From Bacteroidaceae bacterium (GTDB lineage Bacteria > Bacteroidota > Bacteroidia > Bacteroidales > Bacteroidaceae), in contig JAEEGS010000004.1 in the NCBI GenBank assembly GCA_016280445.1, positions 1 through 63,414 on the forward strand: a stretch of 63,414 bases of DNA, given 5' to 3'. Every line of letters starts with the position of its first letter. Position 1 is the first letter of the stretch. The notes beneath the pieces are model-generated. The model did no database searches, had not been told where the DNA came from, and worked only from the letters and a program-made list of their open reading frames with translations. Below are positions 1 through 63,414 of the stretch, piece after piece. The position numbers and the translations under genes are program-made.

Positions 1-525
1 CTCATCGAGAAGTACAACAAGCAGTACCGCACGAAGGACGTGATGTTCAACTGCGAGATGATTCCAGCCGAGAACGTGGGCGTGAAGCACGCCAAGTGGG
101 ACCGCGAGGACGGCTACTTCGTGCCACGCGACTGCTACAACTCCTATTTCTATGTGGTGGAAGACGACTCCCTGAGCATCATCGACAAGTTCAAGCTGCA
201 CGGCGCACCCTACATCGAGCACCTCACAGGTGGTTCAGCGCTGCACATGAACCTCGAAGAGCACCTCTCCAAACAGCAGTATGCGAAGCTGCTCGAGGTG
301 GCTGCACAGGAAGGTTGCAACTATTTCACCTTCAATATTCCCAACACTGTCTGCAACGATTGCGGCCATATTGACAAGCGTTATCTGCACGAATGTCCGA
401 AGTGTGGCAGCAAAAATATTGACTACATGACCCGCATTATCGGCTATCTCAAGCGCGTGAGCAACTTCTCACAGCCACGTCAGGAAGAGGCTGCACGTCG
501 CTACTACGCTCATGCTTCAGCATAA
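1..525 (+). CDS. nrdD: Anaerobic ribonucleoside-triphosphate reductase, C-terminal part (partial at window start)
   Basis: The frame is open from base 1, so only the last 174 residues are present. NrdD is the class III reductase that turns ribonucleoside triphosphates into deoxyribonucleotides without oxygen, using a glycyl radical. Two CxxC pairs at residues 118/121 and 132/135 of this fragment form the C-terminal zinc site. The motif RIIGYL follows, whose glycine (about residue 148, 27 residues from the end) is the expected radical site. Upstream, GYFVPRDCYNSYFY and APYIEHLTGGSALHMN are typical NrdD sequence. The activase gene nrdG follows after 127 bp on the same strand. Identification is firm; the missing start lies outside the window. 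Confidence 0.97.
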   Translation, partial: LIEKYNKQYRTKDVMFNCEMIPAENVGVKHAKWDREDGYFVPRDCYNSYFYVVEDDSLSIIDKFKLHGAPYIEHLTGGSALHMNLEEHLSKQQYAKLLEVAAQEGCNYFTFNIPNTVCNDCGHIDKRYLHECPKCGSKNIDYMTRIIGYLKRVSNFSQPRQEEAARRYYAHASA

Positions 526-530
526 AATAA

Positions 531-605
531 GTTGACAGGTGATAGCTGACAGGTGACAGTTGCCATCCGGCAGATAAGCCACGGGGTAAACTATCACCTG
601 TCAGC
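531..605. repeat. Intergenic hairpin with short internal repeats between nrdD and nrdG
   Basis: GTTGACAGGTGATAG (531-545) pairs with CTATCACCTGTCAGC (591-605), 13 of the outer 15 positions matching. The left arm is followed at once by a second GACAGGTGA copy. No T-tract follows, so this is more likely an mRNA processing or stability hairpin than a terminator. Confidence 0.6.
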
Positions 606-652
606 GTTCACATGTCATCTCTCAACTTTAAACTTTAAACTTTACCCTCCTC

Positions 653-1135
653 ATGCTCAAGTATGTCAATACAGGCGTGGTGTTTCAGGAGATTCCTGAC
701 GAGGTGACCTTGGCCATCAACATCTCAAACTGTCCGTGTCATTGCCCAGGCTGCCACTCGCAGTACCTGTGGGAAGATATCGGCATGCCGCTCACCACCG
801 ATGCCATCGATGCCTTCGTGGAGAAGAACGGGAAAAACATCACCTGCATCTCCTTCATGGGCGGCGATGCCGAACCTCGGCGCATCAACCGCCTGGCACA
901 GTACATCCACGAAGAGTATCCTGACCTCAAGGTGGCCTGGTACAGCGGTCGCATGCGCCTCTCCCCAGAAGTGAACAAGGACGAGTTCGACTACATCAAA
1001 GTCGGCCCCTACCTCCAACACCTCGGTCCCCTCAACAAGCCCACCACCAACCAACGCCTCTACCGCAACAACCATCAGGGCGGATGGGAAGACATCACCA
1101 GCCGCTTCTGGTCAGCCCATGAACAGGGCAAATGA
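653..1135 (+). CDS. nrdG: Anaerobic ribonucleoside-triphosphate reductase activating protein (radical SAM)
   Basis: This 160-residue protein has the radical SAM cluster motif CxxxCxxC at C27, C31 and C34 (within CPCHCPGC). It carries the 4Fe-4S cluster that cleaves S-adenosylmethionine and puts the glycyl radical on NrdD. The SFMGGDAEP stretch is the usual second SAM-contact strand of NrdG. The length is slightly above the common 150-155 residues. The gene lies 127 bp downstream of nrdD on the same strand and is followed by a strong terminator, so the two probably form one transcription unit, consistent with a strict anaerobe. The start at 653 gives an N-terminus typical of the family (LKYVNTGVVFQEIP). 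Confidence 0.96.
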   Translation: MLKYVNTGVVFQEIPDEVTLAINISNCPCHCPGCHSQYLWEDIGMPLTTDAIDAFVEKNGKNITCISFMGGDAEPRRINRLAQYIHEEYPDLKVAWYSGRMRLSPEVNKDEFDYIKVGPYLQHLGPLNKPTTNQRLYRNNHQGGWEDITSRFWSAHEQGK

Positions 1136-1137
1136 AA

Positions 1138-1182
1138 AAAAAATCGGAGCAATCAAAGTCTTTCTGATTGCTCCGATTTTTC
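1138..1182 (+). terminator. Rho-independent terminator after nrdG
   Basis: AATCGGAGCAATCA and TGATTGCTCCGATT form a perfect 14-bp inverted repeat around a short loop, followed by T residues. The stem starts 3 bp after the nrdG stop. The following bases (CTGATTACTCCGATAA) repeat the right arm imperfectly with a 9-bp rhythm, like the arrays elsewhere in this window. Confidence 0.85.
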
Positions 1183-1209
1183 TGATTACTCCGATAAGTC
1201 AGAGAAACA

Positions 1210-1731
1210 CTATCCCTGAAAAGGGGGTGGGAAGGGTGGGGGTGTCATCGTGGGAGGCACTCCCGGGAAGGGTGGAGGAGTGGCAGATGCGGCAGGTGGC
1301 ACAGATGCTGCAGCCTGAGCACCTTCTTCCTCAGCAGCCATCTGATCCAGTTGCTGCTGCATGTCCTGCATCAGGGCATCGCGTTCGGCTCCTGGCTCCA
1401 TGGGGATGAAGAGCCACTTGACCGTGTACTCCACATAGCAGCAGAGGCCAATGGCACCCTCTACGCTGACGAGGTAGAACTCGCTTTCCTTCGGGGGATG
1501 CTGCTCGTCCCAATCTTTGGCGAAGTTGAAGACCTCCACCAGCGTGAACACTTCGTCGGAGTTGGCAAGCCGCCACACCTGACAGCGCGACACCGCCACC
1601 GTCAGCGCCTGCATCAGATAGGGGTAATGGCCCGTCCAGAAGGCCTCTTCAGCCTGCCGACGGATATCCTCCGGCAAGTCCGCCAGCGTTGGAGCGGCGT
1701 TCGGAGCAGTTTGTTCGTTCATTGTTTCCAT
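1210..1731 (-). CDS. Hypothetical protein with proline-rich tail, paralogue of the 5003-5608 product
   Basis: I do not recognise a named family. The 173-residue protein has no signal peptide. Its middle (SEFYLVSVEGAIGL, then YTVKWLFIPMEPGAERDALM) matches the protein encoded at 5003-5608 (HYFYMVTREGAIGI, then WMFIPMEDCKERDFMLM), so the two are diverged paralogues. The last 30 residues are proline-rich (PPPFPGVPPTMTPPPF), the same style of tail as on the membrane protein encoded at 4068-4994. It is the last gene of a five-gene minus-strand cluster. Shared tails suggest the proteins work together at the membrane, but the function is unknown. The start at 1731 reads METMNEQ; the internal Met three codons on is also possible. 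Confidence 0.75.
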   Translation of the reverse strand: METMNEQTAPNAAPTLADLPEDIRRQAEEAFWTGHYPYLMQALTVAVSRCQVWRLANSDEVFTLVEVFNFAKDWDEQHPPKESEFYLVSVEGAIGLCCYVEYTVKWLFIPMEPGAERDALMQDMQQQLDQMAAEEEGAQAAASVPPAASATPPPFPGVPPTMTPPPFPPPFQG

Positions 1732-1774
1732 ACTTGTATGTCTTGGTTTGTTATGTCATTAGGTTGTTTTCTGT

Positions 1775-4057
1775 TTAGTCGCTGTATGCCGCCTTGAAGC
1801 GCTTGAGGGCACCCCATGCTTCGGGCAAGGTGTCGGTGGTGAAGTAATAGCCGTTGATGAGACCCTTCGAGAGTCCAGATCCAACAATCGGAACCTTGCC
1901 TAGACCGTAGGCAATGGTCTTCACCTTCATGGCACCGAGAGCGGCCTTACCGGCGTCTTTTCCCTGCTCCATGGCACTTATTGTACTGTTGATGCCGTCG
2001 CTGCCGATGAACATGGCAGCTTCGCCTGGCAAGCCAGTACCTAAAATTTTGGAGAAATCCTTGGCATGAGATTGGAACATCATCGCATTAACGCCTTTTA
2101 GCGTACCAAGTCCAATGTGGGCTAAGCGACCTTTCTTCATGTAAAGGGCTTCAACACCTGCCTGCCCAGTGGAACGCATGACGATGTAGGCATCCTGGAC
2201 ACCCTTAGCCGCCAGATTTTGTGGATTGGCACCGGCCAGAGCAAATATGGCGGTCTCGCAGGTCTTATCTACCGCGTCAAATGGCACAAGTCCCACGGAG
2301 GCGACGGCATCCACCAAGGCAGCATCCTTGAGGTCTTGCTTTGCCTGCCACGTCTCTATTCCGACGCGCTCGGCCGTGATGTTTCGCCTGATGGCCTTCT
2401 CGTCGCTCGAATCGAGTACACCACGCCTCAAAGCCACCTTGTTCAAGACGTCCTGATGGTGCTCGTCCTTTTGACATTGTTCTTTCCACTTGCGGTATTC
2501 ATCGTAGAATTCCTTGTCCACCTTGCGCTGGATGTCGGGCTGTTCCCGCCGAGCGTCTTCGGCCTTGTCGGCAATGTGCTTGAAATAGCCCTTGTTCTCG
2601 GCCTCTAAGCGGAGACGCTCCTCTATTTCCTCGCGCGTGTAACGCTGGTTGGGGTCGTCCTGATCCCTGGTGAAGTCGGTGAAGTAGGTGCCGTCGCCGT
2701 AGGAGTAGTAGTGCAGTTCCTTTTTTGTGCTTGGACTCTCCATCACGATGTCACCGTCGGGCTGTTGCGTGAGATGGTATTTCTTGCACAGTTCAGGGTA
2801 TTTCGTCGGGACGAACTTGTTGGGGTCGGGTGGTGGAGGAGGTGTGTCCTCAGGCTTCTCCTCTTCCTCCGGCCGTTTCGGCTTCAGCCCATCCATGTTC
2901 GGCATATCGGGCGGCGATGAAGGCGTGGGAGGAGGTGGGGTGCCCGATCCGGCTCCCATGATGGAGCTGGTCAGCCCTGCCACCACCTGAGCACCCGAAC
3001 CGCTCACCATACCGGCGATGCCGCTGCTCAAGAAGATGGACGCGATGATGGAGATGGCGTTGATGGCAGCGGCCTCTTTCGGCCCTGAGTGCTCGCCCAG
3101 TCCGAGCGGGTCACCTTCGCCTTTGAGCCATAGCATGAGGTTTTCCAGGGTACTCGTCAACTCCTGACTGTCTTCCACGCTCAACGCTGGTACTGGTATT
3201 CCACTGACAGTGTCCTCCACCAGTATCTGTTCCACGATGAAATAGACGCGTGGCCAGGGGCGAGTGCTCATCTTTTGCTTCTCTTCCGCCGTAAGATCTT
3301 CAGAGCTTGCTTTGTCTGCAACGCTCTTCGCAGTGGCGCTGAGCATGACTAACAAGTCACGACTTTCACTAAAGTAAATAAATTTGCCGAGCCTGCCGTC
3401 AACGCCTGCTTCCTTGGTCATTGTGTCGGTATTCCTGTCAACACCGTCCATGGCTCCCGATGTAGTCTCTCTCTCGACACCTTTGCATTGGAGAGAATAA
3501 CTGAAGCCTACACCTTCAGACGAGGGAACAAGGCGCAAACCCGCAATGCTGATGGTCGCATCACACTTGCCCTTATCGGTATAAGTCCGGCCTTCATCAT
3601 AAAGGTCAGTAACAGAATAGGAGTAACTGATGCTGTAGGTGCGGCTGACACTCTCGTCTACATAAACACAAAAACCTGCTTCATGGAGAGGCACACCTTC
3701 TATGCCATAGAGAGTCTGGTAGTCAATGGTGCTTGATTGGTAGTCATCATACCCTATGTTCATGAACTTCCTGACTCTCATGGCTCCGGCAATCGGCTTC
3801 AGTCGGAGGCCGTACACCTTCACGCCCTTCTCTTTCAGCACTCTGTTGAAGTCGATGTCGCCCTGGTCGTAGTCGCGTTGAAAGTCCGTGCGGTCAATGT
3901 CCTGCAACTCGTAGAACTCCACGGGATCCACCCACTTGGTGCCCTCCTCATGGAAACGCTGCTCACCATCCGCGTATGCAGACAGGCACAACGCCACGGC
4001 CAGCAACGTCAGCGCTGACCGCAACCACAGTTTCTGATGTATCTTCCTGATGCTCAT
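1775..4057 (-). CDS. Large secreted protein with proline-rich linker and glycine-rich C-terminus, unknown function
   Basis: The chosen start (MSIRKIHQKLW) is followed by a hydrophobic stretch ending SAYADG, a good signal peptide. It lies 10 bp after the stop of the upstream gene. The 760-residue product has an N-terminal beta-rich half (about residues 25-300) and a hydrophobic, Gly/Ala/Ser-rich segment at about 340-385 that could span or insert in a membrane. A proline-rich linker (PPPPTPSSPP and TPPPPPDP) follows, then a charged helical region with RKVDKEFYDEYRKWKEQ, and a Gly/Ala-rich C-terminus (about 570-760). The order resembles effector proteins with a pre-toxin region, but no catalytic motif is visible, so this is only a resemblance. 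It belongs to the five-gene cassette that starts at 6394. Confidence 0.8.
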   Translation of the reverse strand: MSIRKIHQKLWLRSALTLLAVALCLSAYADGEQRFHEEGTKWVDPVEFYELQDIDRTDFQRDYDQGDIDFNRVLKEKGVKVYGLRLKPIAGAMRVRKFMNIGYDDYQSSTIDYQTLYGIEGVPLHEAGFCVYVDESVSRTYSISYSYSVTDLYDEGRTYTDKGKCDATISIAGLRLVPSSEGVGFSYSLQCKGVERETTSGAMDGVDRNTDTMTKEAGVDGRLGKFIYFSESRDLLVMLSATAKSVADKASSEDLTAEEKQKMSTRPWPRVYFIVEQILVEDTVSGIPVPALSVEDSQELTSTLENLMLWLKGEGDPLGLGEHSGPKEAAAINAISIIASIFLSSGIAGMVSGSGAQVVAGLTSSIMGAGSGTPPPPTPSSPPDMPNMDGLKPKRPEEEEKPEDTPPPPPDPNKFVPTKYPELCKKYHLTQQPDGDIVMESPSTKKELHYYSYGDGTYFTDFTRDQDDPNQRYTREEIEERLRLEAENKGYFKHIADKAEDARREQPDIQRKVDKEFYDEYRKWKEQCQKDEHHQDVLNKVALRRGVLDSSDEKAIRRNITAERVGIETWQAKQDLKDAALVDAVASVGLVPFDAVDKTCETAIFALAGANPQNLAAKGVQDAYIVMRSTGQAGVEALYMKKGRLAHIGLGTLKGVNAMMFQSHAKDFSKILGTGLPGEAAMFIGSDGINSTISAMEQGKDAGKAALGAMKVKTIAYGLGKVPIVGSGLSKGLINGYYFTTDTLPEAWGALKRFKAAYSD

Positions 4058-4067
4058 GCGGATTCTG

Positions 4068-4994
4068 TTATCTTTGTGGCTGATACGGAGGAGGGGAGAA
4101 GGGTGGGGGAACCTGCCCTGACGGTGCACCAGGAGTAGGAGGCGCACCATAGGGTGGGGGTGTCATGTATGTGGGGGGCACTCCAGGGGTGGGAGGCATG
4201 CCTTGTGTAGGTGGCACTCCGGGGTATGGGGGTGGTGCAGTTGCCACAGCGGGCTGTTGCTGTTTCAGCACCTTCATCAACAATCCGAGCACGAGGCTCA
4301 GGAAGAGGAAGCCCCAGGCGAGCCAGAAGCACCAGTGCAGACCGACGAGACTGAGACCCACGGCCATGGTGAAGCCGATGGTCATGCCCGTCAGAAAGCG
4401 GGTGACGGAGAGGAAGGTGGGCACCTTGCCCTTCGTGAGGGTGCGGGCTGCCGAGAAGATGAAGCCGATGATGAAACTGCTCTTGTTGCCCATGGCCTGC
4501 AGAAGCATGACGAGCGACACAAGACCCACCATGGAGTTCTGCCAGCACTGGTTGATGTTCATGAACGTGTAGAACAGCAGCGCCAAACCGAGACCGCTCA
4601 GCAAAGGGGCGATGCCGCTGGCAGCATCTTTCGACATGCTGGTGAACATGCCCTTCAGACCTCCTGCCACACCCACAAAGGGCGGTTTCTTCTCGAAAAG
4701 CGGCAGAATGGCGGAGTTGATGAACACGGCCATCACGACCTTACCCACAATGCCTCCCACGGCACCAAACACGCCGCCAAAGAGGCCACCTTCTGCGTAG
4801 GAGAGGAAACTGGCTATCTGCATGGGCCAGGGGAACGGTTGCCAGAGGCTCGAGAGGATGCCGATGACCAGCCACACGATGCCGATGACCACGGTGGGCA
4901 GGAGCTTGAGGGGGTTCTTGAACACTTGAAGCCCTTGCTTGAGGGTGTTCTTCAGATATTGGCCTAAGCCTACTTTCTCTTGTGTTGGATCCAT
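4068..4994 (-). CDS. Polytopic membrane protein with cytosol- or periplasm-exposed proline-rich tail
   Basis: The 308-residue protein has about six hydrophobic helices between residues 30 and 240, for example LLPTVVIGIVWLVIGILSSL, a glycine-rich helix (GGVFGAVGGIVGKVV) and a final long hydrophobic stretch. From about residue 250 it ends in a tail of PPPYPGVPPT-like units rich in proline, threonine, glycine and tyrosine. The tail resembles that of the 1210-1731 product, which could mean a common partner such as a proline-binding domain. The start is 8 bp from the stop of the zinc-ribbon gene upstream, and the next gene starts 10 bp downstream, so it is certainly in the operon. No transporter motif is seen. 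Confidence 0.82.
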   Translation of the reverse strand: MDPTQEKVGLGQYLKNTLKQGLQVFKNPLKLLPTVVIGIVWLVIGILSSLWQPFPWPMQIASFLSYAEGGLFGGVFGAVGGIVGKVVMAVFINSAILPLFEKKPPFVGVAGGLKGMFTSMSKDAASGIAPLLSGLGLALLFYTFMNINQCWQNSMVGLVSLVMLLQAMGNKSSFIIGFIFSAARTLTKGKVPTFLSVTRFLTGMTIGFTMAVGLSLVGLHWCFWLAWGFLFLSLVLGLLMKVLKQQQPAVATAPPPYPGVPPTQGMPPTPGVPPTYMTPPPYGAPPTPGAPSGQVPPPFSPPPYQPQR

Positions 4995-5002
4995 ATCTTT
5001 CT

Positions 5003-5608
5003 TTAGTTAATGATGACACTTTTTCCGCAGTGGGTGCAGAACTTGTTGCCGGGCATCACTTTGGCGCCGCAGTTGGGGCAGAACTTGAGGGCCTTGGGAG
5101 ATGACGGGGCTGGTTGGGGAGCCTCGACTGGGGTGGAGACGGGGGAAACGTCTCCCACAGGGACAGCCTGCTCCTTGGCGGCCTGCTCCTTGGCCGCTTT
5201 CTCTCGCGCCAGCCCTTCGGTCACGGCCTTGTCGATGGCCTCGCGGACGGCACGTTCCGTCATGAGGTCTTCACGCATCTTCATCAGCATGAAGTCGCGC
5301 TCCTTGCAGTCCTCCATGGGGATGAACATCCACGTGGTGAGCCACTCCAGTCCAGGACTGATGCCGATGGCGCCTTCGCGTGTCACCATGTAGAAGTAGT
5401 GCTCCTTCAGCGGATGCTCCCTGTCATGCCGCTTGGCAAATTCGAAGAGTTCCTTGAGCGAGAAGGGCGTGCCCGTCTCAGCATCGCGCCACACCATGAT
5501 GCCGCGCGTCATGGCGATGGACAGCGCATGCGTGAGTGACGGGGTGTGTACCGGTACCACCGCGTATCTGGGTTGTTCTTGTTCCATACGTATCTTATTG
5601 ATGCTCAT
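5003..5608 (-). CDS. Zinc-ribbon protein, paralogue of the 1210-1731 product
   Basis: The C-terminus (about residues 172-196) holds a double-CxxC zinc ribbon: FCPNCGAK, then about 12 residues later FCTHCGKS. The first 130 residues form the domain shared with the protein at 1210-1731 (a GAIGI core, then WMFIPME). An Ala/Lys/Glu-rich linker with KEQAAKEQA separates the two. No signal peptide is present, so it is probably cytoplasmic. It is spaced 6 bp from the upstream glycan-binding gene and 8 bp from the downstream membrane gene. Zinc ribbons of this kind often sit at the end of regulators or adaptors of membrane complexes. The start could also be the internal MEQEQ seven codons downstream. 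Confidence 0.8.
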   Translation of the reverse strand: MSINKIRMEQEQPRYAVVPVHTPSLTHALSIAMTRGIMVWRDAETGTPFSLKELFEFAKRHDREHPLKEHYFYMVTREGAIGISPGLEWLTTWMFIPMEDCKERDFMLMKMREDLMTERAVREAIDKAVTEGLAREKAAKEQAAKEQAVPVGDVSPVSTPVEAPQPAPSSPKALKFCPNCGAKVMPGNKFCTHCGKSVIIN

Positions 5609-5614
5609 CTGGAT

Positions 5615-6394
5615 TTAGTGCACGTCGATGCCGTCGAAGTAAAGCTCGGAGATGACGGTGTCCTCGTACTTGGTGCCAGGATAGACCTCCATGATCTCGA
5701 AGCGGAGGTGCCAGCTGGGTTTGTTGGAGTCGTGATAACCCAGTGCGATGAAGGGATATTCGTTGTTCTCCTCGGCCTTCTTGGCTTCGGCTGGTGGGAG
5801 TGGGGTGGTGAGGTCGAAGGACTGCACCCCACGGATGTCCTGCAGGTCGAGGATGGCGTAAGGCTTGCCCAGATAATAGACCTTGATCTGCTTGGGACGC
5901 GAGTTGGCTTCCCATGCCGCCTGCGTCTTCACGTGACCACCCACGATGCTCACATGGGTGACACGGGGACAAGCACCCTCAAACTCGTAGTCGAGCCACT
6001 GGCCGATGCCCTGACCCGGCACTCCCTCAGCCCACACCGACTCGTGGTTGAAGTCATGGGCATTCTTGGGCAGGTAGTTGAAGCGTCCCTGCGACTTCAG
6101 ATGGCTCGATGCCGTCACCCGCTTCACGTCGCCACCGCAGTACCAACTGCAATAACCAGCGTAGAGGTCCGTCAGAATCACGCTCCCTTCCACAATCTCG
6201 CTCTGTCGTTGCCATTCGGCCTCCGTCATGCTGTCGGGGTCTTTATCGGCCTTCTCGCTCAAGGCATGATACTCCTTCATCACAGCATCCGAAGGCATGA
6301 GATCCACGCTCTCAGGCTTGATGTGCCGCAACTCCTGTGCTTGTCCCGCAAGTGCCGCCATCGCCAATGTGGCAGCCAATGCTATCTTTTTCAT
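5615..6394 (-). CDS. Exported protein with NADase-type glycan-binding (discoidin-like) domain
   Basis: The 259-residue product starts with a signal peptide (MKKIALAATLAMAALAGQAQ). From about residue 95 it matches my memory of the NADase-type glycan-binding fold. The signs are TASSHLKSQGRFNYLPKNAHD, then SVWAEGVPGQGIGQWL, a VSIVGGHVKT strand, and NSRPKQIKVYYLG followed by an FDL strand and a C-terminal ELYFDGIDV. Such domains bind sugars on bacterial or host surfaces. It is the first gene of the minus-strand cassette 6394-1210 and the only one with a recognisable extracellular binding domain, so it may be the sensor or anchor of the set. Upstream lies the AT-rich flank of the replication origin region. 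Confidence 0.8.
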   Translation of the reverse strand: MKKIALAATLAMAALAGQAQELRHIKPESVDLMPSDAVMKEYHALSEKADKDPDSMTEAEWQRQSEIVEGSVILTDLYAGYCSWYCGGDVKRVTASSHLKSQGRFNYLPKNAHDFNHESVWAEGVPGQGIGQWLDYEFEGACPRVTHVSIVGGHVKTQAAWEANSRPKQIKVYYLGKPYAILDLQDIRGVQSFDLTTPLPPAEAKKAEENNEYPFIALGYHDSNKPSWHLRFEIMEVYPGTKYEDTVISELYFDGIDVH

Positions 6395-6752
6395 ACATCA
6401 GTGTTTTAAGTTAGTAATGTGCGTGCAAAAATAGAAAATCAAAAAGAAACCACCAAATAAATGGCTGATTTTTTCTTTCAGTCGAAGATTTCCTTTAAAC
6501 GTACAGATGTTTGATACGAAAACCCGACCAAATATAAAGGGTTTCGCAAAAGTTTGATACGAAAATCCGACCAATCACAACGTATAAGAACGTCTTTTTA
6601 CTCATCTCCTCCTTCTAAAAAGAGAAAGAATTGATGAAAAAAAGAACGAAAAAGGATCTGACTCTTCTTTTTTGTGTTTAGTTAGTTTAACACGTTTATA
6701 TCATTTAGATGGAGTGTAACATACAGAAAACCAATAAACTATAAAACAAATC
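6395..6752. other. AT-rich flank of the iteron array, no gene
   Basis: About 350 bp between the cassette start and the first iteron. It is strongly AT-rich (A-tracts at 6430-6470 and 6615-6655), as expected for a DNA-unwinding region beside an iteron origin. It contains the two direct repeats described separately. I see no DnaA box matching TTATCCACA and no credible coding sequence. Confidence 0.6.
6508..6574. repeat. Pair of direct repeats in inverted orientation relative to the iterons
   Basis: GTTTGATACGAAAA, followed by a Y-CCGACCAA end, occurs at 6509-6531 and 6552-6574, start to start 43 bp (about four helical turns). The end CCGACC is the reverse complement of the iteron start GGTCGG, and GTTTG is the complement of its end CAAAC, but the spacer is about 4 bp longer. 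These could be operator-like or auxiliary Rep sites. Confidence 0.7.
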
Positions 6753-7102
6753 AGTCGGATAAACCAAACAAGCAGGTCGGGCTTTCCAAAGAAAAAGTCG
6801 GGTAATCCCAACTGATAGGTCGGAAAAAACAAAGGTAAAGGTCGGACATTCCCAACAAAAGCCCCTTTACGGTCGGGTAATCCCAACTGGGTCGGCTTTT
6901 CCCAACACCCTGGTCGGGGATTCCAAACTGGACAGGTCGGGAAAACCAAAGATGATGCGGTCGGGTAATCCCAACTCGCTCGGTCGGACTTTCCAAACTC
7001 CCGTGGTCGGATAAACCAAACTGGCGGGTCGGAGATTCCCAACTTCCTCAGCACGAGTTTGGTCGGGAAAACCAAACAGGGGAGCGGTCGGACTTTCCAA
7101 AC
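6753..7102 (+). repeat. Iteron array of a replication origin, 15 copies of 17 bp
   Basis: Fifteen direct copies of GGTCGG-N5-CCMAAC (17 bp) start at 6753, 6775, 6796, 6818, 6840, 6871, 6890, 6912, 6935, 6959, 6982, 7005, 7027, 7061 and 7086. Most start-to-start distances are 21-25 bp, about two turns of helix, with three exceptions (31, 19 and 34). Ends GGTCGG and CCAAAC or CCCAAC are strongly kept; the middle varies but is A/T-rich. The array lies directly upstream of a Rep_3-type initiator gene, which is the classic layout of an iteron-controlled origin. Confidence 0.93.
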
Positions 7103-7137
7103 ATCGAAAAAAACTGCGGATTTTGCGTCCTCTTTCC

Positions 7138-7168
7138 TTGTGCTTATCAAGGAAAAGTTGTACCTTTG
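7138..7168 (+). promoter_or_regulatory. Promoter of the rep gene
   Basis: TTG (7138-7140), 20 bp, then TACCTTTG (7161-7168), matching the Bacteroidales -33/-7 pattern. It sits between the last iteron and the start codon at 7196, so Rep bound to the iterons could control its own gene. A TTG at 7166 in the rep frame lies inside the -7 box and cannot be the start. Confidence 0.75.
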
Positions 7169-7195
7169 CACGACAACATAGAAAAGGACGAACCC

Positions 7196-8758
7196 ATGGA
7201 CGAAAAAGAACATACGCACATCCCCGATGCCGAGGCAGGGCAGGGAAGCACACAAGGTGCTGCAACCCGTGTTGCGGCAGGTGCTGCCGATGATGCTGGT
7301 GCCGCAGGCAATGCGACGGTGGGGGAGGGGAATGCCTCTTCAGACACCGCTGCAGGGAATGTGAAGTCAGCCAAGTCGAAGCGCAAGCCCTCGGCCAAGC
7401 CGGTGCGCTACATCAAGCAGCCTTACACCGTGTCGGCCATGCAGGCTGACCTTTCCAAGCAGCAAATCAAGATTCTGGTCGGCATGATGCAGAGCATCCA
7501 GGATGGTGTGCAGGAGATGTTCGAGCGGCAGAACCGCACGAACGGCCAGTTGCTGCTCTTCCCTGAACTGGAGGACGACCATGTGAACATCGACTTCAAG
7601 TTCAGCGATGTGGTGGACCGTCCCGACTACTATGAGAATGTGGAGAAGGTGGCGCAGAAGTTCGTCGAGATGGTGTTCCGCTACGAGGACAAGGAGCAGG
7701 GCGAGGTGACGCTGTCGCACTTTGTGGACGAGGTCACCTATCCGTCGCGTGGCAGCAAGCGCGACAAGATTCGTTTCTCCTTCACCAAGAAGCAGGCCGA
7801 GAAGGTGTTCAACTTCACCATGTACAGCAAGTACATGCTCTCCGTGGCTTTTCAGGCCGACAGCAAGTACACGGCCCGTCTCTATATGCTCATCACTTCT
7901 GCCCGTGGCTACAGCACTGCCGAAGGCGGCACGTTCCACTGGTATGTCTCATATCAGGAACTGCGCCGCATGCTGGGCTGTGACGTGAAGGAAGGCGGGC
8001 AGTGGGTGACCCGTTCCCGCAAACTCTACAAGCACTTCAAGGCCGACATCCTGCGTGTGGCCGAGAAGGAACTGAAGGAGTTGGCCGACCGCGGCGACTG
8101 CGACTGCTGGTTTGAGTTTGTCGAACTGCCCACCGACTGGAAGGGTCAGCCCAAGACGCTTGACTTCGTGGTGCATCTCAGCGAGATGGGTCTGCTGGAG
8201 GCGCAGCACACTGCCGAAGCCGCCACGTTCCGCCAGTTGCGTCAGTTGATGCAGGACGAGTGGCACCTCACAGAGCGCGACTGTTCCGCCTTGCTCGGCA
8301 AGGTGCCCGAGTGGCGCGTGGCCCAGTTCGAGGCGAGTGTGCACGAACTTGCCGCTGTCATGAAGCAACGTGCCGACGAAATCAAGGACGTCCACCGCTA
8401 TGCCAAGAAGAGTCTGACCCAGATTGTCAAGGAGATGGTAGAACCCATCCCGCAAGGGTTCGGCGACGCTCCGGAGAGTGCTTCCGTTGCCGCCGCAGAC
8501 GAAGCATCGGGCAACGGGTCGCAAGCCCAGTCAGGAAAGGGACTTCTCACCCCCGACGAGGTGGTGAGCCGCTGGTTTCAGGTGCTCGACCAGAAGGACT
8601 ACCAGATGTATGTGCGTGGTTTGGAGCGCAGCATGACGGTTGACAGCGAGGGCATCCACCTGAAGGTGGCTCATGAGGAAGTGCGGCAGCAGATGGAGGC
8701 TTGGCGTGACCGCTTGGAGGCCGCTGCAGGTTTGCCGCTGGAGATGAAAGTGGGGTAG
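7196..8758 (+). CDS. Rep_3-family replication initiator protein
   Basis: The 520-residue product has a Rep_3 (RepB/RepA-like) initiator region from about residue 80 to 325. It starts MQADLSKQQIKILVGMMQ and contains the first winged helix with LLLFPELEDDHVNIDFKFSDV. The segment FNFTMYSKYMLSVAF, then YTARLYMLITSA, is typical, as is the second winged helix with YVSYQELRRMLGC and KLYKHFKADILRVAEKEL. Such proteins bind iterons and open the origin; 15 iterons lie directly upstream. It is longer than usual for the family, with an Ala/Gly-rich N-terminus (1-70) and an extra C-terminal part of about 190 residues. The ATG at 7196 is chosen because it lies about 20 bp after the expected transcription start and follows GAAAAGGA. 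Confidence 0.9.
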   Translation: MDEKEHTHIPDAEAGQGSTQGAATRVAAGAADDAGAAGNATVGEGNASSDTAAGNVKSAKSKRKPSAKPVRYIKQPYTVSAMQADLSKQQIKILVGMMQSIQDGVQEMFERQNRTNGQLLLFPELEDDHVNIDFKFSDVVDRPDYYENVEKVAQKFVEMVFRYEDKEQGEVTLSHFVDEVTYPSRGSKRDKIRFSFTKKQAEKVFNFTMYSKYMLSVAFQADSKYTARLYMLITSARGYSTAEGGTFHWYVSYQELRRMLGCDVKEGGQWVTRSRKLYKHFKADILRVAEKELKELADRGDCDCWFEFVELPTDWKGQPKTLDFVVHLSEMGLLEAQHTAEAATFRQLRQLMQDEWHLTERDCSALLGKVPEWRVAQFEASVHELAAVMKQRADEIKDVHRYAKKSLTQIVKEMVEPIPQGFGDAPESASVAAADEASGNGSQAQSGKGLLTPDEVVSRWFQVLDQKDYQMYVRGLERSMTVDSEGIHLKVAHEEVRQQMEAWRDRLEAAAGLPLEMKVG

Positions 8759-8760
8759 TG

Positions 8761-8825
8761 CTAGGAACTCCTAGGAGGAACTAGGAGAATATAGGAAGGC
8801 CTAGGACAACCTAGGAGAGCCTAAA
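8761..8825 (+). repeat. 10-bp phased array, core CTAGG, directly after rep
   Basis: The core CTAGG (variants ATAGG, CTAAA) recurs at 8761, 8771, 8781, 8791, 8801, 8811 and 8821, exactly every 10 bp, with variable 5-bp spacers. It starts 2 bp after the rep stop codon. Sister arrays lie at 20849-20902 and 48797-48881. Confidence 0.9.
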
Positions 8826-8883
8826 GAAATCATGGTGGAAAATGCTGAAAAAGGCGGCTTTAAGTATTTTTTTCGGCGAAATG

Positions 8884-8915
8884 TTTGGTGTTTATGCTTG
8901 AAACTTGTACATTTG
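8884..8915 (+). promoter_or_regulatory. Promoter of the 8962-14568 cluster
   Basis: TTTG (8884-8887), 20 bp, then TACATTTG (8908-8915). It lies 47 bp before the start codon at 8962 and would drive the five-gene cluster. Confidence 0.75.
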
Positions 8916-8961
8916 CAATCAGATACACATTATTTATTTATAACCTAAAACCAAAATTGAC

Positions 8962-9717
8962 ATGAAAAATCAGAAAAACAACAAGATTCAACATTTGTTC
9001 GGCATGCTGAACAACAGCCTGTACATTGCCCTCGTGACATTGTTTCTGGGTGGTATGATGACCTCTTGCGACGGCAATCCGCTCGACAAGATCACGAGCC
9101 TCTTTGGCGACGACAGCACAGAAGTGGTGGACGACGAGGATGAACCAGAAGTGGACATTCCTGAGACTCCAATTACTAAGCCTGAAACACCCGTGGCAAC
9201 CCCAGAACCGGCAGCCACACTCATTGAGAGCATCGGCATCGACAGCAAGGACTTCACACTCCCTGCAGGTCAGACCAAGCAGTTGAAGGCCAACGTGCAG
9301 CCTGCCGTGAACGACGACGAGGTGACTTGGAAGTCTTCAGACGTGCGTGTAGCCACAGTGGACGAGAAGACAGGTGTGGTGAAGGCTGTGAAGGAAGGTT
9401 CCGCTAACATCATCGCCCAGGCTACTGGTTCGCAGCAGAGTGCCAGCGTGATGGTGACCGTGACTCCAAAGCCCGTTGCCAATCCTAACTACGGCACTGT
9501 GAACCTCGGTTATGGCGTTTACACAGGCGACCTGAAGAACGGCCAGCCTCATGGCCACGGCACCATCGTGTACAGCACCAGCCACAAGGTGGTGAACTCG
9601 GCTGACTACTACGCAGTGCGTGGCGACAAGTACGAAGGTGACTTCCGCGATGGTCGCATCTCTGGCGGCATGGGTTACTTCTACCACAACGGTGATGTGA
9701 TTGCCATCAATCCATAA
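8962..9717 (+). CDS. Lipoprotein with BIG2 immunoglobulin-like domain and MORN-like repeats
   Basis: The 251-residue product has a signal sequence ending in a lipobox (GMMTSC, Cys36). An acidic, Pro/Thr-rich stalk follows (residues 40-90). Residues 93-175 form a BIG2 domain (IDSKDFTLPAGQTKQLKA, then DEVTWKSSDVRVATVDEKTG, GSANIIAQATG). The C-terminus (180-251) reads like MORN repeats: YTGDLKNGQPHGHGTIVY and YEGDFRDGRISGGMGYFYHN. BIG2 domains are adhesion or spacer modules on the cell surface. It is the first gene of a five-gene plus-strand cluster, with its own promoter upstream. The function of the combination is unknown. Confidence 0.85.
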   Translation: MKNQKNNKIQHLFGMLNNSLYIALVTLFLGGMMTSCDGNPLDKITSLFGDDSTEVVDDEDEPEVDIPETPITKPETPVATPEPAATLIESIGIDSKDFTLPAGQTKQLKANVQPAVNDDEVTWKSSDVRVATVDEKTGVVKAVKEGSANIIAQATGSQQSASVMVTVTPKPVANPNYGTVNLGYGVYTGDLKNGQPHGHGTIVYSTSHKVVNSADYYAVRGDKYEGDFRDGRISGGMGYFYHNGDVIAINP

Positions 9718-9770
9718 GCGAACCTTCGGGGCTTGAAGCGTCCCGTTAGCCAGCACAGTTTCGGAAGAAC

Positions 9771-11006
9771 ATGAACAGAAGAACAAGCATCTTGATAGCG
9801 GCATTGGCGATGGTGGTACAGATATGTGCCGCCACGCCTTTCCATGCGTCCGACTCGGTTGGAAGACGTTTCCGCACCGAACGATTGGGGCAGATGGCGC
9901 AAGCCCTCCACCTCAACCTGCCCGACTCATTGGCCGCCAATGCGCAGATGGATAGCGTATCTTCCTTCATGGGCAAGCCCGTCTATGTGTGCACTGATGT
10001 CTATGGCGAGGTCAGCCACATCGGCTATCAACTCTTTGCCCCTCAGTTGGCCGAGTATTACCAGAACGAGCCGCTTTTCCACTTTGTGGAGCGATATCTG
10101 CTCGAACTCGACCTTCGGATTGACGGCAAGAACCCCGACCTGCGCATGGACATCGACCAGGTGGTGCTCACCCGAGGCAGCATCAGCCTCCTGCGCACCC
10201 TCACCCCCCAGAGCAACTTCTCCTTCGACTTCGAGGAGATACGCCGCCACTTCTACCGTCTCACGTGGACACTCTCCAGCGGAGCCGTGGTCAGCATGGT
10301 CATCCCTGCCGACTGCCAACTCATCATGGGCGCCAACTCGCCCGAGATGGAGTTGATGGCTGAGCGCGACATCCTTCGTGCCATGCCGCTCGACGAGGAG
10401 AGGGTCATGTCGCGTTGGGTGGAGGCCAAGGGTGTGCGTGAGAACAACTTCCTCATTCTGGAGGGCGGCACCTACATGAGCAGCTACATCCGTGGCGACC
10501 TCTACTTCACGGAGCAAGACGGGCAGCGCAACCTGCTCATCTCCTCATGGCAGCCGCGCGAGAGCGTGAACAACCTCATGCTGACGGGACTCAGCAAACT
10601 CGACCTCCCCGTGTCGCTCACCATGAACCGCTACGGCGGCAAGCGCGACCAACTCAGCATCACGCTGAGCCAATACATCTCCTTCTGTCTGCAGGAAGGG
10701 TGCCGCCTCTACTTCGGCATCAAGCAGGTGAAGGACGGTGTGCTCACGGGTGCCCTGTTCGCCTACAACGAGCAGTTCGCCTACACGCACTTGCTCGATG
10801 TCACCTTCCCCCTGAGCCTCTTGGGCAACGGGACGAATGAGTCGGCTGAGGGAACCACAGAGGAAACTGCCGAGGGCGCTGAAGCGGAGACTCCAGCCGT
10901 TGGAGGCGAGAACATCCGCTGCATGGCATGGGTGTACATCCCGCTGAAACTGGTGGACGACCGACTTTTCGACCAACAGTTCAAACGCGGTGCCGAGAAG
11001 GAGTGA
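9771..11006 (+). CDS. Exported protein of unknown function (411 aa)
   Basis: The product starts with a signal peptide (MNRRTSILIAALAMVVQICA, cut near ATPFHA). I do not recognise a domain. The body is a mix of strands and helices with VYVCTDVYGEVSHIGYQLF, LLELDLRIDGKNPDLRMDID and a run ending CRLYFGIKQVKDG. A short acidic Glu/Thr stretch near residues 358-383 (TEETAEGAEAE) breaks the C-terminal part. The start is 53 bp after the stop of the lipoprotein gene, and the next gene follows 88 bp later, so all are probably co-transcribed. It may be a periplasmic or outer-membrane-associated partner of its neighbours. Confidence 0.8.
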   Translation: MNRRTSILIAALAMVVQICAATPFHASDSVGRRFRTERLGQMAQALHLNLPDSLAANAQMDSVSSFMGKPVYVCTDVYGEVSHIGYQLFAPQLAEYYQNEPLFHFVERYLLELDLRIDGKNPDLRMDIDQVVLTRGSISLLRTLTPQSNFSFDFEEIRRHFYRLTWTLSSGAVVSMVIPADCQLIMGANSPEMELMAERDILRAMPLDEERVMSRWVEAKGVRENNFLILEGGTYMSSYIRGDLYFTEQDGQRNLLISSWQPRESVNNLMLTGLSKLDLPVSLTMNRYGGKRDQLSITLSQYISFCLQEGCRLYFGIKQVKDGVLTGALFAYNEQFAYTHLLDVTFPLSLLGNGTNESAEGTTEETAEGAEAETPAVGGENIRCMAWVYIPLKLVDDRLFDQQFKRGAEKE

Positions 11007-11094
11007 AACTCCTCGCCGATGGTCGTTCTCGTTCCGTCCGTGAATTGATTACACATTATTAATATAATAACAATCATCAAATAAGAAAAACATC

Positions 11095-12135
11095 ATGAAA
11101 AAGAACACTTTGCAAACCATTCTTGCCTTTGTCCTCCTGATGGGCATCTCCCTGGGGAGCCAGGCAGTAAACGTTTATCTGAAGACTGACAAGCCACGTA
11201 CAGCCGCCATCAACAATGCTGAGCGCAACTTGGCTAACCTTCTCACCAATATCGACGCTGCCCAGCGCAGCCGTAACAACGTGTCCATGCGCGGTGTGGG
11301 CATGTCCGACTTCTCCAAGAAGTCACTCGCCCGTCTGTGGGCAGTCACTCCTTTCCACTGCGAGAGCAAAATCCAGAGTGCAGGTCTGGAGCGCCGTCTT
11401 TGGGTGCTTCGCAACGGCACCATGATGGTGCGCGACATTCCACTCACCATCACTCCGCTCGATGGCGGTTATGGCATGAACGAGTATCAGGAGGCTACCG
11501 TTGAGTTCGACCGCAACGGCACCATCACCGACTTCCGCTTCACCTTCAACGCACAAGCCGCCGGCATCAACCTTGAGGAAGGTGGTGAAGAGGTGCAGAG
11601 TTGGGAGGAGCAGTATGTCATCCTGCAGACCCTGGAGCGTTTCCGCACAGCCTACAACATGAAGGACCTCGCCACTATCGAGGCCATGTTCTCCGACGAC
11701 GCCCTCATCATCACGGGTAACGTGGTGCAGCGCCGCAAGCCAGGCGACCGTGGCGGTGCTACTTACGACGTGCAGTTCAACCGTCAGAACAAGCAGCAGT
11801 ACATCAGCAACCTGCGCCGTTGCTTCGCCCGCAACTCATGGATTAACGTGACGTTCGACTTGGACGAGGACTATCTGGCACAGCAGACTGGCAATCCTAA
11901 CGTTTCCTGCATCAGCCGTTCCACCAAGGATGGCACGAAGTATGGTGTGCGTCTGCGCCAGACCTGGAAGTCAAGCACCTACTCTGACGTGGGTCTGCTC
12001 TTCCTCCTCTTCGAGTTCCCTGCTGACGGCAGCGACCCCATCATCCACGTGCGCACTTGGCAGCCAGAATCTGCTGGTGGCAAGCGTTTGGGCTACCGCG
12101 ACGACATCTCCACACTGGGCGGCTTCGGCTTCTGA
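11095..12135 (+). CDS. Exported protein with NTF2/SnoaL-like domain
   Basis: The 346-residue product has a signal peptide (MKKNTLQTILAFVLLMGISLGSQA style, cleaved near AVNVYL). The N-terminal half is not recognised. From about residue 180 it resembles a nuclear-transport-factor-2 fold: ILQTLERFRTAYNMKDLATI, then MFSDDALIITGNVV, a long central part and WKSSTYSDVGLLFLLFEF. NTF2-like domains are small cone-shaped folds used for binding or catalysis; no catalytic residues can be assigned here. It lies third in the five-gene cluster. A GC-rich inverted repeat without a T-tract follows before the next gene and may tune expression. Confidence 0.78.
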   Translation: MKKNTLQTILAFVLLMGISLGSQAVNVYLKTDKPRTAAINNAERNLANLLTNIDAAQRSRNNVSMRGVGMSDFSKKSLARLWAVTPFHCESKIQSAGLERRLWVLRNGTMMVRDIPLTITPLDGGYGMNEYQEATVEFDRNGTITDFRFTFNAQAAGINLEEGGEEVQSWEEQYVILQTLERFRTAYNMKDLATIEAMFSDDALIITGNVVQRRKPGDRGGATYDVQFNRQNKQQYISNLRRCFARNSWINVTFDLDEDYLAQQTGNPNVSCISRSTKDGTKYGVRLRQTWKSSTYSDVGLLFLLFEFPADGSDPIIHVRTWQPESAGGKRLGYRDDISTLGGFGF

Positions 12136-12156
12136 TGCCCTTGTGAACAATAACAG

Positions 12157-12182
12157 GAGGGGGGAGACGGCTTCCCCCTCCG
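12157..12182 (+). other. GC-rich hairpin inside the five-gene cluster
   Basis: GGAGGGGG pairs with CCCCCTCC around a short loop between the genes at 11095 and 12211. There is no T-tract, so it looks like an mRNA-stability or partial attenuation element rather than a full terminator. Confidence 0.5.
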
Positions 12183-12210
12183 AACTCCAATCCTAAAAAC
12201 GAAAACGACC

Positions 12211-13812
12211 ATGAAAAGAATCCTGACAACATGGCTTCTGCTGACCGTGACTGCCGTCGTGGCATTGGCACAGTCGCAGTATATCTCCTACGAACGTTAT
12301 GAGGCGGGTGACCGTGAGGCCAGTATGGATGGCGCCGGTGGTGTGCTCATCCTCTCGCAGCACAGCGACTTGGCCATCACAGTTGTCAACGCCAATCTCC
12401 CTTCCATTCTCAACAAGGGGCAGGGCGCCAGCGGCTTCTACGAGTATGAGGTGAGAGTGGACCCGAAGGAGACCCGCAATCCGAAGTTGGAGGTGAACCG
12501 CCGTGGCGACGTGAACCGTGTGTCCATCACGGCTTCCACACGTCCCAACGCCTTCCGTGCCTATCTGGTGAAGGAAGTGGCCAAGCCCATCCACTTGGAG
12601 GATCAGACGGCTCCCAACGATGCCATCCTCGACTCCACGTTGGCCGAGGTGGTCATCTCGTCAGCCATCTCCGACCTGCAGGTGAACTGTGAAGCCCTGA
12701 AGGCGAGAGGTGCTGAGGTGAAGACCCTCACCAACACCAGCGACAGGAGCATCACCAGCAAGTCCATCATCATTCCTATCCGTATTCTCCGCGAGGCTCA
12801 GCAGAACGCCGAGCGTGCCACTGAGGCTTACAACGAGAAGAACCGTCTGCTGGAGGACCCCAAGGCCGCCAAGAAACTGAAGGACAGTTTCTATGACGAA
12901 CTGGATGCCCTCGAGTCGAAGATGAACGAGGCGCAGACAGAATACAACAGCCTGACCAACATCTCCATCAGTGCTGCCGGCACCAACGTCCTTTCCATCT
13001 ACGTGGGCGACCTCAAGCCCCGCAGCAAGAAAGTGTATGGCGTGGCTGTGCTGAAGGTGGTGGAAGAGAAGCACGTGTCGGTGTGCAGCGGCTTCCTGGC
13101 CGAAGGTGCGCGACTCTTTGCCACGCGTGAGTATGCCAATGCCAAGAAGGCCTTTGGCAGTGCGCTCAAGGCGAAGGACTGTCCTGCCGACCTGAAGCGC
13201 AGCATCAACACCAACATCAACCAGTGCGACACGTGTGCCCTCTACGAGCGTTATGCCATGGCCGCCCTTACCAAGTTGAAGGAGGTGCGCGACAATGGCG
13301 GCACGCAGGAGGAAGTGGTGCGCTATGCCTCGGCAGCCATCGAGTTCCTGGAGAAACTCACCTTGGTGAATCCTTGCGAGTTCTACAGCGACCGCATTGT
13401 GCGTCTGAACAAGATTATCGAGGACCAGCCGCTCAACATCAAGTTCACCTTTGTGGAATGGCTCAGCAATGCGACGGGCTACTACGAGGGCGACCGTCTT
13501 GACGGCATCGAGGTGTGGGCTTACAGCGGCGACGAGTTGCCGAAGCCTGCCGACTACCGCAGCGAGAAGCGTTTCGCCAATCTGATGACCCGCAACAAGT
13601 GCCAGCGTCTGGGCACCTCCGAAGAGGGAGGCATCCTCGACCTGACCTTCGACCGCAAGTCACTCCCCACGGGTCTCTTCATCCATCCTGTCAGCGAGAA
13701 CCTGCGGGTGAAGACCTCCTACATCGACATGCGCGAGGTGATGCAGAACTCTGACGGCGACTACCAGAAGCGTCAGTACCGTACGAAGATGTACAGGGAG
13801 AACAAGAAATAG
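12211..13812 (+). CDS. Exported protein with coiled-coil and TPR-like region, unknown function (533 aa)
   Basis: A signal peptide (MKRILTTWLLLTVTAVVALAQ) is clear. Residues 190-250 are a charged helical region (REAQQNAERATEAYNEKNRLLE, shown in part; then YDELDALESKMNEAQTEYN) likely to form a coiled coil. Residues 290-410 look TPR-like: FLAEGARLFATREYANAKKA followed by KAFGSALKAKDCPADLKRSI, with cysteines CDTC nearby. The C-terminus (430-533) is beta-rich. TPR-containing exported proteins often act as scaffolds. It is fourth in the cluster, 75 bp after the NTF2-like gene and 33 bp before the glycine-zipper gene. No enzymatic motif is visible. Confidence 0.8.
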   Translation: MKRILTTWLLLTVTAVVALAQSQYISYERYEAGDREASMDGAGGVLILSQHSDLAITVVNANLPSILNKGQGASGFYEYEVRVDPKETRNPKLEVNRRGDVNRVSITASTRPNAFRAYLVKEVAKPIHLEDQTAPNDAILDSTLAEVVISSAISDLQVNCEALKARGAEVKTLTNTSDRSITSKSIIIPIRILREAQQNAERATEAYNEKNRLLEDPKAAKKLKDSFYDELDALESKMNEAQTEYNSLTNISISAAGTNVLSIYVGDLKPRSKKVYGVAVLKVVEEKHVSVCSGFLAEGARLFATREYANAKKAFGSALKAKDCPADLKRSINTNINQCDTCALYERYAMAALTKLKEVRDNGGTQEEVVRYASAAIEFLEKLTLVNPCEFYSDRIVRLNKIIEDQPLNIKFTFVEWLSNATGYYEGDRLDGIEVWAYSGDELPKPADYRSEKRFANLMTRNKCQRLGTSEEGGILDLTFDRKSLPTGLFIHPVSENLRVKTSYIDMREVMQNSDGDYQKRQYRTKMYRENKK

Positions 13813-13845
13813 AACCCCTTTCAATTAACTTCAAATCCAAACAAC

Positions 13846-14568
13846 ATGAAAACATTTATTTTGAAGAGCCTTTTGGCGTTCATCGTGCTGAGTTTCAGCG
13901 CGACGACGGCATCGGCACAGTTGGGAAAACTGCTCGGCAAGAGCAAGGCAAAGACCGAGGCGGCTGCCGACACTACGGCGGTGGATAGTGCGGCTAATGC
14001 CATTGACTGGGACAACATCCCCGTCTATCATGCCCAGTTGGTCAATCTGACCGACGAGGCAGGCAATCCGCTCCTCAACGAGGACGGCACCCAGCAGACC
14101 CGCGTGATGCTCGTCGACCAGTTCGGCAACTATCGTAGCCAGGCTGCTGTCGATGCGCAGCGCAAGAAACTCAAGAAGTACATTGGCAACATCGTGGCCA
14201 AGGTGGGTGGCGCTGCCGCCGTGGGAGCCGTGTCTGGTCTGTTGGCAGGCGGAAGCAAGAAGGGAACCGGTGCAGCCATTGGTGCCGCCGCGGGTGTGGT
14301 GGCAGGATTGGCCCTCAGTGCCAACGACATCAAGCGTGCCCGCGAACTCCACAAGTCGCTCAAGGAGCAGGACAAGTTGATGGAGGCCTATGCCAAGAAC
14401 TTCACCAACGAGGGTGAGAAGGTGGACGCTGCCGCCAACGTGGAGAGCATCGACGGACTCACCATCGACAAGGACGCTGCCGTGTCGAAGACTGCCGGAG
14501 AAATCAAGGCCATTGTGGACAGCGAGGACTTCGACAAGCCTGCTGAGGGCATCTGGGACAGCATCTAA
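13846..14568 (+). CDS. Exported glycine-zipper protein
   Basis: The 240-residue product has a signal peptide (MKTFILKSLLAFIVLSFSAT, cut near ASAQLG). The middle (about residues 122-158) is a glycine-zipper double hairpin: VGGAAAVGAVSGLLAGGSKK, then GTGAAIGAAAGVVAGLALSA. Glycine zippers pack tightly in membranes and occur in outer-membrane lipoproteins and pore-forming proteins. A basic helix (RARELHKSLKEQDKLMEAYA) follows. It closes the five-gene cluster and is followed by a terminator. A role as membrane anchor or oligomeric channel of the cluster is an inference. Confidence 0.82.
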   Translation: MKTFILKSLLAFIVLSFSATTASAQLGKLLGKSKAKTEAAADTTAVDSAANAIDWDNIPVYHAQLVNLTDEAGNPLLNEDGTQQTRVMLVDQFGNYRSQAAVDAQRKKLKKYIGNIVAKVGGAAAVGAVSGLLAGGSKKGTGAAIGAAAGVVAGLALSANDIKRARELHKSLKEQDKLMEAYAKNFTNEGEKVDAAANVESIDGLTIDKDAAVSKTAGEIKAIVDSEDFDKPAEGIWDSI

Positions 14569-14628
14569 ATTCCCTTCGGGAAAGTGCCCCGAAAGCCCCT
14601 TGAAAAGTGCTCCGAAAGTGCATGAAAT

Positions 14629-14720
14629 GGCAACGGGCTTGCCACTGAATTGACACTTCCACTTCTGAATAAAAAGAACCCCCGTTTCCTATTAATTGGG
14701 AACGGGGGTTCTGTTTTTAA
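14629..14720. repeat. Intergenic hairpin repeat family C, containing a terminator
   Basis: It starts ATGGCAACGGGCTTGCCA and ends in the stem AGAACCCCCGTT (14675-14686) / AACGGGGGTTCT (14701-14712) followed by GTTTTT, enclosing CCTATTAATTGGG. Copies with the same start or same AATTAATTGG centre lie at 26886-26975 and 34706-34793. Here it acts as terminator of the five-gene cluster. Confidence 0.8.
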
Positions 14721-14737
14721 GGTTTTTTTGCTAAAAG

Positions 14738-14769
14738 TTTGGTGGATAGGAAGTTTTGTTGTATTTTTG
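14738..14769 (+). promoter_or_regulatory. Promoter of the metalloprotease-SusCD unit
   Basis: TTTG (14738-14741), 20 bp, TATTTTTG (14762-14769), 37 bp before the start codon at 14807. Confidence 0.7.
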
Positions 14770-14806
14770 CACGTTATTGTAAACAAGCAGAAAAACATTC
14801 TATGAT

Positions 14807-17434
14807 ATGAAAACAATCCGAAGAAGACTGTGTGCGTTGATGTGGATGCTGATGGTGGGTGCCATGATGTGCACCTGGGCATCGCCGTGGGTGGATGTGG
14901 CAGGCCTGAAGAAACGTAAGAAAGGGAAAGAGACGACGACAGCGTCGGCTCCCTCGCGCTACAAGACATTGACGGGGCGCGACTCGTTGGCTTTGCAAGG
15001 TGTGATGAACGTGGTGCAGAAGGGCGACACCGTCTATCTGGAGATTCCGACCGCCCTGATGGGACGTGCCTTTCTCGTGTCGAACAAGTTGCAGCAGGTG
15101 CCTTCCGAACTGAACGATGCCGCTGCCAACAAGGGCATGAACTACGAGAACCAGATGGTGCGCTTCGAGTGGGACAAGCAGGCCGGACAGGTGCGCATGC
15201 GCCAGCAGCGTGTCACGCCTCATGTGGATCGCGCGGCACGCATGGCGAAGTCGGTGACCGACAACTACATCGACCCGGTGCTGGCCACGATGAAGGTGGA
15301 AGCCGTGTCGAAGGACTCGGCCAGTGTCCTCTTCAAGGTGAACGACCTCTTCAACGGCAAGAAGAACATCCTGAACGACGTGTTCAACGCCATCAACATA
15401 GGCACCTCGCCGGTGGCTGAACTCTCGCGCATCCTGAGCGTGAAGAGTTACGAGCGAAGCGTGGTGGCACACTCCGAACTGACCACCCGTGTGACGGAAG
15501 GCAACTCGAAGGTGAACGTCACCGTCGTGGTGAGCACCGCCATCCTGCTGCTGCCCGACGAGCCGATGCGCACCCGCAAGGAGGACTGGCGTGTGGGCTA
15601 CTTCACCGAGGAGGTCAAGTGCTACGACGACCGTCAGCAGCACGTGGAGAACGAACGCTACATCACGCGCTGGCGTCTCGTGCCGAAAGACACCGTGGCC
15701 TACATGCGTGGCGAACTGGTGGAGCCTGTCAAGCCCATCACCTTCTATATCGGTGCCGCTGTGCCCGAGCATCTTCGTCCCTACATCACCCGAGGCATCC
15801 TCGACTGGAACCGCGCCTTCGAACTGGCGGGCTTCAAGAATGCCCTGCAAGTGGTGGAGGCCGACGACACGCTCGATGTGGACGGCGACGACATGCGCTA
15901 CTCCGTCATCACTTATGTGGCATCGGAGAAAGCCAACGCCATGGGACCCTCGACCAACGACCCCCGCACGGGTGAGATACTGGAGGCCGATGTCATCTGG
16001 TGGCACAATGTGCAGTCGCTCATCAGCGAGTGGATTCGGGTGCAGACCTCAGCGGTTGACCCCCGTGCCCGCACCGCTGTCTTGCCCGACGAACTCATTG
16101 GCGATGCCGTGCGCTTCGTTGCCTGCCACGAGGTGGGACACTCGCTCGGTTTGCGCCACAACATGATGGCCTCCACGGCCTATCCGACCGACTCTCTCCG
16201 CTCGGCCACGTTCACCGCCAGAATGGGCGGCACCTCGGCCAGCATCATGGACTATGCCCGTTTCAACTACGTGGCTCAGCCCGGCGACGGCGTGACTGTC
16301 ATGTCGCCCGGCATCGGCCCTTATGACCTCATGGCCATCGAGTGGGGCTACCGCTGGTATCCCGCCGGAACCGACGAGGAAAAGGAACTGGAAGCCTTCT
16401 TGCAGAAGCACCAGGGCCGCGAATACCGTTACAGCGAAACCCAGCCGAAGCGCACAGCGGTGGACCCGCGCGCCCTCTCTGAAGACTTGGGAGACGACCC
16501 CATCCGCTCGGCCAACCTCGGCATCGAGAACCTGAAGCGCGTCATGCCGCACCTGGTGGACTGGACGCTCAACGGGAAGGAGGGACAGAACTACGACGAG
16601 GCTGCGTCGCTCTACTCGGCCGTCATCTACCAGTGGAACCTCTACCTCTATCATGTCATGGCCAATGTGGGCGGTGTCGAAATGGAACGTCCCACGGTAG
16701 CATGGCGCTATCAGTCCGACCGTCAGGCTTACCGCCACACGGAGAAGAGCCGTCAGCGCGCCGCCGTGCAGTTCTTGATAGACAACGTGCTCTGCTTCCC
16801 CAAGTGGCTCTTCGGCACGTCCATCGCTCAGCAGGTGTATCCGCTGCGCAACACGCCGTCGGGCATGACCGAGCAACTGCCCGCCATGCTGCTGAAGAAC
16901 CAGCAGAACTACATCCTTTGGGATCTCTTGGCCAACGAGCGCATCATCCGCATGTATGAAAACGAGTTCCAGAACGGCTCCGCGGCCTTCACCGCTGTTG
17001 AGATGATGGACATGCTCCATCGCTCCATCTTCGGCAAGAGCGAGGCTGGTCAGCGACTCGATGTGGCGGAGCGAAGCCTGCAGAAGAGCATGGTGGATGC
17101 CCTCATCACCGCCGCTGCCGAGTCCGAAGGCGTGAAAATCAACAAAAACCTGCATCAGCAGGAGATGAACTCACAAACCCTGAGTCAGCAGCACCTGATG
17201 CTGCCTTGCGAAAGTGCCGAGGCTCCCATGGTGGCCTCTTCCCGTCCGCGCATCCTCGATGTGACCAACACGCAGGTGACCCGCAACAGCGATGCCATCA
17301 GCCTCAAGCGTGGCGAACTCATGCGCATCCTCCGTCTCTGCAAGGCCAAGCGCACCACGGGCGACACCGCCACGCAGATGCACTACGACGACCTTGCCCT
17401 CCGCATCCAAACAGCGCTGGGACTGGATAAATAA
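14807..17434 (+). CDS. Zinc-dependent metalloprotease (DUF4953/DUF5117 type), exported
   Basis: The 875-residue product has a signal peptide (MKTIRRRLCALMWMLMVGAM). At about residues 444-456 it carries HEVGHSLGLRHNM, the HExxHxxGxxH zinc motif of metzincins, with SIMDYARF shortly after as the likely Met-turn. The surrounding order matches large Bacteroidetes metalloproteases with DUF5118, DUF5117 and DUF4953 regions, whose usual length is 800-900 residues. The upstream part (about 40-380) holds the beta-rich domains, including PITFYIGAAVPEHLRPYI. It should act in the periplasm or at the cell surface. SusC and SusD genes follow on the same strand, so it probably cuts proteins or peptides for uptake by that pair. 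Confidence 0.9.
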   Translation: MKTIRRRLCALMWMLMVGAMMCTWASPWVDVAGLKKRKKGKETTTASAPSRYKTLTGRDSLALQGVMNVVQKGDTVYLEIPTALMGRAFLVSNKLQQVPSELNDAAANKGMNYENQMVRFEWDKQAGQVRMRQQRVTPHVDRAARMAKSVTDNYIDPVLATMKVEAVSKDSASVLFKVNDLFNGKKNILNDVFNAINIGTSPVAELSRILSVKSYERSVVAHSELTTRVTEGNSKVNVTVVVSTAILLLPDEPMRTRKEDWRVGYFTEEVKCYDDRQQHVENERYITRWRLVPKDTVAYMRGELVEPVKPITFYIGAAVPEHLRPYITRGILDWNRAFELAGFKNALQVVEADDTLDVDGDDMRYSVITYVASEKANAMGPSTNDPRTGEILEADVIWWHNVQSLISEWIRVQTSAVDPRARTAVLPDELIGDAVRFVACHEVGHSLGLRHNMMASTAYPTDSLRSATFTARMGGTSASIMDYARFNYVAQPGDGVTVMSPGIGPYDLMAIEWGYRWYPAGTDEEKELEAFLQKHQGREYRYSETQPKRTAVDPRALSEDLGDDPIRSANLGIENLKRVMPHLVDWTLNGKEGQNYDEAASLYSAVIYQWNLYLYHVMANVGGVEMERPTVAWRYQSDRQAYRHTEKSRQRAAVQFLIDNVLCFPKWLFGTSIAQQVYPLRNTPSGMTEQLPAMLLKNQQNYILWDLLANERIIRMYENEFQNGSAAFTAVEMMDMLHRSIFGKSEAGQRLDVAERSLQKSMVDALITAAAESEGVKINKNLHQQEMNSQTLSQQHLMLPCESAEAPMVASSRPRILDVTNTQVTRNSDAISLKRGELMRILRLCKAKRTTGDTATQMHYDDLALRIQTALGLDK

Positions 17435-17449
17435 AAAAATCGGAGCAAT

Positions 17450-17499
17450 CAGACTACTCAGATTACTCTGAAATACTCCGATTAACTCCGACTATTCCG
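17450..17499 (+). repeat. 9-10-bp phased array, core ACTCCG, between the metalloprotease and susC genes
   Basis: ACTCAG (17456), ACTCTG (17465), ACTCCG (17475), ACTCCG (17485) and ATTCCG (17494) repeat every 9-10 bp with A/T-rich spacers. It lies between the stop at 17434 and the susC start at 17516. CGGAGCAATC at 17441 can pair with part of it, and is also present in the terminator after nrdG. Confidence 0.8.
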
Positions 17500-17515
17500 A
17501 TAAACAATAAATTCT

Positions 17516-20500
17516 ATGAGAAGACTATCGATATCCGCACTACTGACGCTCTTCTGCGTCATGTTTGCTTGGGCACAGGAACGCACCATCACCGGCCGCG
17601 TGCTGGATGGTGACCTGTCAGGTGAGCCACTCGTTGGAGCCACCATTGTGGTGGATGGTGCCAAAGTGGCACAAGGCGCAGTGACCGACCTCAACGGACG
17701 CTACACCATCACCGTCGACCAGTACGTGAAGAAACTGGTGGTGAAGTATATGGGCTACGAGCCGCAGACCATCACGCTGAAGTCAGGCAAGGACAAGTAT
17801 GACGTGACGCTCTACGCCTCCTCACGCGGACTGGGCGAGGTCATCGTGACGGGTTATCAGCAGATTGACCGCCGCAAACTCACGGCTGCCGTGTCGCAGG
17901 TGAACATCAGCGACGAGACCGTCGGTGCGGTGAAGAACATCGACCAGGCACTGGCCGGACAGGTGGCAGGTCTTTCCACCGTCGCTGCTTCGGGAGCACC
18001 AGGTGCACCGGTGAAGATACGAATCCGCGGTACCTCCAGCATCAACGGTGTGCAGGAGCCGCTTTGGGTGCTCGACGGCATCCCGATGGAGGGCAATGAG
18101 ATTCCCGCCATCGACAATCTGAACGATATCGACGACATCTACCAGACCAGCATCGCGGGTCTGAATCCTTCCGACATCGAAAACATCACCGTGCTGAAAG
18201 ACGCGGCAGCTACGGCCATCTATGGTGCCAGAGCCGCCAACGGTGTCATCGTCATCACCACCAAGAAGGGTAAGGCAGGACGTCCGGTGGTCAACGTCTC
18301 CACCAAGTTGACCTACACTCCCCGTGCCAGCATCTCCCGTCTGAACCTGCTCAATGCCAACGAGAAGGTGGACCTCGAACTGGGACTCCTGGGCAGTGGC
18401 TACACCTACCGCGAACACAAGGGTGGGGTGGCCAACATCCTCGATGAATTGGGCGAGTTCAACACTTTCAAGACAGGCGGATGGGAGGCACTCTCGACCG
18501 AGGCTCAGCAGCGCATCAACCGTCTCAGAAGCATCAACACCAACTGGAACGACATCCTGTTCCGCAACGTGTTCAACCAGGAGTATAACGTGAGCATCAG
18601 CGGTGGCAACGAGAAGGCGCACTACTACGCTTCGGGCGGCTACTACGAGGAGCAGGGAACCGTGAGGGGTGTGAAGAACAACCGCTTCAACATGACGCTG
18701 AAGTCGGACTTCCAACTCAATAAGATACTCAACATCGGCGTCTCTCTCTTCGCCAACCAGCGCAAGCAGCAGAGTTACATGACCGACGCGGGCGGCTTCA
18801 CCAACCCGGTGTACTACTCGCGCATGGCCAACGCCTACTTCGAGCCATACGACGCCGACGGCTACTACAACTACGATACCAACGTGCAGGGTCGTGAGAG
18901 CGAGGCACCCGACTTCAACATCTTCGAAGAGCGTGCCAACACCTCGAAGAAGCGCACCGACCGCTCCTTCATGGGCATTGTCGATGCCACCTTCAAGTTC
19001 ACTTCCTCGCTGAAACTCACCACCCAGTTTGGCTTGCAGCACGACAACTACACCCTCAAGCGCTATGCCGGACACAACTCCTACGCCATGCGAAAGGCCA
19101 AGGAGTATGCCACCTACATGGTGAACGGCACCCAGCAGAGCATCTTCCCCGACGGCGGCATGAAGAAGCAGACCGAGGGCAAGACCGACCAGTGGACCTG
19201 GAAGGCCATGCTGGAATGGGACAAGCGTTTCAACGAGGTGCACGACGTGGAACTTATGGGCGGTACCGAGGTTCGCCACGTGGAGTCTGAACTGCTCACC
19301 TCCACGGCCTATGGCTACGACGACCGCACTCTGACCACACAGCCTGTCATCTTCCCCTCCGAGAGCATCGGCCAACGCTATCCGCTGCATGAGGAGAGCC
19401 ATCAGGAGAACGCCTATGTGTCATGGTTCGCCACGGGTTCCTACACCTATCTGTATCGCTACACGCTCGGTGCATCCGTCCGTTTCGACGGCAGCGACGT
19501 GTTTGGCGTGGCGAAGAAATACCGCTACCTGCCTCTCTACTCCTTCAGTGCGCTGTGGAGAGCCAAGGAAGAGAAGTTCCTGAAGGAGGCGGCATGGCTG
19601 TCCACCCTCAACCTCCGTGCTTCCTACGGTTTGCAGGGTAACATCGACAAAAACACGTCGCCTTATCTGATAGGCACGTTCAACAAACTCTCCGTCCTGC
19701 CCGGCAATGTTGAGACTGTCATCTCGGCAGAGACGGCACCGAACCCCAACCTGAAGTGGGAGAAGACGAAGAACGTCAACGTGGGTCTCGACTTCGGACT
19801 GCTCGACGACCGCATCCGTCTGACGGTGGACTACTACTACCGTCGCTCCACCGACCTCATCTCTTCGCGCCAACTGCCGTTGGAGACAGGCTTTGCCATG
19901 ACCACCATCAACTGGGCATCGATGGAGAACCGCGGTTGGGAGTTTGCCCTCAACACACGCAACATCACCACCAAGAACTTCAACTGGACCACCAGTCTGA
20001 ACTTGGGTCTGAACAAGAACAAGATACTCAACGAGACCGTGGCGGAGAACTCCACGTATCCCTCTCGTGAAGGCTATCCTGTGGGTGCCATCTTCGCCTA
20101 CCGGACGGCTGGCGTCGATGCCGACGGCTATCCTCTCTTCCGTGCCAAGGACGGCTCGGTGAAGACCGCCGAGGAGTTCTTCAAACTGAACCGCTTCGGA
20201 GCCAGCACCCTCACCGCTGAGGAGCAGCGAGGTCTCTACACCTACATAGGCACCGACGAACCGAAGGTGTCGGGCGGTTTCATCAACACTTTCGAGTATA
20301 AGGACTGGCAACTCAGCCTGAACTTCATGTTCAACCTCGGCATGAAGGTGCGCGTGCAGCCCAGTTACTCGCCCACCTACTTCGACCGTGGCCTGAACAC
20401 TAACCACGACATTCTGCATCGTTGGGTGGTGGATGCTTCCGGAGAATCCGGATTATCTGGAGATGCCGGAACTTCTGGAAACTCCGGAGTTTCCGGGATA

Positions 20501-20839
20501 GCCGGCACTTCGGCCGCTTATCCTGCGCTGCTGGTGAACACCGCCGCACGTGCCGGAGCCTACACGCACTTCTCCGAGTATCAGACTTTCTCCATGCTCG
20601 ATGTGTGGGTGCGCAGTCGCAATTACTGCCGCTTGCAGAGTGTCCGCCTCGGCTACCGCATCCCCAAGAAGGTGCTTCAGCCCATTGGCATCACTTCGGC
20701 CAGCCTCTCGCTCGAAGGGCGTAACCTCCTCGTCTTCGGCAGCAGTTACCGCAACTACCTCGACCCAGAGACCATGGGCAACCCCTACGCACAGCCCATC
20801 CCCAAGAGTTTCATCTTTGGAATCAATGTGAACTTCTAA
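17516..20839 (+). CDS. SusC/RagA-family TonB-dependent outer-membrane transporter with a Gly-X-Y insert
   Basis: The 1107-residue product has a signal peptide, a CarboxypepD_reg-like domain (about residues 24-100: ITGRVLDGDLSGEPLVGATI, TDLNGRYTITV). A plug domain follows (about 110-250) with VIVTGYQ, IRIRGTSSINGVQEPLWVLD, SDIENITVLKDAAATAIYGA and RAANGVIVITTKKGK. The remainder is the 22-strand barrel, ending in the aromatic F-G-I-N-V-N-F. It imports nutrients with SusD as lid; the upstream metalloprotease suggests peptides. Unusual is a collagen-like run of eight Gly-X-Y triplets (about residues 975-998) encoded by 9-bp DNA repeats (20438-20509), close to the end of the barrel. It is probably in an extracellular loop. 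Confidence 0.95.
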   Translation: MRRLSISALLTLFCVMFAWAQERTITGRVLDGDLSGEPLVGATIVVDGAKVAQGAVTDLNGRYTITVDQYVKKLVVKYMGYEPQTITLKSGKDKYDVTLYASSRGLGEVIVTGYQQIDRRKLTAAVSQVNISDETVGAVKNIDQALAGQVAGLSTVAASGAPGAPVKIRIRGTSSINGVQEPLWVLDGIPMEGNEIPAIDNLNDIDDIYQTSIAGLNPSDIENITVLKDAAATAIYGARAANGVIVITTKKGKAGRPVVNVSTKLTYTPRASISRLNLLNANEKVDLELGLLGSGYTYREHKGGVANILDELGEFNTFKTGGWEALSTEAQQRINRLRSINTNWNDILFRNVFNQEYNVSISGGNEKAHYYASGGYYEEQGTVRGVKNNRFNMTLKSDFQLNKILNIGVSLFANQRKQQSYMTDAGGFTNPVYYSRMANAYFEPYDADGYYNYDTNVQGRESEAPDFNIFEERANTSKKRTDRSFMGIVDATFKFTSSLKLTTQFGLQHDNYTLKRYAGHNSYAMRKAKEYATYMVNGTQQSIFPDGGMKKQTEGKTDQWTWKAMLEWDKRFNEVHDVELMGGTEVRHVESELLTSTAYGYDDRTLTTQPVIFPSESIGQRYPLHEESHQENAYVSWFATGSYTYLYRYTLGASVRFDGSDVFGVAKKYRYLPLYSFSALWRAKEEKFLKEAAWLSTLNLRASYGLQGNIDKNTSPYLIGTFNKLSVLPGNVETVISAETAPNPNLKWEKTKNVNVGLDFGLLDDRIRLTVDYYYRRSTDLISSRQLPLETGFAMTTINWASMENRGWEFALNTRNITTKNFNWTTSLNLGLNKNKILNETVAENSTYPSREGYPVGAIFAYRTAGVDADGYPLFRAKDGSVKTAEEFFKLNRFGASTLTAEEQRGLYTYIGTDEPKVSGGFINTFEYKDWQLSLNFMFNLGMKVRVQPSYSPTYFDRGLNTNHDILHRWVVDASGESGLSGDAGTSGNSGVSGIAGTSAAYPALLVNTAARAGAYTHFSEYQTFSMLDVWVRSRNYCRLQSVRLGYRIPKKVLQPIGITSASLSLEGRNLLVFGSSYRNYLDPETMGNPYAQPIPKSFIFGINVNF
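20438..20509 (+). repeat. In-frame 9-bp array inside susC, core TCCGGA
   Basis: Eight units of a TCCGGA-like core (TCTGGA, GCCGGA, TCCGGG, GCCGGC variants) plus three variable bases, at 20438, 20447, 20456, 20465, 20474, 20483, 20492 and 20501. The period is exactly 9, so the frame is kept and each unit encodes (S/A)-G-X, giving a collagen-like G-X-S run. Confidence 0.9.
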
Positions 20840-20848
20840 TAAGATATC

Positions 20849-20902
20849 CTAGAGATTCTAGGCAGTCCTAGGCAATCCTAGGGAAACCCGGGAAATTCTA
20901 GA
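20849..20902 (+). repeat. 10-bp phased array, core CTAGG, between susC and susD
   Basis: CTAGA (20849), CTAGG (20858, 20868, 20878), CCGGG (20888) and CTAGA (20898), with 5-bp spacers, repeat every 10 bp (the first step is 9). It lies between the susC stop (20839) and the susD start (20923). Confidence 0.88.
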
Positions 20903-20922
20903 AACCTCAAAAACCACCGACA

Positions 20923-22290
20923 ATGAAAAGAAACACCATCATACTCACTGTAGCCCTCTTCGCACTGGCGGCCTTCACGCTCACCTCGTGCGACTCCTTC
21001 CTCGACATCACGCCTACGGGCAAGGTCATCGCCAAGACAGGGGAGGAGTATCGCGCACTGCTCACTTACGAGTACAAATACTTCCCCAAGGACCGCTACA
21101 TGACCACGGTGCGCACTGACGAAGTGCTCATTGATGCGAAGAGCACCTCGAGCACCGACCGCGACGCCTATCTCGACCTGTGGCGATGGAAGGACGAGGA
21201 CCCTTCGCCCACCACGAGTTATTTCTCCTGGCGTGGCTACTACCACAACATCTACATTGCCAACTACATCATTGAGCATCAGAAAGAAATCAGCGAGGCC
21301 ACCCGCAAGGAGGTGGAGCAACTGGTGGGCGAGAGTTACATGATGCGTGCCTATGCCCACTTCCTGCTCGTGAACCTCTATGCCGAGCCTTACACCCACT
21401 GCGACCCTGCCACCACGCGGGGTGTGCCGATGCTGCTGAAGGCCGACGTGAATGCCATTCCGGGCAGCAGTTCCGTGAAGGCCATCTACGACCAGGTGCT
21501 CAGCGACCTCGACGAGGCTGAGAAGCACCTCAATGTGGACACGTGGAAGGCTGGTGAGAACTACCGCTTTAACACTACGAGCGTGCAGGCGTTGCGTGCA
21601 CGTACCTACTTATATATGGGCAAGTGGCAGGAGGCGCTCGAGGCTGCCAAGGCAGTGCTGGAGGCGCAGGACGCACTGGTGGACCTCAACTTAACCACGG
21701 CCACCCTGCCCAACAGTTACAAGTCGGCGGAGAGCATCTGTGCGCTGGAGAAGTTCAGCAGCAATCTCTTCACCGTCATCAACCGTGTGGATCCCACGTT
21801 CTATGCGCTTTACCGTACGGACGACCTGCGTCGCACGAAGTTCTACAAGCGTGCCAGCATCAGCGTCACCAATCTCACGAAGGGTGGGGACGATGAGTTC
21901 TCCTGCTCCTTCCGCACGTCGGAGGCTTATCTGACGGCAGCCGAGTGTGCCGTGCGTCTGGCCACCAGCGATGCCGAGTGTGCCACGGCGGTGGAGACCT
22001 ACCTCATGCCGCTGCTCCGCAAGCGTCTCAAGGCGACGGCTGTGACCACCGCCACCAACCTGATGGCTGACATGAACCAGGAGCAACTCATTCAGGAGAT
22101 TCTCGACGAGCGTGCCCGCGAACTGGCTTTCGAGGGTCACCGCTGGTACGACCTGCGCCGCACCACGCAGCCGGCGCTCACCCGCACCTACAACGACGAG
22201 ACCTTCACGCTCACGCCGGAGAAGTACACGATGCGCTTCCCCACCGAGGCTGTAGAGGCGAACCCGGAGATTGAGAGGTGGGAAAAGTAG
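20923..22290 (+). CDS. SusD/RagB-family nutrient-binding outer-membrane lipoprotein
   Basis: The 455-residue product has a lipoprotein signal (FTLTSC, Cys23) followed by DSFLDITPTGKVIAKTGEEY, the usual start of SusD. TPR-like helices carry GESYMMRAYAHFLLVNLYAE and TSVQALRARTYLYMGKWQEA. The C-terminal ILDERARELAFEGHRWYDLR is the SusD signature. It is the surface lid of the SusC transporter. It is 83 bp downstream of susC, with a 10-bp phased array between them. The family is certain; the substrate (peptide rather than glycan) is inferred from the upstream metalloprotease and the lack of any glycoside hydrolase nearby. Confidence 0.95.
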   Translation: MKRNTIILTVALFALAAFTLTSCDSFLDITPTGKVIAKTGEEYRALLTYEYKYFPKDRYMTTVRTDEVLIDAKSTSSTDRDAYLDLWRWKDEDPSPTTSYFSWRGYYHNIYIANYIIEHQKEISEATRKEVEQLVGESYMMRAYAHFLLVNLYAEPYTHCDPATTRGVPMLLKADVNAIPGSSSVKAIYDQVLSDLDEAEKHLNVDTWKAGENYRFNTTSVQALRARTYLYMGKWQEALEAAKAVLEAQDALVDLNLTTATLPNSYKSAESICALEKFSSNLFTVINRVDPTFYALYRTDDLRRTKFYKRASISVTNLTKGGDDEFSCSFRTSEAYLTAAECAVRLATSDAECATAVETYLMPLLRKRLKATAVTTATNLMADMNQEQLIQEILDERARELAFEGHRWYDLRRTTQPALTRTYNDETFTLTPEKYTMRFPTEAVEANPEIERWEK

Positions 22291-22414
22291 TGCAAAGATA
22301 CAACATTGCCGTTCGCTCTTTGTGCGTGACGATACGTTGAATGTGCCGAAAGGCGATGTGAACAAAGAATAAAAATTAAAGTCAAAATATTATTAACCTT
22401 TAAAATGTGAAATT

Positions 22415-25342
22415 ATGAAGAAAGTTTTACTTATGTTGGTGGCCTTGATAGCCACGACAGCGGCATTTGCACAGAAGGAGGCCACGTTCACTCCTGTGAC
22501 AGATGCTAAAGATTTAGCAGGCGTGCATGTCGCACAGTGTGGCGACGGTTCCGTCTATGTTTCAAGCCCTTACACACAAGCCTTCACAGTGGGTAGTGTG
22601 TCAGTGCCAGCGCCTGAATATGGTTACAGTACCGCTATCCTGAAGTTGGATGCCGATGGCGTAGCCCAGTGGAAAGTGACTTTGGAGGGTGGTCCCAAGG
22701 TGTACACGATGACCACCGAACCAAACGGAACACTCTATGTGGCAGGTACTTTCATGGCTACAGAATGTTTGGTTTGGGACGCGAAGAATGCGATGTATTT
22801 CCTCCGCAATAACGGAGAGGTTTATTCCACTTTCGTCTTGAAGATTAGCTCTGACGGCGAGTTGTTGGCTTACCAGACTTTCGACCCAGAGGTGGATGAA
22901 ACCATCGGTTCTGCTATGGGCGACCCTTGGGATTTGGGCGAATTGGAGCCTCTCTATCAGGCATGGTTCCCCATCGAGATGATTCCTAACAACATCCAGG
23001 TGGATGCCGACATGGTGTATGTGTCAGCCACCTATACGGGTGATGTGAAGGCGCTTGGCTGGGAAGGCGGCTACAACTTCAATGCCGGTTTTGGCATGTA
23101 TGCCGATGCTACATCGGCAGGTGTGTTCTCGATGAACAAGAGTGACCTCTCCGATGCCAAGAACGTGGCTTACGTGAAGTGCACGGGCGATGTGACGGAC
23201 TACCTCTATGGTGTGGATGCCTTCAACTTCTTCGCCTATAAGGGCATGGTCGGCGTGGTGTTCTTTGGTTATGGCAACTTGACGCTCACCACTCCCGACG
23301 GCACGAAGAACTTCACAGGTTGGGAATATGCCACGGATGAGACAGGCAACAAGGAGCACCCGATGGTGTTTGCGCTTGTGCAGAGTCCTATGGGATTGGT
23401 GTCGAAGGAGTTCCATGCTACCAGCCACAGCAATGAATACTCCGGCAACTACAAGATCTTGCGCCCTGTGATGCAGGACGAAACTGTTTACGTGGGCGGT
23501 TCTTTCTATGGCAACTTCCCGCTGAACACGTCAGTGACCAACAATGACCAGACTCCATTCGTGGCTGCCTTCAACATGACTTCTCTGATTGCAGGAAGCG
23601 CGCTCTGGACATGGACTCCTGCAGAGCAGATAGGCAGCATCGATCCTATTGTCATGGCTGTGGCAGGTGAGGAGATTCAGGCTTGCAGCGACAAGGGCAT
23701 CATCACGCTGAACTCCACCACGGGTGAGCCTAAGGGCACAGAAGAGATGGTGATTACGGATGGCGACGTGTGGAACGACACCTATGCTGTTGTTGCTGTT
23801 GTGGATGGCACGGAAGTGATGGTGATGTATAAGGACATGAACGGCGGCGATGATGAAGATGGCGACTTCGGCCATTGGACAAAGGGCATCAAGCCTGTGG
23901 GCGAAGGCGACAACGAGAAGCTGGAGGGCAAGTTGCACACGGCTGTGACGCTCGACGGTGATGTGTATGCGTCGATGCCTTACAACCAGCCCGTCACCTT
24001 TGCCGGCAAGTCTCTGCCCGACACGGAGGGCATGACCTGTGCGCTCATCGGCAAGTACAACAACGAGGGCGATGAGCAGTGGGCTGTCAGCCTCATGGGT
24101 GCTGCCACGGTGACGGCCATGACGACCGACATCGACAACAACCTCTATGCTGTGGGCACCTACACGGATGACCTGAATGTGGTTGATGCTGTCGACGGCT
24201 CCACGCTGATCAAGGGCAGCCCTACATACACTGCGGCTTTCGTGCTGAAGATTTCGCCTGCTGGCAAGTTGCTGGCCTACAAGAACATCGAAGCCACCGC
24301 TCCAGAAGGCGCGGAGTATTGGGGTGACCTCAAGATTGTTCCTAACCGCGTGGAAGTGTATGGCGGCAAGGTGTATGTGGGCACCACTTTCTTGGGCGAT
24401 GTGGCCGACTTCGGTTGGAAGGGCAGCTATGTGGACTATTTCGGCATGGCGCTCATGGACAACAAGAGTGCCGGTATCTTCGCGCTCGACAAGGCGACGC
24501 TGCAGACAGCTGAGGGCGTGGTCACTCTCCAGTCTACGGCGGCTATGATCGATCCAGATGGTCATGGCGCCACTCCAGATGCCTTCTCCTTCTGCTTCGA
24601 CAAGGATGCCAACCTCAACGTGGCCTTCATCGGCTGGGGTGATCTGACGCTTACCTATGGTGCTGACAAGACCGACTTCTCCTTCGGCTTTGGCGAGGAA
24701 GGCACAGGTATGCGTGAGCATGGCTTCGTGCTTTGCAAATTGGGAAGTACCATTTCGAGCGCGAGGATCAATGCTGAAATGAACGACAACGAATACCCCA
24801 CCTACGACATCTGTAGCATGATGGCTGAAGACGACAAGATATATATGGCTGGTACGTTCTTCGGCAACTTATGGTTCAACCCAAGCATCACAGTGGCTAA
24901 GAACACCTCTTTCGTGGTAGCAAGCGCCATCAAAGGATACGATCTTTGGTACTCTACAGGCTCAGAGGACGGTGAGTCTTATGGCACTGCCATGAACTTC
25001 GAGGGTGGTAACTTGATGGTTTCCACTACCGAAGGAACTGATTTGATGGATGTGAACAGTTGGACCATCATGGAGGGCAAGCACCAGTCTGCTACACTGG
25101 CAGACCTTGCAGGTATCAAGTCTGCAGTCAACGGCTACATCTATCGCTCTGGCCACAAGGTGTATGTGAGCGGTCGCTACAAGGCTGAAGAGGCTGCCAA
25201 GGTGGCCACGGGCATCAAGCAGACCGAGGCTCCTGCCAAGGCTAAGGCCACCGGCACACGCTACAACGTGGCTGGCCAGCAGGTGGATGCAGCCTACAAG
25301 GGCTTCTACATCCAGGACGGCAAGAAGAAGTACAGTAAGTAA
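22415..25342 (+). CDS. Secreted protein with two tandem homologous halves and a C-terminal sorting-like tail
   Basis: The 975-residue product has a signal peptide (MKKVLLMLVALIATTAAFAQ). Its two halves (about 20-470 and 490-900) are clear repeats of each other. VYTMTTEPNGTLYVAGTF matches VTAMTTDIDNNLYAVGTY, FVLKISSDGELLAYQTFD matches FVLKISPAGKLLAYKNIE, and IPNNIQVDADMVYVSATY matches VPNRVEVYGGKVYVGTTF. The strands with repeated YVG/YVS edges suggest a beta-propeller-like surface protein. The last 30 residues (RYNVAGQQVDAAYKGFYIQ, DGKKKYSK) are almost the same as the tail of the 35981-38476 product, even in DNA. They resemble C-terminal secretion tails of Prevotella. Function unknown. Confidence 0.85.
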   Translation: MKKVLLMLVALIATTAAFAQKEATFTPVTDAKDLAGVHVAQCGDGSVYVSSPYTQAFTVGSVSVPAPEYGYSTAILKLDADGVAQWKVTLEGGPKVYTMTTEPNGTLYVAGTFMATECLVWDAKNAMYFLRNNGEVYSTFVLKISSDGELLAYQTFDPEVDETIGSAMGDPWDLGELEPLYQAWFPIEMIPNNIQVDADMVYVSATYTGDVKALGWEGGYNFNAGFGMYADATSAGVFSMNKSDLSDAKNVAYVKCTGDVTDYLYGVDAFNFFAYKGMVGVVFFGYGNLTLTTPDGTKNFTGWEYATDETGNKEHPMVFALVQSPMGLVSKEFHATSHSNEYSGNYKILRPVMQDETVYVGGSFYGNFPLNTSVTNNDQTPFVAAFNMTSLIAGSALWTWTPAEQIGSIDPIVMAVAGEEIQACSDKGIITLNSTTGEPKGTEEMVITDGDVWNDTYAVVAVVDGTEVMVMYKDMNGGDDEDGDFGHWTKGIKPVGEGDNEKLEGKLHTAVTLDGDVYASMPYNQPVTFAGKSLPDTEGMTCALIGKYNNEGDEQWAVSLMGAATVTAMTTDIDNNLYAVGTYTDDLNVVDAVDGSTLIKGSPTYTAAFVLKISPAGKLLAYKNIEATAPEGAEYWGDLKIVPNRVEVYGGKVYVGTTFLGDVADFGWKGSYVDYFGMALMDNKSAGIFALDKATLQTAEGVVTLQSTAAMIDPDGHGATPDAFSFCFDKDANLNVAFIGWGDLTLTYGADKTDFSFGFGEEGTGMREHGFVLCKLGSTISSARINAEMNDNEYPTYDICSMMAEDDKIYMAGTFFGNLWFNPSITVAKNTSFVVASAIKGYDLWYSTGSEDGESYGTAMNFEGGNLMVSTTEGTDLMDVNSWTIMEGKHQSATLADLAGIKSAVNGYIYRSGHKVYVSGRYKAEEAAKVATGIKQTEAPAKAKATGTRYNVAGQQVDAAYKGFYIQDGKKKYSK

Positions 25343-25380
25343 ACGAACGTGCAGGTGAACCTACACCTCAATATCCATTC

Positions 25381-25419
25381 AAGAACATTCGGGGGAAGCA
25401 CCTCCGGATGTTCTTTTTC
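25381..25419 (+). terminator. Terminator-like hairpin directly before the C10 protease start
   Basis: AAGAACATTCGGGGG pairs with CCTCCGGATGTTCTT (two mismatches) and is followed by TTTCT. The T-tract ends only a few bases before the start codon at 25427, so it both ends the upstream transcript and could limit expression or translation of the next gene. Confidence 0.75.
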
Positions 25420-25426
25420 TCTCATG

Positions 25427-26794
25427 ATGAAAAAGATTCTGTTTGTATTATTCCTTTTGCTGTGTGTGGCGGTTCATGCCCAGCAACGCGCAACCATCGC
25501 CCCGATGCTCCAGACGCAGTGGGGACAGGGGAGTCCGTACAACCTGCTGTGCCCGACCAAGGGCGGTCAGCACTGCCAGACGGGTTGTGTGGCGACGGCG
25601 ATGGCGCAGGTGATGCGGTTCCACGAGTGGCCCAAGGATGGGTTCGCGTGGAGCAAGATGCAGAACACCTACGCCGCGAACACACCTGCCACGGACGAGT
25701 CGGCACTGGCGGTGGCGGAACTGATGGCGGCATGTGGCGCGGCAGTCAACATGGACTATGGCGTGTCCACCTCGGCAGCATGGGAGGGCGACGCGGCTCT
25801 GGCGCTCGTCAGTGACTACGGCTATGCACCGTCGGTGCGGGAGGTGTTCCGCAACATGTACGGACGCATGGCATGGGAGAACCTGCTCTACCACGAACTG
25901 GCGCAGGGACGCCCCGTGATGTATGGCGGCATGCCCAGCGGCTTCGTCCATCAGTTTGTCTGCGACGGCTATGCGGAGGGGAAGTTCCACTTCAACATGG
26001 CGTGGCAGTTCATGGCCGATGGCCACTACATGGTGGATGAACTGGACCGCTTTCCCGAGGGACAGACCGCCATCGTCGGCATTGCGCCTACGTGTGGCGA
26101 CGACTGGGGCGTGACGTTCAGCGAGAGGGGTTTGACCTTCACGGTGACGGATGCCGGTGAGGTGTCGGTGCGCATGGAGGGTCAGCAGTCGCTCGCGGGC
26201 GAACTGGTGCTGCCCGACGAGGTGACGCACGGCGGCAAGACCTACCGTGTGACCGCCATCGAATACGGTGCCTTCGAGGACTGCGAGGGCATCACGCGGC
26301 TCTGCATCCCGGCCTCGGTGGCGATGATAGGGCGACGTGCCGTGTTGGGCTGCACGAGTCTGGAGGCCATCGACGTGGCAGAGGAGAATCCGTGGTACAG
26401 AGATGAAGAAGGGGTGCTGACCGACCGCGCCGACGAACTGCTGGCATATCCCATCGCCTGCGAGGCAGATGCCTACTGTGTGCCGGAAAGGGTGAAGGAC
26501 ATTCCCGCCTCGCTCTTCCGTGGCAACACCCACTTGCAGCGGGTGGAACTGCCATCGGGTCTGCGGAGCATCGACATCCTCGCCTTCCGAGGCTGCACGG
26601 GTCTGAAGGAGGTGGTGTGTTCAAACCGCTCGCCCAAGGCCATCGAGGATATGGCGTTCGATGACGACACCTACGCCACGGCCACGCTCCATGTGCCTGC
26701 AGGCACTGTGGAGACCTACCGCAAACTCACTGGCTGGAAGAGGTTTCAGCACATCGAAGAAGGGGTTGGCATCGACCTGGCCGAGCAACCCTGA
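25427..26794 (+). CDS. Streptopain-family (C10) cysteine protease-like protein with leucine-rich repeats
   Basis: After the signal peptide (MKKILFVLFLLLCVAVHAQ) the 455-residue product begins directly with the C10 core: IAPMLQTQWGQGSPYNLLCP. Cys54 in GCVATAMAQVM is the nucleophile, and His175 in HQFVCDGY the catalytic histidine. Two things are odd. The usual inhibitory prodomain is missing, and the common NWGWGG motif near the active site is replaced by NMAWQF. From about residue 250 to the end come BspA-type LRR_5 repeats (YGAFEDCEGITRLCIPASV and later LFRGNTHLQRVELPSGLRSI). The mature protein is probably surface-exposed. It may be active without a zymogen stage, or be a binding protein. A start three bases upstream (MMKK) is possible. 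Confidence 0.85.
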   Translation: MKKILFVLFLLLCVAVHAQQRATIAPMLQTQWGQGSPYNLLCPTKGGQHCQTGCVATAMAQVMRFHEWPKDGFAWSKMQNTYAANTPATDESALAVAELMAACGAAVNMDYGVSTSAAWEGDAALALVSDYGYAPSVREVFRNMYGRMAWENLLYHELAQGRPVMYGGMPSGFVHQFVCDGYAEGKFHFNMAWQFMADGHYMVDELDRFPEGQTAIVGIAPTCGDDWGVTFSERGLTFTVTDAGEVSVRMEGQQSLAGELVLPDEVTHGGKTYRVTAIEYGAFEDCEGITRLCIPASVAMIGRRAVLGCTSLEAIDVAEENPWYRDEEGVLTDRADELLAYPIACEADAYCVPERVKDIPASLFRGNTHLQRVELPSGLRSIDILAFRGCTGLKEVVCSNRSPKAIEDMAFDDDTYATATLHVPAGTVETYRKLTGWKRFQHIEEGVGIDLAEQP

Positions 26795-26885
26795 TGTCCA
26801 CGACCGCGGATTGAGCGGATGACGCTGATTTCTTTAAAAAATCGGCGACCGGAAGACGCTGCGGATAAAAAAAGAAAAAGGGGAA

Positions 26886-26975
26886 AAATGGCAACGGGCT
26901 TGCCATGTAATTAAAAACGCCGTTTCCAAATTAATAGGACACGAAGTACCAATTAATTGGAAACGGCGTTACTGT
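26886..26975. repeat. Intergenic hairpin repeat family C with terminator stem
   Basis: ATGGCAACGGGCTTGCCAT, then AACGCCGTTTCCAA paired with TTGGAAACGGCGTT, enclosing TTAATAGG and CAATTAA elements. The stem is followed by ACTGTTTTTG, so it can terminate the plus-strand transcript and, read the other way, the HU transcript. Confidence 0.78.
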
Positions 26976-27034
26976 TTTTGCATTTGCATTTGCCTGTTTG
27001 TCAGGCAAAACCCGCTTCGCTGGCCAAATTTGGC

Positions 27035-27307
27035 TTATGCGAGCTGAGCCTTGTAGTCCTCGCAGGGCTTGAAGTAAGGAATCTTGTGCTCAGGCACGAT
27101 GACAGACTTGTTCTCCTTGATGAGACGGCCCACCTTGGCTGCACGAGTCTTGGTGGTGAAAGTGCCGAAGCCACGGAGGAAGATGTCCTCGCCTTCAGCG
27201 GTCTTGTCCTTGATGATTACCATGAGTGCCTCTACCACACGGAGTGCTTTCTCTCTTTCTACACCTGTTTGGCGGCTGATTTCAGCCACAATTTCTGCTT
27301 TTGTCAT
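27035..27307 (-). CDS. HU-family DNA-binding protein
   Basis: The 90-residue protein matches HU/IHF throughout: MTKAEIVAEISRQTGV, VVEALMVIIKDKTAEGEDIF, then LRGFGTFTTKTRAAKVGR at the base of the arms. The arm region is IKENKSVIVPEHKIPYFKP, in which the usual RNP-containing tip has been replaced by a variant seen in Bacteroidetes HU. HU packs DNA and helps at origins of replication. The gene has its own promoter with TAACTTTG at 27384-27391 and stands alone. A second HU-like gene lies at 41601-42038 but belongs to another subfamily. Confidence 0.95.
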   Translation of the reverse strand: MTKAEIVAEISRQTGVEREKALRVVEALMVIIKDKTAEGEDIFLRGFGTFTTKTRAAKVGRLIKENKSVIVPEHKIPYFKPCEDYKAQLA

Positions 27308-27383
27308 TTTTATTGTCTATTTTTGTGTTATTATTTGCCCTATTTCACTAAATTTTTCTGGGAGTTGCTCCTAAAAGCGAGTG

Positions 27384-27416
27384 CAAAGTTAGTACAAATT
27401 GTCTAAAACACAAAAA
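27384..27416 (-). promoter_or_regulatory. Promoter of the HU gene
   Basis: On the minus strand TTTTTG (27411-27416), about 19 bp, then TAACTTTG (27384-27391). Confidence 0.7.
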
Positions 27417-27526
27417 GATATGAAGAAAAAAAGCCTTGATTTACACTTTTTTCCATGAAAAGTGGGTAACACTCCCCAAGAATGTGGATGAAAACAGACA
27501 GAAAGCCCCTTTTTCACCGCTTTTCA

Positions 27527-28039
27527 TCATGTCTTGTCCGCATTCGCCTGTCGCAAATGCTTAAACCACGCAAACGGGCGTCGCTGGCGAGGGTAGGCGA
27601 GGTTATGCTCGTTGGCGTAGGCCTCGCGCTCGAAACTGATGCTGTGGTAGGCCTTGTTGCTGTTGAAGCGGTGTTGAAACAGCCGCACCAGGTACTCTAC
27701 GCCATACCAGAGGTAGAACAGCGGGTAGGTCATCTCCAACTGCTGCATCGTGTGGATGAACTCGTGGTTCAATTCGTGCCGGCCCATCACGCCCCAACGC
27801 TTCTGCACGAAGATGATGCCGAACAGGTTGATGGCATGATAGTTGCCAAAAGGGAAGTGCCGGTTGTAGATGACTTTCATCGCAGGCTTCGCCACAGCCA
27901 TTGAAGCAGCCGCCATACCTTTCACGTTAGGAATATGGCGTGTTGCATCAACCGCCGGTGTCGTGACCTTCGGCTCAGAAGGCTGTGACGTTGTAGTCTC
28001 CTTCGCTGCGTTGTTGGATGATGTGTCAGTTTCTTTCAT
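27527..28039 (-). CDS. Putative zinc metallopeptidase-like protein with HEFIH motif
   Basis: The start is set at MKETDTSSNN (28039); upstream codons in frame look noncoding. The 170-residue product has a Thr/Ser/Pro-rich N-terminus (1-50). A conserved Bacteroidales domain follows: KVIYNRHFPFGNYHAINLFG, then GRHELNHEFIHTMQQLEM and the hydrophobic YPLFYLWYGVEYLVRLFQ, ending SISFEREAYANEHNLAY. HEFIH (about residues 95-99) has the HExxH form of a zinc site, and the downstream glutamate in FEREAY could be the third ligand. It probably sits at the membrane. Substrate unknown; it may be a degenerate or regulatory peptidase. Confidence 0.78.
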   Translation of the reverse strand: MKETDTSSNNAAKETTTSQPSEPKVTTPAVDATRHIPNVKGMAAASMAVAKPAMKVIYNRHFPFGNYHAINLFGIIFVQKRWGVMGRHELNHEFIHTMQQLEMTYPLFYLWYGVEYLVRLFQHRFNSNKAYHSISFEREAYANEHNLAYPRQRRPFAWFKHLRQANADKT

Positions 28040-28463
28040 GTTTGGAGTGTCACTGCAACAATGTTCATAAAAAAAATGGCTTCCGTTCGTCCAATGGATT
28101 ATCACTAATGCATTGTTGAACGGAGAGCCTACCTATTTCCATTAAAAACTATGTCGATCGAGTGTCTATAAGTGGGGATGTTATGAATTACTATTTACTA
28201 CTTAAAAACTTTACAAAGATTTGGGCAAAAATCTTATAGACCACCCGATATTGTTTTCATATTGGAAGAGAAATAACAGGTATTTTTTTTGAGAATTGAA
28301 TTCGTATTTAGTGTTCAAGCAATTTAATGTCATCATAGTAGATTCGAAGCTTTGCTTCCGCGGGAACGGTGCATAAGGCTCGGGATTGATTTGCTGGAGG
28401 TTTTCTGAGTTGTCCTCTCAGCGGGAGGTGGTTGCCAAACCGCCCCTCTTTGGTTCAGGGGGA
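28040..28463. other. Gene-free stretch between the HEFIH and MORN genes
   Basis: About 420 bp. The left half is AT-rich and should hold the promoter of the leftward gene. The right part has CCAAACCGCCCCTCTTTGG followed by TTCAGGGGG, a hairpin-like end of the MORN transcript. I see no tRNA, no riboswitch and no convincing coding sequence. Confidence 0.5.
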
Positions 28464-29273
28464 TTAACGCTGTGCGAGTGCGCTGTTGATGTCACCTGCA
28501 AAGCGGTTGTCCTTCCAGTTACCTGCGATGACACGTCCGCTGGCGGTGGTGTAAGTACCTGCGCCGTTACGCATGTCTTCCTTGAACTGGCCTGTATAGG
28601 TTGCGCCTGATGCCCATACGAAGGTGCCGTGACCCTCGATGTAGGAGTTGGTGAACTGGCCCTCATACACGTTGCCGTTAGCATAAGTGTACTTGCCGAG
28701 GCCTTCCTTTTCGCCGTTTACCCACTGGCCTGCATACACATCACCATTGTTGTGATAGTATGTGCCGAAGCCATTGCGCATGTTGTTCTCATAGTGACCC
28801 ACATAACGGTCGCCGTTGGCAGCGGTGAAGATGCCTTCGCCTACGCGCATGTCATCCACCCATTCTCCTTCGTAGGTGTCGCCATTGGCCCAAGTCAACT
28901 TGCCGTGGCCATTGCGCTTGCCGTTCTTCCACTCACCTTCGTAGGTGTTGCACTTGTCTGCGTAGAATGCTGTACCGATGCCTTCCTGCTTGCCGTCCTT
29001 GAAGTCACCCTGATAGATGTCGCCTTCCACCCAAGAGTAACGTCCGTAGCCGTCAATCTGTCCATCCACGAAGTTACCTTCGAAGCGGTCACCGTTCTTC
29101 CACTCATACACGCCTTTACCGTGCATTTTGCCGGCCTTCTTGCTGCCGGTATACTTTCCTGCATTCTTCAGGTCGGGGTTCTTGTTACCACCGTCGGCCT
29201 GACTCTGAGCCATGATGTTGTTGTAAGCACCAAGCGAGAGAAATGCTAAAACTGTCAAGATAAACTTCTTCAT
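28464..29273 (-). CDS. Exported MORN-repeat protein
   Basis: The start at 29273 gives MKKFILTVLAFLSLGAYNNI, a signal peptide cut near MAQSQA. The mature part is nine or so MORN repeats of 23 residues, each with the form YEGxWxxGxxxGxGxxxxxxGD: YQGDFKDGKQEGIGTAFYAD, YEGEWKNGKRNGHGKLTWAN, YVGHYENNMRNGFGTYYHNN and more. MORN repeats build elongated beta-sheets that act in membrane binding or as scaffolds. The last unit ends NWKDNRFAGDI. The protein encoded at 8962-9717 carries a shorter MORN-like end. A promoter at 29378-29408 and an untranslated leader of about 95 bp precede the start. Confidence 0.9.
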   Translation of the reverse strand: MKKFILTVLAFLSLGAYNNIMAQSQADGGNKNPDLKNAGKYTGSKKAGKMHGKGVYEWKNGDRFEGNFVDGQIDGYGRYSWVEGDIYQGDFKDGKQEGIGTAFYADKCNTYEGEWKNGKRNGHGKLTWANGDTYEGEWVDDMRVGEGIFTAANGDRYVGHYENNMRNGFGTYYHNNGDVYAGQWVNGEKEGLGKYTYANGNVYEGQFTNSYIEGHGTFVWASGATYTGQFKEDMRNGAGTYTTASGRVIAGNWKDNRFAGDINSALAQR

Positions 29274-29377
29274 AACTTTGCCCTTTCTTTTTTTGTGATT
29301 AGTAAGTTTATGTGAGTAGTATTTAGTTTTTATTGTTTTTTTGCTCTTGTTGAACCTCTTGTTTTGTTTCAACGATG

Positions 29378-29408
29378 CAAAGTTATAGGTTATGAACACT
29401 ATAACCAA
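29378..29408 (-). promoter_or_regulatory. Promoter of the MORN gene
   Basis: Minus strand: TTTG (29405-29408), 20 bp, TAACTTTG (29378-29385). Spacing and sequence fit the Bacteroidales consensus exactly. Confidence 0.8.
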
Positions 29409-29662
29409 ATAAAAAATACAAAAAATGACATAAAAATGAAAAAAACTTTGATTTCGCTCCTAATTCGCACATTTTGCACGAATAAAAGTACTTTTTAGTG
29501 TACAAAATAAGAGGAAACATTTCGTCACTTCACATGAAACGGAAACATAAAAGGAAACAAAATCGCCATCATTTTGCATCATAACCTTCAAAGGAAACAT
29601 AAACGGAGTTGAAAAAATCGCATTTCCGAACGGCTGTTATGTTTCCTTTTTCGCGAAAAAAG

Positions 29663-29893
29663 TCGATTTCTTCGAGAAAGAAGGCACTCTCAGTCCCGAT
29701 GAGAAGGTGTTTGTTGTCTCAATGGAAAGGATCTGGTCGTCCCAATAAAGAGGAGCTTATCGTCTCGGTGAACAGGGCTTCTTCATCCCAACGAGAAGCC
29801 TCTTTTCACACCGACAACAGGATCATCTTCGTCAGGAGAAAGAGCACGTCCACCACATACAACAAGAACTTCTTCATCGGAAAGAGGGACTTT
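29663..29893 (+). repeat. Degenerate 23-bp repeat array, about ten copies
   Basis: From 29687 nine units of exactly 23 bp follow head to tail, with a tenth of 24 bp before them. Best units share a core like TCGTCYCAAYGARAAGG; later units drift. The period of 23 is not a multiple of 3, so the open frame across it (97 codons) is unlikely to be a gene. The period matches the rep iterons but the sequence does not. Confidence 0.75.
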
Positions 29894-29934
29894 TCCCATT
29901 AGTTATTTAACATAATGTGTGATATGTACCATAA

Positions 29935-30038
29935 ATAAATCGTTCAATTCGTTTCATTCTCCGAAGGACGATGTTTTTATCAACATATCCCTTTGGGATG
30001 ATTAAACGAATTGAACGAAATGAACGGATTGAAGGGGT
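29935..30038. repeat. Intergenic hairpin repeat family B
   Basis: Centre TCCGAAGGACGATG, then CAACATATCCCTTTGGGATG, is the same as in the copy at 42270-42353 and the half copies at 39693-39760 and 49316-49368. The outer arms (TTCAATTCGTTTCATT and AACGAATTGAACGAA) pair with each other but differ from those of the other copy. The rest of the 29274-30142 gap holds GGAAACA-rich sequence and no gene I can support. Confidence 0.75.
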
Positions 30039-30142
30039 TATTCTTGCTTGTTATTGTTCAGATGGGGTGTGTCTGCTATTGATATGCAGTGATTGATAAG
30101 CAGTTTTTCGTTTCCTAGATGTAGAATGAATCTATAATATTT

Positions 30143-31297
30143 CTAGATGTAGAAAGTATATATAATATATAATATGTATGCGAGGAACAGGAGTGTGCCT
30201 TCCCAACGGACGATGGCGCGATGGGTGTGGAGGAACACCCAAAGGGCGATGGCGAGGGAGAACATGACGGCGTAGTCGATGAGGAAGGGGTTCCAGGCGT
30301 TCTGGATGGGCGTGATGGCCGATGCGACACCGATGACGCTGAGGATGTTGAAGGTGACGGAGCCGATGATGTTGCCCACTGCCATGTCGGTTTCACCGCG
30401 TCGGGCGGCCATGAGGGAGGCAAAGAGTTCGGGCAGCGACGTGCCAACGGCCACGACAGTGAGGCCGATGATGCGCTCCATCTCGGTTTGTGGCACCCCA
30501 AACTGCTGGCCGAGGGTCATGGCGATGGCGGAAGAGCCGTCGATGAGGAGGTCGGCGCCCCATACCATGGCGGCAAGGGATATGAGGACGAGCAGGAGTG
30601 CCCGCCAGAGTGGCATGGGTGCAGCCGGTGCTTCGGTTGCGGAAGGAGAAGAGACCTCTGCAGAAGATTCGGATGACGAAGTAGTAGAAGCAGAAACGGA
30701 TGAAGGAGCAGAGGAAGAAACGGATGAGGTAGCAGCGGAAGAAACAGATGAAGAAGAAGAAACGGCAGAAGCAGCGGGTGCGCCATAGGATGAGCCAGAG
30801 GCGGAAGAGGCTGCTGCCAGGGCGGCGGCGCCTCTTTTCTGTTGGTGGCGCGAGTAGGTGACTTCCCAACTGATGAAGACGATGAGGAGGAGGACCATGA
30901 TGATGCCTTGCCATCGCTGGATGGTGCCGTCGTTGGTGACGGCGGCGAGGATGAGGAGGATCATGGAGAGAATCATGAAGGGGAGGTCGATGCGGAGCAT
31001 CTGCTTGGTGGCCGGCAGGGGGTGGATGATGGAGGTGAGTCCGAGGATGAGGGCGACGTTGGCGATGTTGGAGCCAGCCACGTTGCCGATGGCGAGTCCT
31101 GAGGAGCCTATCCATGCAGCCTGGGTGGAGACGAGGAGTTCGGGCATGGAGGTGCCGAATCCGATGACCGTGATGCCGATGACCATGGTGGATAGACGGG
31201 CGCGTTGGGCGATGGCCACTGCCCCGTCTATCAAGAAGTCGCCCCCCTTGACAAGGAGGGCGAATCCGATGAGTATGAATAGTATGTTCAGTAACAT
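30143..31297 (-). CDS. Calcium/sodium antiporter (CaCA family, YrbG-like)
   Basis: The 384-residue membrane protein has the two inverted halves of the CaCA exchanger family. The first alpha-repeat is GFGTSMPELLVSTQ with GNVAGSNIANVALILG, and the second is AVGTSLPELFASLMAAR with GNIIGSVTFNILSVIG. The acidic residue in each PEL motif binds the cations. About ten hydrophobic helices flank these. The odd part is the loop between the halves (about residues 155-230). It is a run of Ser, Ala, Thr and Glu made of long Ser/Ala stretches, much longer than the usual short acidic loop. The gene lies convergent to nothing and is followed upstream by the LruC gene's end only 25 bp away, but on the same strand. 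Confidence 0.93.
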   Translation of the reverse strand: MLLNILFILIGFALLVKGGDFLIDGAVAIAQRARLSTMVIGITVIGFGTSMPELLVSTQAAWIGSSGLAIGNVAGSNIANVALILGLTSIIHPLPATKQMLRIDLPFMILSMILLILAAVTNDGTIQRWQGIIMVLLLIVFISWEVTYSRHQQKRGAAALAAASSASGSSYGAPAASAVSSSSSVSSAATSSVSSSAPSSVSASTTSSSESSAEVSSPSATEAPAAPMPLWRALLLVLISLAAMVWGADLLIDGSSAIAMTLGQQFGVPQTEMERIIGLTVVAVGTSLPELFASLMAARRGETDMAVGNIIGSVTFNILSVIGVASAITPIQNAWNPFLIDYAVMFSLAIALWVFLHTHRAIVRWEGTLLFLAYILYIIYTFYI

Positions 31298-31322
31298 GCT
31301 ATGCCGTTAAGTACGAGACATT

Positions 31323-34300
31323 TTATGGGGTGACGGTCTCCATTGTCCAGGTGGCGATGTTGCTGTTCTTGGTAGGATCCTGTCCTGGTATGATGATGTC
31401 GCCTTTCGCAGCGCTTGTCTTATTTGCATCGATACCAGCGTAGCGACCAGCGTGTGCTCGGCAGTAGAGGCGGCCCTGGTCATCGAGAGCAAATCGTGAT
31501 CTTTGGATGTCCACATCATCAGAGATATAATAGTTCCAGAGGTCATTGCCGTCGCCGATGCGGAGGTACTTGCCTTCCTTCAGATTGTAGAGCAGGAAGT
31601 AGCCTGACTCAGAGGATGGTACTTTCTCCCAGTACTGACGGATGAGGTAGTTCCAAGGAGAATTGTCAGGATATTTGCTGTTGTCGCTCCAGTCGATGTC
31701 TTTTTCAGCCAGCCTGAGATTTCCATTCATCCAAGATGCTGCACTCCATCCCAGAGTTAAGCGCACATACTCGGCTTCTGTCACGGTGAAGGTGTAACTG
31801 ATCTCCTGTGACTCGTAGTTGACATCGCCCGAGTAGGAGACAGTCAGGCGGATGGTGCCAGTCTTGTTCACGTTGCTGATGGAGATGGTGTTGTTGGCGT
31901 TGTTGAAGGTGTAGTTAGCTTCGGTTCCGCCGTTGTTCCAGCCCTTCACCTTGATGGTTCCGGTGGCTCCGTTGGTGAGTCCGACAACGAACTGGGCACC
32001 GTAGTGCGTCTTGATGGTAGCCGTGCGGTCGGTCGTGGTTCCGCTCCAGCCGTCGATGCCGTAGTAGTGGCCGTATGGCTTCACGATCTGTCCCCAGCTG
32101 GTGTAGAGTGCGCCGCTCTGCTTGTTGTAGGTAGGATTTGGAATCTCTGTCTGTGTAGCGGTCAACCACTTGAGTTCGCTCACGGTGTTGATGTATGGAT
32201 ACTTGTACCAGTCGCCGTCCTGTGTGTGATTGCCCACCCAGTTGTGGAACTTGGTGTATGCACCCACGCCCTGACCGTCGTCGATGGTCTTCAGCTCCTG
32301 TGGCCATGCCCACACGTAGGTGTATTCGCCGCTGGTGTAGGTGTATGGGATACAAACCATCATAGGTGCTTCGCCCAGTCCTGGTGCAGCAATGATGCTG
32401 GCAGGGCCGAATGCAGAGTTGGTCGAATAGATCTTACCGGTCAATGGTTCTGCGTATTTAGGCAGCACGAAGATGCCGAAGCCACCCATGTTGACCTGAT
32501 TGCCGTTCTTGTTGTACTGGCTTGCGGTGCTGAAGTCTTCGGAGGTGTAGTGTGCCAGGGTCCAGTCCTTGCCCACAGGGATGGTGACGGACTGTCCGGC
32601 AGAGCCGCGTGAAACTCCCACGTTGATGGGTCCGTAGTCACCACTTTTTTGTGGTTCCTTGCCGAAGAGTTGGTGAATCTCACCGAGGCAGATTTCGCTG
32701 GCGTTGGTGGTTGGGTCTTCAAAGAAGATGTAAGATGCCAGTGTACCACCGGCTGCGAGCGGTGTGATGGTGGCAAACTCCTTACCGCTGACGTGCTCAA
32801 CCTTCAGCACGATGTCGTTGTAGTCGGTGTCGAACGAGCCGCCGAGGTCCTCGCATGCCAGAATCCAAGTGGCAGCCTCTTGTGGGTCTTCGTTGATGAT
32901 GGTTGGGGTGCAACCGTCGAAGGCGAGCACGAGGTCGTTGAGGTCGAAGTCACTCTCGTTGTAGGTGTTTGGCCAGTCCTCAAAGCCGAGGAACATCTGG
33001 TCGCCCACGTGGAAAGTGGAAGCGTAGCATGGGTTCACGCCCTGCTGGAGCTGTACGGAGCCAGACTGGTTCAGACCGTCATCGCTCACGGCGTAACCGC
33101 AGACGTTGGGGTTGTTGTTCAGTTCGCTCTCCGAGTAGTATGTCAGGTTAGACTGTGCGGTTTCGCTTCTGAGGTACATGCCGAAGCGTGTGCCCTCTGG
33201 GATGTCCACCACGATGCCTTGTCCGCGCACCACATTGCCGAAGGAACCTCTTCCGTCGGTGGATGCCCAAGTGCCGCGCTTTACCACACGGAGGTTCTTG
33301 AAGGCGAGCCAGTCGCCTGTCACATTGTTCAGGTTGAAGTTCAGCTTGAGCTGACCGTCAGTCTCCACGGTGCACTCCACATAGAGGTTGTTGTAGTACA
33401 CCTCGGCGCTCGTTTTGGTCACTTGGCCCTCTCCGTTATATTCGTAGTAGGTGGCCTTGTTGCCATCGGTACAGAAGTCGAGGGTGGCGTCGTTGGCTGA
33501 GAAGGTCACACCCGTTGGGCTGGCGGTTCTGCTTTCGTTGAAGAGGCGCACGTCGATATACACGGCGTATGAGCCAGGCTCCAGACCGCTGATGGTCTTG
33601 CTGATGTTGCCGTTGAGCAGGTTGTTACCCGTGCCGCGCCAGTATTCGATGAATGGCTTCACCATGCCCGAAGGATCCGCCTCGGTTGACCATGTGTTTC
33701 TGTGGAAGTTGCCGCCGTCGGCACCGTTGTCGATGGTCCAGCCGTTGAACTCAGCCTCTTCGCTCACCACGGTCTGAGCTGACTCGCTGGTGATGTTCTC
33801 GTACATGAGGTCACTACCCTCCTTGATGGTGTAGATGTCCACTTCCTGACGCACACCCTGTGCATCCAGATAATAAACGCCCAGTGTATTGAAAGCAGAA
33901 GTCTGCCAGTATTGAGGGTAGATGACGAACTTACCGGTTGACACGTAGCTGAAGTCGTGTGCCACCTTGTTCAGATTGGTGTAGTTGTCGCGGTGTCCGA
34001 TTTCAGGCACAATCTGCTTCATGGCGGTGATGTCGGTCGCGGTGGCATACTTGTACTGAGGATAGTCCACGTTGTTGATGTTCTCGCCATTCGGATCGGT
34101 GATTTTGTGTACCTTCACGAAGCCCGTGGTGTTCTCATACACTGTACGGCTGCCCGCAAAGTTGGCAGAACCGCCTGGCTGAGTCTGGATGGCGATGCGG
34201 CCATCAGTCACCATCAGCACCTCGGTGCCTTCGGGCATGTCGAACTCGAGCTTCTGCTCGCCGCTCACGTAAGGATAGTCACCCACGATGGAGAAATGTC

Positions 34301-34535
34301 CCTTGACTGCGGCATAAATCTTCACTTCCGAAGAGTGTCCTGTGGTCACAGTCACCGAAGACCTTTCCGCCAGGTTCCAGTCCTGTTCAGCGTCGATGTC
34401 GCCATAAAGGTTTGTGAATTGCTTGATGTACTCCAGCTTTTTCTCTGTGAAGCCATTGTCATAGTCACTACATGCGGCCAGTGTCATCAAGGCTACCACT
34501 GGCACGAGGAACGAGTAAAAGTGCTTCCGTTTCAT
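31323..34535 (-). CDS. LruC-domain lipoprotein (large)
   Basis: The start at 34535 gives MKRKHFYSFLVPVVALMTLA and a lipobox at Cys22 (TLAACS). The 1070-residue product contains the LruC-type region with two acidic patches (YNESDFDLNDLVLAFDG and ACEDLGGSFDTDYNDIVLKV), which look like calcium-binding Asp clusters. N-terminal residues 25-110 (YIKQFTNLYGDIDAEQDWNL) are shared with the smaller lipoprotein at 42381-44006 in style. An unrelated insert at about 260-400 resembles a carbohydrate-binding beta-sandwich (FHRNTWSTEADPSGM, then GLEPGSYAVYIDVRLF). The C-terminus includes a Big-like domain and a region ending near WTMETVTP. It is likely a surface lipoprotein of unknown ligand. Confidence 0.88.
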   Translation of the reverse strand: MKRKHFYSFLVPVVALMTLAACSDYDNGFTEKKLEYIKQFTNLYGDIDAEQDWNLAERSSVTVTTGHSSEVKIYAAVKGHFSIVGDYPYVSGEQKLEFDMPEGTEVLMVTDGRIAIQTQPGGSANFAGSRTVYENTTGFVKVHKITDPNGENINNVDYPQYKYATATDITAMKQIVPEIGHRDNYTNLNKVAHDFSYVSTGKFVIYPQYWQTSAFNTLGVYYLDAQGVRQEVDIYTIKEGSDLMYENITSESAQTVVSEEAEFNGWTIDNGADGGNFHRNTWSTEADPSGMVKPFIEYWRGTGNNLLNGNISKTISGLEPGSYAVYIDVRLFNESRTASPTGVTFSANDATLDFCTDGNKATYYEYNGEGQVTKTSAEVYYNNLYVECTVETDGQLKLNFNLNNVTGDWLAFKNLRVVKRGTWASTDGRGSFGNVVRGQGIVVDIPEGTRFGMYLRSETAQSNLTYYSESELNNNPNVCGYAVSDDGLNQSGSVQLQQGVNPCYASTFHVGDQMFLGFEDWPNTYNESDFDLNDLVLAFDGCTPTIINEDPQEAATWILACEDLGGSFDTDYNDIVLKVEHVSGKEFATITPLAAGGTLASYIFFEDPTTNASEICLGEIHQLFGKEPQKSGDYGPINVGVSRGSAGQSVTIPVGKDWTLAHYTSEDFSTASQYNKNGNQVNMGGFGIFVLPKYAEPLTGKIYSTNSAFGPASIIAAPGLGEAPMMVCIPYTYTSGEYTYVWAWPQELKTIDDGQGVGAYTKFHNWVGNHTQDGDWYKYPYINTVSELKWLTATQTEIPNPTYNKQSGALYTSWGQIVKPYGHYYGIDGWSGTTTDRTATIKTHYGAQFVVGLTNGATGTIKVKGWNNGGTEANYTFNNANNTISISNVNKTGTIRLTVSYSGDVNYESQEISYTFTVTEAEYVRLTLGWSAASWMNGNLRLAEKDIDWSDNSKYPDNSPWNYLIRQYWEKVPSSESGYFLLYNLKEGKYLRIGDGNDLWNYYISDDVDIQRSRFALDDQGRLYCRAHAGRYAGIDANKTSAAKGDIIIPGQDPTKNSNIATWTMETVTP

Positions 34536-34627
34536 ACGCGTATGCATTTATCTTTGTATTGTTTTCAATCACATCTTGTGCGTGGCCCGCACGGCTTCGC
34601 ACAACGAAAATAGTTCATTTAGTGGTG

Positions 34628-34635
34628 CAAAGATA
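34628..34635 (-). promoter_or_regulatory. Probable -7 box of the LruC lipoprotein gene
   Basis: Minus-strand TATCTTTG at 34628-34635 in AT-rich DNA, 93 bp before the start at 34535. The matching -33 element is weak (TTG only 16 bp upstream). Confidence 0.5.
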
Positions 34636-34705
34636 ATATATTTCTGTATTTCAATTGATAAAAAAAGCAAAAAAAATGCACTTTGACCCTGAAAATAGGG
34701 CTGAA

Positions 34706-34793
34706 AAGGCAACGACGCTGCCAGTCAATTGACACTTCCGTTCCCAATTAATAGGCACTGAGGAAATGAATGAATTGGGAACGGGCTTGCCAT
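34706..34793. repeat. Intergenic hairpin repeat family C
   Basis: GGCAACGACGCTGCCAGTCAATTGACACTTCC, in two parts, then CCGTTCCCAATTAAT paired with ATGAATTGGGAACGG and GGCTTGCCAT. Same elements as at 14629-14720 and 26886-26975. Confidence 0.75.
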
Positions 34794-34825
34794 TTCACCC
34801 CTCCCCTGCTCCCCTCTTCAGAGCA

Positions 34826-35059
34826 TCAAGGCTCGCCGAGATAGCGCACAATCAGTGCCACCTGCCGGGGCGAAAAGCGCCTCGCCGTCTTGCGGTAGCC
34901 CGTCCGTCGCAGAGCCGCCATCAGCAGCGGGTTGCAGGCCATCCAGCGCGCCAGCCTGTTCACGGCCGAGTGTGGTGTGAGGTCGGGCGCATACAGCATC
35001 GCCAGTTCCGTTTTTGTCATGCTCGTGATTTCCATCTCATAGTCTTCTCTGTAGTTCAT
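34826..35059 (-). CDS. DUF4248 family protein
   Basis: The 77-residue protein matches DUF4248, a small Bacteroidales family: SMTKTELAMLYAPDLTPHSA, then NRLARWMACNPLLMAALRRT, and TARRFSPRQVALIVRYLGEP at the end. The usual length is 70-80 residues. Members often occur beside HU-like, smalltalk and amidase genes. In this window those lie 5.5 kb away (40511-42038), while DUF4248 sits divergent to an S24 regulator, 158 bp apart. The two divergent genes probably share the control region 35060-35217. The charged, helical form suggests a DNA-binding role, but that is not shown. Confidence 0.9.
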   Translation of the reverse strand: MNYREDYEMEITSMTKTELAMLYAPDLTPHSAVNRLARWMACNPLLMAALRRTGYRKTARRFSPRQVALIVRYLGEP

Positions 35060-35217
35060 GGTCTTCTTCCTCCTCTTTTTCGTTTGAAACGCACATTTTT
35101 TATTCTCAAAATTTGTTTAATTAGTTGATTTATCATAACTTTGCATCCGATTATTTTCAAATGCGACGCAAAGTTAAGTGTTTCATCTGAGACAAACAAA
35201 TAAAAAAGGAGAAAAAT

Positions 35218-35907
35218 ATGAATGATAAAGAAAAATTAGTGGCGCTGGTGAAGAAGTTCGCTGGCGGGAACCAACAGGCATTTGCCGAACAGATAGGCGT
35301 GCCGCGCTCCAGCGTGGCCACGTGGCTGCACCGGGGCTCCATCACTGCCGGCGGACGCGAAGCCATTCTCGACACCTTTCCCCAGGTGAGCCGCGAGTGG
35401 CTGATGAGCGGCTCCACCACCGCGCCCCAGCGCAAGAGCCTGCGCACCACCGACCCGCTCTCCATGCTGGCCGAGCCAGCCAACACCATCCGCTTCACGC
35501 GCCGCGACCTCATCCCCTTCTTCGAGAACAGCCGCGCCTCCTGCGGCCTCGTCGAGCAGTTCGACAACCCCAGTTACGAGACCGAGTACCTCCATGTGCC
35601 CGGACTCCGCGCCCGTGCCGCCATCCCTGCCGAGGGCATCTCGATGGAGCCCTCCATCCACGATGGCGACATCTGCCTCGTGGGCGAGGAGGTGTCGTTG
35701 GCCGACATCAGTCCTCGACGCATCTATCTGATTGTCACCACCGAGGGGCACTGCATGTTCAAACGCATTTATGATGAAGGACGGCAGACGGAGAACATCC
35801 TCGCCTTGAGTGAGAACCCGGATTACACGCCACATGCACAGGCGATTCCAAAAGCGAACATCCTGCACTTGTATCCTTTGACACATGTGGTGCATGGAGT
35901 GGAGTGA
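35218..35907 (+). CDS. S24/LexA-like transcriptional regulator with helix-turn-helix
   Basis: The 229-residue protein has a helix-turn-helix of phage-repressor type at about residues 18-60 (NQQAFAEQIGVPRSSVATWL). From about 125 it has an S24 peptidase domain. Ser142 in GISMEPSIHDGDICLV is the expected nucleophile and Lys182 (HCMFKRIYDE) its general base. Such proteins cut themselves when RecA filaments form and so release target genes. An Ala-Gly or similar cleavage site is not obvious; RARAAIPAEG just before the domain (about 131-140) is a candidate. It lies divergent from DUF4248 and ends before a bidirectional terminator. It likely controls its own promoter region. Confidence 0.88.
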   Translation: MNDKEKLVALVKKFAGGNQQAFAEQIGVPRSSVATWLHRGSITAGGREAILDTFPQVSREWLMSGSTTAPQRKSLRTTDPLSMLAEPANTIRFTRRDLIPFFENSRASCGLVEQFDNPSYETEYLHVPGLRARAAIPAEGISMEPSIHDGDICLVGEEVSLADISPRRIYLIVTTEGHCMFKRIYDEGRQTENILALSENPDYTPHAQAIPKANILHLYPLTHVVHGVE

Positions 35908-35924
35908 AGGGGCGATGTTCAAAA

Positions 35925-35962
35925 AATAAAGGCGGTACGTTTCTGCGTACCGCCTTTATTTA
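35925..35962. terminator. Bidirectional terminator between the S24 and DUF4859 genes
   Basis: AAATAAAGGCGGTACG pairs perfectly with CGTACCGCCTTTATTT around TTTCTG. A- and T-runs on both sides fit use by the converging genes ending at 35907 (+) and 35981 (-). Confidence 0.88.
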
Positions 35963-35980
35963 ACGTGATTTCCGTATCAT

Positions 35981-38476
35981 TTACTTAGCATAGTAAGTCT
36001 TGCCGTCCTGGATGTAGAAGCCCTTGTAGGCAGCGTCCACCTTCTGGCCAGCCACGTTGTAGCGTGCGCCCTTCTTGGCAGTTGCCTTCACGTTGTCGAT
36101 GCCAACGAGAGCACCTTGAGCCACGATGGTGATGGTGTAGGTCACGCGCTTCAGGCCGTCGTCAGTCTCGAGGTCGAAAGCGAGGTTGACAACACCCACG
36201 TCTTCGCTACCTTCTGCGAACACACCCTCCTCGTCAGGATCCTGTGCCTCATAATTCAGTGTCCAATCCACATTGTCCACATCCACATAGGCTGTACCCT
36301 TTGGATAGATGCCGCCATCTGGCTCGCCAGTGACCTCGTTGCCGTTGAAGTAGAAGTAGCCGGAGGTGGCGCTGAGTGGCACGTAGTCACCTGAGCCGTT
36401 GGCAATCATGATGGAAGCGGAACCCACCTCTGCCTCGTCGATGCCGAATGCCTCGGCGATAGCAGCTGTGTTGATTGGATACATATCGCTTGGGCTTACC
36501 TCGAAGGTTTCAGACAGGTTGGCCACCTCGTTGGCGTTGGCGTTGGGGTCGATCTCCTCCACGAACTTCATGGTGTAGTTGTACTGTACGTACTTGCCGG
36601 TCGACTCGTTCACGAAGTAGATGTGGCAGAGGTACTGGTCGCCCACGTTGTTGCCTGTACGCTGATAGCCCTTGATGTTGCCATCGTCCCAGAAGAGGAG
36701 ACCAAAGGTCCAGTTGCTGTTCTCAGCATATGCTGTGCTGGAGGTGATGCCGTTGTGAGGTTCTTTCCAGAACCAGAACGAGTTGATGGTTGTACGGCCG
36801 CTTTCATTCTCCTTGGTCAGGGTTGACTCCTTGGTCCACTGGAAGGTGCCTTCACCACCCTCTTCGGCAGGTGCGATGTACTTGTCGGTGTAGATGACAG
36901 GTGTGCCGCCAATCTGTTCCTTGATGCCTTCGAGGTCGTAAGTGGCGATGTCGCCAGAGCTAGCCCAGTCGCCAGTGGCAGGAATCATCTGGAGCACGAA
37001 ACTCTTGGTCTCCACCAGGTCAGTCTCTTCCACCTGCTCTTCCTTCTTGATGTTGAACTTCACGTGTATCTTATAATACTTGCCATCGCCCACGAAGTAA
37101 ACAGAACCCTCGCACACCTCGTCGCCCGAGCCCGTGAAGAGACCTGGCATGTGGCCAATGTTGAGATAACTGTAATCGCTGGGGGCTTCAATGTAGAATG
37201 CACCGCCGTTGTAAGCATGCACGAAACCGTCCTGAGTGAGCCAGAAACCGGGTGCATTAGCAGTGTAATTGTCGGAGAAGTTTCCACTCTCGTCGAGGCC
37301 GTAGAGATGAAGTTCCTCCACAGAAGTCAGGTCGAGAGCAGTCAAGATGCTTTCCACGTCAAGGGTTTTATTAGTGGCGCCATAGCCTTCGTCGGCACTG
37401 CGCTCGAACTCGAAGTTCGTTTCGCCCATCTGTGTCATCTCGTCAGGAGAAGTGATGACAGGGGCTTCCACCGACACGTTCACGCGAATCTTTGCCGCAT
37501 AGTTCTGATACACAGCATAGAGGTCGAAGGAACGCACCTTGTCGTTGTTGGCATCCACTTTGTTGGTGAGGTCGACTGTGAAGGAGAAGACAGCCTCGTC
37601 GGAGAGATAAGGATCCTTCACTGTGAATGCGTCGAAGGAGATGGAACCCAAAGACTGGTCCGTAGAGAAGTTCGGCACATAGCAGAGTTTGTTCACAGCG
37701 TCGTAGCTGAGTGGCAGTGCACCGAGCGTGGAGAGTTGCACGAGTTTACCCGTCGGATAGCCATCCTCGTCGCTCGCCTTCTCCACACCAATCATCTTGT
37801 CCACAACAGGCTGAATGTCGGCCAACTTGAGACCCTGTTCTGTCAGCAGTCCAGTGAAAGCGGAGAGGTCTATTTCCACGTCACCCATCTTGCCGTTGGT
37901 CACGCTTACATTCTTCACATCGGTGTAAGCAACGGTGAGACCGCTGATTTCCTCGGTGAAAGGAACCGAGATGAAAGGCTCGACGTTGAGTTTCACGTCG
38001 AAAGTGAGCGACTTATCGGGGTTGGCCAGAATCAGTTGGCAAGTCAGTTCGACAGGATCAGTGGTGTTCACGAAGAAACCGGGCATCTGACCCATGTAAA
38101 CGCGCACCATGGTGCTGTCCTCGTTCATGCGGAGGGCTGCATACCAACTGGAGCCTTCAGCGCCGTAAGCCTGTGACACGGCATCGTTGTTCATCCAGAA
38201 CTCGTTGAAGCCGCCCGTGTAGGTGTTGGTCTTGCCGTCGGTGGTCTTCAGATAGACGTTGCCGCCCTGGTCATTGTTGAAGATGAGGGCTTTCAGGTCA
38301 TCCACGTCTTCGTATCCCATTGCAGTGGCAATGTCGCCAGCAGAGAAGAGCACTTCGCCGCTGTACCAGCCACTCTTTTCAGGATAAACAGTCACTTCAG
38401 CCGTGTACTGAGCCCTGACAGTGGTGCTCACCAGCATGAGGGTGAGAGCCAAGAGAGAGAAGTAAAGTTTTCTCAT
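35981..38476 (-). CDS. Secreted DUF4859-repeat protein with C-terminal sorting-like tail
   Basis: The 831-residue product has a signal peptide (MRKLYFSLLALTLMLVSTTV, cut near RAQYTA). It consists of several DUF4859-like units, recognisable by GGFNEFWMNNDAVSQAYG, GQMPGFFVNTTDPVELT and, later, NAPGFWLTQDGFVHAYNGGA and GHMPGLFTGSGDEVCEG. Two further units include SFWFWKEPHNG and the NGNEVTGEPDGGIYPKG part. The last 30 residues (RYNVAGQKVDAAYKGFYIQ, DGKTYYAK) match the tail of the 22415-25342 product almost base for base. This tail probably directs export or cell-surface attachment. The giant protein at 49431 carries related units, so these may bind the same class of ligand. Ligand unknown. Confidence 0.86.
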   Translation of the reverse strand: MRKLYFSLLALTLMLVSTTVRAQYTAEVTVYPEKSGWYSGEVLFSAGDIATAMGYEDVDDLKALIFNNDQGGNVYLKTTDGKTNTYTGGFNEFWMNNDAVSQAYGAEGSSWYAALRMNEDSTMVRVYMGQMPGFFVNTTDPVELTCQLILANPDKSLTFDVKLNVEPFISVPFTEEISGLTVAYTDVKNVSVTNGKMGDVEIDLSAFTGLLTEQGLKLADIQPVVDKMIGVEKASDEDGYPTGKLVQLSTLGALPLSYDAVNKLCYVPNFSTDQSLGSISFDAFTVKDPYLSDEAVFSFTVDLTNKVDANNDKVRSFDLYAVYQNYAAKIRVNVSVEAPVITSPDEMTQMGETNFEFERSADEGYGATNKTLDVESILTALDLTSVEELHLYGLDESGNFSDNYTANAPGFWLTQDGFVHAYNGGAFYIEAPSDYSYLNIGHMPGLFTGSGDEVCEGSVYFVGDGKYYKIHVKFNIKKEEQVEETDLVETKSFVLQMIPATGDWASSGDIATYDLEGIKEQIGGTPVIYTDKYIAPAEEGGEGTFQWTKESTLTKENESGRTTINSFWFWKEPHNGITSSTAYAENSNWTFGLLFWDDGNIKGYQRTGNNVGDQYLCHIYFVNESTGKYVQYNYTMKFVEEIDPNANANEVANLSETFEVSPSDMYPINTAAIAEAFGIDEAEVGSASIMIANGSGDYVPLSATSGYFYFNGNEVTGEPDGGIYPKGTAYVDVDNVDWTLNYEAQDPDEEGVFAEGSEDVGVVNLAFDLETDDGLKRVTYTITIVAQGALVGIDNVKATAKKGARYNVAGQKVDAAYKGFYIQDGKTYYAK

Positions 38477-38749
38477 AATGAAATAATAGCTAAAATTTTT
38501 AAGTTAATAAATAGGTTGATTGTTTGTTGTCCTTTTTCAGGTTCCGATGGCAAAGTAACGGCTTTCCTCCCGTTTCTCCAAACTTTTCAGGGATGTTTTT
38601 CAGTGCATGGACGCTTTTCTTGTCTTTTTGGACGATTTTTACATCTGTCGCATGCCACGTCCAGTGCTCTCGGAGGGAGAGGAAAGGAAGATTTTTCCAC
38701 TTTCACACCGAAAAAGCGAAGGAAAAAGTAAAAAAATTGTCCGTAAGTG

Positions 38750-38779
38750 TTGGAGATTCAGAGAAAAGTGATACCTTTG
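38750..38779 (+). promoter_or_regulatory. Orphan Bacteroidales promoter
   Basis: TTG (38750-38752), 19 bp, TACCTTTG (38772-38779). No gene follows on the plus strand, only a short stretch that ends in a terminator-like hairpin. Confidence 0.7.
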
Positions 38780-38786
38780 CATCGCT

Positions 38787-38915
38787 GATGATGGGATGAT
38801 GTCCCTTTCAAGGAACAATATCACATAGTCGGCACTAAGTAAGTTTTTCATTAATATAGCTAATCTAACAAATCTGGGAAGCGCCACTGCGTGATGCAGC
38901 GGCGCTTTCATTTTG
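38787..38915 (+). ncRNA. Candidate small RNA of about 130 nt
   Basis: A good promoter (38750-38779) is followed by about 95 bp with no real coding frame (only a nine-codon ATG frame) and then the stem AAGCGCCACTGC / GCAGCGGCGCTT (38879-38907) with TTTCATTTT after it. GGGATGATGTCCC near the 5' end can form a second small hairpin. I do not recognise a known RNA family. It is an inference from promoter and terminator only. Confidence 0.45.
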
Positions 38916-38924
38916 TGGTGGCTC

Positions 38925-38965
38925 TCAACACCTTTCGGTGTCTCGACAAACAATAATGACCAATC
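38925..38965. repeat. Intergenic repeat family D
   Basis: GGCTCTCAACACC, two to three bases, GGTGTCTCGAC, then AAACAATAAT. The same element recurs at 55453-55490 and 61907-61945. The core CAACACC...GGTG is a small hairpin. The remaining gap 38477-39060 contains AT-rich DNA and no gene. Confidence 0.7.
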
Positions 38966-39060
38966 ATAAAAAAATTATCGGATAAAATTATCGTCAATTA
39001 TTGGTAATTATCGTTTTTCCCAGCCTCCGAAGGAGGCGCAGGAGCTGTAACACTGAAGAT

Positions 39061-39648
39061 TTAGTGAAAATCCCCCCTGATCACCTGTTCGATGACTTGC
39101 GGGAAGTGTGCCATCTCCAGCACATGCACCTTGTCAGCGATATCCTCAGGTGTGTCCGTCGGCAGCAACGGCGTGGAGAACTGCGCGATGTGCTCTCCCT
39201 CGTCCAGTTCCTGGTTGACGAAATGGATGGTGATGCCCGACTCCAGTTCGCCAGCCGCCTTCACCGCCTCGTGCACATGATGCCCCCACATGCCCTTGCC
39301 GCCAAACTTGGGCAGCAGTGCCGGGTGGATGTTGATGATGCGGCGCGGGAAACGCTCGATGAGATACAGCGGCACCTTGGGCAAGAAGCCAGCCAGGATG
39401 ATGTAGTCGCAGCCTTCCACCGTGCTGAGCACCAGCGAAGGGTCGTCGTTGAGTTGCTGGCGTGTGATGACTGTGGTGGGCACACCCAGACGCTCGGCAC
39501 GCACCAGCGCATAGGCATCGGCACGGCTGCTCACCACGATGGGTATCTCCACCTCGTCCTTGTCAGCAAAATAACGGATAATGTTCTCGCAGTTGGTGCC
39601 GCCGCCCGTCACGAACAACGCCAACCGTATGGGTTTCTTTGTCGTCAT
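39061..39648 (-). CDS. purN: Phosphoribosylglycinamide formyltransferase
   Basis: The 195-residue protein is GAR transformylase, the third step of purine synthesis (transfer of a formyl group from 10-formyltetrahydrofolate). VTGGGTNCENII is the phosphate-binding loop, and IINIHPALLPKFGGKGMWG contains the catalytic Asn106 and His108, which sit at the same numbers as in E. coli PurN. SGITIHFVNQELDEG carries the catalytic Asp149 in the ELD motif. The length is normal. The gene stands alone on the minus strand with repeat elements on both sides. As a core metabolic gene it argues that this window is part of an essential replicon, not a dispensable plasmid. Confidence 0.96.
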   Translation of the reverse strand: MTTKKPIRLALFVTGGGTNCENIIRYFADKDEVEIPIVVSSRADAYALVRAERLGVPTTVITRQQLNDDPSLVLSTVEGCDYIILAGFLPKVPLYLIERFPRRIINIHPALLPKFGGKGMWGHHVHEAVKAAGELESGITIHFVNQELDEGEHIAQFSTPLLPTDTPEDIADKVHVLEMAHFPQVIEQVIRGDFH

Positions 39649-39692
39649 AGAATTTATTTTTTAGCATCGTCCCGTTGGTTCGAATTGAAGAA

Positions 39693-39760
39693 AAAATGAT
39701 TCCTCTGTTGGATTCGCTGAGCAAAAAATTCGTTTCATTCGCCCGAAGGATGATGTTTCT
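39693..39760. repeat. Partial copy of repeat family B
   Basis: AATTCGTTTCATTCGCCCG, then AAGGATGATGTTTC, is the left half of the family B element, without its right half. Confidence 0.6.
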
Positions 39761-39771
39761 TTTTTCTTGTC

Positions 39772-40239
39772 TCACCCCATATCAATGGGTTCCAGTTCCT
39801 CAAAGTCAATGTCCTCAATCTCCAGCATCTTGTTGGTAGCCTGCTCAGCCTCCGTCTTCGCCTTGCGGCGCAGGTAGAAGCGGTAGCGGTCCAGTTCGTC
39901 GGCAAACTCGTGGGTGGCCCACAGGAGGAGCGCCGCATCGTCCACCAGTCCGATGGCTGGCAAGAAGTCGGGCATGATGTCGGCAGGCGACACCACATAA
40001 ACCACCGAGCCGATGATGACCGTGAGGTTGAGCACATTGTAGTCCTTGTAGCGGCCCGTCACCACATCGCCGATGTAGTGGCAGATGAACAGGAACTCGT
40101 CCTTGACGGCCTTGAGTCCTTCCTTCGAGGCATACTTCTTTGCCCCCTCAAAGAGTTCCTTGAGTTTCTTGGGGTGGGTGGCGTAGTAGCGACCCGCAGC
40201 GGCCCAGCCGCCTTTCTTAAATGCTTTCGAGTAGTCCAT
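39772..40239 (-). CDS. YkvA-like (DUF1232) membrane protein
   Basis: The start at 40239 (MDYSKAFKKGGWAAAGRYYA) is chosen because the frame upstream is unlike protein, and a TACTTTTG -7 box lies about 35 bp before it. The 155-residue product has a basic N-terminal helix. The DUF1232 core is VIIGSVVYVVSPADIMPDFL followed by PAIGLVDDAALLLWATHEFA, in which the SP-DxxPD motif is the family mark. The C-terminus is charged with Glu/Asp. DUF1232 proteins are small membrane proteins of unknown role. It lies on the minus strand beside purN but with a 120-bp gap, so it is probably its own unit. Confidence 0.85.
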   Translation of the reverse strand: MDYSKAFKKGGWAAAGRYYATHPKKLKELFEGAKKYASKEGLKAVKDEFLFICHYIGDVVTGRYKDYNVLNLTVIIGSVVYVVSPADIMPDFLPAIGLVDDAALLLWATHEFADELDRYRFYLRRKAKTEAEQATNKMLEIEDIDFEELEPIDMG

Positions 40240-40510
40240 GTTTGTCTTTCTTCTGTTGGAATATGCAAAAGTACAGAAAAATCTCGAATTACCGACGAAT
40301 CCGAAGGTTTTTTTTCTCTTTCGGAGAAAGATACACATTATTAAATATATAAAAGGGGATTTTGCGGGAAAAGAAGAAGCATCCGAACGCACATGAACGC
40401 ACAAACAGACGTGGCGAATGTCGTAACTTTGCACCGTCGAAAGAAAAACGACACGATGGCGCCATCAACAACCAATCATTCTAACCACAACAAGAGAAAG
40501 GAGAACAACC

Positions 40511-40624
40511 ATGAAGAGACACATCTGGGAAATCATCGAAGTGGTCTATTACATCCTGAAAATCATTGCTGACTACTATGACAAGAGGACAGAGAAATCA
40601 CAACCCGCTGAACATCAAGCGTAA
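40511..40624 (+). CDS. Smalltalk-like small membrane-associated protein (37 aa)
   Basis: ATG at 40511 opens 37 codons: MKRHIWEIIEVVYYILKIIA, then DYYDKRTEKSQPAEHQA. An amphipathic/hydrophobic helix near the N-terminus after a Lys/Arg start resembles the smalltalk family of Bacteroidales (about 33-35 residues), which sits beside amidase-like, HU-like and DUF4248 genes, as here. RBS-like AAAGGAGAA lies at 40498-40506. The gene overlaps the next one by 47 bp in another frame, suggesting translational coupling. The tail is more charged than usual for smalltalk, so the family call is tentative. Confidence 0.6.
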   Translation: MKRHIWEIIEVVYYILKIIADYYDKRTEKSQPAEHQA

Positions 40625-40985
40625 TCCGAACACACACTGGCTCGGGCAATGCCCCAAGCAGCGGGACCGGGAGTTCGTGCAGTTCGAGGCCGACCTCTTT
40701 GGCCTGCGGGCAGCCTTCCGCATCTTGCGGGTGTATCTGACCCTGCACAACCTGCAGACCCTGCGGCAAGTCATCTTCCGCTGGGCACCGCCCGAGGATG
40801 GCAATGCAACCACCTCCTACGTGGACCTCGTGGCCATGCACAGCGGCGTGAGTCCCGACAGCCTCCTGCGCTGGGGCGACCGCGACAAACTGGTGGCCAT
40901 CGTCAAGGCCATGGCATGGGTGGAAAGCCGCATGGACAACCTCGACGAGGGACTGCTCGTCAAGGCGTATGAACTGGCACGCTGA
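40578..40985 (+). CDS. Structural protein P5-like (phage-type) protein
   Basis: The 135-residue protein begins MTRGQRNHNPLNIKRNP, the start of the P5-like family known from phage PM2 and from many Bacteroidetes accessory regions: RGxRNxNPLNI, then FVQFEADLFGLRAAFRILRV and a lysozyme-like end (WAPPEDGNATTSYVDLVAMH, SGVSPDSLL). In phage the protein is a virion component with murein-hydrolase-like fold. In Bacteroidales genomes it replaces the amidase usually found in the smalltalk/HU-like cluster. It is chosen from 40578 because the family starts at MTRGQRN; this start lies within the small gene before it. Function in a genome without a phage is unknown. Confidence 0.85.
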   Translation: MTRGQRNHNPLNIKRNPNTHWLGQCPKQRDREFVQFEADLFGLRAAFRILRVYLTLHNLQTLRQVIFRWAPPEDGNATTSYVDLVAMHSGVSPDSLLRWGDRDKLVAIVKAMAWVESRMDNLDEGLLVKAYELAR

Positions 40986-41010
40986 AACAACACCAATCCA
41001 AGTACAAACC

Positions 41011-41433
41011 ATGAAAATCACCATCATCCGTTACCACCACAAGAACTTGTGCGTGAAGGGTGTATTCCATGTGGACGGACAGCCGATGGGCGAGACGCGT
41101 GAAGCACTGCCCATCGGTCACCGCTACAAGAAGACACCACTCCTCCCGCCGGGGCTGTACCGCTGCCTCCCCTGCTCCACCGACTACGCGGCCATGACGC
41201 TGAAAGTGTGCCAGAAGGCAGGTCACAACCTACTCGCCTTCGGATGGGAAGCCGTCAAGCAACAGCAGTTGGGCAAGATTCTCGTGGGACAGGCCTGTCC
41301 GACCGTGCCGCCCGATGACCGGAAACTGGAACGCCAGGAGGAGACGTTCGCCCAACTGACCGACCGCATCTACCAGGCATACGCCAACCAAGAGAACTTC
41401 GAACTGGAAGTGGTGGAACAGTATGGCGAGTAA
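41011..41433 (+). CDS. DUF5675 family protein
   Basis: The start at 41011 (MKITIIRYHHKNLCVKGVFH) begins the family motif; an upstream in-frame extension overlaps the gene before it. The 140-residue product reads VDGQPMGETREALPIGHRYK, then TPLLPPGLYRCLPCSTDYAA, in the DUF5675 style (a predicted cell-wall-associated or phage-type protein). A C-terminal part, not typical of the family, carries KLERQEETFAQLTDRIYQAY, a helix. It follows the P5-like gene by 25 bp and precedes the HU-like gene, forming one group. Its role is unknown. Confidence 0.75.
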   Translation: MKITIIRYHHKNLCVKGVFHVDGQPMGETREALPIGHRYKKTPLLPPGLYRCLPCSTDYAAMTLKVCQKAGHNLLAFGWEAVKQQQLGKILVGQACPTVPPDDRKLERQEETFAQLTDRIYQAYANQENFELEVVEQYGE

Positions 41434-41600
41434 CTTTATTATTTTTCTTTCGTCACGCGAAGCGTATTAAGTGATGAGAAAGAATATCAGATGGCCAAAT
41501 GATATATATGTGATTCAAAACGAATGTTTAACTAACGACCCGAACGGCTTCCCTCCCCTAAACAGGGGAGTCGGAGGGGTCTTTAAAAAAACAATCAATT

Positions 41601-42038
41601 ATGGGAATTCAAGCTCGTAAAGCAAAGATGAAACTCACTTTTCGTGAGGGCAAACCTGAAGTGTACAAACTTCGTCAACTCACCTACCCTGCCGTGACCT
41701 TCACGCAGTTGGTGTCTGAGTGCGCCAACTCCTGCGGTGTGAACCAGTCGCAGAGCAAGGCAGTGATTGATGCGCTGGTGAACCGCCTCGTTCACTACAT
41801 GGAACTGGGCCACGGCGTGAAGATGGGCGACTTCGGACAGTTCAAGCCCACGTTCAACTCGAAGGTGGCGCACACGCTCGAGGAGACCACGCTCGACACC
41901 GTGACCATCAAGAAAATCCAGTTCTATCCTGGCAAGGCGTTCAAGAACATGCTCGACAACCTCTCCATCACGGGAGCCAGCGAGGCCTTGAACGTGCAGG
42001 AGCCTGACAGCGGTGACGACGAGGATGACGGCGAATAA
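41601..42038 (+). CDS. HU-like DNA-binding protein (HU-HIG type)
   Basis: The 145-residue protein is longer than HU. Its middle (ECANSCGVNQSQSKAVIDALV, given in part, and HYMELGHGVKMGDFGQFKPT) has the HU fold, and the N-terminus MGIQARKAKMKLTFREGKPE matches the HU-HIG subgroup that is frequent in Bacteroidales and often found near smalltalk, amidase and polysaccharide loci. The C-terminus is acidic (SGDDEDDGE). It likely binds DNA and may shape the local chromosome. It closes the small cluster and is followed within 6 bp by a hairpin repeat. Start at MGIQARK. Confidence 0.88.
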   Translation: MGIQARKAKMKLTFREGKPEVYKLRQLTYPAVTFTQLVSECANSCGVNQSQSKAVIDALVNRLVHYMELGHGVKMGDFGQFKPTFNSKVAHTLEETTLDTVTIKKIQFYPGKAFKNMLDNLSITGASEALNVQEPDSGDDEDDGE

Positions 42039-42044
42039 CCAATG

Positions 42045-42152
42045 AATCCTCCCAATCTTCCTAATCTTCTAAATCTACCGCAAAGCGGTGTAGTAGAAAA
42101 GACTACAACACTTCGTGTCAGATTTGGAAGATTAGGAGGATTGGGAAGATTT
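42045..42152. repeat. Intergenic hairpin repeat family A with 9-bp arrays in its arms
   Basis: Left arm AATCCTCCC AATCTTCCT AATCTTCTA AATCT (9-bp period), centre ACCGCAAAGCGGTGTAGTAG and CTACAACACTTCGTGTCAG, right arm GGAAGATTAGGAGGATTGGG and AAGATTT, complementary to the left arm. It starts 7 bp after a stop codon. Related copies: 56427-56519, 56535-56636, 60425-60529. Confidence 0.82.
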
Positions 42153-42165
42153 ATATCTTTCTGCT

Positions 42166-42353
42166 AGTCCTTTATTCTGTTTAATCTGCTAAATCGCTCG
42201 CGAAGCGGGCTTGTTGAAAAAACATACCCCTTTGGGGGGATTGCTCAGATTGAACAGATAAAAAAGAAATCCGTTCAATCCGTTTCATTTGTCCGAAGGA
42301 CGATGTTTTTTCAACATATCCCTTCGGGATGATTAAACGGATTGGACGGATTT
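42166..42353. repeat. Two further hairpin elements (one related to family A, one of family B)
   Basis: 42166-42262: CTGTTTAATCTGCTAAATC, with a loop GCTCGCGAAGCGGGC, and AGATTGAACAGATAAA as right arm. 42270-42353: family B with TCCGAAGGACGATGTTTTTT, CAACATATCCCTTCGGGATG and arms AATCCGTTCAATCCGTTT / AAACGGATTGGACGGATT. Together with 42045-42152 they fill the 340-bp gap before the next gene; nothing else is seen there. Confidence 0.75.
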
Positions 42354-42380
42354 CTTTATATTATATATAATGTGTATGTC

Positions 42381-44006
42381 TTACTTGTTGTAGAGCTTGC
42401 TTGAGTCGATGCCGTTCTTGTTCCAAGGAGTTGCACCGTTGAAGCCGTAAGTTCCGTTAGGATCCTGAATCCATGCGTTGAAGTAAGAGTAAGCACCTTC
42501 CTTGTACTCGCCAGTGTAAGAACTGATACCAGAACCGAACTGTCCGTGCTCGATGGTCCACTTAGTGGTGTTGTCTGGGATACAGATCTTCTGAGGAGCA
42601 GCCGTCACGCTTGTGCCGATGGATGGCAGCAAGGTAGTGGTCTTCGTGCCTTCAGCGTTAGTCTTGCCTACATAGATTGGAATGTCGTCGGCATTGGTTG
42701 AGTTGCCCTTGCCGAAAGCGGCCATGCTAATCTGGATGTCCTTGTAAGCAGCGGTAACGCCCTGACCTACGTTCACAGGAACAGTAGTGACAGACTGGCC
42801 AAGCAGCTTGTGAGCCTCGTAACCTTCGTTCGAGTCGAAACCAATGTAGATAGGCAGTGTACCACCAGCAGCCTGCACGCGGATGTTGGCCACGTAGTTG
42901 CCCTCTGTGCCAGTGAAGTAAACGTCGAACACAAGGTCGTTGAAGTCGAAGTCGTAGGTGTTGCCAAGGTCTTCGCACATCACGCGGTGCCAGTTGATGT
43001 CAGGAGTTGGTGTACCGTCTCCAGGAGTGATCTTCACAATCCAGTCGTTGAAGACATAGTCACGATGAATTTCTTCATTGCCATTGCTACCGTCAGCCTC
43101 GAAATCGAAACCTACATAGTAGTTACCCTTGTACTGTATCATGCGGAAGTTGTCAAGATAAACATGACCGCTGTTTGAAGAAGAGTCGAAACCAAACTTC
43201 TGTGTACCACTGTTCTCCATGAGCATGATGTAACCGTTGGCAGCATTGAAGTTGTTCACGTGGTCTGGACCATTGACAGTAACCGTCTGGCCTGTGCCCC
43301 AATCATAATATGAATAAGGATAAGCGCAAAGCCAGTCCATGTGCTTCTCAACATTGAGGTCAACCAGCTGACCGAAACCATCAATGTAAGACTCCTGGCC
43401 ATGCCAAATCTGCTGTACCCAGAATGTGCTCAGGTCAAGCAGAGAAGTGCTGACGAAGTTCTCACCCATATTTTCATCAAAGATGGCCTTCACCTCGCTG
43501 ACCTCATCTGTGGTCAGGTCATTCCATGCGTCAACATCACCCAAAGGATAAACTACGGTGGCACCTGTTGACTGAAGAGTAGCCTTCAACTCATCAAGTG
43601 TATAGAAAGCACCTGCGTCGTCCTGGCTGAGCTTCACATGATACTTGCCTTGGTTGGCAGAAAGCTCATTAACGACAGGGAAACCTGGAACAATTCTACC
43701 ATTTGTGTCGAAAGAGATTTCACCAGTGTATTGATCTCTGATGACTTCCACCCACTGGTTGCTGTTCGTGCTGGCACCACGAGTTGAACGTGTTTCACTC
43801 ACACTGCCCTGATTGCCAAAACCAAATGTGTGGTTGGCAGCAATGGTGCCATAGCGGGCCTCAAAGTTCTTGGTGTACTCTTCCAACAGAGTAATCTCAT
43901 TATCAGTGTACGGCTTAACCGTATCTGAGAGACCTGGATCATACTCGCTACAAGCCGAGAAAAGCGCTACTGCAGCGACTGCTGAAAATAAATGCTTGAT
44001 GTTCAT
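42381..44006 (-). CDS. LruC-domain lipoprotein (small)
   Basis: Starting at MNIKHLFSAVAAVALFSACS (Cys19 lipobox), the 541-residue product is a diverged relative of the 31323-34535 lipoprotein. Both share an N-terminal helix (TLLEEYTKNFEARYGTIAAN here) and an Asp-rich motif: MCEDLGNTYDFDFNDLVFDV here, ACEDLGGSFDTDYNDIVLKV there. Then ANIRVQAAGGTLPIYIGFDS leads into a shared beta domain, and both end in a region with ICIPDNTTKW, EGAYSYFNAWI. An internal carbohydrate-binding-like segment (about 230-330) precedes the motif. The start three codons upstream (MNVMNIK) is equally open. Probable surface lipoprotein with calcium-stabilised domain. Confidence 0.86.
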   Translation of the reverse strand: MNIKHLFSAVAAVALFSACSEYDPGLSDTVKPYTDNEITLLEEYTKNFEARYGTIAANHTFGFGNQGSVSETRSTRGASTNSNQWVEVIRDQYTGEISFDTNGRIVPGFPVVNELSANQGKYHVKLSQDDAGAFYTLDELKATLQSTGATVVYPLGDVDAWNDLTTDEVSEVKAIFDENMGENFVSTSLLDLSTFWVQQIWHGQESYIDGFGQLVDLNVEKHMDWLCAYPYSYYDWGTGQTVTVNGPDHVNNFNAANGYIMLMENSGTQKFGFDSSSNSGHVYLDNFRMIQYKGNYYVGFDFEADGSNGNEEIHRDYVFNDWIVKITPGDGTPTPDINWHRVMCEDLGNTYDFDFNDLVFDVYFTGTEGNYVANIRVQAAGGTLPIYIGFDSNEGYEAHKLLGQSVTTVPVNVGQGVTAAYKDIQISMAAFGKGNSTNADDIPIYVGKTNAEGTKTTTLLPSIGTSVTAAPQKICIPDNTTKWTIEHGQFGSGISSYTGEYKEGAYSYFNAWIQDPNGTYGFNGATPWNKNGIDSSKLYNK

Positions 44007-44076
44007 AACATTCAATCTTATAAAGTAACGTTACTAAATTGATTAAGTTTTTTATTGTAGTTTTGTTTTCTGAGTG

Positions 44077-44084
44077 CAAAGGTA
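44077..44084 (-). promoter_or_regulatory. Probable -7 box of the small LruC gene
   Basis: Minus-strand TACCTTTG at 44077-44084, 70 bp before the start. Confidence 0.5.
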
Positions 44085-44191
44085 GGGACTTTTTTCGAGA
44101 AGAAAGTTAAAAAGTGTGTCTTTTTTTGCTTTTCCCGTTACATTTTCTGCACTTTTTTAGGGAAATCTCTTCGTAGTGTCGAAAAAAGGCC

Positions 44192-44199
44192 TATCTTTG
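44192..44199 (+). promoter_or_regulatory. Probable -7 box of the barrel-protein gene
   Basis: Plus-strand TATCTTTG at 44192-44199, 33 bp before the start codon at 44233. Its -33 element is not clear. Confidence 0.5.
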
Positions 44200-44232
44200 C
44201 AACATTTTAAGAACAATCTACACTGACCTGAT

Positions 44233-45270
44233 ATGACAAGAAAAACATTGGCCCTGGCTCTGATGCTACTCACGATGACGGCACAAGCCCAAGAAACGAA
44301 AACAGAAGCAGAACGAGCAGCCGAGGCTGCCCGGAAAGCCGCTGCCGCTGCAGCAGATGCACGACGCGAGGCTGCTGGAGAACAGCGACTTGCATCGGAG
44401 GACTTTTGGCGCATTGCCGAAGAGCAAGAGCGCGCGAAGAAAGCCGAGAAGGACAGAAAAGAGCATAAGACCAGGGCAAAATCGAAGAATCCGGAGGCGG
44501 ACTCGCTGCGGTGGGTGGCCAACCAGATGAAACTGAAGACCTGGAACTACCAGTGGTTTGCAGGCGGCAACCTGTCGGTGAACTTCTCCTTTGCGGATAA
44601 CGTGACCGACCACCCTCCTTTCAGATATTTCGGCGACGCGCTCGGACTGGGCGTGGAGGGCTACGTGGGACGCTACTTCTCCAAGAAGTTCGGCATGCGT
44701 GTCGGCCTGGGCTATCATAACGTGAAGAACCGTGTGGACCGCGAGTCAGTGGATGAAGGATGGCGCCACATGAAGATGACACCTGCAGGGGGAGGCGAAC
44801 CTGTGCCTATCTACACCGGCAACGGCTTCTTCCGCTTTGGCGTGATGGAACTCTACACCGATGCCATTTTCGATGTGAGCGGACTGTCCTCGGCACGTCA
44901 TTTCAGACCTTTGCACGTACATATCATTCTGGGTGTCGGCATGTTGGCTTCGGGCAAGAAGAAACTGAAGGATGAGGGACTGATGCGCTCCATCCCACGC
45001 TATGCGGAAGAGGGCAACAACAAGGGTTGGCTGACGAAGGAAGACGGCAGTCCGTGGTTCCCCAGTTTCGAGAACCGTGTGAAACCGAGCTCTCATGTGG
45101 GCATCGCAGGTCGTGCCGGCATCATGTTCGACTATCGTTTCAGCAAAAGCATGTCCGCCAACTTCGAACTGACGGGAAGTGTGACGGACGATAGGTTTGA
45201 AGGCATCAAGTATGATGAACCTTTCGATATCCTGCTGAAATTGTCAGGCGGTCTGAAGTGGCACTTCTGA
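44233..45270 (+). CDS. Outer-membrane beta-barrel protein with Ala/Glu/Lys-rich N-terminus
   Basis: The 345-residue product has a signal peptide (MTRKTLALALMLLTMTAQAQ). Residues 22-85 are a highly charged, alanine-rich helix (AERAAEAARKAAAAAADARR and EEQERAKKAEKDRKEHKTRA) likely to form a coiled coil in the periplasm. From about 100 to the end the sequence has alternating aromatic strands with turns typical of a beta-barrel (WFAGGNLSVNFSFAD, GLGVEGYVGRYFSKKFGMRV, GIAGRAGIMFDYRF) and ends in LSGGLKWHF, with the terminal Phe used by the barrel assembly machine. Function unknown; it may be a surface porin-like protein. Right after the stop codon is a 9-bp phased ACTC-like stretch. Confidence 0.85.
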   Translation: MTRKTLALALMLLTMTAQAQETKTEAERAAEAARKAAAAAADARREAAGEQRLASEDFWRIAEEQERAKKAEKDRKEHKTRAKSKNPEADSLRWVANQMKLKTWNYQWFAGGNLSVNFSFADNVTDHPPFRYFGDALGLGVEGYVGRYFSKKFGMRVGLGYHNVKNRVDRESVDEGWRHMKMTPAGGGEPVPIYTGNGFFRFGVMELYTDAIFDVSGLSSARHFRPLHVHIILGVGMLASGKKKLKDEGLMRSIPRYAEEGNNKGWLTKEDGSPWFPSFENRVKPSSHVGIAGRAGIMFDYRFSKSMSANFELTGSVTDDRFEGIKYDEPFDILLKLSGGLKWHF

Positions 45271-45316
45271 TGACTCGGAGTTATCAGAATACTCAGAGTA
45301 ATCCGAGTAATCCGAC
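45271..45316 (+). repeat. Short 9-10-bp phased stretch after the barrel gene
   Basis: Beginning at the stop codon: GACTCGGAGTTATC, then AATACTCAGAGTAATCCGAG and TAATCCGAC. Cores ACTC/TCCG recur every 9-10 bp, like 17450-17499, with weak self-complementarity (CTCGGAGT with ACTCAGAG). Confidence 0.6.
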
Positions 45317-45319
45317 AAC

Positions 45320-45769
45320 TTAATCTTCTGTGGGAATCAACCCTTCGAAGCCGCCTTCGAAGTTGCCTTTCATGCTCACAACGGTGGCTTGGGGCTTTTC
45401 ATACACGACCAGCACCACGCAGGTGGGGTCTTTGGCCGACTGCAAGATACGAATGTTCTGCTTCTCGTGCATGGTGTTGAGTTTCTCCTCGAAACCGAGT
45501 CTCTTCAACTGTTTGGGCAGTTTGTTGCCCATCTTCTTGCCAGCCTCTTCGCCACGGGAGACGAGGATGGTCATGTGCTCGATGCGCGACACGACGTCTT
45601 TCAGACCGGGCACATCGAACTGGTCGATTGGCACCTGGTCCAACAAACCTTTGGAAACATAAACAGTGTTCACGTCACCCATCTCGGTGTACTTCTCCAA
45701 CAACGCATCCTGCGCCTGCAACGCCACGGCTGCAAAGAGCGCCACGGTGGCGATAAAAAATCTTTTCAT
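45320..45769 (-). CDS. DUF4252 family exported protein
   Basis: The start at 45769 gives MKRFFIATVALFAAVALQAQ, a signal peptide. The 149-residue product matches DUF4252, a Bacteroidetes family of small exported proteins. The family marks are GDVNTVYVSKGLLDQVP, then KDVVSRIEHMTILVSRGEEA and RILQSAKDPTCVVLVVYEKP. The fold is probably alpha/beta. Its role is unknown; in related genomes it is linked to stress responses by sigma factors with anti-sigma partners. Here the nearest genes are a convergent barrel gene and a divergent M23 gene. Identification is by family resemblance only. Confidence 0.85.
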   Translation of the reverse strand: MKRFFIATVALFAAVALQAQDALLEKYTEMGDVNTVYVSKGLLDQVPIDQFDVPGLKDVVSRIEHMTILVSRGEEAGKKMGNKLPKQLKRLGFEEKLNTMHEKQNIRILQSAKDPTCVVLVVYEKPQATVVSMKGNFEGGFEGLIPTED

Positions 45770-45842
45770 GTTCAAACCTGTTATTTTCTTACTGTCCTGT
45801 CCACACAAGGACTTCACTAAGCGGCGACAAAGTTAGTGCTTT

Positions 45843-45875
45843 TTTGGCAGATGAAGAAAAAAATCCGTAACTTTG
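45843..45875 (+). promoter_or_regulatory. Promoter of the M23 gene
   Basis: TTTG (45843-45846), 21 bp, TAACTTTG (45868-45875), 22 bp before the start codon. Confidence 0.75.
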
Positions 45876-45897
45876 CACTCAGAAAGGATTTATATAG

Positions 45898-46518
45898 ATG
45901 AAAACCAAGCATCTTTCTCTCATTGTGGCAGCAATCATGACGCTGCTCCTGGCCAGTTGCTTCACCTCGCGCCAAGGCACTAAAGGCGGGAAAAAAGACC
46001 AGACGGTGATGACTACGGAAGACCCGTTTGCCAACACCAACGAGGTGACCATTAACTTCAAGAAGTACAAGGACAAGGACTGGCACTATCCGCTGGAGGG
46101 TGCCAAAGTCATCAGTCCCTACGGAGGGAAACGGCCGAACCACAAGGGCACCGACCTGAAGACCAAGGCGAAGGACAAGGTGAGGGCTGCCTTCAAGGGC
46201 GTGGTTACCTTCTCGGGCGAGAAGAGCGGCTACGGCAACGTAGTCTATGTCAGCCACCCTAACGGACTGGAGACGCGCTATGCCCACAACGTGAAGAACA
46301 TCGCCAAGAAGGGCGACAGGGTGAAGCCGGGCGATGTGCTGGCACTGGAGGGAAGGACTGGCAACGCCACGACGGAACACGTGCACTTCGAGACCCGCAT
46401 CGGCGGACAGGCGTTTGACAGCGAACTCATCTTCGACCACAAGAAAAATACACTCCGCGACGTGAAACTGACCGCGAAAAAGCACAATGGAAGCGTGGAC
46501 GTGAGTGTGAAGAAGTGA
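45898..46518 (+). CDS. M23-family peptidoglycan peptidase lipoprotein
   Basis: The 206-residue product has a lipobox at Cys21 (LLASCF). The M23/LytM domain runs from about residue 65: ISPYGGKRPNHKGTDLKTKA holds the first ligands (HxxxD) and EHVHFETRIGG the last histidine, with YAHNVKNIAKKGDRVKPGD between them. All three zinc ligands are present, so it should be an active endopeptidase that cuts peptide cross-links in the cell wall, anchored to the outer membrane. The gene has its own promoter and ends 22 bp before the CobW gene, so the two may be co-transcribed. Confidence 0.92.
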   Translation: MKTKHLSLIVAAIMTLLLASCFTSRQGTKGGKKDQTVMTTEDPFANTNEVTINFKKYKDKDWHYPLEGAKVISPYGGKRPNHKGTDLKTKAKDKVRAAFKGVVTFSGEKSGYGNVVYVSHPNGLETRYAHNVKNIAKKGDRVKPGDVLALEGRTGNATTEHVHFETRIGGQAFDSELIFDHKKNTLRDVKLTAKKHNGSVDVSVKK

Positions 46519-46540
46519 CAACGATATATACTCTATAATT

Positions 46541-47836
46541 ATGGCAATGAAACAAGTACCAGTGCTGCTGCTCACAGGCTATCTGGGCAGCGGCAAAACC
46601 ACCTTGCTCAACCGCATTCTCGGCAATCAGAAAGGAATCAAGTTCGCCGTCATCGTCAACGACATCGGCGAAGTGAATATCGATGCTGACCTCATCCAGC
46701 AGGGAGGCATCGTCGACCAGCAGGACGACTCGCTCGTGGCGCTGCAGAACGGATGTATCTGCTGCACCCTGAAGATGGATCTCGTGGAACAACTCACCGA
46801 CCTGGTGAAGATGCAGCAGTTCGACTACATCGTCATCGAGGCGTCGGGCATCTGTGAACCTGCCCCCATCGCACAGACCATCTGCTCCATCCCCACGATG
46901 GAACCCAAATACTGGGCGAATGGGCTGCCACGGCTCGACTGCATCGTCACCGTGGTGGACGCCCTCCGCATGAGGGACGAGTTCGGCTCTGGCGACGCGC
47001 TCACCAAGTCCAACATCGACGAGGAGGACATCGAGAACCTCGTCATCCAGCAAATCGAGTTCTGCAACATCGTGCTCCTCAACAAGGCGGCCGAAGTGGA
47101 ACCCAAGGAACTGGAGCGCATCACCCAAATCATCCGCGCCCTCCAGCCCAAGGCCGAAATCATCCCCTGCAACTATGGCGACGTGGACTTCGGCAAGATT
47201 CTCCACACCAATATGTTCGACTTCGACAAAGTGGCCACCTCCGCTGCCTGGATTGCAGCCGTGGAGGGAGAACACCACGACGAAGACGAGGATGAAGAGG
47301 AGGAAGACCATGACCACCATGAGCATGAGCATCATGAACATGAGCACGAGCACCATCATGAACATGAGCACGACCACCACTCCGAGGACTCCGAACACGC
47401 TGAACATCATCACCACCATCACCATCACCATCATCATCACCACGATGAAGGTGAAGCAGAAGAATACGGCATCGGCACCTACGTGTACTTCGCCCGTCGC
47501 CCCATGAAACTTGGCCTGTTCGACGACTTTGTAGCCCGTCTGTGGCCGAAGAACATCATCCGCGCCAAAGGCATCTGCTGGTTCAAGGGCGAGGAAGACA
47601 TCTGCTACCTCTTTGAACAGGCAGGCAAGCAGTTCTCGCTCAAGAACTGCGGACAGTGGTACGCCACCATGCCGAAGGACCAACTCGACCGTCTCCTGGA
47701 GGCCGAACCCAAACTCCGCGCCGACTGGGATGCCGAGTACGGCGACCGCATGCAAAAACTCGTCTTCATCGGCCAACACATGGACGCGAACATGAAGGCC
47801 TACCTGAAAGAGGCACTGGACATGTGCCTGGCATAA
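46541..47836 (+). CDS. CobW/G3E-family GTPase with a His-rich metal-binding insert
   Basis: The 431-residue protein is a COG0523 GTPase: Walker A GYLGSGKTTLLNRIL (residues 13-20), the metal-binding GCICCTL (C72, C74, C75), then IVIEASGICEPAPIAQ as the switch/Walker B and LLNKAAEVEP as the NKxD-like motif. Residues 243-300 are an acidic and histidine-rich insert ending in thirteen consecutive His, which should bind zinc or another divalent metal. The C-terminal CobW_C domain (YFARRPMKLGLFDDFVARLW) follows. Family members deliver zinc or cobalt to client proteins. The nearby zinc peptidase (M23) and the zinc-ribbon cluster are possible clients, which is speculative. Confidence 0.93.
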   Translation: MAMKQVPVLLLTGYLGSGKTTLLNRILGNQKGIKFAVIVNDIGEVNIDADLIQQGGIVDQQDDSLVALQNGCICCTLKMDLVEQLTDLVKMQQFDYIVIEASGICEPAPIAQTICSIPTMEPKYWANGLPRLDCIVTVVDALRMRDEFGSGDALTKSNIDEEDIENLVIQQIEFCNIVLLNKAAEVEPKELERITQIIRALQPKAEIIPCNYGDVDFGKILHTNMFDFDKVATSAAWIAAVEGEHHDEDEDEEEEDHDHHEHEHHEHEHEHHHEHEHDHHSEDSEHAEHHHHHHHHHHHHHDEGEAEEYGIGTYVYFARRPMKLGLFDDFVARLWPKNIIRAKGICWFKGEEDICYLFEQAGKQFSLKNCGQWYATMPKDQLDRLLEAEPKLRADWDAEYGDRMQKLVFIGQHMDANMKAYLKEALDMCLA

Positions 47837-47861
47837 CAAACAGAACGGCACAGCCTACAAT

Positions 47862-47905
47862 AAGGGCGGCCATCCCATTGATTTTCGGGATGGCCGCCTC
47901 TTTTT
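47862..47905 (+). terminator. Strong terminator after the CobW-like gene
   Basis: GGGCGGCCATCCC pairs with CGGGATGGCCGCCT (loop about 9 bases), then CTTTTTT. Confidence 0.88.
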
Positions 47906-47997
47906 TATTTCATAATAAAATAATTTCGGTTAAATGTTTTTCCGTTTTTGGGAAAAGTTGTATCTTTGCAGCGATTCTATTTGATAAAGAAACATTT

Positions 47998-48801
47998 ATG
48001 ACAAAGATTATTAGTTTCTTGAACCACAAGGGCGGCGTGGCAAAGACGACCACGTGTGCCAATTTGGCGACGGCGCTGTGGATTCTGGGGAAGAAGGTGT
48101 TGCTCATCGACACCGACCAGCAGTGCAACCTTTCGGGTGTGCTGGGCTTCTCGCAGAAGGAGGGCGACCCGACGCTGAGCGACTGGCTGAAGGAGCCGGT
48201 TTCCCCACCCATCTACATCAGGTATGACGGTCTCGACTTCATTCCGGCGTCGAAGGCGCTGCGCAACATGGAAGCGGAACTGCTGAACAAGCGGAGCCGT
48301 GAGACGATTCTGGCCCGCAAGCTGGAGCAGGTGAAGACGGAGTATGACTATGTCATCGTGGACTGCGCGCCGGGCGACTCGGTGCTGAACGACAATGCCC
48401 TCTCGGCATCCGACACGGTCTTCATCCCCACCGAGTGCAGCGGTTTCTCGTTGCAGGGCATGCAGAACCTGCTGCTGGCCATCCGCGAGATACAGCAGGA
48501 GATTAACCCCGGGCTGCAGATTGGCGGCTATCTGCTGGTGAAGTACGACCGGCAGACGAAGATTGCCAAGGAGGTGAGCCGCTACTTCGAGCGGCAGGAC
48601 GAGGTGCCCACGTTGAAGACCCGCATCCGCAAGTGCGTGAAGTTCGACGAGTCGCCGCTGGGCCATCAAACCATCTTCGAGTATGCACCTGAGTGCAACG
48701 GCGCCGAGGACTACATGCGGCTGGCCGAGGAACTGACGGGCGAGAAGCGTCCGAAGGACTGGAGGACACGCGCTCAGAAAGCCGAGGCGGAGAATGCATA
48801 G
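47998..48801 (+). CDS. parA: ParA-family partition ATPase
   Basis: The 267-residue protein begins MTKIISFLNHKGGVAKTTT, the deviant Walker A of ParA (Lys11 and Lys16), followed by ANLATALWILGKKVLLIDTD and, at about 118-128, DYVIVDCAPGDSVLN (Walker B). It lacks a DNA-binding N-terminal extension, so it is of the short type (ParA of the type Ib class). Start at 47998 follows a promoter-like TATCTTTG (47961-47968). The next gene codes for a small partner, and a 10-bp array lies between them, starting at the parA stop codon. ParA drives segregation of low-copy plasmids and chromosomes. Forty kilobases from rep, it probably belongs to the same replicon. Confidence 0.92.
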   Translation: MTKIISFLNHKGGVAKTTTCANLATALWILGKKVLLIDTDQQCNLSGVLGFSQKEGDPTLSDWLKEPVSPPIYIRYDGLDFIPASKALRNMEAELLNKRSRETILARKLEQVKTEYDYVIVDCAPGDSVLNDNALSASDTVFIPTECSGFSLQGMQNLLLAIREIQQEINPGLQIGGYLLVKYDRQTKIAKEVSRYFERQDEVPTLKTRIRKCVKFDESPLGHQTIFEYAPECNGAEDYMRLAEELTGEKRPKDWRTRAQKAEAENA

Positions 48802-48881
48802 GAGAAATAGGAAGGACTAGGTTTTTCTGGGAGATCCTGGGAAAGCCTGGGAAGTCCTGGGAAAACCTGGAAATAATAGAA
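48797..48881 (+). repeat. 10-bp phased array, core CTGGG/CTAGG, between parA and its partner
   Basis: Cores at 48797 (ATAGG), 48807 (ATAGG), 48817 (CTAGG), 48827, 48837, 48847, 48857 (CTGGG), 48867 (CTGGA), 48877 (ATAGA): nine in exact 10-bp register. The first core includes the parA stop codon TAG. Sister arrays follow rep and susC. Position between parA and its partner fits a centromere-like site. Confidence 0.9.
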
Positions 48882-48901
48882 ACCAACCAAAACCACCCAA
48901 T

Positions 48902-49297
48902 ATGGCTAACAACAAACGGAAAGACCTCAACATCGGCTCCTTCATCGACGAAGTGAAGGCCGACCAGACGACCACGCAACGCAAGAGTTCTCCCATCGTG
49001 GAACCCGAGGTGGCGCCACAGACTGCTCCGGCAACGGCAACCCCCTACCCTTCTGTGGGCAGACCTGCCAAGAAGCAATCGCTGCTGAGCAAGAAACTCG
49101 CCAAGCTCGTCTACATTGACGACGAGACAGAGTTGCAGCTCAAACTCATCAAGACCTTCCAGAACTACGATTACAAGGAGGTGATTTTCACAGCCATCCA
49201 CGAGTTCATGGAGCACCACTATCGCGACATGCGACTGGATGAGAGCGGGGTGAAGAAGGTGGACAAGATTATCAGGGAGTACAAGACCCGCAGCTGA
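48902..49297 (+). CDS. Small partition partner, ribbon-helix-helix-like
   Basis: The 131-residue protein follows parA by 100 bp. The first 65 residues are flexible and polar (KSSPIVEPEVAPQTAPATAT). From about 75 the sequence YIDDETELQLKLIKTFQNYD, then YKEVIFTAIHEFMEHHY, fits a beta strand followed by two helices, the ribbon-helix-helix pattern of small centromere-binding partners such as ParG or Omega. It ends in a basic helix (KKVDKIIREYKTRS). It lacks the ParB N-terminal CTPase and is much shorter than ParB. So the locus is a type Ib partition system, by length and order. It would be expected to bind the 10-bp array just upstream. Confidence 0.75.
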   Translation: MANNKRKDLNIGSFIDEVKADQTTTQRKSSPIVEPEVAPQTAPATATPYPSVGRPAKKQSLLSKKLAKLVYIDDETELQLKLIKTFQNYDYKEVIFTAIHEFMEHHYRDMRLDESGVKKVDKIIREYKTRS

Positions 49298-49315
49298 CAA
49301 GGGATTACACAGTTC

Positions 49316-49368
49316 TTTTCTTTGAAACATCGTCCTTCGGACAAATTGAACGAATTAAACGAATTTTG
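49316..49368. repeat. Partial copy of repeat family B
   Basis: TTTGAAACATCGTCCTTCGG, then AATTGAACGAATTAAACG, the reverse complement of half of the family B element, next to the partition partner's stop. Confidence 0.6.
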
Positions 49369-49375
49369 TAAAATA

Positions 49376-49412
49376 AAAAGGCCGCCGTGCGAGATGCACG
49401 GCGGCCTTTTTT
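49376..49412. terminator. Bidirectional terminator
   Basis: AAAAAGGCCGCCGTGC pairs with GCACGGCGGCCTTTTT around a 5-base loop, between converging genes (49297 + and 49431 -). Confidence 0.9.
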
Positions 49413-49430
49413 GTTGATAGTCAGTTTTGA

Positions 49431-52400
49431 TTACTTCGTCTGGATGCCAGATACAAGTACCTTCTTTCCGTTGCGGAAGATGTAAACCTTACCGTCTTCG
49501 ATGTACTTGCGGCCTTCAGTCTTAGCCTTGCCACCAGCAACACCGTTGATGCCAGTCATAACATCTGTGAAGTCAGCCTCGGAGAGGAAGGAGATGGTAA
49601 CCTTGAGGAGGACAGCCTTCTCGTTGGCTACAATACCCCACTGTGCCACATAAGTGTCACCTTCAGCGAAGTTTGCATCGTGAGCACCGTTGTAGTTGAA
49701 CTCACCAGATGCAGGATCGTCCAGCTTCAAGCAGTAACCATTTGTAGCCTGTCCCCAAGCTTGAGCGTCACCTTCAGCGCTACGCCAACCATCAGTAGTG
49801 TTCTCTACGAAGTTGCCAGTAGTCACGTTGACGATGTAAGTCTTAGCACTTGTTATGTCCTCGATGCCGAGAGCTTCACAAACTTCTGCCACATCGAATG
49901 ATGGGTGAGAAGCATCCTTGTAAGCTGCACCAGCCTGGTCGATAGCAGCGATTTCGATCGTCTTAACGATTTCAGGCTTGTACTCAGGTTCTACGTACTC
50001 AACGAAGGTCACGTTGAAGTTGAAGTAGAATGTCTTTTCGTTAGCAACAGCAGCCCACTTAACGTTGAACACGTCACCAACTGCTGGATTGCCCATGTCG
50101 CAGATTGGATAGTAACCTTCGCCGGCGATAGCCTCAGAGAGCTTGATGCATACGCCCTTTTCGCCAGCACCGTTGATGTTAGACCATGTCTTGGCACCTT
50201 CAGCGTTGAACCAACCGTCGTAACCACCATTGTCAGGACCGTAGTTGTCGCTCAGAGAACCATCAGGCTCAACCATGCGAAGCATATCGTAAGTGATAGC
50301 GTCTACACCAAGGTAAGCCTCAGCAGCAGAGAAGTCAATCTCCTCGGACTGTGCAGCGTAGCCCTGGCCAACCATACGCTCGACAGCAATCTCCTGCTCG
50401 GCTGGGATGAGGTGCTTGTAAACACCAGTCACCAGAGCCTCGAGAGGATAAGGAATACCCTCGTTCATGAAGGTCATCATAGTGATCTGTGGCAGAATGC
50501 CTTCCTTGATGTCACAGTTAGGATCCTCAGCAAATACATATGGGAACTCTGTTGCACCTTCTGGCACAGCAGTCAGATCTTGACCCTCCCAGAATGCGAG
50601 GTGCCAACCCTTTGCTACAGGCTGAGCAAACTTCACAATCACGTAGTCGCAGTTGGTCACGTCAACGTTCAGCATCTTGAACGCGATAGTGAGGTCATCA
50701 TTGGCAGTGTAGGTGTTGTAGTCGTCACCCTCTACCAAATCGGCGTGTGCGAAAGTAGGATCAACGTCGATGCTCTGATCCTGTGGAATCTCAACGAGGT
50801 AAGGATCAAGAGGCTCAACTTCCTCTTCTGCGATACCTACCCAGTGGAGCTGGATTGGTTCACCTGCGTAAGCAGCGAGAGAAACTTCTGGAGTTTCTTC
50901 GTCACCTGGGAGCACGAGCTCAGCAGCCATCACAACGATGTTCTGGTAAACATAGCCAGGCTTGAGTTCAACTGGGAATTCTTGTTCGCCAAGACCTACA
51001 TAGAAGGTTTCGCCCAATACACGGTGAGCAGTGGTAGAACCCATTGTCATCATGTTCTCTGGCAGGTCACCTGATACCATCACGGTCATCTTCACCTGAA
51101 CGGCATCCTCAGTAACGAGGTTCTCCTCGAGGTTTTCAGCAGACCAGTTGATGGTGAGTTTGCTACCAGCAGGCTGGATGTTAGGCTCAGCCTGAGTACC
51201 ATCTTCGAAGCTGAAGCCAGCGCAGTTGAGAGCGATTTCAGGAACCTGAACAAGAGATGCGAGTTCCATCTCAGAGACGGTGATGTTGTTGCCCCATCCA
51301 TTAGCCTTGATACAGTTGAGGTGAGCGAAGCCCTTATCTTCCGTAATCTTTGCAAGGTCGATGATCCACTTGCTGCCACCTTCAATTGCTTGCTTTCTTG
51401 CATAAGTGCCTTCAGCATTGATCTCAAGATAAGTCTTAGGATCAGTAGCACCTACGGTGTTGAAGAGCAGACGTGGAGTGCCTTCGCCAACCAGTGTAAG
51501 GGTCAGAGAAGTGAACTCAGAGAGGTCAGCATATTGAGTTTCAAGCACACTTCCGTTACCATAAGGAAGACCTGTAGCTTCATCCAGAACGTATGCACAG
51601 CCACCAGCACCAGTTTCCTCTGCGTCAGCGTCAGGAGAAGTCCATTCAAAGAACATGTCAGCAGTGAGGTCAGTGTAAGCGTACTCAGGAGCCTTCGTGA
51701 AGGTTGCGCTGACAGTTACGTTGGCAGCAGGCATCGTGAAGGTAGTTCCTTCCACAGCGACTGGAGCCTCAGAACCTTCAGCCGTGTAGCTGATAGCCTC
51801 AAGTTCGAAGCCCTCCTCTGGAGTAGCAGTCACAGGCACAGGAGCGCCCTCGACAGCCTTTGTCCAAGTAGAAGAAACAGTACCGTTCTCAAGACCTTCG
51901 GCAGAAGTGATGGTGTACCATGTTGGAGCGAATGGAACCTTAGTGGACAGCTTCATCACCTGAGTGGTGGTTTCAACGAAGTTAAAGCCCTTGATGGCAT
52001 TCAGCTGAACAAAGCCATAGTCAGCCTTGATGGCAGCGAGGTCGTAAACGAAGACGCCGTCCTCTGAAGACTTGATGTACTTGGCAGCCTGCACTTCATT
52101 GTTAGGAATGTTCACGTAGTCCTGGCTGTCATCTGTTGGACGGTTCAACAACAGACGTGGTGTACCGTCAACGGCAGCGATGGTCAGGTAATCCCACTCA
52201 GAAAGGTCGGCATACTGAGCAGCCTTCACGTTAGAATTACCGTAGATGTTAGAAGCCTTCTTGAAGAGAGCGAACTCACATCCAGGAGTCTCTTCTGTCT
52301 GCTGTGCTTCAGTACCTACACCGTCCCATACGTGATACATGGCGGCAGTGAGGTCAGCAAATACAGGAGCTACATATTCGGAGATAGTCCAGAGACCGTT

Positions 52401-54923
52401 GTTAGACTGAGTCTTGTTGGCATAGCAAGAAGAACCTGCGGCAGTGTTGTCAAGACCGATGAGACCATTGGCACCCTTGAGTGTGTAACCACCTGCAACA
52501 GGCACAACAGTCAATACGTAAGCCTCTGCAAGGTTCTCAGTAGAAGAGAGTGTCCAGGTGTTGCCTGTAGTCTTGAAGATGTATTCACCATTCTCGTTAG
52601 AGATAGCATAGCCACCTTCCACTTCGGTGAAGTAAACAAAAGCATCTGTTTCAACGCTCACCTTTCCTGTAGTAACGGAGAGATTGCCCTCTGCTGTAGC
52701 GTTGGCAACAACGTATGCCTTGCCAGCTACTGGCTTGGCTACTTCAGTGGCCTCGTAAGTTGCAGTGGCAGCTCTGAGGTCTGCTACAGCCTGAAGGATC
52801 TGCTCGTCAGTTGACTCTGTACTGTTGATGATAGCTGCGGCTGCGGCTACAGCTTCTGCGTATGTGTTGTATGCCTCTTCAGGAATGAAGAAGAGAGCAT
52901 CGCCCACACCTTGCTTTGCCTCCACAACGGCCTGAGCTGCGGCTAATTCCTCAGCTGCACCAGCAATAGTTGCCTTTTCAGTCACGTCGGTGAGAGTCCA
53001 TACGTAAGAGATGGAAGAGCCATGGCCTGCAATAGCTGGTGTAGCTGTTGCGTCAACAACATCCCAGAATGTGTTAGCACCCCAGTTGGATCCAGCAGCG
53101 TTGGTAGAGCGAACTGCGTATTCACCATCAGCGTTCAGGAAGAATACCTGACGCTCCCAAGTGTCGCGGTCGTTCTTGCTGTCGCAACGGATGAAGCCCT
53201 CTTTCTTAGGAGTGCCAGTGGCACCACCGTCCATAGATGGGTTGGTGAAGCGAACGCCGAGGTTCCAACCAGTCTCATAGAGATAACTGCTGGCAGCCGT
53301 CTGTGCTGTGAACTGGAATGCAGTTGCCTCAGCCTCGTCAGCAGTGAGGATGGCACCAGTCTTGCCGTCATTCATCTTCAGGTAGTAAGTGGTCTCACCC
53401 ACCTTGGTAGAGATCTCATAGTAGTTGCCGTCCTGGATAGCAGCCTGAGCAGCAGCGTAGTTCTCGTCAAGCTCCTTCTGAGCAGCCTCAGCAGCTGTGA
53501 TGTACTTCACATCCTGGAAGGAGAGCCAAGAAACGTTGTTGTCGGCAGCTATGTTGAAACGCACACCGAGGTTGCCACTTTCATCTACAACGGCAGGAAC
53601 GCGAACCTTCTTGATGAAGAACTGTGAAGTGCCAATCTGTGAACCGTCACAAACGTTAACCTCATCGCCAGCGTTAGCCTGGATGGTAATACCATATGCT
53701 GGAGCTGTAGCACCATCCTTCATACGTACGCGCACCCAAGCCTCAACAGCATATTCACCTTCAGGAATGCCTGTCAGATAAGCGGAGAGTTCATTTTCAG
53801 CAAGAGAGGTGGCATCGGTAGTCCAGTACTCGAAGAATGGAACACGGAACTCAGAACCGTCGTTGTTACCTTCAACTGACCATGTGTTGATGTACATAGG
53901 AGCATCGTACTCGCTGCACTTACCAGAATTTGTAGTCCAAGCAGAGAGCAGCACATCGTCAATCTTGTTGGCTGAGTGCCAGCCAGTGCTGTATGCGCTG
54001 TTAGCTGTATACTCAGCGAAGTCAGCGTCTGTCAGAGTTCCTGCCTCATAGCGTGCCTTCACGTCGCCATAAGCGGCAGCATAAGCCTCAGCAGTGTAGA
54101 CGTTGGTCTTGTCGAGAACACCGGCCATCTTGTCAAGATAAGCCTTAACGTCAGCCTTGCCATTAGCGTACTTAGTGGCCTTCGACAGCGCAGCTTCAAT
54201 GGCTTCGATAGCAGTCTTGTACTCTTCGGCAGTCTCCCACTCCTTGTTATAGTCAGAAAGAGCACTCTGGAGGTCTGAATAGAGTTCAGCGGGCACGTCG
54301 CTTTCTTGGATAGCCTGCGCGCTGCTCACAGCGGCTTTCAGTGCTTCTACAGCATCAACCGTGGCGGTCACACCCTTGATCTGAACTACAGACCAGTTTG
54401 TGTAAGGCTTCTCCTTGTACATGCCAATGGTGATGGTACCATTGGTCACCACCACATTCTCCAATGTAGCAGTGGCGATGCCCGTGCCATTGAAGTTATC
54501 TGCGATGTGAGCGGGGATGTACTGCTTCACCTGGCCAGCTGGAGTCTCTGCATAGAGGTAGACAGCAGACTCGTCGCCCTCTAGAAGCTCAGAGGAGAAA
54601 CCACGACCTGGGGTGTAAGCAGAGGCACCATACAGCTCAATGGTGTATGTACCATTTGTCAAACCCGTCAGCGTGCGTGAGAATACAACACCTACGTTTT
54701 CGCAGTTGCCGTCATACCTCTCGCATGCGGGGGTTTTACGTCCGTCATTGGTGGTCACCTCTGGGGCGGCCCATCCAACGAATCCCGTTGCACCAGACCA
54801 ACCCTGATGATCAACAGGGAACTGACTGGTCAAGTCCGTTTCAATGATAATCTGCGCCTTGGCTAATGAAGCCACAAGCATCAGAGCTACCATCGAGAAA
54901 AGAAATTGTAGTTTCTTTTTCAT
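49431..54923 (-). CDS. Giant secreted multidomain protein with carbohydrate-binding-like and DUF4859-like units
   Basis: The 1830-residue product has a signal peptide (MKKKLQFLFSMVALMLVASL, cut near AKAQ). Domains in order, by eye: a carbohydrate-binding-like sandwich (about 25-185), helical FIVAR-like regions (190-300 and again at 680-750), a second sandwich (315-470), a ricin- or lectin-like part (490-650). A pair of homologous domains starts YADLSEWDYLTIAAVDGTPR and YADLSEFTSLTLTLVGEGTP, separated by an InlB-B-like unit (YTITSAEGLENGTVSSTW). Two DUF4859-like units with MLRMVEPDGSLSDNYGPDNG and WRSAEGDAQAWGQATNGYC follow, and a tail (GRKYIEDGKVYIFRNGKKV) related to export tails. It is probably a surface adhesin or glycan-binding scaffold. 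Its DNA seems more A/T-rich at third positions than its neighbours'. Confidence 0.85.
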   Translation of the reverse strand: MKKKLQFLFSMVALMLVASLAKAQIIIETDLTSQFPVDHQGWSGATGFVGWAAPEVTTNDGRKTPACERYDGNCENVGVVFSRTLTGLTNGTYTIELYGASAYTPGRGFSSELLEGDESAVYLYAETPAGQVKQYIPAHIADNFNGTGIATATLENVVVTNGTITIGMYKEKPYTNWSVVQIKGVTATVDAVEALKAAVSSAQAIQESDVPAELYSDLQSALSDYNKEWETAEEYKTAIEAIEAALSKATKYANGKADVKAYLDKMAGVLDKTNVYTAEAYAAAYGDVKARYEAGTLTDADFAEYTANSAYSTGWHSANKIDDVLLSAWTTNSGKCSEYDAPMYINTWSVEGNNDGSEFRVPFFEYWTTDATSLAENELSAYLTGIPEGEYAVEAWVRVRMKDGATAPAYGITIQANAGDEVNVCDGSQIGTSQFFIKKVRVPAVVDESGNLGVRFNIAADNNVSWLSFQDVKYITAAEAAQKELDENYAAAQAAIQDGNYYEISTKVGETTYYLKMNDGKTGAILTADEAEATAFQFTAQTAASSYLYETGWNLGVRFTNPSMDGGATGTPKKEGFIRCDSKNDRDTWERQVFFLNADGEYAVRSTNAAGSNWGANTFWDVVDATATPAIAGHGSSISYVWTLTDVTEKATIAGAAEELAAAQAVVEAKQGVGDALFFIPEEAYNTYAEAVAAAAAIINSTESTDEQILQAVADLRAATATYEATEVAKPVAGKAYVVANATAEGNLSVTTGKVSVETDAFVYFTEVEGGYAISNENGEYIFKTTGNTWTLSSTENLAEAYVLTVVPVAGGYTLKGANGLIGLDNTAAGSSCYANKTQSNNGLWTISEYVAPVFADLTAAMYHVWDGVGTEAQQTEETPGCEFALFKKASNIYGNSNVKAAQYADLSEWDYLTIAAVDGTPRLLLNRPTDDSQDYVNIPNNEVQAAKYIKSSEDGVFVYDLAAIKADYGFVQLNAIKGFNFVETTTQVMKLSTKVPFAPTWYTITSAEGLENGTVSSTWTKAVEGAPVPVTATPEEGFELEAISYTAEGSEAPVAVEGTTFTMPAANVTVSATFTKAPEYAYTDLTADMFFEWTSPDADAEETGAGGCAYVLDEATGLPYGNGSVLETQYADLSEFTSLTLTLVGEGTPRLLFNTVGATDPKTYLEINAEGTYARKQAIEGGSKWIIDLAKITEDKGFAHLNCIKANGWGNNITVSEMELASLVQVPEIALNCAGFSFEDGTQAEPNIQPAGSKLTINWSAENLEENLVTEDAVQVKMTVMVSGDLPENMMTMGSTTAHRVLGETFYVGLGEQEFPVELKPGYVYQNIVVMAAELVLPGDEETPEVSLAAYAGEPIQLHWVGIAEEEVEPLDPYLVEIPQDQSIDVDPTFAHADLVEGDDYNTYTANDDLTIAFKMLNVDVTNCDYVIVKFAQPVAKGWHLAFWEGQDLTAVPEGATEFPYVFAEDPNCDIKEGILPQITMMTFMNEGIPYPLEALVTGVYKHLIPAEQEIAVERMVGQGYAAQSEEIDFSAAEAYLGVDAITYDMLRMVEPDGSLSDNYGPDNGGYDGWFNAEGAKTWSNINGAGEKGVCIKLSEAIAGEGYYPICDMGNPAVGDVFNVKWAAVANEKTFYFNFNVTFVEYVEPEYKPEIVKTIEIAAIDQAGAAYKDASHPSFDVAEVCEALGIEDITSAKTYIVNVTTGNFVENTTDGWRSAEGDAQAWGQATNGYCLKLDDPASGEFNYNGAHDANFAEGDTYVAQWGIVANEKAVLLKVTISFLSEADFTDVMTGINGVAGGKAKTEGRKYIEDGKVYIFRNGKKVLVSGIQTK

Positions 54924-55072
54924 AGGAATTTGGTTTTAGTTAATAAATAATGTTAATTAAAAAATAAAAGATGTGTTATTCTTTTGGTTTATTTTTTTTC
55001 TTTGCTTCCCGAACAGGTCTGAATGTGAGCCCGTGTTTGTCAAACACAACAGCAACTCATTCTGATCCATTT

Positions 55073-55303
55073 CTAAATGTCGTTGATGAGTTCGTCAAGA
55101 CTGTTGTATGAAATGACTTTCCCCTCACGGATGTCGTCGAGCGCATAGTCCAATGCGTTCTTCTCTTTTGCCGTTGGCATAGTCAGCCGTCCGGCCAACC
55201 ACTCCTGTTTTTCTTGGTGAGCTGCAGACCTTCTAAGTAGGGCCACAGGTTGTTCATTGCTACCGACATCATATGCGCAATAAGTTAGTTTACTTTCTTT
55301 CAA
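55073..55303 (-). CDS. Possible antitoxin-like small protein (orphan, uncertain)
   Basis: The frame is open for 76 codons but its only start is TTG at 55303. The C-terminal half, MPTAKEKNALDYALDDIREG then KVISYNSLDELINDI, is like the end of RelB/Phd-type antitoxins from Bacteroidales (ALDDIRxGxVxxYxxxDELIxDI). The N-terminal half does not look conserved. No toxin gene is adjacent; the neighbours are the giant protein gene and an M15 peptidase gene. It could be an orphan antitoxin or a decayed remnant of a toxin-antitoxin pair. I would not assign a function. Confidence 0.4.
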   Translation of the reverse strand: MKESKLTYCAYDVGSNEQPVALLRRSAAHQEKQEWLAGRLTMPTAKEKNALDYALDDIREGKVISYNSLDELINDI

Positions 55304-55449
55304 TTCTATTCAAAGTGCAAATAAAAGGAATATTTGTGAAACGTACAAAGAAAATGGGATAAAAATGTGAAAAAAAGTTGAAAAACATCGGATAACACAA
55401 ATATCTTTTGTTTCTATTATATCTTTGTTGAGAAAGTGGTGTGTTGCTT

Positions 55450-55492
55450 TGCTCTCAACACCTGTGGTGTTTCGACAGACAATAATTTCCAA
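55450..55492. repeat. Intergenic repeat family D
   Basis: GCTCTCAACACCTGTGGTGT, then TTCGACAGACAATAATTTCC. A TATCTTTG promoter-like box lies just upstream (around 55420), as it does 150 bp before the copy at 38925. Confidence 0.65.
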
Positions 55493-55551
55493 GCCTCAGA
55501 AAGAGGCGCAGGAGCCAGAACATCGCTCTTCACATAGTCTTACCGCTAACG

Positions 55552-56382
55552 TTATGGCACGAGGAACTCGGGACGGTACTCGAAGTGCATGGTGTCGTAG
55601 TGATACCACCGTCCTCCCCAGATGAAGCCGTGGCGCTCGAAGATGTGGACCAGTTCGTGAGGGAAGCGGTTGGCATAGATGATGCGGTCGGTCTCCTTCT
55701 TGCCCGGGTTCTTCCAGAGCCAGTAGTCGCTCACGTTCACACCGATGTCGATAGTCATGCCGTAGGAGTGGGCACTCTGTCGGTTGGCACCACGCACCTT
55801 GCGCCAGTAGAAGGTGCCGCTCGACTTGAGGTACTGCTTGAGCTGGGCAAAGTTGGGCTGGGCGGCAATATCGGCAGCCACGGCACGGAGACTGTCAGCG
55901 GCGCCGTTCACGTCGGTGAAGAGCACCTGCTCGCCAAACCAAGGCACCTTGATGAGGTGGGTGCGCACTTGCGACTCGGAGTTGCCGTACATCTTCTTGA
56001 AGAGGGGTTCGCAACGGCTGCGTCCCGCATCCTGCAGGTACTCGGGTTCCTTGTCGCTCCGGTCGTAGGTGAAGGCGAACATATCCTCGGGGTCGGCCTC
56101 GTCGAGTTTCTGCTCGAAGGACTTCTCCCTGCCGTCGTCATAGACCATCTTGGTGCCGTCGGTCATCACGAGTTGCCCGTCAGCATAGCCGCTGATGAAG
56201 TCGGGATAGGCGGCCATGAGGCGCCGCGCCCCGTCGGGGATGTCGTTGGCGGCGGGAGTCCCCTCCCCCACCCTCTCAGTCGATGTGCTGTCCGCGCTGC
56301 TGTCAACCTTCGGACCGCGAGCGTCGCACTGGATGTTGATGCAGCCACACAGAATCAGTGCTGCAAAGATGTACTTCTTCAT
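55552..56382 (-). CDS. M15-family D-Ala-D-Ala-type peptidase, exported
   Basis: The 276-residue product has a hydrophobic leader rich in Cys (MKKYIFAALILCGCINIQCD), likely a lipoprotein signal. The C-terminal 110 residues hold the M15 zinc site: ANRQSAHSYGMTIDIGV gives the first His and Asp (SAHSYGxxxD), and HYDTMHFEYRPEFLVP the last His (MHFEYRP). M15 enzymes cut D-Ala-D-Ala or L-Ala-D-Glu bonds of peptidoglycan. The N-terminal half (about 45-150) has RLMAAYPDFISGYADGQLVM and the acidic KLDEADPEDMFAFTYD, typical of a Bacteroidales M15 subgroup. It is the last gene of the minus-strand group 61294-55552 but separated by a 250-bp repeat region, so it may have its own promoter. Confidence 0.9.
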   Translation of the reverse strand: MKKYIFAALILCGCINIQCDARGPKVDSSADSTSTERVGEGTPAANDIPDGARRLMAAYPDFISGYADGQLVMTDGTKMVYDDGREKSFEQKLDEADPEDMFAFTYDRSDKEPEYLQDAGRSRCEPLFKKMYGNSESQVRTHLIKVPWFGEQVLFTDVNGAADSLRAVAADIAAQPNFAQLKQYLKSSGTFYWRKVRGANRQSAHSYGMTIDIGVNVSDYWLWKNPGKKETDRIIYANRFPHELVHIFERHGFIWGGRWYHYDTMHFEYRPEFLVP

Positions 56383-56426
56383 ATTTCTGCTAATTATATT
56401 GTTCTGTATCTTCTACCTACTCTTTT

Positions 56427-56519
56427 AAATCCTGTTAATCCTGTTAATCTGAGACGAAGTGTTGTCGTCAACTACACCGCTAAAGCGGTAGATTTAAGGG
56501 ATTTGCAGGATTGGGAGAA
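56427..56519. repeat. Intergenic hairpin repeat family A, first copy of a pair
   Basis: AATCCTGTTAATCCTGTTAA in 9-bp steps, then GAGACGAAGTGTTGTCGTCA, CTACACCGCTAAAGCGGTAG and ATTTAAGGGATTTGCAGGAT as right arm. Same centre as 60425-60529. Confidence 0.78.
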
Positions 56520-56534
56520 TTATTCTTTTCTCCA

Positions 56535-56633
56535 TAAATCTTTAATCTTATAAATCTTCCTAATCCTCCCTATCTGCCACAAAGTGGCGTAGTTACCACA
56601 CCAATCTGCAGTAAATTCGGAGGATTGAAGGGA
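56535..56633. repeat. Intergenic hairpin repeat family A, second copy
   Basis: AAATCTTTAATCTTATAAATC, split by TTCCTAATCCTCCCTATCTG, with loop CCACAAAGTGGCGTAGTTAC and right arm TTCGGAGGATTGAAGGGATT. It runs up to the stop codon of the GxxExxY gene (56634). Confidence 0.75.
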
Positions 56634-57005
56634 TTATCTTTTATTGAAACGGTGAAACTCCAGTGATTCAGCACCAAAGTTTATCAATAGAACGACTGGC
56701 TTTTCGGACACATGCAGATAGTTGATGGCTTGGGCTTTGTTCAGGTCTGATAGTTCCTCGACAGCCTTTAATTCAACCACCACCTCTCCATAACAAAGGA
56801 AATCGGGAATATATTCAGACTCAAGGATCCTGCCCTTATAAGTGACATGCATCCGCACCTCACGCTCGTAAGGTATATTCCGTATCTTCAATTCTTCTTC
56901 CAGTGCGTCCTGATAAACTCTCTCGGTAAAGCCACAGCCAAGAGTTTTATGCACCTCCATAGCCGCACCGATGACATCATACGTTAAGCTCTCCCTTTCT
57001 CTCAT
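56634..57005 (-). CDS. GxxExxY protein (PDDEXK-like nuclease family)
   Basis: The 123-residue protein contains GCGFTERVYQDALEEEL, the GxxExxY mark, and YIPDFLCYGEVVVELKAVEE, whose D and ExK correspond to the PDDEXK nuclease core. ALLVNFGAESLEFHRF-like LLINFGAESLEFHRFNKR is the normal end. These proteins are common in Bacteroidetes and are predicted to act on nucleic acid, but no biochemistry is known to me. The gene starts 9 bp after the lipoprotein gene upstream and ends directly at a hairpin repeat with 9-bp arms, which is unusual. The family call is strong; the role is open. Confidence 0.93.
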   Translation of the reverse strand: MRERESLTYDVIGAAMEVHKTLGCGFTERVYQDALEEELKIRNIPYEREVRMHVTYKGRILESEYIPDFLCYGEVVVELKAVEELSDLNKAQAINYLHVSEKPVVLLINFGAESLEFHRFNKR

Positions 57006-57014
57006 CTTTTATTC

Positions 57015-57797
57015 TCAATAGTAAGTGATGGTACGCTTCTCTGTTATAGTCTTGTTCTCGGTGGTGACAACGTCTTCCGCCTCAATGTCTTCCCTTTCCG
57101 TCAGAACCATATGGATCTTGGCGGTTCTTTCCGTCCAGTTGCCCATCTCGTCCGTCTTCGTGATGGTGTAAGTGGTGGTGGTCTCCTCGCTGCCGTACTC
57201 ATCGCCCCACCCGCTCAGTTCCTTGGCGATATAACCGCTGCCGTCATAACCTTTCACCTCCACATACACATCGCCCGTGCACTCTCCACTGGCATAGTGA
57301 TATTTGGAAAGCCCGCCTTTGCCGTACTCAAAGTAGAAGCCAGGAGCATCCCCACAACCATCGCCTGCCGAAACGCTGAGAATGCTTCCAGTGTTGTCGC
57401 GTTTCACGTTGTGACCGCCTCGGGATGTCACTTTGCCATCAGGGTTGGAGGCATAGGAGATGGCGTACTTCTCACCACCGATGAAGCCAATGGACGTGAG
57501 GCGCCCATCCACATCGAACGAGAGTTCCCAGTTGTCCATATAACTATTGCCCTTCCTACTCCCCTTCACACTCTTTACATTTCCCTGAAGCTCGAACAAG
57601 CTCAGATCGGCAGTACAGAACACATCCGTCACGTCTTCCTCTGGAACCGTATACGCCTCTTCTCCATCCTGCGGCGATGCAGCCATTTCCGTCTTCGCCT
57701 TGCCGCTTTTCTTGCCCAGCTTCTTCAGGAGCCCTTTGCAAGACACCAGCGAGAGCAAGATGGCCACTATCAAGGTCAAAAATGTTAGTTTCTTCAT
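57015..57797 (-). CDS. Lipoprotein with YD-repeat-like strands, paralogue of the 60530-61294 product
   Basis: The 260-residue product has a lipobox (LSLVSC, Cys20). It and the 60530-61294 product share most of their sequence pattern: DLSLFELQGNVKSVKGS here, DLTLFELQGPVKSVKSG there; YTITKTDEMGNWTERTAKIH here, YTITKTDEWGNWTERKAKIH there; and both end TEKRTITYY. The body reads like YD/RHS-type strands (GRLTSIGFIGG, YAISYASNPDGKVTSRGG). The pair flanks the C10 protease gene, in the same direction. It could be a target, partner or inhibitor of that protease, which is an inference from position only. The GxxExxY gene follows after 9 bp. Confidence 0.85.
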   Translation of the reverse strand: MKKLTFLTLIVAILLSLVSCKGLLKKLGKKSGKAKTEMAASPQDGEEAYTVPEEDVTDVFCTADLSLFELQGNVKSVKGSRKGNSYMDNWELSFDVDGRLTSIGFIGGEKYAISYASNPDGKVTSRGGHNVKRDNTGSILSVSAGDGCGDAPGFYFEYGKGGLSKYHYASGECTGDVYVEVKGYDGSGYIAKELSGWGDEYGSEETTTTYTITKTDEMGNWTERTAKIHMVLTEREDIEAEDVVTTENKTITEKRTITYY

Positions 57798-57873
57798 ATC
57801 GTTTTAGTTGTTAGTTTTACTTTGTATAGGTACAGCCCTTACGTTCGGAAATGAGAACTCATCTCTATGCCGC

Positions 57874-60411
57874 TTACTTAATCACTACCTTCTTCGTCGT
57901 GCCGTCGCTCATGCGGAGGATATTCAGACCCTTGGTGTAGTGCTTATGCTTCAGTCCCTTGGTGTCATAGATGTCTCCCTTTGTTGAGACGCCCTCTGTG
58001 TTTACCGCATGGATGCCTGTACTTTCTCTATAGGTGAAATACCCAGGATTATCCTTGCCGCCGTCGATGCGAGCGTAGGTATGGTCGGTGTACGAATAAC
58101 TGTATATTGTTCCTTGCTCGCCAATGAGTTTGGAGCAATAATAGAACATGTTTTCTGAAGACTCTACCTTGTCAGTACTCCAACCTTCTCCTGCATAGAT
58201 GGCCGTCAGACCAGAACAGCGATTGAACATGCTGCCCATGTATGTCACGTTATCGGTCTTGAAGCTGCTGAGGTCAAGGCTTGGCAGACTGGAACAGCCA
58301 TAGAACATACTGCGCATGTCCGTTACGTTGTCGGTCTTGAAGCCGCTCACGTCAAGGCTTGGCAGGCCGGAGCACATAGAGAACATAGCACTCATGTTTG
58401 TAACTTTGCCAGTCTTGAAGCCGCTCACGTCAAGGCTTATCAGGCCGGAGCAGCCATAGAACATACTGCGCATGTCCGTTACGTTGTCGGTCTTGAAGCC
58501 GCTGAGGTCAAGGCTTGGCAGACTGGAACAGCCATAGAACATACTGCGCATGTCCGTCACGTTGTCGGTCTTGAAGCCGCTGAGGTCAAGGCTTGGCAGG
58601 CCGGAGCACATAGAGAACATAGCACTCATGTTTGTAACTTTGCCGGTCTTGAAGCCGCTGACATCAAGGCTTGGCAGGCTGGAGCAGCCTTGGAACATGG
58701 CTTCCATGTATGTCACATTGTCGGTCTTGAAGCCACTAACGTCTAGGCTTTTCAGACTGGAGCAGCCATAGAACATACTACCCATGTCCGTCACGTTGTC
58801 GGTCTTGAAGCCGCTGACATCGAGGCTGGTCAGGCTGGAGCAGTCAGAGAACATCTGTCCCATGTACGTCACATTATCTGTCTTGAAATTGCTGACATCG
58901 AGTCTTTTCAGACTGGAGCAGCCTCTGAACATGGATGACATGTATGTCACGTAGTCGGTCTTGAAGCCGCTGACATCGAGGAATATCAGACCGGAGCAGC
59001 CTCTGAACATACCTTTCATGTCCGTCACATAGTCGGTCTTGATATTCTTTATGCCGGCGATGGTGCGCAGTAAAGAGCAATCCTGGAACCAATAAGCAGT
59101 GCTGAAGGGACGGTAACCTACAAACGATTCATCAATGATGGCTCTAGTGGCACTGCCATAGGGCGAGTTATTATCTAGAGGGCTATTATTAATGTCTATA
59201 CCTCCTCGGCTTTTCTTCTGTGCATCGTAATAGAAGGTAACGGTCTGGTCTTCGTCGCTCATTACCGCGTATGGCTCTGCATCACCCTCACGGATAGGCT
59301 TTACACCTATCAAGGCGTACTGGTTTGTACTGAAAGCTTCGCTACTCGATTCATTGCTAATGCCAGGATGTGACGGGTCGGCTATGGACAGAACAAAATA
59401 GTCGTCTTGGTACCCACCCCATCCCCAGTTAATATGAAACAAGCCGTTAGAGGAATATCCGTCTATCACGAATGCGTGTCCGCTACTACTGTTTCTTCCG
59501 CTATACAGTACAGGTCTTCCTTCTGCCAGTTCGTTATAGATGATTTCTTCCCAGTCACTCAGTTTGTAGCTGTTTCGACGGATTCCAACAATATTGGGAC
59601 TGTAGTTGAATGTATTCACCATGACCTCCCTAGAGAGACTAGCAGATGACTCGTCCGTCCCGTAGTTCATATGTACTGCCTGCCCGCAATACCTCATCAA
59701 CTCTGCCACGGCGTTGGCAGCTTCTCCTGTCTCGTTGTATTTATAACTGTACTTCATCATTTCCCATTTGAAGGTGGTCGCACGCAGGCTTTTTACATCC
59801 ATACTCTCTGTGGAATAAGCCTTAAGTGCTGGGCACGACTCAGGCCACTGCCAGTAGTTCATTACCTGTGCCATCGCTGTTGCAACACACCCTGTATAGC
59901 ATCTATTACTAGCAGAATAATCTGTCTCGTAATATTCTTTTCCATTCCCGTCAGGACACCGATAGTTGTAAGGTCCCTGCTGGTTCCATTGGGTGTGAAT
60001 TAGCGGCGGGATGTCCGATGCTGCTGACAGCGTTAATGGTTTCACCGCGACAGCTGAAGTCCCCAGCGCCTCAATTTGCCGGGCATATTCGTCCAGCCAC
60101 CACTGAAGATTGGCAGGCAAATTTTCCATGTCAAGGGTACCTGTTTGAGAATAACCTAGAATTTCCCTTGTGCGGTCATCGCCTGACACGATGACGTATC
60201 CACCATCGGTGGCGTTGAACACGTAGAACGGCTCTTCGTTTGTGCTCTGGGAGACTCTCTGTGCACGGTTGTAGCTGCCAGCTGTCACAAATGTCTTGCC
60301 GCCCATAAAGCCTGTTGCGGTCTTGAGAGCCTGCTCGCGTGTCACCTTGCCAGCCCATAGAGTAAGGGGTAAGGCCACAAGGGCAAAAAACATAATTATA
60401 TGTTTCTTCAT
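57874..60411 (-). CDS. Streptopain-family (C10) cysteine protease with DUF285 (BspA-like) repeats
   Basis: The 845-residue product has a signal peptide and an I69-type inhibitory prodomain (about residues 21-115: REQALKTATGFMGGKTF, YVFNATDGGYVIVSGDD). The protease domain follows with Cys175 (YTGCVATAMAQVM), His312 (GHAFVIDGYS) and NWGWGG (328-333), all intact. From about residue 430 come twelve DUF285 units of 26 residues (GFKTDNVTDMRSMFYGCSSL and variants), then a tail GDIYDTKGLKHKHYTKGLNI, DGTTKKVVIK, a likely export tail. At DNA level the units are 78 bp long and several (58290-58640) are nearly identical, showing recent duplication. It is a secreted, surface-bound protease, activated by removing its prodomain. 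Confidence 0.92.
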   Translation of the reverse strand: MKKHIIMFFALVALPLTLWAGKVTREQALKTATGFMGGKTFVTAGSYNRAQRVSQSTNEEPFYVFNATDGGYVIVSGDDRTREILGYSQTGTLDMENLPANLQWWLDEYARQIEALGTSAVAVKPLTLSAASDIPPLIHTQWNQQGPYNYRCPDGNGKEYYETDYSASNRCYTGCVATAMAQVMNYWQWPESCPALKAYSTESMDVKSLRATTFKWEMMKYSYKYNETGEAANAVAELMRYCGQAVHMNYGTDESSASLSREVMVNTFNYSPNIVGIRRNSYKLSDWEEIIYNELAEGRPVLYSGRNSSSGHAFVIDGYSSNGLFHINWGWGGYQDDYFVLSIADPSHPGISNESSSEAFSTNQYALIGVKPIREGDAEPYAVMSDEDQTVTFYYDAQKKSRGGIDINNSPLDNNSPYGSATRAIIDESFVGYRPFSTAYWFQDCSLLRTIAGIKNIKTDYVTDMKGMFRGCSGLIFLDVSGFKTDYVTYMSSMFRGCSSLKRLDVSNFKTDNVTYMGQMFSDCSSLTSLDVSGFKTDNVTDMGSMFYGCSSLKSLDVSGFKTDNVTYMEAMFQGCSSLPSLDVSGFKTGKVTNMSAMFSMCSGLPSLDLSGFKTDNVTDMRSMFYGCSSLPSLDLSGFKTDNVTDMRSMFYGCSGLISLDVSGFKTGKVTNMSAMFSMCSGLPSLDVSGFKTDNVTDMRSMFYGCSSLPSLDLSSFKTDNVTYMGSMFNRCSGLTAIYAGEGWSTDKVESSENMFYYCSKLIGEQGTIYSYSYTDHTYARIDGGKDNPGYFTYRESTGIHAVNTEGVSTKGDIYDTKGLKHKHYTKGLNILRMSDGTTKKVVIK

Positions 60412-60424
60412 ATCTATTTTTTTC

Positions 60425-60529
60425 TAAAAATCTTTAATCTTCCAAATCTTCCAAATTCTCCTAATCTGACACGAAGTGTTGTAGTTACTACACCGCTAAA
60501 GCGGTAGATTGGGAGGATTGGGAGGATTT
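60425..60529. repeat. Intergenic hairpin repeat family A
   Basis: AATCTTTAATCTTCC AAATCTTCC AAATTCTCC TAATCTG (9-bp steps), then ACACGAAGTGTTGTAGTTAC, ACACCGCTAAAGCGGTAG and ATTGGGAGGATTGGGAGGAT as complementary right arm. It ends exactly at a stop codon. Confidence 0.82.
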
Positions 60530-61294
60530 TCAATAGTAAGTGATGGTACGCTTCTCGGTGACGGTCATGTTCTTTGTAGAGGTGGTACATTCATCGCCAT
60601 ATCCTTCTTCATATTCGGTGATGACCGAATGTATCTTTGCCTTTCGCTCCGTCCAATTACCCCACTCGTCTGTCTTGGTGATTGTGTAGGTAGTGGTCAT
60701 TTCCACGCATCCAGCATCTTCATCGCACATACCACATTCATCCTTACTGATACGACCTTGCGCATCATACCCTTTCACTTCGACTTCATAACTCGTCAAA
60801 TAGCACTCACTGTATTCGTATCTATATTCCGTAAGCTTTCCCTTCTTGTAAGTAAAATAGTAGCCTACAGATCCACCACAGCCTTCTCCAGCAGCAACGG
60901 CAAGAAGACGTCCTTCTTTGTCACGCTCAACTATCTCTTTGCCTTTCAAGTATTTACTTTTTATCTCTACCACACCATTAGGATTGGACTCATAAGATAT
61001 TGAGTATTCATTCATTTTTGTGAGGCGACCGTGCTCATCGAAGTTGAGTTCAAGATCGTTAAGGATCTCATTCTCGCTGTCACCGCTCTTCACACTCTTC
61101 ACAGGCCCCTGAAGTTCAAACAGAGTGAGGTCGGGAGTGTGGAGGGTGTCAATCTGCACAGGTGCCTGTTCTTGGGCAGTAGATGCCTCTGTGTTGTCAC
61201 CATCGGTCTTTCCACTTTGGTTTTCACCATTGTCCTTGCAGTCCACGAATAAGAGAACTACGGCCATCAAGGTCAAAAATGTTAGTTTCTTCAT
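60530..61294 (-). CDS. Lipoprotein with YD-repeat-like strands, paralogue of the 57015-57797 product
   Basis: The start at 61294 gives MKKLTFLTLMAVVLLFVDCK with Cys19 as lipid site; the upstream in-frame codons are not needed. The 254-residue product is a paralogue of the 57015-57797 protein (see there). The linker (DNGENQSGKTDGDNTEAST) is polar. Its Cys content is higher (GMCDEDAGCVEM). It is the first gene of a group with the C10 protease and the second lipoprotein, in the order lipoprotein-protease-lipoprotein. A promoter matching the consensus lies at 61328-61359. The function is unknown. Confidence 0.85.
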   Translation of the reverse strand: MKKLTFLTLMAVVLLFVDCKDNGENQSGKTDGDNTEASTAQEQAPVQIDTLHTPDLTLFELQGPVKSVKSGDSENEILNDLELNFDEHGRLTKMNEYSISYESNPNGVVEIKSKYLKGKEIVERDKEGRLLAVAAGEGCGGSVGYYFTYKKGKLTEYRYEYSECYLTSYEVEVKGYDAQGRISKDECGMCDEDAGCVEMTTTYTITKTDEWGNWTERKAKIHSVITEYEEGYGDECTTSTKNMTVTEKRTITYY

Positions 61295-61327
61295 GTCTTT
61301 GTGGTTTGGGTTTATAGGTTTGCTTTG

Positions 61328-61359
61328 CAAAGTTACAACTTTTTCTTTGGAAAAGCAAA
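61328..61359 (-). promoter_or_regulatory. Promoter of the lipoprotein-C10-lipoprotein group
   Basis: Minus strand: TTTG (61356-61359), 20 bp, TAACTTTG (61328-61335). Confidence 0.8.
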
Positions 61360-61412
61360 TAAATCGAGTGATTTTCTGACGGAGAAGTTGTTGCAGGGGA
61401 ATGAGACGAGTA

Positions 61413-61557
61413 TTTGTCTAAGGAATTTAGGAATTAAGGAAGGGCTTCCTCGAACGGAGGCCACCATGCGGGGTGTTGGCCACTAAAAGCGAACAATTAG
61501 GCGAAGCGGGGCCTTCATTGCTCCCATTTCCTTAATTCCCAAATTCCTTAGACAAAA
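61413..61557. repeat. Long inverted repeat with short-period arms
   Basis: TTGTCTAAGGAATTTAGGAA and TTAAGGAA (28 bp) at the left pair with TTCCTTAATTCC and CAAATTCCTTAGACAA at the right, with two mismatches and a loop of about 85 bp. The arms are built from GGAATT steps of 9-10 bp. No transposase and no target duplication is seen. Confidence 0.75.
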
Positions 61558-61561
61558 AACA

Positions 61562-61860
61562 ATGTTATTTCTTTTAAACGTTTTTCTTTTTATACGTTAT
61601 TATCATAATAACATTATTTCTTTATTTTGTCGGTTTGTTATTTTATTATTCCTTCTTATTGGTATATTGAAGTATCGGAAGTATGTATATATCTTTATTC
61701 CGTTATTTCGGTATTGTGTTTTTGCATATTTGTATATTTACGTCATTTCATTGATACTTTGGTACGTTTCTTTATATATTTTGTTATTCTGTTATTATAT
61801 CGTTATGAATGTTTCGTTATTCTGTTGTTTTGATTTATTGGTGTTTTGAAAGGATGAGGA
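61562..61860. repeat. T-rich, short-period low-complexity stretch
   Basis: A run rich in TTAT, TTTC and TATT motifs, with a loose rhythm near 8-9 bp (for example TATTCCGT TATTTCGG TATTGTGT). It is open in two frames but would code only for Phe/Leu/Tyr/Ile-rich peptides with no start signal, so I do not call a gene. Confidence 0.5.
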
Positions 61861-61906
61861 TACGGTAAAAAGAAAAGACGGAATAATGGAAGGGGAGGGG
61901 AGGGGT

Positions 61907-61945
61907 GGCTCTCAACACCTGCGGTGTTTCGAGAGACAATAATTT
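61907..61945. repeat. Intergenic repeat family D
   Basis: GGCTCTCAACACCTGCGGTG then TTTCGAGAGACAATAATTTC. It lies 84 bp before the IS element. Confidence 0.65.
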
Positions 61946-62028
61946 CTAATAATTGACAATAATTGGTTACAATAATAAAACACAACTATCTCAAATAATA
62001 ATACTCAACTGTCTCAAATAAAATTATT

Positions 62029-63068
62029 ACGTGAGTTCGATGAAAATACATTAAAAATAATTGCTTAATTATTAGCACATTAGCGGTATTTTTAGTAACT
62101 TTGCAGTGACCAAACCACAAATGTCAACTAAAACGTACCGCTAATGTTTACCGAGGACAAAGTTACTGAATTTTTCTGTATGGCAGATGATTTTTGCAAG
62201 TTTTTTTGATGCAATGATGGCAAAATACACGATAAAGGCGCCTAAAAAGAGGCAATATCACCGCGACGGGACGCTGTCCAAAGCAGAGGTCATGCTAATC
62301 ATGATCCTGTTCCACGGCTCCGGCTACCGATGCCTGAAGCACTTCTATCTGGAGCATGTCACGAAGCATCTCCGCCACCTGTTCCCCCACCTGGTGTCCT
62401 ATAACCGCTTCGTTGAGCTGGAGAGGGAGGTCACCATTCCCCTGGCGCTGTTCATCAAGAAGGTGCTCCTGGGCAAATGCACGGGCATCAGCTTCGTTGA
62501 CAGCACCCCGCTCAGGGGTGTGCAAGAATCAGCGCATCTATATTCACAGGACGTTCAAGGGCATAGCCCAAAGGGGGAAATGCTCCGTGGGCTGGTTCTT
62601 TGGCTTCAAGCTGCACCTCATCTGCAATGAGAAAGGCGAGCTGCTGAACTTCATGATCACCCCCGGGGACGTTGACGACCGGAAGCCGCTTGACCACAAG
62701 ACATTTGTGGAGTTCCTCTACGGGAAGTTTGTCGGGGACAAGGGATATATCGGGAAGGAACTCTTCCAGCGCCTCTTTGTTGACGGCATTCAGCTGATAA
62801 CGAAGCTCAAGAGCAACATGAAGAGGGCTGTGATGAGCCTGTCGGACAGGCTGCTGACAAGAAAGAGGGCTATCATAGAGACCGTCAATGACGAGCTGAA
62901 GAATATCGCTCAGGTGGAGCGTTCAAGGCACAGGTCGTTTGACAACTTCATGGTCAACATGCTGGGAGCTCTGGCGGCGTATTGCTTCTTTCCAAAGAAA
63001 CCATGCATCGCATGTGAAAGAATATGGGACAACCAGTTAACATTATTCTAAATTCGTCGAACTCACGT
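62029..63068 (+). mobile_element. IS982-family insertion sequence, complete with inverted ends and TATT target duplication
   Basis: Left end ACGTGAGTTCGATGAA (62029-62044) and right end TTCGTCGAACTCACGT (63053-63068) are inverted repeats with one mismatch in 16. The bases outside, TATT (62025-62028) and TATT (63069-63072), are a 4-bp target duplication. The element is 1040 bp and holds one transposase gene, in keeping with IS982 family size. The transposase frame is broken twice (see there). Confidence 0.88.
62144..63051 (+). pseudogene. IS982-family transposase, broken by two +1 shifts in homopolymers
   Basis: Read with two corrections the product has 301 residues and a normal IS982 transposase: MFTEDKVTEFFCMADDFCKF at the start, then HRDGTLSKAEVMLIMILFHG, FVDSTPL (first acidic residue), GWFFGFKLHLICNEKGELLN, ITPGDVDDRKPLDHKTF and IIETVNDELKNIAQVERSRH. 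The first shift is one extra T in the run of seven at 62201-62207, the second one extra G in GGGG at 62515-62518. Both are homopolymer length changes, which fit either a decayed copy or read errors. The DDE residues themselves are intact. The stop at 63051 is 2 bp before the right inverted repeat. Confidence 0.85.
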
Positions 63069-63414
63069 TATTTAGGGTACATCCTACTTTCGACATAGTC
63101 AAAGTTACGATTAAGTGAGAAAAAACAAATAAATGTTCCAAAACCGATTGATTAAAGTCAAAATAATAGTAAAAATCATAGATTTATTAACAAAATGCTT
63201 TTATATATGAGTGTTTTGCTTTACATTTGCACAGTTTTTAAAACAAATAGTGTTTATTATGACATTTTGGAGGATTTGTATAGCAACCATTCTGATGGAC
63301 AACAATCAGCACCATCAGCAAAGCCTGAAGCAGTTTCAGGGCTTTCAATTGCTTGTGGTGTGAATCTACCAGTCGGATGAACACATATTGATTAAGCGCA
63401 AACACAACATATCA
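63069..63414. other. Gene-poor end of the window
   Basis: About 345 bp of AT-rich DNA after the IS. A TACATTTG box lies at 63222-63229. A 61-codon frame at 63195 is open but has no supporting start signal or known similarity, so I do not call it. A gene may begin beyond the window. Confidence 0.4.

Follow-up and report, generated by a model that had tools for sequence, protein, structure and literature searches.

A Rep_3 iteron origin with an extended initiator on a probable 65-kb circle that apparently holds the only ribonucleotide reductase of a Bacteroidaceae host

The closest described systems are the Rep_3 iteron plasmids F (initiator RepE) and R6K (initiator pi), with which the locus described here shares the Rep_3 fold, direct iterons beside an AT-rich stretch, and inverted half-sites. 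It differs from them in having 15 iterons, in an additional C-terminal module of the initiator that is likely related to domain I of DnaA, and in its location on a conserved circle with, apparently, the only ribonucleotide reductase (RNR). Vibrio chromosome 2 is a secondary chromosome with an iteron-type initiator, RctB, and further sites for control; RctB belongs to another family than Rep_3, and the size of the replicon differs as well.

The rrn plasmids of Persicobacteraceae, Aureimonas and others are small Rep_3 replicons that alone hold an indispensable gene set and have long been kept (PMC10645730). The same paper reports that the rep genes of two Persicobacter species have no sequence similarity, that Rep_3 has moved between plasmids of one host, that parAB is present in Persicobacter, and that Rep_3 genes accompany universal single-copy genes less often than other rep genes do (PMC10645730). 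Our replicon resembles them in being a small Rep_3 replicon, apparently the sole holder of an indispensable gene, with a rep that diverges between species, but the gene in question encodes RNR and not rRNA. In the same family as our host, the second chromosome of Prevotella is a secondary replicon with a Rep_3 gene beside which no iterons were found (PMC4755523). Its likeness to our locus extends to nrdD, which lies on the Rep replicon in a P. nigrescens record, whereas the Prevotella-type replicons seen here measure 0.57-1.98 Mb, unlike the circle of ~65 kb. Finally, chromids combine plasmid-type replication and partition genes with a core gene and on average exceed megaplasmids in size (PMC12456017). 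The circle studied here has the plasmid-type Rep_3, the ParA and a putative core gene, but is far smaller than the chromids covered there.

Iteron array and initiator

The origin region lies in the window, that is, the whole stretch of 63,414 nucleotides that we analysed, and comprises the following features.

6380..6752: AT-rich stretch (60-72% AT in a 40-base AT profile) left of the iterons, the likely unwinding region
6510..6574, minus strand: repeated 22-mer TTTGATACGAAAAYCCGACCAA, two copies with inverted iteron half-sites, possible operators for Rep dimers
6753..7102, plus strand: iterons GGTCGG-N5-CCMAAC, 15 copies with at most two mismatches; the usual spacing of 22-24 bp is close to two helical turns
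7196..8758, plus strand: rep, encoding a Rep_3 initiator of 520 residues (Pfam Rep3_N, 3.7e-9)
8543..8755, plus strand: C-terminal part of rep (residues 450-520), putatively a KH-like domain of the DnaA domain I type (AF2 model; DnaA_N homology via relatives)

The 15 iterons that a first-pass annotation had placed upstream of the rep gene were confirmed. All are on the plus strand, ten without mismatch, four with one and one with two, and their start-to-start spacings are 22, 21, 22, 22, 31, 19, 22, 23, 24, 23, 23, 22, 34 and 25 bp. By comparison, Markov shuffles of 6400-7195 (n = 500) contained 0.12 iterons on average and 2 at most. Across the 3.07-Mb genome, the 16-base iteron core occurs 12 times in the array and twice elsewhere, and its backward control twice. 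We also found inverted half-sites CCGACC at 6524 and 6567, each within the repeated 22-mer, which the annotation had not included. Exact DnaA boxes are absent from 6380-7195, where three boxes with one mismatch are present. A conserved AT-rich element before the iterons had been suspected by eye across loci; scoring gave no stand-out and this candidate was dropped. Between array and gene, TACCTTTG at 7161..7168 (plus strand) is a Bacteroidetes-type -7 box of a putative rep promoter, so that the proposal of a promoter of its own for rep is plausible. The right iteron half CCMAAC and the layout of Rep are common to the window and its relatives, whose iterons often read GTGACAAATT, a sequence that is part of the F iteron.

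The annotation of the gene product as a Rep_3-type initiator was borne out by the profile comparison, and this Rep is the sole Rep_3 match in the whole genome. Pfam reported no Rep3_C match for the window Rep; this domain is present in relatives. Rep3_N covers about residues 79-233, and in the predicted structure a low-confidence linker (417-449) precedes a C-terminal domain at about 450-520. The predicted winged-helix fold is closest to the pi initiator (2nra, E 5.9e-7), with RepE next. Together, these data support an iteron origin of the Rep_3 kind, at which Rep would bind the iterons and replicate the DNA, as judged from sequence; its replicon also bears an apparent core gene.

The C-terminal extension of Rep

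The extra C-terminal part of Rep, noticed in the first pass, is real, and its likely identity as a DnaA domain I-like module is a reading that the annotation did not contain. First, the extension modelled alone with AF2 reached a mean pLDDT of 85.8, with the elements in the order helix-helix-strand-strand-helix-strand; this KH-like order is the topology of DnaA domain I. Foldseek with the extension returned mostly KH-type chains (S3, DciA, tau C-terminus), none of them at E 0.001 or better. Second, Pfam DnaA_N (PF11638) was above cut-off in 6 of 8 Rep relatives from two other genera. PF11638 matched neither the window Rep nor the Rep of G017, Pfam on C-terminal pieces of the window Rep alone gave nothing relevant, and hhalign of the window C-terminal domain alone against DnaA domain I gave 0.04%. 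Third, the Minthosoma extension groups matched one group of those relatives at 94-96%; groups A and B, compared directly with each other, gave no match (0.6-1.7%). The hhalign values for groups A and B were 22 and 24 against shuffle maxima of 1.6 and 1.7 (200 shuffles per group, with stricter parsing). An earlier control for group A (100 shuffles) had contained a single odd value of 99.6, put down to parsing, and the group A value depends on the rows used, being 5.8 without the window row and 8.3 with all ten rows. Through the family-level homology of its relatives, the extension is thus likely to be DnaA domain I-like. The Reps of g30 (382-389 residues), a genus of the family that we take to be Prevotella, are without the extension, and DnaA_N was absent from the one that was scanned.

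A probable small circle with a ribonucleotide reductase

Three observations bear on the form of the replicon. First, a related contig of 54,376 bp (G027:C12) has an exact 99-bp terminal overlap; the 99-mer occurs nowhere but at the two ends of that contig, and a comparison with 16 other contigs showed its first 40 bases in none of them. Second, the gene orders of the window and of contigs from three other species (G017:C17, G002:C8 and G027:C12) are, local rearrangements aside, circular permutations of one another. Third, a contig of a sister species (G013:C25) joins the window ends, with window 6413-1 and 62.0-56.4 kb in one contig (nucleotide identity is 93-97% in the best four of the long matching pieces and 77-84% in others). 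These observations point to a replicon of ~65 kb within the 3.07-Mb genome, of which the window appears to be nearly the whole, as a separate small circle of ~64-66 kb. Closure as a separate circle, suggested as a check in the first pass, was found in a relative, and the ends are joined in the sister species, but the window contig itself has no terminal overlap; such an overlap was present in 1 of 24 Rep contigs tested.

The other features of the window are the following.

1..525, plus strand: 3'-terminal part of nrdD, encoding a class III ribonucleotide reductase; the gene is cut by the contig start
653..1135, plus strand: nrdG, NrdD activase (Pfam Fer4_12; one match in the genome)
5615..6394, minus strand: conserved neighbour whose product has a Pfam NADase_transloc (F5/8 type C) domain; it bounds the replicator on the left
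8962..14568, plus strand: five ORFs with no match in the 15 other contigs compared, probably the exchanged block together with rep
14807..22290, plus strand: DUF4953 met-zincin, SusC and SusD, conserved right flank (72-81% across circles)
41601..42038, plus strand: HU-HIG DNA-binding protein
46541..47836, plus strand: CobW-type GTPase
47998..48801, plus strand (start codon at 47998 chosen): ParA partition ATPase (AAA_31), 89-90% identical to counterparts in G002, G014, G017 and G027
48902..49297, plus strand: 131-residue protein downstream of parA, candidate partition partner by position, no Pfam match
62356..63051, plus strand: DDE transposase near the right end, which may be why the contig stops

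The parA gene had gone unmentioned in the annotation. As to the core genes named there, NrdD, NrdG and an HU-HIG protein are present, but purN was not seen among the 47 ORFs scanned with Pfam, which also include no relaxase or conjugation gene. Genes adjoining the array do diverge from it, as had been claimed, but nrdD and nrdG (1-1135) point towards it. Counterparts on the other circles are lacking for 21 of the 49 window ORFs. The G+C content is 52.9% in the window, and 48.8% and 52.5% in the only two other genome stretches compared. An inversion of GC skew, proposed as an origin test, is clear in the closed G027 circle but not in the window, G017, G002 or G026. The fraction of coding sequence co-oriented with forks leaving the iterons is 0.788 in G027 (best possible 0.794), 0.760 in G017 (0.766), 0.715 in the window (0.787) and 0.583 in G002 (0.843; 10.7 kb masked).

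The host genus, of gut bacteria akin to Prevotella, includes Candidatus Minthosoma. A search for class I/II RNR (PF02867) in 19 of the 42 Minthosoma genomes gave no match, while it did in both control genomes, which come from a different genus within the family; genome G000 has one nrdG match and one NRDD match. Since no class I/II enzyme was found in those 19 genomes, the NrdD of the circle appears, from sequence searches, to be the only RNR of the host, and the circle would be essential. NRDD is absent from 13 of the 42 Minthosoma bins, four of these 13 being among the 15 bins that are at least 90% complete, as expected if the gene is on a replicon that binning misses. Also, nrdDG lies on long contigs without a Rep match in G016 (149 kb), G004 (205 kb) and G025 (94 kb), within 5 kb of the contig end in the first two; its location on the Rep circle is therefore not universal.

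Overall, we consider it quite probable that the locus provides the origin and the initiator for a circle of ~64-66 kb that bacteria of the Candidatus Minthosoma type inherit vertically, a mini-chromid with apparently the only RNR of its host. Of the first-pass reading as a chromid or second chromosome, the chromid survives as far as function goes (Rep, ParA, apparent only RNR), and "mini-chromid" refers to function only, ~65 kb being below chromid size. The second chromosome is not supported: it would be a large replicon with several essential genes and rRNA or tRNA, whereas we found ~65 kb, no tRNA and no Rfam match in the window.

Proposed replicator exchange and competing readings

Backbone genes are up to 99% identical between the window and the other circles. 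In contrast, the window Rep is only 28-31% identical to the Reps at the same place on those circles, which are 83-96% alike among themselves, and the window iterons differ from theirs. Because Rep and iterons have diverged while the backbone genes stay alike, it seems that a diverged replicator, comprising iterons, rep and genes next to it, took the place of the earlier one in the window lineage. Alternatively, rep and iterons may have diverged unusually fast in place, which is compatible with the circle and which we regard as unlikely, though worth serious weighing. The CCMAAC half and Rep layout common to the relatives would fit such drift, as would the long branch of the window Rep (2.29) in a tree built without two near-duplicate rows (G026 and G152), for which the tree tool warns of long-branch joins. 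However, the nearest relative of the window Rep in this tree is the Rep of G022 (42-46% identity, support 100/99), whose contig shares no other gene with the circle. Moreover, the ORFs to the right of rep (8962-14568) likewise lack matches on the other circles, whereas ParA has 89-90% identity to its counterparts there. Iterons were absent upstream of the G022 rep.

An ordinary mobile plasmid with nrdDG as chance cargo could account for the plasmid-type Rep, the ParA, the transposase at one end, the SusC/D-type cargo and the 21 ORFs not common to the other circles. We find it improbable given that the backbone order is kept, that many common genes are 72-99% identical across species, that the scanned ORFs contain no relaxase or conjugation gene, and that no other RNR was found in the 19 genomes tested. 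Also, Rep matched 40 of 72,556 plasmid records, all below 60% identity (25.9% at the top of the list) and none covering 80%.

Another reading takes the contig as part of a Prevotella-like large second chromosome that has the iterons as its origin. Among two-contig g30 genomes, those with a long Rep_3 match carry it on the replicon without dnaA in 3/3 (G115, G149 and G388), and nrdD shares the Rep replicon in G115 and G388, ~15 kb from rep. On the other hand, a fourth two-contig genome (G380) has its weak Rep match on the contig that also bears dnaA. In G115, the skew, sampled in 20 pieces of 20 kb (some masked), switches from minus to plus near 0, far from Rep at 843 kb, so that a Rep_3 relative does not necessarily mark the active origin, and the 16S orientation in G388 speaks against the Rep locus as origin. 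All 9-mers in the inspected g30 Rep loci have at most three copies, in agreement with the lack of iterons in PMC4755523. With the missing extension of the g30 Reps, the closed 54-kb relative, the joined window ends and the absence of tRNA and Rfam matches from the window, this possibility is very improbable. Equally hard to sustain is an integrated plasmid remnant in the main chromosome with Rep inert or a regulator, which the Rep-less nrdDG contigs of G016, G004 and G025 would suit, but against which stand the circle closure and permutation in relatives, the intactness of rep and its complete iteron array; iteron type and rep type go together.

For the small circle with an exchanged replicator, we propose that Rep monomers would use their two winged-helix domains to bind the phased iterons and would melt the AT-rich stretch on the left, while the inverted half-sites may let Rep dimers repress or handcuff. 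The DnaA domain-I-like module would probably recruit the host helicase, directly or through DnaA, and forks would then leave in both directions. We infer replication, its direction and the copy number. ParA would segregate the circle, and the replicator block would have been replaced in this lineage with the backbone kept.

If true, the confinement of a DNA-synthesis enzyme to a plasmid-type circle of 65 kb would parallel the rRNA operons on plasmids described in PMC10645730. An essential enzyme on a Rep_3 replicon would be striking, universal single-copy genes being rarer on Rep_3 in that survey (PMC10645730). Genus bins seemingly without any ribonucleotide reductase may simply miss the circle. 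The DnaA domain-I module on Rep_3 is a possible answer to helicase loading without DnaA boxes, and an indispensable replicon that had swapped its replicator in place would illustrate how a chromid can change compatibility group. Taken jointly, and tentatively, as possible rather than probable, these features may define a Bacteroidaceae class of initiators in which a plasmid Rep_3 captured DnaA domain I, wiring iteron binding to host helicase-loading or DnaA control. Such replicons would hold the cell's only dNTP-making enzyme; their essential backbone would be inherited and their replicator cassettes swapped in place, perhaps as an escape from incompatibility with incoming iteron plasmids.

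Iteron array and initiator

Fifteen 17-bp iterons directly upstream of a long Rep_3-type initiator gene had been described in the first-pass annotation, and both the array and the type of initiator were borne out. The 15 repeats (10 exact, four with one mismatch and one with two) are spaced 22–24 bp apart in 10 of the 14 intervals, and Markov shuffles gave at most two matches. Across the 3.07-Mb genome, the core pattern occurs 12 times here and twice elsewhere, a backward control pattern being found twice. The replicator comprises the following features.

6524 and 6567, inverted half-sites CCGACC, each within a repeated 22-mer, left of the array
6753-7102, + strand, fifteen iterons GGTCGG-N5-CCMAAC
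7161, -7 box of the Bacteroidetes type, between the iterons and rep
7196-8758, + strand, rep, encoding the 520-residue initiator

The DNA left of the iterons is AT-rich (60–72%), and the inversion of the half-sites suggests dimer-operator control of Rep. The gene at 5615-6394, close to where the replicator ends on the left, encodes a protein with a Pfam NADase_transloc F5/8 type C domain; the other circles keep it in this position.

Rep matches Pfam Rep3_N (3.7e-9) and is the sole Rep_3 protein found in this genome (G000). Its AlphaFold2 model (mean pLDDT 67, from an alignment of the window protein and 11 relatives) has as its best PDB match the pi initiator on iteron DNA (2nra, E 5.9e-7), followed by RepE. 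Matches to Rep were found in 17 of 61 genomes in a first search, in 54 of 399 drawn from the family, and, all searches combined, in 19 of the 42 genomes of this bacterium's genus, here called Minthosoma because it appears to include Candidatus Minthosoma. The other named relatives of Rep come from Bacteroidaceae, Prevotellaceae and Bacteroidales MAGs, for the most part attributed to the rumen or to the gut of deer or horses.

A second Rep_3 group (B, loci L052-L056; 520–537 aa) has members 69–80% identical to its first entry, with one outlier at 38%; a ParA relative lies upstream of rep, and several loci bear iterons of the TCGGACA..AGTTAC type. Also, in three genomes of g30, a genus of the same family taken to be Prevotella, the Rep_3 gene lies on a dnaA-less replicon (G115:C1, G388:C2, G149:C2), in G115 away from the skew-defined origin. 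It may have been left over from an earlier replicon.

The C-terminal extension of Rep

The extra C-terminal part of Rep, also pointed out in the first pass, does fold as its own domain in the model: residues 440–520, modelled alone, are predicted with confidence (mean pLDDT 85.8) to form a domain of the order helix-helix-strand-strand-helix-helix-strand. Most of the Foldseek matches are KH-type domains, among them ribosomal S3, DciA and the tau C-terminus, but no match reaches E 0.001. For Minthosoma Rep groups A and B, whose Reps are 21–26% identical between groups, both extension profiles can be aligned in register with DnaA domain I of the family (E 1.9e-4 and 1.6e-4; probability 22% and 24%). 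Shuffled controls (200 per group) reached 1.7% at most and profile windows preceding the extension at most 0.23%; the group A value falls to 5.8% when the window Rep is omitted. The window's extension alone gave no match to DnaA domain I, the Rep of circle G017 did not reach DnaA_N in Pfam, and the group A and B extensions did not match each other directly (0.6–0.7%).

Among relatives in two other genera, six of eight exceed the Pfam DnaA_N cut-off (best 3.4e-11) and two fall below it. Of the three groups that these relatives form, two reach 99% against DnaA domain I and one 68%. Group g35a aligns with both Minthosoma groups at 94–96%, g26 at 55–70% and g35b hardly (0.3–4%). A DnaA_N-type domain is absent from the g30 Rep (382 aa), and no Rep_3/DnaA_N fusion appeared among the papers listed (15 out of 306 and of 1,710 matches). 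Together, profile comparisons and modelling suggest that the extension is DnaA domain-I-like.

A probable small circle with the sole ribonucleotide reductase found

The window is a complete contig (C51) whose gene set, nrdD nrdG ... Rep ... DUF4953 SusC SusD ... ParA, recurs on G017:C17 (65,252 bp) and G027:C12 (54,475 bp), minus some members on G002:C8 (63,572 bp), and in part on G026:C55 and in G014. Apart from a few local rearrangements, such as one at window 28.5–34.8 kb, the gene orders of G017, G002, G027 and the window are circular permutations of each other. As to closure as a separate circle, the window itself lacks a terminal overlap, as do 23 of the 24 Rep contigs, and the support comes from relatives. 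G027:C12 carries at its end an exact 99-bp copy of its start and is thus closed at 54,376 bp; this 99-mer is confined to the contig's termini, and none of the 16 other contigs compared contains its first 40 bases. In a sister species, the 12.4-kb contig G013:C25 carries in a row window 6413->1, the remainder of nrdD, and window 62.0–56.4 kb with a gap at 61.3–57.8 kb; the two window ends therefore adjoin there, with about 1–2 kb missing between them. The right end of the window encodes a transposase. We put the circle at about 64–66 kb. No tRNA gene or Rfam match was found in the window, and no relaxase among the 47 ORFs scanned with Pfam. It also encodes two C10-family peptidases with leucine-rich repeats (25349-26794 and 57874-60411), one with a Spi inhibitor domain, and an 1830-aa protein with an InlB B-repeat-like domain (49431-54923) lacking a counterpart in the other contigs compared.

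Every cell needs a ribonucleotide reductase (RNR). PF02867, covering classes I and II, gave no match in the 19 Minthosoma genomes searched out of 42 and matched both g30 control genomes. G000 has single matches to class III NRDD, on the window contig, and to nrdG. NRDD is missing from 13 of the 42 Minthosoma bins, including four (G003, G010, G011, G061) of the 15 bins with a completeness of 90% or more, and PF02867 gave no match in these four. Since the cell needs an RNR, this absence suggests that such bins probably miss a replicon. The circle thus holds the sole RNR found, an apparently indispensable enzyme.

In eight of the 19 Minthosoma genomes with a Rep match (G000, G002, G017, G026, G027, G406, G035, G414), Rep and NrdD are encoded on the same contig. 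In G115 and G388 of g30 both lie on one replicon, about 15 kb apart, and on a 568-kb Prevotella nigrescens record they are about 200 kb apart. This location is not universal, since nrdDG lies on 94–205-kb contigs without a Rep match in G016, G004 and G025. Only two of 72,556 plasmid records hold a NrdD relative at E 1e-20. Minthosoma has two NrdD types, one mostly at E ~1e-190 to 1e-197 and the circle type at ~1e-100, both present in G004, G035 and G015; the circle-type NrdD of G027 and G017 is 84% identical to that of G115.

Probable mode of replication and apparent replicator exchange

Rep monomers on the phased iterons would probably melt the AT-rich flank, with helicase or DnaA probably brought in by the domain-I-like tail and forks probably departing both ways; ParA and its 131-aa neighbour suggest active partition. 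No exact DnaA box was found near the array, in keeping with a Rep that would supply its own DnaA-like module. Coding co-orientation with forks leaving the iterons comes close to its maximum in G027 (0.788, best possible 0.794) and G017 (0.760, best possible 0.766), falls to 0.715 in the window (best possible 0.787) and is poor in G002, at 0.583 where 0.843 could be reached. The GC-skew inversion expected at an origin was supported in G027 but not in the window, G017, G002 or G026.

Compared with the other circles, the window is 96–99% identical in nrdD (3' part), 86–89% in nrdG, 89–90% in ParA, 79–81% in SusC and 73–78% in SusD, while its Rep is only 28–29% identical to theirs (30–31% to that of G014). 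The Reps of G002, G017, G026 and G027 are 83–96% identical among themselves. The iterons of these four read GTGACAAA..CCMAA, in 3 to 11 copies by a strict pattern, and are accompanied by inverted TTTGTCAC sites; the window repeats have GGTCGG in the left half and the same right half. To the right of rep, none of the five ORFs at 8962-14568 has a counterpart in the other contigs compared. From these comparisons, the replicator seems to have been exchanged while the backbone stayed. The closest Rep, in G022 (42–46% identical, tree support 100/99), lies on a contig with no other gene in common with the window. Rep and iterons may instead have diverged fast in place, as the branch of the window Rep is long and joins of this kind carry a warning from the tree tool. 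PMC10645730 reports that Rep has moved between plasmids within a single host and that conserved rrn plasmids can carry unrelated rep genes.

Rep_3, iterons and ParA are ordinary parts, but the whole is unusual: it seems to be a small circle on which an enzyme that is apparently indispensable is combined with an initiator ending in a DnaA-like tail and with a replicator that seems to change as the backbone is kept.
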